Source: Acholeplasma sp. (GTDB lineage: Bacteria; Bacillota_I; Bacilli_A; ML615J-28; CAG-698). From it: DNA of 32,009 nt. The notes under the pieces are model-generated. The model made no database searches, had not been told where the DNA came from, and was given only the letters and a program-made list of their open reading frames with translations. Below, one piece after another: positions 1-32,009 of the stretch (position 1 is its first letter; every line of letters begins with the position of its first letter). The DNA lies in NCBI GenBank assembly GCA_012838635.1, contig DUOW01000020.1:1-32009 (forward strand), written 5' to 3'. Made by a program: the position numbers and the translations under genes.

Positions 1-47
1 AACTGGCCAATTTTTTCTTCTAAAGTTAATTCATGTAATTTTTTCAT
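1..47 (-). CDS. nagZ: Second GH3 beta-N-acetylglucosaminidase (NagZ-like), first 15 codons only
   Basis: A new reading frame opens at an ATG at 47 and leaves the window after 15 codons (MKKLHELTLEEKIGQ). This matches the usual start of GH3/NagZ proteins and resembles the start of the complete GH3 gene at 9399 (MKLEDLSLKQKVGQM). A clear Shine-Dalgarno, AAGGAG, overlaps the TAA stop of namZ, giving TAAGGAG eight bases before the ATG, so the two genes are translationally linked. A namZ-nagZ pair is also known from the Bacillus subtilis murein-recycling cluster (ybbC-ybbD), which supports the call. Only the N-terminus is visible, so catalytic residues cannot be checked. Confidence 0.72.
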   Translation of the reverse strand, partial: MKKLHELTLEEKIGQ

Positions 48-58
48 TAATTTTCTCC

Positions 59-1201
59 TTAATAAATTAAATATTTACTTCTAATCTCACCAAACTTTTT
101 AGTATCTTCTTTAATCCAAGCAAGTTGCTCTTCTAAAGTAAGTAAATATTTAGATATCTTATCTGTCCCTGTATTTAAGTCTAGCATCGTTCTTCCACCT
201 TCACTATATGGTGGGTTAACTTTAAAGTCATTTGGATACAAGTTTCTAATTGTATCAAGCAAAATAAATCCTAATGATACTGACTTCAATTTCTTACGAT
301 CTAAAACGTGAATGTACACACCACCACATAATTGATCTTTATTTTTTGAATAAATCGGCGTAAAGTATTGCGGTCTAAAATAAACTCCTTCAATATTCAT
401 CCCGTTTAATTTATCGGCTAATTCTTTTGAGTTTATATAAGGTGCCCCAATTAACTCAAATGGAGTTGCAGTACCTCTTCCTTCACTCAAGTTAGTTCCT
501 TCAAAAATACAAGTTCCAGGATATAAAATACAACTATTAACTGTTGGTAAGTTAGGAGATGGATAAACATAAAGAATATCATATTCATCTAAATATTTAG
601 TGCGGTCATAATTATCCATCTTAATAACTTCTAAATCACAGCCAATTCCAAACTCTTCATTAAATAGATAAGCAAGCTCTCCGATCGTCATTCCATGTCG
701 TTGGATTGTTGGGTAGTAGCCAATAAAAGAACGATAATTGATATCTAAAATATTACCTTCATAATCTGATGCATTAATTGGATTTGGGCGATCAAACACT
801 ACAAATTTCTTTCCTTCTTCTTTACACGCCATCATTGAATAAGCCATCGTATAAACATAAGTATAAAATCTAGCCCCAACATCTTGAATATCAATACATA
901 AAACATCAATCTCATCTAACATTTCTTTTGATGGTTTTCTTGTATCTCCATATAACGAATAAACTGTAATACCAGTTTCCTCATCTACATAAGTCCCTAA
1001 ATTAATCCCAGCTTGTAGGTTTCCTCTTACCCCATGCTCAGGACTAAATAAAGCTACTAAATTTGTTTTCTCATTTAAAACATCAATTGTAGATTGATAT
1101 TTTGAATTAATACCAGTAGGGTTAGTAATTAAACCTACTCTCTTTCCTTTAAATAAATCTAAATGTTCATCGATACGATCAATTCCTAATTTTAATTTCA
1201 T
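59..1201 (-). CDS. namZ: Exo-beta-N-acetylmuramidase NamZ (DUF1343)
   Basis: A protein of 380 residues that covers the DUF1343 family end to end. Visible family blocks are VGLITNPTGIN, FSPEHGVRG, YSLYGDTRKPS, DIQDVGARFYTYVYTM, FDRPNPI, RHGMTIGELA and SEGRGTATPFELIGAPYI. In B. subtilis NamZ removes non-reducing MurNAc from peptidoglycan glycan chains, working with NagZ. No signal peptide is present, so a cytoplasmic role on imported fragments is inferred. I chose the ATG at 1201 because it follows AAGGAGGAGAAAGA and begins the conserved domain. The same frame is open further upstream, through a lipoprotein-like sequence (1202-1779) with no stop between, so an N-terminally extended form is formally possible. 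The TAA stop overlaps the Shine-Dalgarno of the next nagZ. Confidence 0.9.
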   Translation of the reverse strand: MKLKLGIDRIDEHLDLFKGKRVGLITNPTGINSKYQSTIDVLNEKTNLVALFSPEHGVRGNLQAGINLGTYVDEETGITVYSLYGDTRKPSKEMLDEIDVLCIDIQDVGARFYTYVYTMAYSMMACKEEGKKFVVFDRPNPINASDYEGNILDINYRSFIGYYPTIQRHGMTIGELAYLFNEEFGIGCDLEVIKMDNYDRTKYLDEYDILYVYPSPNLPTVNSCILYPGTCIFEGTNLSEGRGTATPFELIGAPYINSKELADKLNGMNIEGVYFRPQYFTPIYSKNKDQLCGGVYIHVLDRKKLKSVSLGFILLDTIRNLYPNDFKVNPPYSEGGRTMLDLNTGTDKISKYLLTLEEQLAWIKEDTKKFGEIRSKYLIY

Positions 1202-1779
1202 TCTTTCTCCTCCTTGTTCCTTAGCTTGTGCAGATAGTGTAAGATATGTTTGTTTAATATCTGCTTTAAGTTTATCTTTAAACTCTTCAGAAATAGTTTC
1301 GTAAATAAGATCTAGTGCTGCTAATGCTTCTTTATTTGCTTCATCATTTAATGCTAATACTGCAGCTTCAAATTCTAAATTTTTAATGTGCTTATCAATT
1401 GTATCTTTTGCTTCATTAATTCCATTAGGAATTTTACTAGCCACATCTTTACTTAAATTATTGATTTTCCCTTTTAACTGATTTAAAGTAGCTAAAGATG
1501 CACTATCATAGTTAATATTTAATTCACCTAAGAATTTCAAACTATTAAGTTTAACTTTGGCTTCTACTAAAACAGCAAAGTTTGCAACTTTCTCTTGATC
1601 TTCTTCACTTAAAGCATTAAATTTTTCTTCAATCTCTTCAATTAATGCTTCATCTTCTAGAGTAACTTCACCAATATCATTAATTAAGTTCTCTACAGCT
1701 TTAAATGCCTCTTCCTTCTTACAACCAACTAAGGTTACAAAAAGGAAAAAACTAAAATAAATTTCAACGCTTTTTTCAT
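1202..1779 (-). pseudogene. Frameshifted small lipoprotein gene, reading into namZ
   Basis: An ATG at 1779 follows GAGGTGG and starts a lipoprotein signal peptide (MKKALKFILVF), but this frame stops after 14 codons. The adjacent frame carries the rest of the signal and a lipobox (FLFVTLVGC, then KKEEAF). One extra T in the T6-CC-T5 tract (1739-1751) would join them, and 578+1 bases gives exactly 193 codons. The mature part is charged and helical (VTLEDEALIEEIEEKFNALSEED and onward), resembling alpha-helical repeats of Bacillota surface proteins. Its function is unknown. The frame has no stop before the namZ ATG; the codon where one would be expected is CAA inside the Shine-Dalgarno (GAA CAA GGA GGA). 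A TTG at 1540 could start a soluble 493-residue fusion, but no good ribosome site precedes it. A sequencing error in the homopolymer is the main alternative. Confidence 0.7.
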
Positions 1780-1898
1780 AATTCCACCTCTAATAACTTC
1801 TTACTTTTGGTTTGATGTTTATATGTTTTGGTTTATCTTGATAGCTAGCCTTTTCTTCATGGCTAACTATTTTATCTCTTAATGAATGTTTGATTACA

Positions 1899-1955
1899 TT
1901 TCCTTCAAATAAAGCTAAATGTTAACAATACGATCAATTCCTAATTTTAATTTCG
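1899..1955 (-). pseudogene. Decayed copy of the namZ 5' end
   Basis: About 57 bases repeat the start of the intact namZ (about 1149-1205). A 27-base stretch is identical, and the rest differs by a few substitutions and one deleted base. The start codon has become ACG and the deletion breaks the frame, so it cannot encode NamZ. It lies directly at the 3' end of the DUF624 gene, whose last codons and TAA stop fall inside it. The arrangement suggests that a namZ copy once followed the DUF624 gene directly and was lost, leaving this scar. Confidence 0.78.
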
Positions 1956-2753
1956 TTCTTCTTCCTTTTCCTTTTCTAATTCGTATTTATCGAAATCCTG
2001 AAAATCATCAGGATTTTTTGTTAGGTAAACATACTTACCTTTTGTCATCTTAAAATATAAAAACTGTGGCAAAGTAATTCCAAATAAACTAAAAATGGAA
2101 ATAAACAATAATGCCCAACTAGAACTTATCATCCCTAAAGTAAATGTTAATAGTGGCAACAAGAAAAAGAATATTCCTGTAATTAATGTTGGGAAGAATA
2201 GCTTAAACAGCATATAAAAACTTGCTTTAATATAATTCCACTTCGACATTTGAAAATAACTATAAACTGGCCAAAATGCTATGACAGCTTGTGTTAAGAA
2301 AAAGAGTAATATCCAATCTAGCCAATAACCTACAGTATAAACTATCCCCACAAAATCATAAACAAAATCTTGATGATTTAAAATGAGACTATAAATAATT
2401 AATGATCCTAATAAAAATGCATATACTATTAAAATAAGCAATTCTATTAGCCACACCTCTTTAAAACAATACCAAAGATTAGAAAAGTAAGTTTTATATA
2501 AACCGCTTCTTCGGTACCCGCTTAAATCTTTAATCGTTTTAAAGCTTGCAAGTGAAGTATTAATAAAGCCCAAAAGTGTAAACAGAATCGCTAGGTAAAA
2601 ATGAACAACTTTTTCAAAAGAAATAAACAACAACCAGAAAACAATGCTGAATAAAGCAGTAAGCAAAAGATTCATTAAATTGATTACAATTAAGCGATAT
2701 GTCCATTCAAAAAAGGTAAATACTTTACTATTGGCATACTTTTCTACATCCAT
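1947..2753 (-). CDS. DUF624 (YesL-like) integral membrane protein
   Basis: A 268-residue protein with about six hydrophobic segments and the family layout of DUF624/YesL: an N-terminal block (FFEWTYRLIVINLMNLL), a central loop carrying SGYRRSGLYKTYFSNL, and a short charged tail. YesL-type proteins are usually encoded beside CUT1 sugar transporters and glycoside hydrolases, but their function is not established. The ATG at 2753 follows AAGGAGTAAATT and is a short distance from an extended -10 promoter, so it is the first gene of the unit leading to namZ. Its last codons (GAAGAAGAACGAAATTAA) overlap the decayed namZ fragment, so the present C-terminus may have been changed by that rearrangement. 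Confidence 0.82.
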   Translation of the reverse strand: MDVEKYANSKVFTFFEWTYRLIVINLMNLLLTALFSIVFWLLFISFEKVVHFYLAILFTLLGFINTSLASFKTIKDLSGYRRSGLYKTYFSNLWYCFKEVWLIELLILIVYAFLLGSLIIYSLILNHQDFVYDFVGIVYTVGYWLDWILLFFLTQAVIAFWPVYSYFQMSKWNYIKASFYMLFKLFFPTLITGIFFFLLPLLTFTLGMISSSWALLFISIFSLFGITLPQFLYFKMTKGKYVYLTKNPDDFQDFDKYELEKEKEEERN

Positions 2754-2776
2754 AATTTACTCCTTAAACATATCAT

Positions 2777-2805
2777 ATTATATCATATTTATAGCAAAAT
2801 AACAA
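2777..2805 (-). promoter_or_regulatory. SigA-type promoter with extended -10, for DUF624-namZ
   Basis: Read on the minus strand, TTGTTA and TATAAT are separated by 17 bases, and the -10 is extended (TGATATAAT). It sits just past the terminator of the preceding gene and about 25 bases before the DUF624 start codon, so the leader should be very short. Confidence 0.7.
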
Positions 2806-2812
2806 TATAAGC

Positions 2813-2852
2813 AAATAAAAAAACCACACAAGTTTAACTTGTGTGGTTTGGT
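2813..2852 (-). terminator. Rho-independent terminator after the Big2 binding-protein gene
   Basis: A perfect 12-bp stem (AAACCACACAAG at 2821-2832 with CTTGTGTGGTTT at 2838-2849) and a 5-base loop. On the minus strand the stem is followed by a run of U (A-run at 2817-2823 on the plus strand). It lies 19 bases past the stop codon. The flanking A and T runs could also let it work from the other strand. Confidence 0.9.
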
Positions 2853-2867
2853 TTTATATTTTTAATT

Positions 2868-5800
2868 CTAACCGAATTGAGCGATAACCTTTTGTTCCAT
2901 TGCAGGTAGACATTCTGCTACAACAGCTGAATAGTCTGCTCCTTGACGGATAGCTTCTTCTGCTGGTCTTGCAGCTGATGGATCACCCCAAATTCCGATT
3001 ACTTCTTCATATGGGTCATACATTACTTTACGTTTGTCATAGAATAGAACACATTCAATTGAATATGGATCATCTAGTCTAACACTTGCGTTTTGACGTC
3101 TTACGTCTTTTTCAGTTTCTCCAACTAATAATCCAGCTTCTTTTTGTTTTGTTTCTGTTAATCTAAACATATCATTTAGAGCACGGTAAATACCTTTGTA
3201 TGCTAATTCATCATCTGTTAAGCCATTAAGTTCATGCTTATGTGTCATATGATTAACCATTGAATAAATTGAACCACCTTTACTAATAACCTTAGTTTGT
3301 TCATTACTCATACTGTCTGGATAAGGGAATGGAACGTATCCATATCTTGTACCAGTTGGATCTCCAGGTGACCACATATCTTCTCCCCAACGGTTGTCAG
3401 TTTTTGTAAACCACATTTCTCCGCCGTCCATAATTGCTTTTTGTGTTCTGAATGCTTCAGTTTGACCATCATATCCTGGAACTGTGTCCCATGCTTGATG
3501 GTTCATATAGATTTTCTTAAGTAAGTTAACAATAGTTCTTTGAATAGGTCCATCAAGGTTAAGTGATGCACTTGCAGTGTCTACCATCTTAATACCTGTA
3601 GCATTAATCATACCTGCCCAGTAAAAGAATGGTCTACCAGCAATAGCATAGTATTTTTCATCTTCAGTACTCTTTTGACCGATTGCAACTTGAGCATCTA
3701 ATACCCATTGTTCAAAATCGCTATAATGCCAACGATCACTCATAAACATTTGGGCAGGGTTTTCTACTCCTACTTCTTCAAGTAAGTTAACGTTGTAGAA
3801 TAAACCACGGTCGATATAGTTAGCTCCATAATTAGAAGGACTCATAGCGAATAAGTCTCCTTTATATGTAGCAGCTTCTCTATCTGCAGGGCCCATACTA
3901 TTTTCGCCATAGCGAAGATATAAATCTTGTACTGGATATAGAGCCTTACTTGCAGAGAATTGATTTAACCATGTCGTAGTTATGATATAGTAGTCGGCAC
4001 CACCTTTTGTATTGTTCGCATTATTATTAATCCATTGAACTCTCGCTGGTCCCCAAGGAGCTTCATCTGGATAAGCTTCTACGCTAATTGTACAGTTATA
4101 AGCTGCTTCAACTTCACGCCATGCTGCTTGTTTAGCTGTCTTATCAGCACCAGCATATTGTTCTAAGAACGGATCTTGGTCAAACAATGCATGACCAGCG
4201 TTCATAATTGTAATATTGTATCCATTTAAGTTAATTGGTGCTTCTGGCACTGGTTTCTTCTCAGCTTTAATTTGATATCTTTGAGTAATTGCATATGTTC
4301 CTGGATTTTTAATACTTGGTGCACGAGCAATGATATAGAATGTTTTACCAATACCTGCTTCATGAACAGTTACTAAACCATTTTCATCAACAGTTGCATA
4401 ACTATCATTTTGTGATGACCAATGAACAACTTGATCAGCACCAGCTGGGCCAACATCTGCTGTAAATTGATAAGATTCTCCAACATAAACATTTGGAAAA
4501 CCATTAATAGTAACACTTGTTGGTTCAGGTGTTATGATAACAATTTCTTCTTTTTCTTTGATTGTAATATCAATTGTTGCTGTTAAACCTTCAACATATG
4601 TAGATGTAGCAGTAATAGTTACAACTGTTCCTACATCTTCAGCAATTGCGTTACAAATAACAGTGCCATCATCACGAACTGTTAATAATGGACTAGCTGA
4701 TGACCAAGTAACAGCACTAAATGAGAAAGCAGGTTTACTTGAAGCAGATAACTTAAGAGCTCCACCAACTTCAATTCTTGGATCATCATTTGGTGCATTA
4801 ATTGTTAATTCAGTTGGCATTGGTCTTTCGATCAATGTTAATTCAAATGAATCTGATTCTTCACCAACTGTAGCAGTAATTCTTAATCTTCCTTGCTTTA
4901 ACACATTGATTTTTAATCTTCCTCTATTTACACCAGTTTTGCTTGTTCCATCAACAGCAGGAACGAAAGTTAATACTTCAGCAATATCTGCTTCTGGAAT
5001 AGTTTCTTCGTTTGCTTCATAGTTTTGTCCAAGAAGAACTGGGTTTTCAGGATCTGTAATATCTTCAACTTTATAGATTACATCTTTAGTTTCTGGATCT
5101 ACTTTATTAGTTTTGTAACTTCCTGAATAGTCAACAGCAATTTCTTCCCTCTTAACTGAGTATCCTGGTTCAGAAATAAATAATGGTAATACTGACTCAT
5201 CTTTAACTTCAAATGTTACGCTTAAGTCCGCAACTTGAACACCACTTGCATCCGATACAACAGCAATAATTGTTGCAATACCTGCTGTTAACGCTTCTAC
5301 ATTAGCAGTTTCATCATCTTCACTTGCTGTTAATGAGATAACTTCAGTATCTTGAGTCTTCCAAGAAACTTTTTCACCTTCTCTTAAATTTGCTACACTT
5401 ACTGTAAATTCTCTACCAATAAAGATGTATGCATTTTCTTCTGGAATTACTTCAGGAACGCCTGCAATTGCACGTTCACCTAATTCTGCTGCTGTAACTG
5501 TAATTGTAACAGTTTTAGTAAGATCTCCAGATGTAATTGTAATTACTGCTGTTCCTTCTGCGTGAGCTGTTACGACACCACTATTGTCTACTGTAGCGAT
5601 ATCATCATTATTTGATGTATATGCTAATGTAGCTTGTTGGACAGCACCGTTTTGATCTTTAACTTGTGCTCCCAATGAATATGTGTTTCCAATAACAACT
5701 GTTGCTGCATCTTTTAGAACGTGAATTGATAAAACTACTTCCACATCTGGCTTTGGTACTACAGTGATAGTTAATGCTGCCTGTTTTTCTCCTGCTTTAG

Positions 5801-6080
5801 CGGTAATAACAGCTGTTCCTTCAGCAACTGCTGATACTAAACCACTTGCACTAACAGTAGCAACTGCTTTATTATCACTGTCGTAAGTCACTTTTTTATC
5901 AGTGGCATTGTCGGGCTTTACAGTAGGATTAATTTGATAAGTTTGTCCTACTTGTAATTCTTCTGCGCTTGATTCTAGTTCTACTGATGTAACTTTCACA
6001 ACTTCGTCGCCATTACAGCTACATCCAAATAGTAGTAAACTCAAACCAAACACTAAAAGCAATGATAACCATTTTTTCAT
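2868..6080 (-). CDS. Multi-domain lipoprotein: Big2 Ig-like repeats plus C-terminal sugar-binding (ABC) domain
   Basis: A 1070-residue secreted lipoprotein. The signal peptide ends in a lipobox (LLFGC, Cys20). About five or six Ig-like domains follow. Big2-type units are clear at about 28-108 and 114-196, more divergent at 205-415, and clear again at about 423-508 and 518-610 (pattern VGQTYQ, then ATVSASGLVSAVAEGTAVIT). Residues from about 625 to the end look like an extracellular solute-binding domain of the CUT1 class (WFTKTDNRWGEDMW, GYVPFPYPDS). The likely role is to hold a sugar-binding domain away from the membrane and feed one of the nearby permease pairs. The ATG follows AAGGAGGAAAAATC. 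It has its own strong promoter and its own terminator. The fold of the middle domains is uncertain. Confidence 0.82.
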   Translation of the reverse strand: MKKWLSLLLVFGLSLLLFGCSCNGDEVVKVTSVELESSAEELQVGQTYQINPTVKPDNATDKKVTYDSDNKAVATVSASGLVSAVAEGTAVITAKAGEKQAALTITVVPKPDVEVVLSIHVLKDAATVVIGNTYSLGAQVKDQNGAVQQATLAYTSNNDDIATVDNSGVVTAHAEGTAVITITSGDLTKTVTITVTAAELGERAIAGVPEVIPEENAYIFIGREFTVSVANLREGEKVSWKTQDTEVISLTASEDDETANVEALTAGIATIIAVVSDASGVQVADLSVTFEVKDESVLPLFISEPGYSVKREEIAVDYSGSYKTNKVDPETKDVIYKVEDITDPENPVLLGQNYEANEETIPEADIAEVLTFVPAVDGTSKTGVNRGRLKINVLKQGRLRITATVGEESDSFELTLIERPMPTELTINAPNDDPRIEVGGALKLSASSKPAFSFSAVTWSSASPLLTVRDDGTVICNAIAEDVGTVVTITATSTYVEGLTATIDITIKEKEEIVIITPEPTSVTINGFPNVYVGESYQFTADVGPAGADQVVHWSSQNDSYATVDENGLVTVHEAGIGKTFYIIARAPSIKNPGTYAITQRYQIKAEKKPVPEAPINLNGYNITIMNAGHALFDQDPFLEQYAGADKTAKQAAWREVEAAYNCTISVEAYPDEAPWGPARVQWINNNANNTKGGADYYIITTTWLNQFSASKALYPVQDLYLRYGENSMGPADREAATYKGDLFAMSPSNYGANYIDRGLFYNVNLLEEVGVENPAQMFMSDRWHYSDFEQWVLDAQVAIGQKSTEDEKYYAIAGRPFFYWAGMINATGIKMVDTASASLNLDGPIQRTIVNLLKKIYMNHQAWDTVPGYDGQTEAFRTQKAIMDGGEMWFTKTDNRWGEDMWSPGDPTGTRYGYVPFPYPDSMSNEQTKVISKGGSIYSMVNHMTHKHELNGLTDDELAYKGIYRALNDMFRLTETKQKEAGLLVGETEKDVRRQNASVRLDDPYSIECVLFYDKRKVMYDPYEEVIGIWGDPSAARPAEEAIRQGADYSAVVAECLPAMEQKVIAQFG

Positions 6081-6129
6081 GATTTTTCCTCCTTGTTTGA
6101 TTTGCTTTAAGTCCTAAGACCTCATATTT

Positions 6130-6158
6130 ATTATACTAAATAATACCTAAAATATCAA
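6130..6158 (-). promoter_or_regulatory. SigA promoter for the Big2 binding-protein gene
   Basis: On the minus strand TTGATA and a perfect TATAAT are 17 bases apart, about 50 bases before the ATG at 6080. This is one of the two best promoter matches in the window. Confidence 0.85.
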
Positions 6159-6164
6159 GAGTTT

Positions 6165-6182
6165 TTTGAAAACGATATCTGT
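6165..6182. promoter_or_regulatory. cre-like / LacI-family operator candidate
   Basis: TTTGAAAACGATATCTGT matches the CcpA cre consensus WWTGNAARCGNWWWCAWW at 16 of 18 positions. It lies just upstream of the -35 at 6153-6158, a position from which CcpA can activate, although another LacI-family protein could bind. The core AAAACGAT recurs in the promoter spacer of the GH20 operon (25356-25363). No regulator gene is in the window. Confidence 0.4.
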
Positions 6183-6184
6183 TT

Positions 6185-7141
6185 TTAAACCTTTTTCTCG
6201 TAGTTCGTATAACTCTTCCAAACCTCAAACCCTAAACGATTATAAACATCTAAAAGTCCTGTCCAATCAATTAAAAGCTCACTACAACCACGTTCATGTA
6301 AGTCTTTAATTGCAATTTTTAAAAGATTGCTACCAATTTTTTGTCTTCTATGATCTTTATCAACACCTAATGGTCCAAGGCCACCTAAGTTATTAAACTT
6401 TTGATACCAAGTAATATGATAAGGGAAAATTGGCACTTTTGTATCACTTAGTCTTACAAAACCAACAACTTGGTCTTTATCTAAACAAATAATATAATCC
6501 TTACCAAAGATTCCTTTTTCATAATAATCTTGGAATTCAAACTCCCATCTTCCCGGAAAACACTTTTCAAAAAAGGCTTTTGTAGCTTGATAATCTTTCT
6601 TCTCAAAATAGCGATACTGATAACTTTCCATATTCTCAAAGTTTTCAATTAAATCTTTTTGATAGTTGTAACATACCATATCATGAGTTGGTCCTAAATT
6701 AGTATAACCAATCTTTTCTAAAAAGACAGTTGTTAGGTGATTAAAATCAACTGGTACTCCAGGAAAGAAATTGTTAATATCTTTTCCAATCCAAAATCTC
6801 TTTTTCCCTAGTTTTTTAAAACCAGCTTCTACCTTTTCAAAAAGCGTTGTGGCAATCTTTTGCTTGCGATGTGTTCTCTTAACATAGAACAAACTAATAA
6901 AGCCGATATCATGATAAGCTTTTACCATATCATCCATAAACTCTTTTGCTATAATAAACCCTACAACTTTATCTTCATCTAATGCTACATAAGAATATTC
7001 TTTTAAAACATATTTATTTTCAGTAACATTTTGTTTAAAGATAAAATCAGATACAGGATACATTCCATGTAAATCATCATTCCATAATTCTTGAATTAAA
7101 TGATAATCTTTAAACTCTTTAAAGTTTTTATATTTAATCAT
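6185..7141 (-). CDS. Tandem GNAT-family N-acetyltransferase
   Basis: A 318-residue protein with two GNAT units. The first acetyl-CoA site is at about residues 108-124 (VKRTHRKQKIATTLFE), and the second, near 255-275, reads GVDKDHRRQKIGSNLLK. Its ATG overlaps the TGA of nagB (ATGA), and the ribosome site GGAG lies in the last nagB codons, so it is co-translated with nagB. The substrate is unknown. Its place after nagZ-nagB suggests an amino sugar, an amino acid or a peptide. A second two-domain GNAT gene is at 26693-27670 in the dipeptidase operon. No clear terminator follows. Confidence 0.85.
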   Translation of the reverse strand: MIKYKNFKEFKDYHLIQELWNDDLHGMYPVSDFIFKQNVTENKYVLKEYSYVALDEDKVVGFIIAKEFMDDMVKAYHDIGFISLFYVKRTHRKQKIATTLFEKVEAGFKKLGKKRFWIGKDINNFFPGVPVDFNHLTTVFLEKIGYTNLGPTHDMVCYNYQKDLIENFENMESYQYRYFEKKDYQATKAFFEKCFPGRWEFEFQDYYEKGIFGKDYIICLDKDQVVGFVRLSDTKVPIFPYHITWYQKFNNLGGLGPLGVDKDHRRQKIGSNLLKIAIKDLHERGCSELLIDWTGLLDVYNRLGFEVWKSYTNYEKKV

Positions 7142-7863
7142 TTATTATCTCCATAAGCAGCATCATCAATAATTACAGTAACATTTGGATGTTTGTGTAA
7201 AATGCTTGCTGGAAAATCTTCTGATACTTTTTTAGATAATAATTTATTAACAGCATCTTGTTTACCTTTGCCACTAATTACCATTAAAATTGCTTTAGCA
7301 TCCATAATATTTTTAATTCCCATTGTAATTGCATACTTAGGAACTTCATCAATTGATGCAAAGAATCTCTTATTATCTTCTCTTGTTTTTTCAGCTAACT
7401 TAACTACAAATGTTTCTTGAGAAAAGCTAGTTCCTGGTTCATTAAAACCGATATGGCCATTACCACCAATTCCTAACAACTGTAAATCAACTGGATTTTT
7501 CTTTAATAATTCATTGTATTTTTTACAGTTAGCTTCTAAGTCATCTCCCTCAGATGATGGTAAATGCGTATTTGCTTTCTTAATATCGATGTCTTTAAAG
7601 AAATTAGTATTCATATAAGAATAATAACTTTGTTCATGATTTTTATCTAGTTGACAATATTCATCTAGATTAAAGCTTTTAACATCTTTAAAAGAAATCT
7701 CTCCAGCTTTGTACATTTTAATTAAATTTTTATAAGTACCAAGCGGACTTGAACCTGTAGCTAAACCTAAATTAGCTTTAGGATTTTTCTTAACTACATC
7801 AGCAATAATTTCAGCTGCTTTCTTACTCATCTCATCGTAGTCTTTAACTCTAATAATTTTCAT
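7138..7863 (-). CDS. nagB: Glucosamine-6-phosphate deaminase, from internal start in the fused ORF
   Basis: A 241-residue protein that matches NagB from its first residue (MKIIRVKDYDEM). It converts glucosamine-6-phosphate to fructose-6-phosphate and ammonia in the cytoplasm. Visible signatures are LGLATGSSPLGTY (about 32-44), FNLDEY with Asp67, and GIGGNGHIGFNEPG with His137 and Glu142. An ideal ribosome site, AGAAGGAGGAAAT, precedes the ATG at 7863, so it can be made alone. The same frame is open upstream through the whole GH3 gene, so a fusion protein can also be made. The TGA stop overlaps the ATG of the GNAT gene. GlcNAc-6-P deacetylase (nagA) and a sugar kinase, needed to supply its substrate, are not in the window. 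Confidence 0.93.
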   Translation of the reverse strand: MKIIRVKDYDEMSKKAAEIIADVVKKNPKANLGLATGSSPLGTYKNLIKMYKAGEISFKDVKSFNLDEYCQLDKNHEQSYYSYMNTNFFKDIDIKKANTHLPSSEGDDLEANCKKYNELLKKNPVDLQLLGIGGNGHIGFNEPGTSFSQETFVVKLAEKTREDNKRFFASIDEVPKYAITMGIKNIMDAKAILMVISGKGKQDAVNKLLSKKVSEDFPASILHKHPNVTVIIDDAAYGDNK

Positions 7864-9399
7864 ATTTCCTCCTTCTAATTTAATTGGTAAGCATCCTTTA
7901 AACTTACCACTATATAATAATTCTACTAAACTTTTCAAAGAAAGTAAAGTTGCTTCATATAAACAAATATAATTCTTTACATTCCTTAAATGTAAGATAT
8001 CATAAGGTGATCTCATACTAACTACAATTGTTTTAGCTGGATTCAACTTTTCCCAAACTTTAGTTTGATAATCGTCTTTTGTAATGTTGTATGTGCAAAA
8101 GATGATTTTATCAGCTAATCTTACTTCTTTTTCAAGTAACTCATTAGGAATAAACTTATCATTAATCACAATTTCCTTACAACTTAAGAAATTTTGTAAA
8201 GTAAAATAATCATTTTCTTTATTATCTACTAAACTAAATAGTTTAATTTCCGGAAAGATTGATAAAATCTTTTCTTTCCTTTTTAAAGGAATTAGTTTTT
8301 GATCTTTTACTAAAGTGATTGCTTCTAAAGCAAACTTTTCTGCTAATTTAGATTTTTCTTCTTTTGCAATAATACTTAAATTATTCTCAAAATCAATTGC
8401 TTCTTCTAAATAAAATTCCTTATATTTTAAAATCTTCTCTACTGCTTCATCAACTCTAGCAATTGGGATTTCTCCTTCTTCAACTAAACTAACAAAAGTA
8501 TGATAGATTTCTTGTTGCTCTTCTAAATCAGCCTTACCACAGAAACATAAAATATCATTTCCAGCTAAGACTCCCTTCTTCACAATCTCTTTAATACTAT
8601 AATTATCCCAAATAGCTTTCATCGTTAGTGAATCAGTAACAACTAATCCTTTAAATCCTAACTTTTCTTTAAGAAGTTTAGTAATAATATTATATGACAA
8701 GCTAGCAGGATTTTTTTCATCTAAACACTTATAAACAATATGTGACATCATTATCCCATTAGCTTTATTTTCAATAGCTTTTTTAAATGGGTATAATTCA
8801 ATCTTTTCAATTTCTTCTAAAGACTTACTAACGATAGGTAGTCCCAAATGACTATCAACACTCGTATCACCATGGCCAGGGAAATGTTTTACAGTTGCAA
8901 TTAACTTAGCATCCATAAATCCTTGACTTGCCCTTAAAACAAACTTAGCAACTTCTTTAGGGTTATCAGAATAACTCCTTGAATTAATCACAGGATTATA
9001 CGGATTATTATTAACATCTGCTACTGGAGCAAAATTAATACTAAAACCTAAGTGTTTTAAATCTCTTCCTGCTTGTTTATATAATTCATATGGATCCTTT
9101 CCACAAGCTGCAAAACCCATCGCAGCTAAAAGTGGGGTTATTCCTGCCTCAATTCTTTGAACCGGCCCACCTTCTTGATCTAAAGCAATAAATGGTTGTA
9201 CTTTCTTATCTTTAGAAATTTTGCTATTCAATTTGCTAACTTGTTTTAGTGAAGTAATATTTCTTTTAAATAAAATTACTCCACCTATACTTAAGTCATT
9301 TAGTAAAAAATCTAGTTGCTCATTATATTCTGTCCCATGAAAACTAAACATCAACATTTGCCCAACTTTTTGTTTTAGACTCAAATCCTCTAGCTTCAT
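7138..9399 (-). CDS. nagZ: GH3 beta-N-acetylglucosaminidase NagZ, fused in frame to NagB (753 aa)
   Basis: Residues 1-512 form a GH3 enzyme; residues 513-753 are NagB. The GH3 part has KHFPGHGDT at about 171, the DSH dyad typical of NagZ (Asp182, His184) and the nucleophile motif VVTDSLTM (Asp256). A C-terminal GH3 domain runs to LPIKL. NagZ removes GlcNAc from muropeptides or glycan ends. No signal peptide is present, so it should be cytoplasmic. The junction reads TTA GAA GGA GGA AAT ATG: the GH3 domain ends where expected, but no stop precedes the nagB ribosome site. Both a true bifunctional fusion and independent NagB synthesis are possible. The ATG at 9399 follows GGAGGG at short spacing. 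It lies just past a hairpin after the transporter operon and has no obvious promoter of its own. Confidence 0.88.
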   Translation of the reverse strand: MKLEDLSLKQKVGQMLMFSFHGTEYNEQLDFLLNDLSIGGVILFKRNITSLKQVSKLNSKISKDKKVQPFIALDQEGGPVQRIEAGITPLLAAMGFAACGKDPYELYKQAGRDLKHLGFSINFAPVADVNNNPYNPVINSRSYSDNPKEVAKFVLRASQGFMDAKLIATVKHFPGHGDTSVDSHLGLPIVSKSLEEIEKIELYPFKKAIENKANGIMMSHIVYKCLDEKNPASLSYNIITKLLKEKLGFKGLVVTDSLTMKAIWDNYSIKEIVKKGVLAGNDILCFCGKADLEEQQEIYHTFVSLVEEGEIPIARVDEAVEKILKYKEFYLEEAIDFENNLSIIAKEEKSKLAEKFALEAITLVKDQKLIPLKRKEKILSIFPEIKLFSLVDNKENDYFTLQNFLSCKEIVINDKFIPNELLEKEVRLADKIIFCTYNITKDDYQTKVWEKLNPAKTIVVSMRSPYDILHLRNVKNYICLYEATLLSLKSLVELLYSGKFKGCLPIKLEGGNMKIIRVKDYDEMSKKAAEIIADVVKKNPKANLGLATGSSPLGTYKNLIKMYKAGEISFKDVKSFNLDEYCQLDKNHEQSYYSYMNTNFFKDIDIKKANTHLPSSEGDDLEANCKKYNELLKKNPVDLQLLGIGGNGHIGFNEPGTSFSQETFVVKLAEKTREDNKRFFASIDEVPKYAITMGIKNIMDAKAILMVISGKGKQDAVNKLLSKKVSEDFPASILHKHPNVTVIIDDAAYGDNK

Positions 9400-9420
9400 A
9401 TACCCTCCATAAATAAAGAT

Positions 9421-9447
9421 AAGGTGCTATTTACAAAATAGCACCTT
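9421..9447 (-). terminator. Hairpin between the transporter operon and nagZ (weak terminator or attenuator)
   Basis: A perfect 12-bp stem (AAGGTGCTATTT with AAATAGCACCTT) and a 3-base loop, 5 bases past the stop of the permease gene. On the minus strand the following bases are ATCTTTATTT, a poor U-tract, and the nagZ ribosome site comes right after. Partial read-through into nagZ, or a processing or stability hairpin, is plausible. On the plus strand the U-tract would be better, but no plus-strand gene is present. Confidence 0.6.
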
Positions 9448-9452
9448 TTATT

Positions 9453-10487
9453 TTAACCCGTAATTCCGGTTCTTTCAATTCCCTCTACAAATTGTTTTTG
9501 GACGAAGAAATAACCGATTAACAACGGTAGCATCATCAATAGTGCCGCAGTATTCGCAATTAATCCATAGAACATTGGATCGGTCGCTAACGATTCATCG
9601 GTTAAGGTATCAAAGATTGGTTTACCCAAAGCTACCCAACCACTAATAACCGTAAACAAACGATCTGTTCCTTCTCCTAAACGAGCTGCTAGTACCGGAT
9701 AAGATTGAACGATACTAAACAATCTCGCAAAGTAATAATCATTCCATTGCCATACGAAAGCAAACAATGCTACAACAACAATCGCTCCTCTTGCGTTCGG
9801 TAACATTACACTCCAGAATGTTCTAATAACACCAGCTCCGTCTACTTGTGCAGACTCTTCAAGTTCTACTGGAATGTTTTTAAAGAATTGTCTAAAGATA
9901 TAGATAAAGATTGCTGATCTAATACCTTGACCAAACGCTGATAGAATCAAGATTGATAATACTGTTCCCATAAGCTTTATTCCAAAGAATGGTGTATTAA
10001 CTAAGAATAAAGATCTTGAAACGTGTAATGTTTCATTCGGAACAACTAATGTAAATAGAATAATATAAAATAGAATATTACTTCCTCTAAATTTTAACTT
10101 CGAAAATGCATATCCTGCTACTGCTGTTGCCATAACTTGGATCACCATTACTACTAAAGAAAGAAGTGTTGTTCTTGCTAGAGTAGGCCAGTAATCAAGT
10201 AAGTCCATCGCTAGGCCAATATTAACTGTACTAAATTCTGATGGAATCCAAATAACTTGCGGATTAGTTAAGTCGTTAGGCGATCTAAAAGCATAAGAGA
10301 ACTTTTGGAAAATCGGTAATAAAATTGCAAAACATAATCCAATTAAGATTAATGTTCTAAAAATTCTTCCCGCTGTTCCACCAACTTTTTGCGCATAAAC
10401 TTTCCTTCTTGTTTTCTTTTCATGCTTTGTTAAAACAGGCTTTGTATAATATTCTTCAGGTACAACAAGTTTTTGTTTATTCGTCAT
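9453..10487 (-). CDS. Carbohydrate ABC transporter permease, MalG type (second pair)
   Basis: A 344-residue CUT1 inner-membrane permease with six predicted membrane spans and the EAA loop EESAQVDGAGVIRTFWSVMLP that contacts the ATPase. The frame can be extended 9 codons upstream to a TTG, but the ATG at 10487 (MTNKQKLVVPEEYY) has AAGGATGG at suitable spacing and is preferred. It overlaps the stop of the partner permease by 11 bases. A basic cytoplasmic tail of about 40 residues precedes the first span. It pairs with the MalF-type protein just upstream to form one channel. Confidence 0.92.
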   Translation of the reverse strand: MTNKQKLVVPEEYYTKPVLTKHEKKTRRKVYAQKVGGTAGRIFRTLILIGLCFAILLPIFQKFSYAFRSPNDLTNPQVIWIPSEFSTVNIGLAMDLLDYWPTLARTTLLSLVVMVIQVMATAVAGYAFSKLKFRGSNILFYIILFTLVVPNETLHVSRSLFLVNTPFFGIKLMGTVLSILILSAFGQGIRSAIFIYIFRQFFKNIPVELEESAQVDGAGVIRTFWSVMLPNARGAIVVVALFAFVWQWNDYYFARLFSIVQSYPVLAARLGEGTDRLFTVISGWVALGKPIFDTLTDESLATDPMFYGLIANTAALLMMLPLLIGYFFVQKQFVEGIERTGITG

Positions 10488-11712
10488 AATAGAACACCAT
10501 CCTTGACACAACAATTAATACTAAAGAAATTAATATAATTGATGATAAACAGAATAACCAACTCATAGCTGCATGAATACCATGAGCTGTAACCATACCT
10601 AATCCATCTGTTAAGCTAACAAATTTATTTACAGAATAAGCCTCTAATGTTGTTAAGAGGTCACTTCTTAAGAAGGAGTCAACAACAGTATAAACACCTG
10701 CCGTAAGCATTAATGGTGAAACCATTGGAAAAGTAATTTTCCAGAAAATTTCATATTGAGTTGCCCCCTCCATTTTTGCTGCTTCATATAAGTGTTTAGG
10801 CACTGATTGAATCGCACTTAAGAAAATTAAAATCTGTACACCTGAATAAGTTATAACATCATAAATTGAGGACGTAACATTGCCTAAGAAGGTTACAATA
10901 CCTCCCGGAATTCCTGCTTCGAGTAAGAACATACTAAAGTCAAATCCACCTTGGAAGAAAGCACCTGTCGTCTCTTCAGTAGCTGATGTTAAAGCTGCAC
11001 CTGTAGTCATCGCAACTTCTACAGCTTGCGAGTTAAAGATAACCGGCATAAAGAAGACTGCTCTTACAAAACTACGGCCAGGAAATTTCGTATTTAAAAC
11101 AACTGCAAGAATTAAACTAAAAATTAATACTAATGGAACTTCAAGTAACGTATTACCAAAAGATGTTAATAGCGTTTGTCTAAATGTTGAATGTTGGTTC
11201 CAAACAAATTGATAGTTATCAAAACCAATATTTTCCGTAATTACTCCCATATTATCTCCTGTAATTGGATTTAAACCAATTGTTTGAATATGAGAGAAAC
11301 TATAGAAAACAGTTGTAATAAATGGAATTAAGAAGAAATATCCAAAACCAATAATTAGCGGAATAACAAAAACAAATCCCCATAAAGACTTTTTCTTTCT
11401 ATAAGTTAAGTTTCTAGTTAGCTTTCTTGGGATATAAGCTAAAGCATCTTTAATCTTAACAACTGTTTTAGAGTTATTTAACTTATAAAAGAAATCTTGA
11501 ATTGCCCATTTAGTTTTTTTATACCACGTAACCTTTTCTCTTCTAGCTTGGGCTTTAGCATCTTTTTCAAGTTGCTTTTGCATTTCCTTTTCTCTTTTAG
11601 CTTGAATTTTATCTTGCTTCTTTTGTTCTTCTAAAGCAATATAATATCTTCTCCTAGCAAAATAGTCATTCCATCTTTCTTTGAAGGTTTTTTTAGTTTG
11701 ATTTTGATTCAT
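10477..11712 (-). CDS. Sugar ABC transporter permease, MalF type (second pair), with long charged N-terminus
   Basis: A 411-residue CUT1 permease with the EAA loop YEAAKMEGATQYEIFWKITFP. Its first 105 or so residues are a Lys/Glu/Gln/Arg-rich, probably helical cytoplasmic extension (ALEEQKKQDKIQAKREKEM) before the first membrane span, which is unusual for the family. A second hydrophilic insert follows span 1 (about residues 141-160). The ATG follows GGAGGGAGAATAATT, two bases past the stop of the DUF5696 gene. With the downstream MalG-type gene it forms the second permease pair of the operon. Confidence 0.92.
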   Translation of the reverse strand: MNQNQTKKTFKERWNDYFARRRYYIALEEQKKQDKIQAKREKEMQKQLEKDAKAQARREKVTWYKKTKWAIQDFFYKLNNSKTVVKIKDALAYIPRKLTRNLTYRKKKSLWGFVFVIPLIIGFGYFFLIPFITTVFYSFSHIQTIGLNPITGDNMGVITENIGFDNYQFVWNQHSTFRQTLLTSFGNTLLEVPLVLIFSLILAVVLNTKFPGRSFVRAVFFMPVIFNSQAVEVAMTTGAALTSATEETTGAFFQGGFDFSMFLLEAGIPGGIVTFLGNVTSSIYDVITYSGVQILIFLSAIQSVPKHLYEAAKMEGATQYEIFWKITFPMVSPLMLTAGVYTVVDSFLRSDLLTTLEAYSVNKFVSLTDGLGMVTAHGIHAAMSWLFCLSSIILISLVLIVVSRMVFYYDE

Positions 11713-11714
11713 AA

Positions 11715-14700
11715 TTATTCTCCCTCCAAGATTATATAGTCGTTTGCAGCAATGGAAATTCCACTTATGCTGTCTAAATATGGGCTATTTGCATAGTTGA
11801 TGATAACTTTACAAACTGTACCATAATCATTTGCATACGTAGATTGAACTACGTTATCTGTAAGATACTTATGACCTACTAGCTTACCTTGATGAATCTT
11901 AGCTTCATTAATTTTTTGATTCATCTCGACAATTTTGTTTTCCCAGTTTAAGAAATAAGTATTGAAGTATTCTGTATAATCAGTTGTTAATAATGTATTT
12001 GTATCAGTATAAGAGACAACAAAGTTTAAGTTAGAACCAGTCTCTAATGCTTTAAGTAAATACCAACGATAAGATTGGGCGCTATTATAGTTAACTGTCG
12101 TTGTTGTGTAGTCAACTAAACCACTTAATGCTAACTGATATAAAGGAATTGAATACTCTACTGCTGGATATAAAGTTGTCGTTAATGGAGCATCAACAAT
12201 AATATTTGCATATTTAAATGCATAATCAAATGGGCTCTTAAGCATTACTTTCTTACCAGAATCTTTCGCAATATCTAAAGTAGCTACTTGATAATCTTGC
12301 CCTACAACAGTAAAGATTTCTTTCTTGCTATCATAAGATGAAATTTTCAAGTTACCTAAGTCCGATAAGTAAATACCAGAAGTATTAAGTTTCTCATAAT
12401 TAGCCAAGTATTTATTAAAGTATGATTGATAAAAACGAGGCGATAAGTGATAGATTGGAGCAAGTGTGCGGTCAAAACGACCAGTTGGTACTACATAAGG
12501 GTAGTAGACAGTTTCTGTATTACTTACACTCTTTGCATTGTACTTTCTCTTACCAAATGGATAATCGTATCCTTGGTTTGTAGAAACATTTACTTCTGGA
12601 TAGAAATTAATATTTCTTTCTGCTAAAAACTGGCTTAACTTCTTGAATCCTTTTGACCCACCTAGTACGCTAGAAATTCTAATATCTTTTCTAGCTTTAG
12701 ATTCCATCTCATCTTTAGTCCAAGCTGTATAACTAACACTAAAGTTTTCTACTCCTTTTTCTTCTAAAGTTTCAATAACTTCTTGTGCTTCTTCAAATGT
12801 TGTTAAGCTTTCTGCTTTGTTGTAAACAAAACCTAATTGCATTGCTTTCTTTTCAAAAGCACCTAAGAAATTTAAATTAACTACATTTGATTCAGTTGTA
12901 TCAATTTCTTGTAAATCGTACTTATTAATTAAATATCGACGATATTGTTTTGCAACCTCTACATAGTTAAAGTTAGCATTTGATTTCACTTCCCCATCTT
13001 CAATTTTTTCAGGAACAATAAACTGGAAGTAATATGAAAGGTCAGTTGGAATCCTTGATTTCGACCATTTTTGATATGAAGAAACATAGTAAGATCTTCC
13101 TACACTTACAAACTCTGAATCTCTCATACTTACTTCACAGTTAATATAGTTGGAACTGCCTGCTGTTCTTGTCCTCATAAAGTCAGCTACAATACTGTGG
13201 TGACTAGGAGCTTTTTCAATAATTGCAATCACGCCTATATTTTCTGTTTTGTCTAAGTAAGCATACATTGGAAGCATTATCGTTTGTACATCAGCAGGTT
13301 CGGTATTTAAGATTTGCGATTTATCAAAACCATAAACTCTCTTTGGTTGATAGCCCGAAACAAACTGATCTTGCTTATCACTGTTAAAGTTAATAACAGC
13401 ACCACTACCATCAGGGATAATAATCTCACCTTCAGATGTATGATCAAAGTTTTTACTAAAGTTAGGTAAAATCTCAATACTTGAAATCTTGAATTCATGA
13501 GAATAACCATCATCCCCACTTGAACCTTCTTTAATTGAATCGTGTAAGATATCAAACTTTAAGCCATTTATTGTAAGTTCATATTGAACCCCAACTTGGA
13601 AAATCGCACTTGCAGAAGCTGCAGATTGTTGATAAATTCTATTTTGCTCTTCTACAATATTCCTTTTTTCTTCACCTTCTTTAGCTAAGAAAGGTTCACT
13701 AAATTGTGCACGAACAGGGTTACCTAATTCATCATAAACAAAGTTCCCATCGGCATCTCTTAAAGGTACACCACCTTGAATAACTGGTTTACCTTCGTAA
13801 TAAACAATTTTACTATCATCATATTTATCTAAAACTGAAGTACTAGTTCTCATATAGTTTGTTGAACTAATATCGTATAAGAATGTATACAATTCATTTC
13901 TTCTAGCTTCTGATGTAGCCTTATTTTCATAAGTTTTTGAACTATTTTCTGTATAGTGAATATAGTTCTTATTTGTTTCATTAGTTTTAACGTTATAAAC
14001 AAGTTCGTAGTGACCATCCATAATTGACTTAATATTGGCTGCTGTTAAGAATGGATTAACATGAACTGGAGAATTTGGTGCATTGCAAGTTTCACCTAAA
14101 ACCATTTTTGGTTTTCCAATTTTATCTTCAGTAATCGTTCCGTCTTCATAATCTTCTTCAGTCCAAATTAAGTTGTTTAATGTCCAGTGACCTAAGAAAG
14201 TATTTTTACCATCTGAACTATAAACTGGTGTTGCCGTACCTAAATTGTTTTCTACAATATAATTAGCGGCTTCTTCACTAGTAGTAAGTCCATTTTCAAG
14301 GTAAATTAAATTATAATGTCCATGTGAGTCAACCTCATTTGATACAACTTTTGTAATCCAAGTGTTTCCTCTAACAATATCTTCAAAGACTTCTCTTTCA
14401 ATATATCTAGGGAAGAAGTTGTTAGCATTAGTAAAATCTCCTACTTCGTATAAAACTTGAACTTTATTATCACCTTCATAGTTAATCTTATAATGTCTTG
14501 TAGCTACACCTTTAATTAAGTCCATATAAGCTACACTCTTACTATAAGTACCTAAATTGTTAGCAGAAACCTTTCCACTTTTTCCAAAGTAACGAAGTCT
14601 AAAGACATCACCACTAACTAATTCTCCTTTTTCATTTACATAATCACTTAATTGATATAAAACATTAAATGATTCATATACATCAAAACCATTTTTATCT

Positions 14701-15668
14701 TTTACTTGAACACCACTAACTTTCTTTGGTGTTCCTGTTTCATTTAAACCAATTGATACTGAAGTAGTTTCTTCATTAATATACATTGTAAACTTGTCAT
14801 TTTGAGCTACAATTCGATCAGTTTCAAAAATTGAAGATTTATATTCAATATCATCTACTACTGAATTTAAAACTACTGACTCAACCATATTGTTTAAAAT
14901 GTTAACTGCTTTTTTCGTTTCTTTTGTGATGTTATCTAATACTTCTTGATCGGGTTCTTCAATCTCTTTTTGAACAATCGCTAATTGTGACATCTTTGTT
15001 TCAATTAACTTAATTGGATAGTCAAAAATAATTGTGAAGTTTTCCGTATCAACATTAGTATTATTGGGAACAACAACTTCTTGTTCTTCCATTTCACCTT
15101 CTTCTCCACCTTCTTTTGGAACTAAAATAATTCTCGTTTCATATGTGTCGAAGAAAGTCAAAGATTCTAATTCATCTACAATTCCTGAAAAAACATCTTT
15201 TCCTTTTTGTGTTAAAGCAACAATTTTTAAGTTGTTAACTCCTGGCTTGCCTTCATCATCTTCATAAAGTTCTAGACTAAAGTCATCAGTTTCAAAAAGT
15301 CTCGCCACGGCAAGTTGAGCTAAATACATTTCATTAGCAATAAGCTCTTCATTATCACCCACATTTAAGTTTATATAAATTGCTGTATCGCCATAATGAT
15401 TTGTTTTTTCAACTTTGTAACCAGCATCAGTTAAAGCTGTTGCTACACGCTCAACATCACTTTCAGAAAAACCCTTCTTAAAAGTAATTTTACGATCATA
15501 TTGTTCTAGATAAGAAAAATCAAGTAAAAATTCTTCAGAATCAAATTTTTGATTATCATAGCTAATTGTTGTTGCCTTTAAGCCACCAATAAAGTAAACA
15601 CCTAAAGTGATACCAATTGCTATAACTAATAGACCTAAAACAATATGTCTTAATCTAATAATTTTCAA
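11715..15668 (-). CDS. DUF5696-type large membrane-anchored protein
   Basis: A 1317-residue protein with one N-terminal membrane anchor (about residues 9-29) and a long extracytoplasmic part. I assign it to DUF5696, a family found in Bacillota beside CUT1 permeases and YIP1 proteins. Supporting blocks are GEIIIPDGSGAVINFN, YVEVAKQYRRYL and SGIYLSDLGNLKISSYD, the latter like part of a TIM-barrel glycosidase fold. No catalytic residues can be named with confidence. The start is TTG at 15668, eight bases after GGAGG; an ATG five bases upstream is out of frame and stops after two codons. It sits between YIP1 and the second permease pair, so a part in sugar capture or processing at the outer membrane face is inferred. 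It seems longer than usual for the family. Confidence 0.68.
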   Translation of the reverse strand: MKIIRLRHIVLGLLVIAIGITLGVYFIGGLKATTISYDNQKFDSEEFLLDFSYLEQYDRKITFKKGFSESDVERVATALTDAGYKVEKTNHYGDTAIYINLNVGDNEELIANEMYLAQLAVARLFETDDFSLELYEDDEGKPGVNNLKIVALTQKGKDVFSGIVDELESLTFFDTYETRIILVPKEGGEEGEMEEQEVVVPNNTNVDTENFTIIFDYPIKLIETKMSQLAIVQKEIEEPDQEVLDNITKETKKAVNILNNMVESVVLNSVVDDIEYKSSIFETDRIVAQNDKFTMYINEETTSVSIGLNETGTPKKVSGVQVKDKNGFDVYESFNVLYQLSDYVNEKGELVSGDVFRLRYFGKSGKVSANNLGTYSKSVAYMDLIKGVATRHYKINYEGDNKVQVLYEVGDFTNANNFFPRYIEREVFEDIVRGNTWITKVVSNEVDSHGHYNLIYLENGLTTSEEAANYIVENNLGTATPVYSSDGKNTFLGHWTLNNLIWTEEDYEDGTITEDKIGKPKMVLGETCNAPNSPVHVNPFLTAANIKSIMDGHYELVYNVKTNETNKNYIHYTENSSKTYENKATSEARRNELYTFLYDISSTNYMRTSTSVLDKYDDSKIVYYEGKPVIQGGVPLRDADGNFVYDELGNPVRAQFSEPFLAKEGEEKRNIVEEQNRIYQQSAASASAIFQVGVQYELTINGLKFDILHDSIKEGSSGDDGYSHEFKISSIEILPNFSKNFDHTSEGEIIIPDGSGAVINFNSDKQDQFVSGYQPKRVYGFDKSQILNTEPADVQTIMLPMYAYLDKTENIGVIAIIEKAPSHHSIVADFMRTRTAGSSNYINCEVSMRDSEFVSVGRSYYVSSYQKWSKSRIPTDLSYYFQFIVPEKIEDGEVKSNANFNYVEVAKQYRRYLINKYDLQEIDTTESNVVNLNFLGAFEKKAMQLGFVYNKAESLTTFEEAQEVIETLEEKGVENFSVSYTAWTKDEMESKARKDIRISSVLGGSKGFKKLSQFLAERNINFYPEVNVSTNQGYDYPFGKRKYNAKSVSNTETVYYPYVVPTGRFDRTLAPIYHLSPRFYQSYFNKYLANYEKLNTSGIYLSDLGNLKISSYDSKKEIFTVVGQDYQVATLDIAKDSGKKVMLKSPFDYAFKYANIIVDAPLTTTLYPAVEYSIPLYQLALSGLVDYTTTTVNYNSAQSYRWYLLKALETGSNLNFVVSYTDTNTLLTTDYTEYFNTYFLNWENKIVEMNQKINEAKIHQGKLVGHKYLTDNVVQSTYANDYGTVCKVIINYANSPYLDSISGISIAANDYIILEGE

Positions 15669-15683
15669 CTCATTTTCCTCCTT

Positions 15684-16409
15684 CTAGAAATATCGTAAGG
15701 TTATCTCTCGATATACTGTGTATGCAAAGCTAAAGATTTTACGATATAGGTCAAATAGTAATAATACAGCAAAAAGAATAACAATAGCTGCTACTAACGT
15801 AAACACTGCCATTAATACACATTTTAATAACCCATACTCATGAATAGCCATCCATCCTACAAATAGGAAATACACACTACCAAAAGTTCCAATACCCATA
15901 ATTAAATGATAAAGCCCTACTTCCTTTTCTACAATAATATTACTTACAAAAATTCCAAAAAACTTTGCTACAATCATCGGAAATAAAGCATAGCTTGTTA
16001 GAAGAAAGATATCTTTCATTGTTCCTTTACCATCAAATAGTGTTGTAACTGACCAGTTAGCAACAACTAAAACAGCTAAAGGTACGATAACATAAGCAAT
16101 CTCCGCTAATGTATTTAACTCTGTAATATCTCTTTGATTTACAATAAAACCAGAGTAATGGAAATCCATAATACTTAATAAAATATAAAGAACGATATAA
16201 GTAATAGCTAAACTCATTTTAGCTCTTTTATATCTTTTGAATTCATCAAACCCTTTGAAAGGTTGGAATAAAATATAAGTAGGAAACTTAATTCCTTCAT
16301 TCCATAAAAACTTAAAGAATTGAGCAATTTCAGAAATAACAAGTTTTACAATACTAAAAAACTTTTCTTTCTTAGAAACTTCAGTTGTCATAACTTCTCT
16401 ATTTTCCAT
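15684..16409 (-). CDS. YIP1-family integral membrane protein
   Basis: A 241-residue protein with five or six hydrophobic spans (about 65-83, 104-122, 132-160, 167-188, 196-220) and the YIP1 layout, with a cytoplasmic N-terminus carrying an amphipathic FQPFKGFDEFKRYKRAK stretch before span 1. Bacterial YIP1 proteins have no established role. In this cluster type it travels with NHL, DUF5696 and CUT1 permease genes, so a structural or assembly role in the importer is inferred. Its ATG overlaps the TAA of the NHL protein gene by one base (TAATG), and the ribosome site GGTGAGG lies in the last codons of that gene. Confidence 0.72.
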   Translation of the reverse strand: MENREVMTTEVSKKEKFFSIVKLVISEIAQFFKFLWNEGIKFPTYILFQPFKGFDEFKRYKRAKMSLAITYIVLYILLSIMDFHYSGFIVNQRDITELNTLAEIAYVIVPLAVLVVANWSVTTLFDGKGTMKDIFLLTSYALFPMIVAKFFGIFVSNIIVEKEVGLYHLIMGIGTFGSVYFLFVGWMAIHEYGLLKCVLMAVFTLVAAIVILFAVLLLFDLYRKIFSFAYTVYREITLRYF

Positions 16410-18199
16410 TAATCCTCACCTACAATTCTCTTAATGTCTTTTCTTGGAATCTCCGCAATTTTACCTCTTGCAACTAAAATTAAAGCTGCTCCGATTGCTA
16501 AAACGGCAAAAGACGTAAAGTTAAGTTTAATTTCACGGTCACGATATCTTTGATAAGCATTTGAATAATAACTAGTTTCAAATCCTAAACGGAAGTTAGC
16601 CATTGCATCTTGATATCGATTTTCATTTAGTAATGATTTACCAATACCAATATAAGCAAGCTCGTAATTAGGGTTTTCCGAAACTACATTCTTCCATTCC
16701 TCAGCTGCTTCTGCTAATTGACCATTATATTGATATTCAACTGCTTTATTAATAATTCTAGCAATATCAGTTGGCTCAAAACGAATAACAGCTTTATTGT
16801 ATTTATCTAAAACTAAGATATCTTCACCTTGATAACGAACAGCTGTTGGGCTGTTGATATTATTTAACTCTGGACCAGAATTACCTGAGATGTAAAGTAA
16901 GTTACCTTCATCATCATAAGTAAACAGTCTTCCTTTTTTCTCATCTACTACTGTATAAACACCATAGTCATTAATTGCGATCCCCGCAAACCTAGATGAA
17001 ATCGAAATTCCATCACTAGCGCTACTACCAGCAAGAGAAAAGGCAATATCCCCTATTGGCATATGATAACCATTTTTAACTAACGTATCTTTTCCTGAAG
17101 GGTTAATCTTCTTAATCATATTGTTTGGATCTTCACTATAAGTAGATACTTTGATTGCTCTTGATACAGTATAGATAAATCCTGAATCATCAATTGCTAA
17201 GTTCCTAAACTCAGTATTTACAATCGCTGATTGTTTTTTAAGCTGTTCTTCAGTTGAAAAGTTACGCCAAAACTTATCCCAAGCTGTTAGAGTTGTATAG
17301 TTTACACCGATATAACTCATGAACTCACCAAAGTAGCTCATTTGCATAATACCTTCATAAACAGACTCAGAGATAACAAACATTCTTCCTGTTGAGTCAG
17401 TAACCATTTTTAAAGGTGAGAATGTCTTACCTTCAAAAACAATTGATGTTGGTTGGCTTACAACTTGGATAATATGGTAATCAACAGGATCTAATAGTAA
17501 GATTTGATTGTTACCTTTATCGCAAATGTATAAAACGTCTTGATATTCACCTTCAATAATGAAACCACCTTCATCTCTTAAAGGTCTTAAAGCACGATAA
17601 ACACCAGAAATATTTTTCGGTTGAATATACCATCTTTGACTATCAGCCCTACTTTCAACCGGTGTTTGTAGTGGTGCTGTAAATGTTAACCAGTCAACAC
17701 CATCAGTCGTATTACTAAATAGTTTATTACCTGTATCAGTACCAGTTTTTACTTTTTCGTATTCATCTTGAGTAATTGTATCTGGCCTAATTTCATAACG
17801 AGTAATAATTTCACCTTCATAAAAACGATCAACAGTTTCTCCTTTAAGGCGATATCTTCTTGTTCTTCTTGATTCATCACTACCTTGTTTTAGTTTTAAT
17901 GTGCTATCAAAAACATATAAATAGTTAGATGTTGAATCGATAATGTAAATTGTTTCTTCACCTGTAACCGGGTGTTTAAAAATAAACAAGTCTTCTGGAG
18001 AAGTGAATTGATCAGCTGGTATTCCTTCCCAGGCATTTGAGGTAATTGTATAAATACCATCTTTACTTGCACTCATACCTACAGTTGAGTGGATAGCTTT
18101 CTTCGCATGGTCGTAAGTATATCCACCTTTAGCTTCTACAATAAGTACAGTTGACCCCAGTAATAATAAAGCACTAAGAAAATAAAATATTTTTTTCAT
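16409..18199 (-). CDS. Secreted NHL/beta-propeller and TPR protein with C-terminal membrane anchor
   Basis: A 596-residue protein with a signal peptide (first ~24 residues, cleavage near VEA-KGG). Repeated NHL-like blades follow (PEDLFIFKHPVTGEETIYIID, DVLYICDKGNNQILLLDP, GEDILVLDKYNKAVIRFEP), then a TPR pair at about 482-545 (AEEWKNVVSENPNYELAYIG), a membrane span near 558-578 and a short basic tail. The propeller and TPR would face outward. Such proteins often scaffold others or bind glycans, but its role is not known. The start follows AAAGGA at eight bases. It lies between the first permease pair and YIP1 in a continuous operon, so it is probably part of the same importer. Confidence 0.75.
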   Translation of the reverse strand: MKKIFYFLSALLLLGSTVLIVEAKGGYTYDHAKKAIHSTVGMSASKDGIYTITSNAWEGIPADQFTSPEDLFIFKHPVTGEETIYIIDSTSNYLYVFDSTLKLKQGSDESRRTRRYRLKGETVDRFYEGEIITRYEIRPDTITQDEYEKVKTGTDTGNKLFSNTTDGVDWLTFTAPLQTPVESRADSQRWYIQPKNISGVYRALRPLRDEGGFIIEGEYQDVLYICDKGNNQILLLDPVDYHIIQVVSQPTSIVFEGKTFSPLKMVTDSTGRMFVISESVYEGIMQMSYFGEFMSYIGVNYTTLTAWDKFWRNFSTEEQLKKQSAIVNTEFRNLAIDDSGFIYTVSRAIKVSTYSEDPNNMIKKINPSGKDTLVKNGYHMPIGDIAFSLAGSSASDGISISSRFAGIAINDYGVYTVVDEKKGRLFTYDDEGNLLYISGNSGPELNNINSPTAVRYQGEDILVLDKYNKAVIRFEPTDIARIINKAVEYQYNGQLAEAAEEWKNVVSENPNYELAYIGIGKSLLNENRYQDAMANFRLGFETSYYSNAYQRYRDREIKLNFTSFAVLAIGAALILVARGKIAEIPRKDIKRIVGED

Positions 18200-18203
18200 A
18201 AAC

Positions 18204-19202
18204 TTAATCCTTTAACCCACTCGTAGCCATTGTTTCAATCATACTACTTTGGGAGATGATAAACATCGTAATCGGTACTGTAATCATAATTAAACTTACC
18301 GCAGCTAACGTACCCGATCTTGCAGCACCAGCTGTTGCTATTTGCGATAGGGCATAACTTACCATCTTGAAGTCTTCTCTATAAATGTACATTGCACCTT
18401 GAGTATTCCATAAGCTTTGGAAAACTAAAATAATTAAAGTAATCCAAGCTGGTTTTACTAAAGGCATAACAATTGTCCAGAAAATCTTAAAGTCTCCAGC
18501 TCCATCTAGCTTTGCCGACTCAATATATGATGTTGGTACTTGTGACATAAACTGTTTCATTAAGAATAATCCTAATGATGAACCAATCATCGGCAAAATT
18601 AAAGCTAGTGGATTATCGATTAAACCAAGCCAGTTAAAGATAATATAGTTTGGAATCGATGTTACTGCTGCTGGGAACATTAACGAATAAACGATAATCG
18701 TAAAGATAACATTTCCACCAGGAATCTTATATTTTGCTAGTGGGTAAGCGCACATTGAAGCAATAACTACGTGTCCTACTGTTCCCAAAATAGTTACCAT
18801 AACTGTGTTAAATAGGTATCTAGCAAATGGAACAGTTGAGTTTGCTAAGGCAACGCTTAAATCTGTAAAGTTATCTAAAGTAGGGTTTCTTACAAAAATG
18901 TTTGGCGGGAACTTAAATAACTCATCTAGTGGTTTAAAAGCATTATTAATTACCAAAATTAAAGGTAAAGCACTTAAAATCCCCGCTACACATAGGAAGA
19001 AGAATAAGACTAAGTCTCCTCCTACTGATCTATTAATTCTCTTTTTCTTTTTACTACGACGATGTACCTTTATCGTACTAATTTCAGCGAAAGGACGAGA
19101 ATCAATACTTTTAGCACGTTTAGCATTACGAAGAGCTTTTTTATCTTCTTTTAACTGTGCTTTTTCAGCTGCAGTTAATTTAGCTTTTTTAGCTTGAGCC
19201 AT
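18204..19202 (-). CDS. Carbohydrate ABC transporter permease, MalG type (first pair)
   Basis: A 332-residue CUT1 permease with six spans and the EAA loop IESAKLDGAGDFKIFWTIVMP. The first 60 or so residues are a strongly basic cytoplasmic tail (KKALRNAKRAKS, HRRSKKKKRINRS). Its ATG overlaps the stop of the partner MalF gene by one base (TAATG). It should pair with that protein to form the channel served by the binding protein encoded just upstream. Confidence 0.93.
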   Translation of the reverse strand: MAQAKKAKLTAAEKAQLKEDKKALRNAKRAKSIDSRPFAEISTIKVHRRSKKKKRINRSVGGDLVLFFFLCVAGILSALPLILVINNAFKPLDELFKFPPNIFVRNPTLDNFTDLSVALANSTVPFARYLFNTVMVTILGTVGHVVIASMCAYPLAKYKIPGGNVIFTIIVYSLMFPAAVTSIPNYIIFNWLGLIDNPLALILPMIGSSLGLFLMKQFMSQVPTSYIESAKLDGAGDFKIFWTIVMPLVKPAWITLIILVFQSLWNTQGAMYIYREDFKMVSYALSQIATAGAARSGTLAAVSLIMITVPITMFIISQSSMIETMATSGLKD

Positions 19203-20197
19203 TATGATCCCACCTTTCCAATAATTTTTCTAATTAATTTATTTAAAACGATTGCGGAAACGAAAAGGATTGTCGCAATTGCCGAAGCATAACCCATCTC
19301 GAATCTTTGTCCACCATAGTCTTGCAAGTGGTTTACAATCGTATGACCAGCATAGTTAATAGAAGGGAAACCCGCTAAAGTAGTCGTTACAGCACCTACA
19401 CCAAGTGATGATGAGATTTGTAATACAGCACTAAATAAAAGCTGTGGTCTCATGTTTGGTAAGGTAATATACCATAACTCTTGCCAACGGTTTTTAACAC
19501 CATCAACTGCTGCTGCCTCATATTGTGATCTATCTACACCTTTTAAACCGGCAATCAAAGTTAAGAAGTTAACTCCTAAGCTCATCCAAAGCTGAACGAT
19601 AATTACAATCGGTAAGATGTATTTTTCTGTTTGAAGCCATAGAATTGGTTCTCTAATAAAACCCCATTTAATTAAGAAGGCATTGGCATAGCCATAAATA
19701 TCACTAGAGAAAATCAAACTCCAAATCGTAATCGCACCTCCAGAAATTGAAGGAGCATAGAAAATTAAAGTTACAAATGCTCTTAATTTATCTGGAAGTT
19801 CATTAATTAACCAAGCTAGAATAAATGAAATTAAATATCCTAATGGCCCAGTAATAATTGCGATAATTAAAGTATTTTGAACAGCTATAATGAAAATTGG
19901 ATCATCAAGTAACAATGTTAAGTAGTTAGACCAACCAATAAATTTAGGAGCTTCAAGTAAGTTAAAGTATGTAAAACTTAAAAAGAAACTCATTAAAACA
20001 GGTAAAACTGTAAATAAGAAAAATAGTGCTAAATAAGGAATCATCATTAAATATAATGTTTTATTTAACCAGAATTTTCTTCTTGCTGGTTTTTTTCTGC
20101 TCCAAATGTCTAAACGGCGGGCTGTATCTTCTTTCCACTCACGAAAAGATCTTCTTTTCTTAATAGCTTGGTTATCTACCATAACTTTATCAGCCAT
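19202..20197 (-). CDS. Sugar ABC transporter permease, MalF type (first pair)
   Basis: A 331-residue CUT1 permease with the EAA loop YEAAAVDGVKNRWQELWYITLP and six spans after a basic N-terminal tail of about 45 residues. I prefer the ATG at 20197 (MADKVMVDNQ). A TTG at 20206 would add three residues and overlap the preceding gene by eight bases. The ribosome site GAGAGG is somewhat far from the ATG and somewhat close to the TTG, so the start is uncertain by three codons. It follows the binding-protein gene directly and precedes its MalG partner. Confidence 0.92.
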   Translation of the reverse strand: MADKVMVDNQAIKKRRSFREWKEDTARRLDIWSRKKPARRKFWLNKTLYLMMIPYLALFFLFTVLPVLMSFFLSFTYFNLLEAPKFIGWSNYLTLLLDDPIFIIAVQNTLIIAIITGPLGYLISFILAWLINELPDKLRAFVTLIFYAPSISGGAITIWSLIFSSDIYGYANAFLIKWGFIREPILWLQTEKYILPIVIIVQLWMSLGVNFLTLIAGLKGVDRSQYEAAAVDGVKNRWQELWYITLPNMRPQLLFSAVLQISSSLGVGAVTTTLAGFPSINYAGHTIVNHLQDYGGQRFEMGYASAIATILFVSAIVLNKLIRKIIGKVGS

Positions 20198-20198
20198 A

Positions 20199-23100
20199 CT
20201 ATGCAATATCCTCTCTAGTTATAAAACCAAATTCTTTTCTTTTCTTTGTCAACTCGGCATTAATTGTATTTACATAAGTTAGAAGTATTTCTCGAGGATT
20301 CTTCTTTTCGTTAATTGTTTTTCTAAAAGCATTCTCGACGTTTCTTCCTGTATAGTAACCACCAGCTACTTCTGGAATACCAACTGTATTAACCCATTGA
20401 GAAAGTAAAACTTCTTTTTCTTCTGTTGTCCAAGCCATACTCTTGAAAGCATCCATATTCGCTGTGTTATGACGAGCTGCCGAACCTAAAATTGACTCTA
20501 ATTCCTGAGCATAAGATAATTGTGTTGGAGCGGATGTAACCCACTTTAAGAACTCCCAACTTGACTCAGGATCTTTTGTTTGTTTCATAATAATACCTGC
20601 TGATCCACTTGCAGCACCTTTGTTATTAACGATTCCAGTTTCAGAATCTTTCACACCTGGAATTGGTGCAAAGCCCCATTTACCAGTAATCTCTGGTGCG
20701 AAAACAGCAAGGTAGTTAAAGTTTGTATAATCTACAACTCCAATTGGAGTTTCACCTGTTCTAAATCTGTTTAAGAAACTTGCAGCTGTTGGGAAAGAAT
20801 AATCTGTATAATACTTAACCCAAGTTTCAAATGATTGCAATGCTTCTTCTCTATCTAAAGCTGTTGCTGTTTTATCTTCTGTATAGAAACTACCACCATT
20901 TTGGAATAACATCGAAGCAAACACTTGGTTTACAGCTGCTGATGCACCAACAGCACTTAATGGAAGATAGAATTGTAAGTTAGAAATTTGTAACTCAGTT
21001 ACTAAACTTGTAACTTCATCCCATGTTTTAGGTACTGTCCATCCTCTTTCTTCAAAAATATCTTTTCGATAGAAAGTAACTAAGAAAGATTGGGTGATTG
21101 GTAGAGCATAAAACTCTAAATCATTCACATCTGCTGTTTTTTGTAAAGCATAAGGTGTCATTGCACTATCAGCAAATCTTGGAGTAGATTCACCATTGAT
21201 CAACAATCTAACTCCATATTCGGTAACTTCATATTTAAAGTCATCAAATTGTGAAATATCATAAGAAGCATTTCTTAAAGCATAGTTTACAGGAAGTCCG
21301 TTATATACGTTTAAGGCTACATCTGGGCCTGTACCAGCAAGTGTAGCCGGTAATAAAACTCCGGGATCTACAACCTTTAAAATAACGTTAATTCCGTATT
21401 GGTTAGTAAATGTTGTGTCAGATAAAGTTTTTAAAGCATTAGCTTGCTCTCTACCAGCAACAGCACTAGTTAAGAACCATACTTCAATTTCTTTATCAAA
21501 TCCTTCGGCATGTGTTACGCCAATTGATTGATAATCAAAGAAGAAAGTCATAAAGAAAGCTTTAATATCAAACCATGTTCCGCTAAACCAGTCAGCATTT
21601 GGTTTTGGTAGTTCAGCATCACTACTTGAAACATACAATGCTTCAACTGTAAGTGATTGTTCTTGAATACTTGTAATCCAAGTTCCAAGTGAAGATAAGT
21701 TTTGAACAAACGTTCCTAATCTTTCTTGAATTGTTCTTGGCTTTTCTAAAAATGATTCAAGCTGAATTGCCATTGTATCTAGTACGGATACTAAACTTCC
21801 CTTTTCTCCTGAAAGCTGAGTAATATGTTCTGATACTTCTCTTAATCTAATTGCATTTTCTTCAAAACACTCTAATAAACCAACAATACGAGCATTATCT
21901 CCATATAGGTGATATTCTTGGTATGGGTCTGGGTTAACTGTAGTTATAGAAATGATTTGTAAATACATATTATTTAAATCATTAACAACATTTTTAACTT
22001 GGTTAATCGGACCACCATATGCTCCTAATGTTGACTCTAATCTAATCGTGTTAATTCCTTCATGGAAATAAAACTTATATTTTTCTTCACTATTTCCTAA
22101 AGTAACTAATCGCCAATTTGTACTGTAATTGAAATTAGAGTTATTAGCTTCAATAAATGGAATTTCTCCATTAATATATAATCTTCTTGTAGAGAAAAGT
22201 CCACGAGCTGTATTCTGTTTAGCTTTAAAACTAAGTTCATACATTCCCGCTTCTTCCACATCAACTTCCCATTCAATCCAATCTCCAGGTGCTGTCCATT
22301 TTGTACCACCAATTGAGTTTAGTGTTATTTTAACTGGATGCGATGGAGTGTTTGTTGGCGAAGTACGATCAGCAATCGCATATAAAGTAGGAGATGAACG
22401 TTTTGTTGAATTTTCAGCTTCTACTTGTAACATTACATTACTTGGCTCATTCTTATCTTGATGTTGATTTAGATAATCTTGATAAGTAACAACTTCAGGA
22501 ACTGCTTCAACTGTTAAAGAAATAATACTCATATTTTCTCTAATTGAATCAAAAGTAATTGTATTAGCTCCTGCTTTGAAATAAAACATATAAGGATTAA
22601 CTACATAACCTGTATAATCTCTTATATAGCTTTGATTTACATCAAATATTTCCATTTGTGATGGTTTCATATCATTGCCATTAATGTCTTGAATGATTTC
22701 TCCTTTGTCTTTCCACATTCTATAGAATCTAATGTTTCGAGCAGATTCAAATGGTAATTCACCATTAATCAAAATAATTCTCTCAACATTGGCACCACCA
22801 CTAGTATCTCTAACATTGAAACTTTCATCACGAAGTTTCTCAGCATAATATTCTACTTTCAAATAATAGAATCCTGCCTCAGGAATATCGACAGGAAAAG
22901 TAATACTTCCTGTTTCTGATGTGTAATATCCTGCCTTTTTTTCTCCATTTGGTAAAACAATTGAGTTATTAGGATCATCTACATCCATATACTTAAAGTC
23001 AATTGCATTTGCACTTGGAGTACCCAATGTTATGTCTACTGTAATATCTTCAACTTGAGGTTTTACAATCAAAGGTTTAACGTCTTTATTAAAATCCAAT

Positions 23101-23450
23101 ACTGCTAATCTTTGAGGATCAGAAATACCCGTAGCCTTAGCTCTAATGTAGTTATTGTAATCACCTTCGGGATATAACTCTTCTGGAATATATGAATCTG
23201 ACGTTGTTCGATCTGGTCTAAAACTCTTCACAATTGAAACTGTGATGATTGTTACTAGTAAAACTAAAATTGTAATCCAAATTGCTCGTTTAATCATCTT
23301 CACACGATTAGTTTTACGCTTTAGTTTACTTTCACTTGAATCAACTAAATCATAATTCACAGTAGTAATCTTGACATCTTCAATTGCTACTGCTTCTTTT
23401 TTAACTTCTTCAACTTCTTGTTCTTGAAGTTTCTTTTCTTCTTTACTCAT
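20199..23450 (-). CDS. Membrane-tethered sugar-binding protein with two carbohydrate-binding-like modules
   Basis: A 1083-residue protein. It starts with a charged cytoplasmic tail (1-54), followed by one membrane span (about 55-75) with no lipobox, so it is anchored by a transmembrane helix. Two related beta-sandwich modules follow, at about 135-315 and 340-505. Each has a GxYxL strand (EAGFYYLKVEYYAEK; EAGMYELSFKAKQ) and an ING(E)xPF block, as in galactose-binding/CBM6/35-like folds. A helical linker (510-650) leads to a CUT1-type solute-binding domain (about 653-1075; TGPDVALNVYNGLP, FYRKDIFEERGWTVPKTWDEV). It probably captures glycans and hands them to the first permease pair. The ATG follows AAGGAGAAAACA and overlaps the GH20 stop by eight bases. 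Confidence 0.82.
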   Translation of the reverse strand: MSKEEKKLQEQEVEEVKKEAVAIEDVKITTVNYDLVDSSESKLKRKTNRVKMIKRAIWITILVLLVTIITVSIVKSFRPDRTTSDSYIPEELYPEGDYNNYIRAKATGISDPQRLAVLDFNKDVKPLIVKPQVEDITVDITLGTPSANAIDFKYMDVDDPNNSIVLPNGEKKAGYYTSETGSITFPVDIPEAGFYYLKVEYYAEKLRDESFNVRDTSGGANVERIILINGELPFESARNIRFYRMWKDKGEIIQDINGNDMKPSQMEIFDVNQSYIRDYTGYVVNPYMFYFKAGANTITFDSIRENMSIISLTVEAVPEVVTYQDYLNQHQDKNEPSNVMLQVEAENSTKRSSPTLYAIADRTSPTNTPSHPVKITLNSIGGTKWTAPGDWIEWEVDVEEAGMYELSFKAKQNTARGLFSTRRLYINGEIPFIEANNSNFNYSTNWRLVTLGNSEEKYKFYFHEGINTIRLESTLGAYGGPINQVKNVVNDLNNMYLQIISITTVNPDPYQEYHLYGDNARIVGLLECFEENAIRLREVSEHITQLSGEKGSLVSVLDTMAIQLESFLEKPRTIQERLGTFVQNLSSLGTWITSIQEQSLTVEALYVSSSDAELPKPNADWFSGTWFDIKAFFMTFFFDYQSIGVTHAEGFDKEIEVWFLTSAVAGREQANALKTLSDTTFTNQYGINVILKVVDPGVLLPATLAGTGPDVALNVYNGLPVNYALRNASYDISQFDDFKYEVTEYGVRLLINGESTPRFADSAMTPYALQKTADVNDLEFYALPITQSFLVTFYRKDIFEERGWTVPKTWDEVTSLVTELQISNLQFYLPLSAVGASAAVNQVFASMLFQNGGSFYTEDKTATALDREEALQSFETWVKYYTDYSFPTAASFLNRFRTGETPIGVVDYTNFNYLAVFAPEITGKWGFAPIPGVKDSETGIVNNKGAASGSAGIIMKQTKDPESSWEFLKWVTSAPTQLSYAQELESILGSAARHNTANMDAFKSMAWTTEEKEVLLSQWVNTVGIPEVAGGYYTGRNVENAFRKTINEKKNPREILLTYVNTINAELTKKRKEFGFITREDIA

Positions 23451-25305
23451 TGTTTTCTCCTTGTAATGCTTTGTAGTGAAGCTTTCCTAATTTAAAGACT
23501 GCTTCCAACATTTCCATTGACTCAGCTAGATTGCTTTGTTTATTTCTAGCTAGCCATAACTCTTTTTGTTTATTTAATATTTTTTCCTTCTTAAATAGTT
23601 TTTCCAACAATTTAAGTTTCTTACTTTTAGCTAATTTAGGATTAAAACTTTGCATTAATAATCTTGTAACTAAAACTAAATCAATACTTTGGTTAACCTC
23701 ATCAATAACTAACTTTTTATCTTTAATCTTTAGTTTAGTATTTTTTAGCCCTTTTCGGTAAATTTCTAAATAATCTACTAAAGCTTGATATTTAGCTTCT
23801 TCAATAATGCTGTTTTTAATTTTCTCATAGTAATATTCTAAAGGTGCATCTTGCTTTAAAGCATAACTTGCCCACATATAACCAAAGAAAGTTAATGTAG
23901 CATTTGTAATATAGTAGTTTTCAAATTGATAATAATTACCAATCCCAAGTAAGATTTGGGCAAAGTTTCCTTTTTCATCTTTAAATACTTCTTCGTTTAA
24001 GTATTTAACAACATTAACCATTTCACCTTCTTCTAGACTCCAAGAATAAAATCCTGCAAACACTAAAGGTGCTACAATTGATGGAAGTAATTGCAAGTGA
24101 CCTGCATCACCCCAATCAGTTAGTACAATACCTAAACCATTGTATTTATAAACATTATCACATGCACTTTTAATATTTGCGATAAAGTCATAAGTTCTAC
24201 CAGTAAAACTACACCAACTTGTCGTACCAGGAGCAGCAGCAAATTTAATATTTAACGTTCCTAAAGTTTTTAATGTTTCAGAAAACTTATATGTAGCATC
24301 ATAACCCCAATCAATAAAGATAATATCTTTAGGTAGTTTCTTTAAAGCCTCTTTGTCTTTAATTAAAACATCCCCCCACATAATTGGTTTTTTATCGTAT
24401 TTTTTAACTTCTTCTAACACTAAATTTAAGTAATCTAAATAAACATTACTTAACCCTTCTTTTTCCACAATCTCCTTAGTCTTACCCATCCCAAGTTCCA
24501 TTGGTTCATCAAAGTTAATATTGAAATATTTAGACTTTCGTCCAGGTAACATCTCTTCATACATCTTACTTACTAGTTTGATTGATCTTGGATCTTTTGG
24601 ATCTACTGTCACCGGATCTCTATGTCTACCCCAATAGAAGGCTCCATCAGGACAAATAGCTAAATCTTTATATTCTTTTGTGGCAAGCCATGGTCCCATA
24701 TGACCAAAACCATTTTGGTTAGGAACAAAATCTATTTCTCTTGCAAAACAGTAATCTTCAATTAACCTATATTCATTCTTCGTAATATAGCCATCTTCTA
24801 ATAAATACTTTCTTGCAAAGTCATATTCATAGCTAAACCCCTCTACATATAACTCAAAATGATTCATCTTTAATTCTGCCATAAGATCAATGATTTTGTA
24901 GATAGTTTCGATCGTAGGTACTTTATTACGACTAATATCTAAAGTAAATCCTCTTACTAAAAGCTTTGGTTCATCCCAAATCTCTACAGTTTCGATTCTC
25001 TCTGATTTAAAGATTTGCTTTAAAGTTTGGCTTGCATAAAAAGCTGAAGCTGCATCATTGTAATAAATATCAATCTTATCTTTATCAATAACAATCTTAT
25101 ATGTTTGAATAGATCTTGCCTGTTCATAGATAAAATTAATATCCCCGATTTTGTTTGTTTTCTTTACTTTAAGAAATCTCTTTAGATTATCAAAAACGTT
25201 TTCTAAATTTTCAGTTAAAAAAACGGAATATTTATCTTTCTTTGTAAATTCTTCTTTCGTATATTTAATATACTTAACCTTTGGGTAAATCTTATACAAT
25301 TTCAA
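23443..25305 (-). CDS. GH20-family beta-N-acetylhexosaminidase, cytoplasmic
   Basis: A 620-residue protein with an N-terminal GH20b-like alpha/beta domain (about 1-105) and a GH20 catalytic barrel starting at RGFTLDISRNKVPT (about 118-130). The adjacent Asp266-Glu267 (NINFDEPMEL) fits the GH20 substrate-assisted catalytic pair. No signal peptide is present, so it should act on imported oligosaccharides, releasing GlcNAc or GalNAc. The C-terminal 190 or so residues are helical. The start is a TTG at 25305 after AAAGGA; a nearby ATG at 25309 is out of frame and stops after five codons. It is the first gene after the promoter at 25345 and therefore leads the transporter operon. The exact substrate is not known. 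Confidence 0.85.
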   Translation of the reverse strand: MKLYKIYPKVKYIKYTKEEFTKKDKYSVFLTENLENVFDNLKRFLKVKKTNKIGDINFIYEQARSIQTYKIVIDKDKIDIYYNDAASAFYASQTLKQIFKSERIETVEIWDEPKLLVRGFTLDISRNKVPTIETIYKIIDLMAELKMNHFELYVEGFSYEYDFARKYLLEDGYITKNEYRLIEDYCFAREIDFVPNQNGFGHMGPWLATKEYKDLAICPDGAFYWGRHRDPVTVDPKDPRSIKLVSKMYEEMLPGRKSKYFNINFDEPMELGMGKTKEIVEKEGLSNVYLDYLNLVLEEVKKYDKKPIMWGDVLIKDKEALKKLPKDIIFIDWGYDATYKFSETLKTLGTLNIKFAAAPGTTSWCSFTGRTYDFIANIKSACDNVYKYNGLGIVLTDWGDAGHLQLLPSIVAPLVFAGFYSWSLEEGEMVNVVKYLNEEVFKDEKGNFAQILLGIGNYYQFENYYITNATLTFFGYMWASYALKQDAPLEYYYEKIKNSIIEEAKYQALVDYLEIYRKGLKNTKLKIKDKKLVIDEVNQSIDLVLVTRLLMQSFNPKLAKSKKLKLLEKLFKKEKILNKQKELWLARNKQSNLAESMEMLEAVFKLGKLHYKALQGENNE

Positions 25306-25326
25306 TCATTCCTTTCGTTTTGAGTG

Positions 25327-25339
25327 TATATACTATATA
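25327..25339. promoter_or_regulatory. Palindrome in the leader of the GH20 operon (operator candidate)
   Basis: TATATACTATATA is a perfect 13-base palindrome lying between the -10 and the start codon, and it contains the GntR-like half-pattern GTATATAC at 25326-25333. In DNA this AT-rich it may be chance. Confidence 0.25.
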
Positions 25340-25344
25340 ACAAA

Positions 25345-25373
25345 ATTATACTACAAAAACGATTTTTTTTCAA
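25345..25373 (-). promoter_or_regulatory. SigA promoter for the GH20/transporter operon
   Basis: On the minus strand TTGAAA and a perfect TATAAT are 17 bases apart, with the -10 about 40 bases before the GH20 start. The spacer contains AAAACGAT on the plus strand (25356-25363), the same core as the cre-like site at 6165-6182, so a LacI-family repressor could bind between the two boxes. Confidence 0.85.
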
Positions 25374-25386
25374 GGTCAAATTGAAT

Positions 25387-25414
25387 AAAAAAAGAGCATT
25401 TTTATGCTCTTTTT
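25387..25414 (-). terminator. Rho-independent terminator of the dusB-to-GHL10 operon
   Basis: An 11-bp stem (AAAAAGAGCAT at 25389-25399 with ATGCTCTTTTT at 25404-25414) and a 4-base loop, followed on the minus strand by a run of seven U. The stem begins inside the stop codon of the GHL10 gene. It separates this operon from the GH20 promoter just downstream. Confidence 0.93.
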
Positions 25415-26696
25415 AGATACTTTTTACATCTTTTGTCCACAAACTTTTAATTGATTTTTGAGCTGCCGGATAATTATCTTGCTTATCAACTAAGTTGTGA
25501 TAAGTAAAGAAAATTTCTCCAGAAACATAATCTAAAGTACTATTAAATAGTAATTGGTTTTTAATTTCATCTGGATTTATCCAGTAATTATTACTACCCA
25601 TACGGTATAAGCCCATACCAATATAAAGTTTAGTTTTTGTTTTTTTACTAGCTTCATTCCACCATTTTGCTAAGTCGGCATACTTTACAATTTCTTTTTC
25701 TGATCCATCTTCTAAAACTTTATGATAATCAAGGTTGAAATAATCTTGAGGGACTACATAATCAATATAACCTTTTTCCATCCAGTAATAGATATCAGCA
25801 TATAATCCTTCATAGCAATTAAAGCATGATTCATCATTATTTGAACCATATTCCCAGGCATTTTCTTTTGAAGAATACTTAGTACTTGTACGGTAAATAC
25901 CAAAAGGACTAATCCCAAATTCAACTTTACGGTCTAATGTATCTAGCTTTTCTTTCATCATCTTAATTAAACAAGTTACATTGTATCTTCTAAAGTCAGC
26001 TTTGTTTTTAATTCCAACTTGATATTGTTTCTTTTCTTCATCTGGATCTACATATTCTTCATAAGGATAGAAATAGTCATCCATATGGATTGCTTTTACA
26101 TCATATTTTCTTGCTATCTCTAAAGCAGAATCACTGACAAACTCTTGAACTTCTTTAGAAGCAGGATCTAAGATTAAAGCTTTACGGCTAGTTTCCATAA
26201 CTAAATGAGGATTCTTCTTCGCAAAGTTTTTATCATCTAGCGTTTTTAAATACTCATCTTTTGTCATTTCTAATTTATCTAAAGTAATTTGACTTACACG
26301 ATAGGGATTAAGCCAAGCATGAACTTCAATTTGCTCTTTTTTAGCTTTTTCAATAAAGTATCCTAAAATATCAAACCCAGGATATTTCCCTTGTTCTCCA
26401 GTAATATAAGAACTCCAAGGATTTAACTCTGATTCATAGAAAGCATCATTAGTAGGTCTAACCTGAAAAATAACGGCATTCATCTTATATTCTTTAACTG
26501 TTTTGATAATATCATCTAAATGCTTTTTGTAATCTTCTACATCCTTTAGTTTAGGTAAATCAATGTTTGCAACAGTTGAAACCCATACTCCTCTTAAAGC
26601 ATCCTTTTCTTCTATTTTTTCAGGAATTAAAACAGGCTCTTCGCTGCGAAAATAAGTAACAAATCCTACCTTAGAATCTCTTTTGATTTTTCTCAT
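25413..26696 (-). CDS. GHL10 (DUF187) glycoside hydrolase-like protein, DigH/YddW type
   Basis: A 427-residue protein with the hallmark blocks of the DUF187/GHL10 family: LRGVWVSTVANIDLP, AVIFQVRPTNDAFYESELNPWS, HAWLNPYRVS, LILDPASKEVQEFV and AIHMDDYFYP. E. coli DigH (YddW) of this family cleaves denuded peptidoglycan glycan strands; many other members are uncharacterised. Family members are usually exported, but here no signal peptide or lipobox is seen, so a cytoplasmic role is inferred. The ATG overlaps the TGA of the GNAT gene (ATGA). It is the last gene of its operon and its stop is part of the terminator stem. Confidence 0.85.
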   Translation of the reverse strand: MRKIKRDSKVGFVTYFRSEEPVLIPEKIEEKDALRGVWVSTVANIDLPKLKDVEDYKKHLDDIIKTVKEYKMNAVIFQVRPTNDAFYESELNPWSSYITGEQGKYPGFDILGYFIEKAKKEQIEVHAWLNPYRVSQITLDKLEMTKDEYLKTLDDKNFAKKNPHLVMETSRKALILDPASKEVQEFVSDSALEIARKYDVKAIHMDDYFYPYEEYVDPDEEKKQYQVGIKNKADFRRYNVTCLIKMMKEKLDTLDRKVEFGISPFGIYRTSTKYSSKENAWEYGSNNDESCFNCYEGLYADIYYWMEKGYIDYVVPQDYFNLDYHKVLEDGSEKEIVKYADLAKWWNEASKKTKTKLYIGMGLYRMGSNNYWINPDEIKNQLLFNSTLDYVSGEIFFTYHNLVDKQDNYPAAQKSIKSLWTKDVKSI

Positions 26697-27670
26697 TTGA
26701 AATCCTTTCTCATAATCGCAAATGACTTCACAATTCTCATCCCTGCATATAAATAAATATTACGAGCTTTATTATCACTACCAGTAAATAAAGTCATAAA
26801 TTTAGCTCCATTTTGTTTTGATCTCAAACAAAGCTCACAGAACATCGTTTTACCTAGCCCTCTAGCTCTAACAGAAGAATGAATACCAACACCTGATAAA
26901 TAACCTCTTCCTGAAGGTTCAGTAAAGATTGGACCAGTAAAACCTAAAGCACGATTATCTTTCTTAACAACTAATAATCTATTTAAATTACCAAGTTTTC
27001 TTTGTCTTTCAATTTCCTCAAACCAAGTAGGACTATTTAAATCTTCAAATAGTTCTTTTAAACCATAGTCTTTTTCTTCATCAAAGAAATCAATGAAATA
27101 ACCATCTTTCTCATTTTCTTTTTTCTTGTTTACTACATACTCTGGAAGTTCATAATTTTCAAGCTCTAAATGGAAGGCATCTAACTGTCCATTTGTATTA
27201 TATCCATAACTTAGAAGTAGGAAATAATAAGCTGAATTAAACTCAACTGCAGGCGCTCCTGGATGGTTATGTTTATCATATCCAGGAACATACCACTCTA
27301 GATTTATTGGGTTTCCAAAGTAACAACGAACAAATTTCTTGCCATTTTCCTTAAGATATTGTTCTAACTTTTCTAAAATCTTAGTTCCATATCCTTGTCT
27401 TTGATACTCCTTTTTTACAACGACAAACGTAATAAACCCTGGTGTTTCTGGATTTTGATTAGTTACATTAGCTTGTCCTGCACCAATTAACTCCTCATCT
27501 TTATAAAGTAACACTAAACTTTCATCTTTAAAATAAGGATTTTTTAAGAATTTATTCGTAAATAACTCTTCTGTCCATGGCTTAAAAATCCCGTTTTCCC
27601 CTGTTGCATTTTCATTCCAAAGCTTTATTAAAGCTGGCAATTGATCTTTTGAAAACTTTTTAAACTTCAT
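26693..27670 (-). CDS. Tandem GNAT-family N-acetyltransferase
   Basis: A 325-residue protein with two GNAT units. The acetyl-CoA motifs are VVKKEYQRQGYGTKILE (about 88-104) and GVGIHSSVRARGLGKTMF (near 262-280), both close to the R/Q-x-x-G-x-G/A consensus. I prefer the ATG at 27670 (MKFKKFSKDQ), seven bases after AAAGGA, over a TTG six codons upstream. It overlaps the stop of the serine hydrolase gene by 11 bases. The substrate is unknown. It differs in sequence from the other two-domain GNAT (6185-7141) but has the same architecture and also sits among glycan and peptide enzymes. Confidence 0.87.
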   Translation of the reverse strand: MKFKKFSKDQLPALIKLWNENATGENGIFKPWTEELFTNKFLKNPYFKDESLVLLYKDEELIGAGQANVTNQNPETPGFITFVVVKKEYQRQGYGTKILEKLEQYLKENGKKFVRCYFGNPINLEWYVPGYDKHNHPGAPAVEFNSAYYFLLLSYGYNTNGQLDAFHLELENYELPEYVVNKKKENEKDGYFIDFFDEEKDYGLKELFEDLNSPTWFEEIERQRKLGNLNRLLVVKKDNRALGFTGPIFTEPSGRGYLSGVGIHSSVRARGLGKTMFCELCLRSKQNGAKFMTLFTGSDNKARNIYLYAGMRIVKSFAIMRKDFK

Positions 27671-28757
27671 CTTTACATCCTTTCCCAAAATGACTTATAA
27701 CATAATTTCCGATTCTTCCACGCCAACCAATGATTTTATTGTTCTCTCTTGTTGGGTGAACTCTATTACTAAGTACGCAAAATGCTACTTGATTTTCTCT
27801 ATCAATAAATAAATGTGTTCCTGTAAAGCCTGTATGCATAATTGTTTTCGGGCTTGCTAAACACCCAGATTGAGGGTAAGATCCTTTAATTGTCCAACCA
27901 ACTGACCTTTTTTCCGTAATTACACTCATCTCGTTTTCCTTTTGACTAGCAAGTTCTGTAAACATTAAATCGATTGTAGCATGAGATAAAATTCTTTTAC
28001 CCTTGTAAACACCATCATTTAAGACCATTTCCATAAAATGCGCAACATCTTTCACACAAGAAAATAGCCCCGCATGACCACAAGCTCCACCTAATAAATA
28101 AGCTTTTTCATCATGAACTTTCCCTCTTACAACCCCATCACAAATTCGATCTTTTCTTACTTCAGTTGGAGCAATGATTTTATAAAGATCAGGACTTGGA
28201 TTATAACCAGTATGATACATTTCTAATGGCTCGAAAATATATTTTTTTGTAAATTCATCAATTGGCATTCCACTTATCTTTTCCACAATCCAACCTAGAA
28301 TAATAAATCCTAGGTCAGTATAAATAATTCTTTCACCAACTTCAGCCATTGGGGGAGCATCATAAATTGCCTTAGCAATAGCTTCTTTTGGTTTATCAAG
28401 ATACTCTGCATAAGCAATTGCTGGTTTTAACCCAGCTGTATGCGTAACTAAATCAAAAACAGTTACTTTTGGATTTTGAAAATCAGGAAGAATCTCTTTC
28501 ACATTATCATATAATCTTAACTTCCCTTGTTCCATTAAAATCAAAACTGAAGTAACAGTTGCAATAACTTTTGATAATGATGCCATATCGTAAATAGTAT
28601 CAATATCATTTACTTCTTTTTCAGGAATTACTGCTTTAAACCCAAAAGTATTAAAATGCTTATTGCCATTTTCTATTAAACAATAATTACAACCAGGAAA
28701 AACTCCATCTTTTACTGCTTGTTCCATTAATGAATCTAAATATTTAATCTTTGTCAT
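27660..28757 (-). CDS. Serine hydrolase of the class C beta-lactamase fold, AmiE/YbbE-like
   Basis: A 365-residue protein with the three penicillin-recognising motifs: SLSK with Ser60 and Lys63, YTD at 146-148, and HTG at 308-310. The block GKVHDEKAYLLGGACGHAGLFS is typical of the YbbE group. In B. subtilis YbbE (AmiE) is an N-acetylmuramoyl-L-alanine amidase in the murein recycling cluster with NamZ and NagZ, and homologues of both are also in this window. By analogy it may split MurNAc from peptide. Other members of the fold are esterases or D-peptidases, so the substrate is an inference. No signal peptide is present. Its ATG overlaps the stop of the dipeptidase gene (TAATG). Confidence 0.82.
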   Translation of the reverse strand: MTKIKYLDSLMEQAVKDGVFPGCNYCLIENGNKHFNTFGFKAVIPEKEVNDIDTIYDMASLSKVIATVTSVLILMEQGKLRLYDNVKEILPDFQNPKVTVFDLVTHTAGLKPAIAYAEYLDKPKEAIAKAIYDAPPMAEVGERIIYTDLGFIILGWIVEKISGMPIDEFTKKYIFEPLEMYHTGYNPSPDLYKIIAPTEVRKDRICDGVVRGKVHDEKAYLLGGACGHAGLFSCVKDVAHFMEMVLNDGVYKGKRILSHATIDLMFTELASQKENEMSVITEKRSVGWTIKGSYPQSGCLASPKTIMHTGFTGTHLFIDRENQVAFCVLSNRVHPTRENNKIIGWRGRIGNYVISHFGKGCKDEV

Positions 28758-29644
28758 TATTTACTCCTTTTATATAATTTATCGTGATAGCGATTATAGA
28801 AATTATCCCAAGCAACTTTCTTAATTTCTTCTTTAGTATATCCTCTTTTTTTCATTCCTTCAATGATTAGATGAGCTTTTGTAGCATTAGGGACTTCTTT
28901 AACCATTGCATTTTCAAAATCATCATCTAAATAATCCATAAAGTCAAACCCAAAGCAAACATTATCTATACCCATAACTTCAATTGCAAAATCTAAATGA
29001 TCTAAGAAATGTTCTAAATCTCTTTCTTCTTCTTTCCTGCTTACAAAACTCTTTGCTAGCGTTAGGCCAAATAAACCATTTGCTTTCTTTAAAGCAAGCA
29101 TTTGCTCTTTATCTAGGTTCCTTCTATGATCACAAATATCATAAACTAAGCCATGAGAATAAACAATATTATGATTAGTATATTCTAAAACATCGTAAAA
29201 ACTTTTCTTGTTTAAGTGAGCTGTATCAATAATCATATCAAGCTCAATCATTATATCAAGTAGCTTTTTACCTTCTTCTTTTAAACCAGATTCTTTAGGG
29301 CCAGCAACACCTGTTGCATACTTATTTTCTTCATTCCAAGTAAGCATTGCATGTCTAAAACCTAAGTTATAGAAATAACGAATATCTTCAGCGTTTTCTA
29401 AGTTTCTTAATCCTTCAAAACCTAAAATAACTTTAAAATCTTTTAGTTCATTCCAATCAATTTTGCCTAAAGCGCAATTTACTGCTTCTTTCAAATCAAA
29501 GTCATCTGGTGAATATAAAGTCCAAACTGCACCTTTAATAACAGAATTATTATATTGCTTTACGTGAATATCTTTGAATCGATTATCGCCTTTTCCTCTA
29601 AATAAGTCATATAGTAAATCACTATGAATATCAAATACTTTCAT
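28757..29644 (-). CDS. M19 (renal/membrane dipeptidase family) metallopeptidase
   Basis: A 295-residue enzyme with the complete M19 zinc and substrate set: HxD (His7, Asp9), the bridging Glu77 in LGFEG, His143 (DTAHLN), His164 (YSHG), Arg175 (DHRRN) and Asp234 (GFDFMDY). M19 enzymes hydrolyse dipeptides, including those with a C-terminal D-residue, which suits peptidoglycan-derived peptides such as L-Ala-D-Glu or D-Ala-D-Ala. No signal peptide, so cytoplasmic. It is slightly short for the family. The ATG overlaps the TAA of lysA, and AAAGGAG in the last lysA codons serves as the ribosome site. Confidence 0.9.
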   Translation of the reverse strand: MKVFDIHSDLLYDLFRGKGDNRFKDIHVKQYNNSVIKGAVWTLYSPDDFDLKEAVNCALGKIDWNELKDFKVILGFEGLRNLENAEDIRYFYNLGFRHAMLTWNEENKYATGVAGPKESGLKEEGKKLLDIMIELDMIIDTAHLNKKSFYDVLEYTNHNIVYSHGLVYDICDHRRNLDKEQMLALKKANGLFGLTLAKSFVSRKEEERDLEHFLDHLDFAIEVMGIDNVCFGFDFMDYLDDDFENAMVKEVPNATKAHLIIEGMKKRGYTKEEIKKVAWDNFYNRYHDKLYKRSK

Positions 29645-30918
29645 TATTTATCTCCTTTAAAATTAAATACTGCTAAATAGTCTTCAACTGTTTCTCTTCT
29701 AATTACTTCTTTAACACCTTTACTACTTACAAACAAAACTGCTGGTCTTAATGCTCCATTATAATTAGAACTCATTGCATAACAATAAGCACCAGTTGTA
29801 TATGTTACTATATAATCATTTTCTTTAAGTTTGCTTAAAGTAATGTCTTTTCCCAAAATATCTCCTGACTCACAAAACTTCCCAACAACTTGATACTTTT
29901 CTTTTTCTTGACTAACTACATTATTAACACAAGCAAAACTATACTTAGCATCATATAAAGCTGGTCTAATATTGTCAGCCATACCCCCATCAACTAAACA
30001 ATAGTTATAGTATCTACTTTGTTTTAGTTTTAAACACTGATAAATAGTAACAGCTTCAGTCCCAACAATACTTCTTCCTGGTTCAATTGCTACAATCTCA
30101 AAATCAAGCTCTTCTAGTTTTTTAATAATTGTCTTTAATCCTTCTTTTAAGGGAAACTTGCTATCTTCTTTTAAATACTTAACTCCAAAACCTCCGCCTA
30201 AATCAAAAGCTTTGATTTTGTATTTTAATTTAGTTTCTAGCTTTTTCTTAAATTCGGCTATTTTATCAATTGCTTCTAAATAAGGATCTATTTCCTTAAT
30301 TTGTGAACCTAAATGGACTTGAAGTCCTTTTAAAACTACATGCGTAGAGTTATTATAAAAATCAATGATATCATCCCAAATAGCATTATCAATACCTTCC
30401 CCAAACTTAGAATCTAAATTGGCTGTTTGAATATGTTTGTGAGCATCTATTTTCACATAAGGGTTTATTCTAAAATAGGTATCTACTTTAGTCTTAGCTA
30501 ACTTTTCAATTAGTTTAAGCTCAGAAAAAGAATCTACAATAAAAGCATTTATCTTTAACTTTAAAGCTAACTTTATTTCTTCTTCAGTCTTATTGTTTCC
30601 TTGAAAGAAGACTCTTTCCATTGGAAAGTTTGCTTTTTCTAATAACTCAAAATCACTAATGCTTGTAGCATCAGCACATAAACCTTCTTCATTTAGAATA
30701 TCTACTAGATGTGGTGCTATAAAAGCTTTTGAGGCATAAATGATTTTTGTCTTTAGTTTTTTAGAACTAAAGCTTTCTTTAATTAATTTGATTTTTGTTT
30801 TAACCCCTTCTTCATCATAAACCATTAAAGGAGTTTTATATTTCAAAGCTAAAGCTTTTAATGAATGCTTACCAATATATAATTCATTGTTTTTAATATT
30901 TGTATTAACTGTTTTCAT
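29644..30918 (-). CDS. lysA: Diaminopimelate decarboxylase
   Basis: A 424-residue PLP-dependent fold III decarboxylase that makes L-lysine and CO2 from meso-diaminopimelate. Visible motifs are YASKAF with the PLP lysine (Lys64), HLGSQI, DLGGGFG, EPGRSIV, CESGD and NYNGALRPA. The chosen ATG at 30918 (MKTVNTNIKN) overlaps the dusB stop by 14 bases; the frame could extend ten codons upstream into dusB, but the family start fits the ATG. No other lysine-pathway gene is nearby. Instead it is co-transcribed with an M19 dipeptidase and an AmiE-like hydrolase, suggesting salvage of DAP from peptidoglycan. Related D-ornithine or arginine decarboxylases share the fold, but the motif set favours LysA. 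Confidence 0.9.
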   Translation of the reverse strand: MKTVNTNIKNNELYIGKHSLKALALKYKTPLMVYDEEGVKTKIKLIKESFSSKKLKTKIIYASKAFIAPHLVDILNEEGLCADATSISDFELLEKANFPMERVFFQGNNKTEEEIKLALKLKINAFIVDSFSELKLIEKLAKTKVDTYFRINPYVKIDAHKHIQTANLDSKFGEGIDNAIWDDIIDFYNNSTHVVLKGLQVHLGSQIKEIDPYLEAIDKIAEFKKKLETKLKYKIKAFDLGGGFGVKYLKEDSKFPLKEGLKTIIKKLEELDFEIVAIEPGRSIVGTEAVTIYQCLKLKQSRYYNYCLVDGGMADNIRPALYDAKYSFACVNNVVSQEKEKYQVVGKFCESGDILGKDITLSKLKENDYIVTYTTGAYCYAMSSNYNGALRPAVLFVSSKGVKEVIRRETVEDYLAVFNFKGDK

Positions 30919-31873
30919 ATTTTTCTTCCATTTCTTTAAAGAACTCAAGCATCTTTTTATCTTCTGTAATTCCCATTAATCTTATTTTATATTCTTTAAC
31001 ATCTAACCCTTTTAAATAACGAGAAAATAAAGACCTTAAATTTAAAATAGCAAGTTTAGTTCCTAATTCTGCTTTTAAAAGTTCATAGTGTCTTTGAACC
31101 ATTTGGATTCTTTCAATCGCAGTTGGTTCTTTTACTTCTTTTCCTTCAAAATGATTAACAATATTTTGAATTAACCAAGGATTGCCAATACTACTTCTAC
31201 CAATCATAATGGCATCACATTTAGTATATTCTAAAACATATTCAGCATCTTCAATTGTTTTAATATCGCCATTAGCAATTACTGGCATCTTGATACTTTC
31301 TTTAGCAAGCTTAATATAATCATAGTTAGCTTTACCCTTATATAAATCACTTTGCGTTCTACCATGTATACAAATTGCAGCTGCACCGGCTTTTTCAATT
31401 TGTTTTGCAACTTCTATTACATTAATAGTATTTTTCGTTATTCCTAGTCTAATCTTAACTGTCACAGGTTTACTTACACTTTCTACTACCCCTTTTACAA
31501 TCTCATAAATATTTTCTGGACTTTTAAGTAAATAACTTCCTGATTTAGCTTTTAATACTTTCTTTACTGGACAGCCCATATTTAGATCAATAATATCGCA
31601 ATCACTATATTTATCTAAATAAATAGCTGCTTTAACTAAATCTTCTTTAGTCCCACCAAAAAGTTGCATGCTTACTAAATGATCATCTTCTTTTACTTTA
31701 GTCATATCTAAAGTTTTTTTGTTTTTAAAGTTGATACCTTTAGCGCTAATCATTTCTGTATAACAGAGGCTAGCACCAAACTCTCTCATAATCTTCCTGT
31801 AAGAATAGTTAGTATATCCAGCTAAAGGAGCAATAATTACTTTGTTTTTAAGTTCATATTTACCTATTTTCAA
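30905..31873 (-). CDS. dusB: tRNA-dihydrouridine synthase, DusB type
   Basis: A 322-residue FMN-dependent enzyme that reduces uridines in the tRNA D-loop. Motifs include IAPLAGYTNYSYR, GASLCYTEMISAKG, DLNMGCPVKKV with the catalytic Cys101, VKIRLG, IHGRTQSDLYKG and PVIANGDI. I chose the TTG at 31873 (MKIGKYELKN, the usual family start), nine bases after GGAG. An in-frame ATG three codons upstream abuts the Shine-Dalgarno with no spacing. It is the first protein gene after the SRP RNA and overlaps lysA. Its function is not tied to the catabolic genes behind it. Confidence 0.92.
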   Translation of the reverse strand: MKIGKYELKNKVIIAPLAGYTNYSYRKIMREFGASLCYTEMISAKGINFKNKKTLDMTKVKEDDHLVSMQLFGGTKEDLVKAAIYLDKYSDCDIIDLNMGCPVKKVLKAKSGSYLLKSPENIYEIVKGVVESVSKPVTVKIRLGITKNTINVIEVAKQIEKAGAAAICIHGRTQSDLYKGKANYDYIKLAKESIKMPVIANGDIKTIEDAEYVLEYTKCDAIMIGRSSIGNPWLIQNIVNHFEGKEVKEPTAIERIQMVQRHYELLKAELGTKLAILNLRSLFSRYLKGLDVKEYKIRLMGITEDKKMLEFFKEMEEKYENS

Positions 31874-31896
31874 AACGACCATCTCCTTTTAAAAAA

Positions 31897-32009
31897 GATC
31901 TTACTCTAAGTGCCTACACCCACATACCTACATAAGCTTAAGGCTGCTTCAGTCACGACCTGACCTGGTTCACTTCAAGATATTGGGTATAGGGACTTAA
32001 AATAAGATC
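31897..32009 (-). ncRNA. ffs: Signal recognition particle RNA, small (4.5S-like) type, possibly missing a few 5' bases
   Basis: On the minus strand the segment 32009-31897 folds into a long rod. The 5' arm starting GATCTTATTTTAAGT pairs with the 3' arm ending ACTTAGAGTAAGATC through more than 20 pairs including G-U. The tip carries the SRP domain IV signature ACCAGGTCAGGTC, an apical loop, and TGAAGCAGCC, nearly the same as E. coli 4.5S RNA except at the loop. A run of six U follows (31891-31896), so the closing helix also serves as the terminator. About 113 bases are visible, with no room for an Alu domain. The window edge cuts at or very near the 5' end. Confidence 0.92.

Follow-up and report, generated by a model that had tools for sequence, protein, structure and literature searches.

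The eight-gene cassette

The window (the whole stretch of DNA analysed, 32,009 nucleotides of contig DUOW01000020.1 from Acholeplasma sp., assembly GCA_012838635.1) carries a cassette of eight genes on its minus strand, in the order long SBP-P1-P2-NHL/TPR-Yip1-DUF5696-P3-P4, the first of which encodes a long solute-binding protein (SBP):

20199..23450, minus strand: long SBP, 1083 aa, an ORF with a Shine-Dalgarno sequence and a Pfam SBP_bac_1 match
19202..20206, minus strand: P1, MalF-type permease, EAA loop EAAAVDG
18204..19202, minus strand: P2, MalG-type permease, EAA-like loop ESAKLDG
16409..18199, minus strand: NHL beta-propeller and TPR protein with an N-terminal signal and a C-terminal span
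15684..16409, minus strand: Yip1-domain membrane protein (Pfam 2.3e-12)
11715..15668, minus strand: DUF5696 protein with an N-terminal span (Pfam 2e-122; profile distantly GH129-like)
10477..11712, minus strand: P3, permease, EAA-like loop EAAKMEG, basic N-tail of ~113 residues
9453..10514, minus strand: P4, permease, EAA-like loop ESAQVDG

The ORF at 20199-23450, proposed as a gene in an earlier note made from the sequence alone, is genuine: its ATG start is preceded by an AAGGAG Shine-Dalgarno sequence, its product is 87% identical over the full length to that of a sister genome, and the dN/dS between the two is 0.18. It overlaps both neighbours by a few bases, namely the upstream GH20 gene and the downstream P1 gene. 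The SBP and the DUF5696 protein each have a single N-terminal span, and the Yip1 protein has about five. Among the permeases, the basic cytoplasmic N-terminal tails can be unusually long, reaching about 113 residues in P3 of the window and 184 residues in the P3 of another locus (L051).

Among the related loci examined, those with long enough sequence all show this gene order, including ones whose SBPs share ~30% identity, and the cassette extends from Acholeplasmataceae to Butyrivibrio and Paenibacillus. Partial cassettes in two loci (L035 and L046) are cut by contig ends. In two distant loci (L047 and L049), the gene at the DUF5696 position is too diverged for single-sequence phmmer; the one in L047 (G048) matches the Pfam DUF5696 model. 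The same kinds of gene, in the same order, are found on the Butyrivibrio fibrisolvens plasmid pNP243 (NZ_CP146964, WAA20_RS20545-20510) and on a Paenibacillus cellulosilyticus plasmid (NZ_CP054609), where they are annotated merely as SBP, permeases, NHL, YIP1, and DUF5696. These clusters differ from that of the window in their nearby enzymes (GH43 in Butyrivibrio). In the Paenibacillus cluster NHL and Yip1 are fused and a ugpC ATPase gene lies just upstream of the cassette. Both are followed by SBPs of ordinary length, and some distant cassettes have short lipoprotein SBPs at their flanks. NHL(+TPR) and Yip1 form one protein in distant cassettes (L084:19394-21550 and L049:9398-11410), and these fusions argue that the two work together. 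The distant cassettes L047 and L049 adjoin GH35, PF10091 (GH144-type), and SOGP/GH94 genes, which hints at the use of beta-glucans.

The linkage was also evident in an evenly drawn sample of 295 genomes, in which we used full-length DUF5696 and a profile of the second extracytoplasmic module of the long SBP (module 2, see below) as markers. The two occur in exactly the same 39 genomes, and for 85 of the 90 DUF5696 genes a gene with module 2 lies upstream in the same orientation, the median distance being 6.1 kb; the hypergeometric value for this overlap, about 1e-49, ignores relatedness and is not readable as a probability. An odd, one-off fusion had been considered as an explanation of the long SBP and was rejected, as the sister gene, the recurrent cassette, and the genome sample all show a family-wide architecture. 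Neither the cassette nor this widespread architecture was recognised in the earlier note, and we regard the cassette as a more important finding than the anatomy of the SBP itself. Our literature searches on DUF5696, and on YIP1 together with SBPs, found no paper, and the cassette apparently represents an undescribed conserved importer of Bacillota.

Anatomy of the long solute-binding protein

The 1083-aa protein comprises the following parts:

23295..23450, minus strand: residues 1-52, charged cytoplasmic tail, lineage-specific (present in the sister species, diverged in the G009 homolog, short elsewhere)
23229..23285, minus strand: residues 56-74, single membrane span without a lipobox (KD 2.8)
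22485..22937, minus strand: residues 172-322, module 1, CBM35-like (profile against module 2, E=2.7e-23; against CBM35 2w47, 9e-4)
21915..22448, minus strand: residues 335-512, module 2, CBM35-like, with a C-terminal helix (5x7g, 1.3e-10; Foldseek)
21501..21914, minus strand: residues 513-650, helical stalk (helices in the models; kept across the family)
20202..21500, minus strand: residues 651-1083, type I SBP domain (Pfam; sugar-binding proteins by phmmer against the PDB)

The earlier note had set this protein apart from the usual short lipoprotein SBPs, describing a membrane-anchored protein that lacks a lipobox and has a stalk and a pair of related beta domains resembling carbohydrate modules, a description that the analysis supports. 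The tail is rich in K and E, and residues 1-100 contain no Cys, so that there is no lipobox. The sole other SBP_bac_1 protein of the genome (L088:1818-3293), in contrast, is a classic lipoprotein (...LALVTGC). A span without a lipobox is a general feature of the family: it holds for 35 of 36 full-length homologs, the remaining one (L048, ~27% identity) giving a marginal lipobox match. Some homologs, for example that of Butyrivibrio, may have a cleavable signal in place of the anchor; the N-terminal anchor of the long SBP probably remains uncleaved. The SBP_bac_1 match covers residues 676-977 (E=6.6e-21, 76 bits against a cut-off of 26), and the matches of the SBP domain in the PDB are sugar-binding proteins, the best being 9h0n (phmmer, 1e-9). 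The N-terminal half, in turn, gives sub-threshold Pfam matches only. An AlphaFold model of the full-length protein, built from three sequences, is of low confidence over most of its length (overall pLDDT 37) and was used for helices only; it places these at residues 475-596, with pLDDT values mostly between 53 and 81, ahead of the binding domain.

One proposal found no comparative support, namely that the cytoplasmic tail contacts the permeases or the ATPase. Such docking, which would regulate transport, finds some encouragement in the charge and the length of the tail (52 residues) and in its proper start site. Yet the long tail is shared only by the window species and its sister species (87% identity), with a similarly long, diverged form in the G009 homolog (63% identity), whereas the other homologs have roughly 2-30 residues ahead of the span and keep the same transporter partners. 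Moreover, P1-P4 of this lineage generally carry basic or charged tails as well. Given this lack of conservation, we reject a docking role for the long tail as very improbable.

The two modules were compared using alignments from 29 homologs (A2, residues 172-322; A3, residues 335-512). Their family profiles match each other with a probability of 99.5 (hhalign, E=2.7e-23). Within the window protein alone, the local alignment score of the two is 77, compared with a mean of 30.4 (SD 5.2) for shuffled sequences, and none of 2000 shuffles reaches it. The GxYxL and INGExPF patterns pointed out earlier are present in both. The modules are thus mutually related. In searches of the PDB, the module-2 profile finds the CBM35 part of cycloisomaltooligosaccharide glucanotransferase (CITase; 5x7g, E=1.3e-10), and the module-1 profile matches the CBM35 structures 2w47/2w1w (E=9e-4); in Pfam, they stay below the curated CBM_35 cut-off (15.1 versus 28 bits). 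A weak AlphaFold model of module 2, derived from six module sequences (pLDDT 53, pTM 0.50), gave eight top Foldseek matches that are all CBM35-bearing, the best being 2vzr (E=5.7e-5), with TM values of about 0.4-0.57. Both modules are therefore best described as predicted CBM35-like beta-sandwiches, assigned by sequence profile, with weak fold support from the module-2 model. Their likeness to the CBM35s of CsxA (2vzp), C. thermocellum (2w47), and CITase (5x7g) is of the same two kinds. They differ from CBM35s in residing in an importer SBP, in remaining sub-threshold for Pfam CBM_35, and in having an extra C-terminal helix that leads into the stalk as well as a highly conserved loop.

This loop bears on what the modules might do. 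Few parts of the long SBP are as well conserved as module 2 (about 0.60 identity in residues 361-440), whose SSxTLYxxxDRTS loop is kept across cassettes with quite different neighbouring enzymes, such as GH20 in the window, GH43 in Butyrivibrio, and a phosphodiester glycosidase in L032. Since module 2 and its loop are conserved while the enzymes change, we favour, with moderate confidence and on sequence grounds, a docking or spacing role over a substrate-specific one. As the earlier note implied, the modules could instead be genuine carbohydrate-binding modules by which the cell or the transporter is held on a polymer, with substrate specificities of their own. CBMs are often arranged in tandem, as these modules are, and the sequence and fold relationship to CBM35 points the same way. 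Still, the high conservation of module 2 and the constancy of its loop amid different enzymes resemble a conserved partner site more than a changing glycan site, so that we hold true carbohydrate binding to be a credible, somewhat less probable reading. Literature searches on fusions of CBMs with SBPs and on TM-anchored SBPs found nothing direct.

A proposed dedicated importer with a probable ATPase in trans

P1 and P2, which adjoin the long SBP, are paired MalF/MalG-type permeases with an EAA loop, and EAA-type loops are present in all of P1-P4; no ATPase gene lies within the window cassette. In the genome as a whole, we found 11 BPD_transp_1 matches, two SBP_bac_1 proteins, and one OB_MalK ATPase. 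The latter is encoded on its own on another contig (C48), and its best PDB match is MsmX of B. subtilis (6yir, 7e-147), an established multitask ATPase (PMC7658222). A stand-alone ATPase of this type would presumably be shared among the transporters. The type I (CUT1) importers of B. subtilis that combine SBP_bac_1 with multitask MsmX have in common with the window the SBP domain, MalF/MalG-type permeases with EAA loops, and an ATPase supplied in trans. In contrast to these, the window SBP is 1083 aa long and TM-anchored, lacks a lipobox, and carries two CBM35-like modules and a stalk, and the cassette adds the NHL/TPR, Yip1, and DUF5696 proteins and a second permease pair. We take the system to be of a known kind, a type I sugar importer, but arranged in a way that differs markedly from its relatives and is apparently undescribed. 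A distant homolog of the long SBP is the sophorooligosaccharide-binding protein Lin1841 (5ysb), which is a short SBP without modules; SOGP and PF10091 (GH144-type) genes also occur at the distant cassette L049.

Our preferred explanation, to which we assign a probability of roughly 60%, is that the eight-gene cassette encodes a dedicated glycan importer, with the long SBP as the membrane-tethered binding protein. The uncleaved N-terminal span of this SBP would hold it in the membrane, and the two CBM35-like modules together with the helical stalk would act as a fixed arm placing the SBP domain over P1-P2. The arm would most likely dock on the extracytoplasmic NHL/TPR and DUF5696 proteins, with or without direct glycan contact, and energy would come from the single stand-alone MsmX-type ATPase of the genome via the EAA loops. 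As cargo, GlcNAc/MurNAc oligosaccharides or muropeptides derived from the peptidoglycan of other bacteria are most likely; they would move inward and be degraded in the cytoplasm. That the cassette has two permease pairs and one SBP counts against this explanation.

The DUF5696 protein may be a tethered glycosidase that feeds the SBP. Its profile matches the GH129 3,6-anhydro-galactosidases 5opq/8rzg in the PDB (E 4e-7) in three weak collinear stretches in which the catalytic pair was not identified, and phmmer of the single sequence against the PDB gives no match. On this profile match, DUF5696 as a whole is a possible glycosidase family.

A wider proposal, which we put forward tentatively and at slightly less than even odds, is that of an undescribed glycan-import machine of monoderms. 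It would be a single membrane complex of a CBM35-armed SBP and a GH129-like DUF5696 protein, both tethered, together with two permease pairs and a scaffold of NHL/TPR and Yip1. The enzymes around it would be swapped per polymer, and a wall-less bacterium would use it to live on the peptidoglycan of others. If true, many genes of Bacillota annotated only as 'solute-binding protein', 'YIP1 family', 'NHL repeat', and 'DUF5696' would turn out to be parts of one uptake machine that can be tested and whose role resembles that of the SusCD-type systems in Bacteroidota. This wall-less lineage would then be a candidate peptidoglycan consumer, and MurNAc use by bacteria that do not make it would become directly testable.

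Neighbouring enzymes, apparent wall loss, and the likely cargo

Further enzyme genes of the window operon lie on both sides of the cassette:

29644..30948, minus strand: Orn/DAP/Arg decarboxylase family
28757..29644, minus strand: M19 membrane-dipeptidase family
27660..28757, minus strand: serine beta-lactamase-fold hydrolase
25413..26696, minus strand: GHL10 glycoside-hydrolase-like protein, no signal
23443..25305, minus strand: GH20 hexosaminidase, no signal (cytoplasmic)
7138..9399, minus strand: GH3 (NagZ-like) fused to a GlcN6P-isomerase domain
59..1540, minus strand: NamZ exo-N-acetylmuramidase (Pfam 1e-82 and 9.6e-49)

No signal is present on GH20, GH3, or GHL10, so the substrates of these enzymes have to be imported. 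Relatives have in addition an S66 LD-carboxypeptidase and a PIG-L deacetylase, and at a second locus of the same genome (L094 on contig C38) a GH3-MupG fusion is clustered with AnmK, MurQ, and a BadF-type kinase. The host itself seems to lack a cell wall: the transpeptidase domain PF00905 and the Mur ligase domain PF01225 were not found in its genome, which is 98.3% complete, whereas the same search was positive in 10 of 14 controls. Genes of muropeptide catabolism (NamZ, NagZ-like GH3, MupG, AnmK, MurQ, and M19) thus coexist here with the absence of transpeptidase and Mur ligase domains. PF00905 is likewise missing from the sister genome and from about half of the sampled family members, the rest keeping it, a pattern that agrees with a published study describing how Acholeplasmatales lost the wall repeatedly (PMC10868615). 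Between the two sisters, the cassette genes are under purifying selection (dN/dS 0.03-0.18).

From the muropeptide genes of the operon and of the C38 cluster, the absence of PF00905 and PF01225, and the purifying selection in the sisters, we infer that the cargo here consists of peptidoglycan fragments from other bacteria. Chitin or GlcNAc oligosaccharides are a less likely cargo; GH20 would suit chitin oligomers just as well, and the GH3/GlcN6P deaminase would fit them too. An NCBIfam similarity to NgcE, far below the cut-off, leans in this direction too. NamZ, M19, and the DAP-type decarboxylase of the operon, on the other hand, point to MurNAc and peptides, as do the S66 LD-carboxypeptidase of relatives and MupG, AnmK, and MurQ elsewhere in the genome. 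Less probable still is that the operon is not a feeding system but a remnant, inherited from a walled ancestor that recycled its own peptidoglycan: related family members with transpeptidases do have similar operons, yet this operon is intact and under purifying selection in two sisters that both lack PF00905. The importer may nevertheless have begun as a self-recycling system, since roughly half of the sampled family members keep transpeptidases, some of them with similar operons. For the preferred cargo, peptidoglycan fragments of other bacteria, a literature search on MurNAc use by wall-less bacteria found nothing direct.

Several enzymes of these loci occur as fusions. GH3 and glucosamine-6-phosphate isomerase, fused in the window, are encoded separately and side by side in relatives (L038 and L041, for example), and the second locus encodes an 872-aa fusion of a NagZ-like GH3 with a MupG 6-phospho-N-acetylmuramidase (L094:81-2696). 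Downstream in the same gene run of the window, positions 2868-6080 encode a 1070-aa lipoprotein (LLFGC) with three Big_2 domains.
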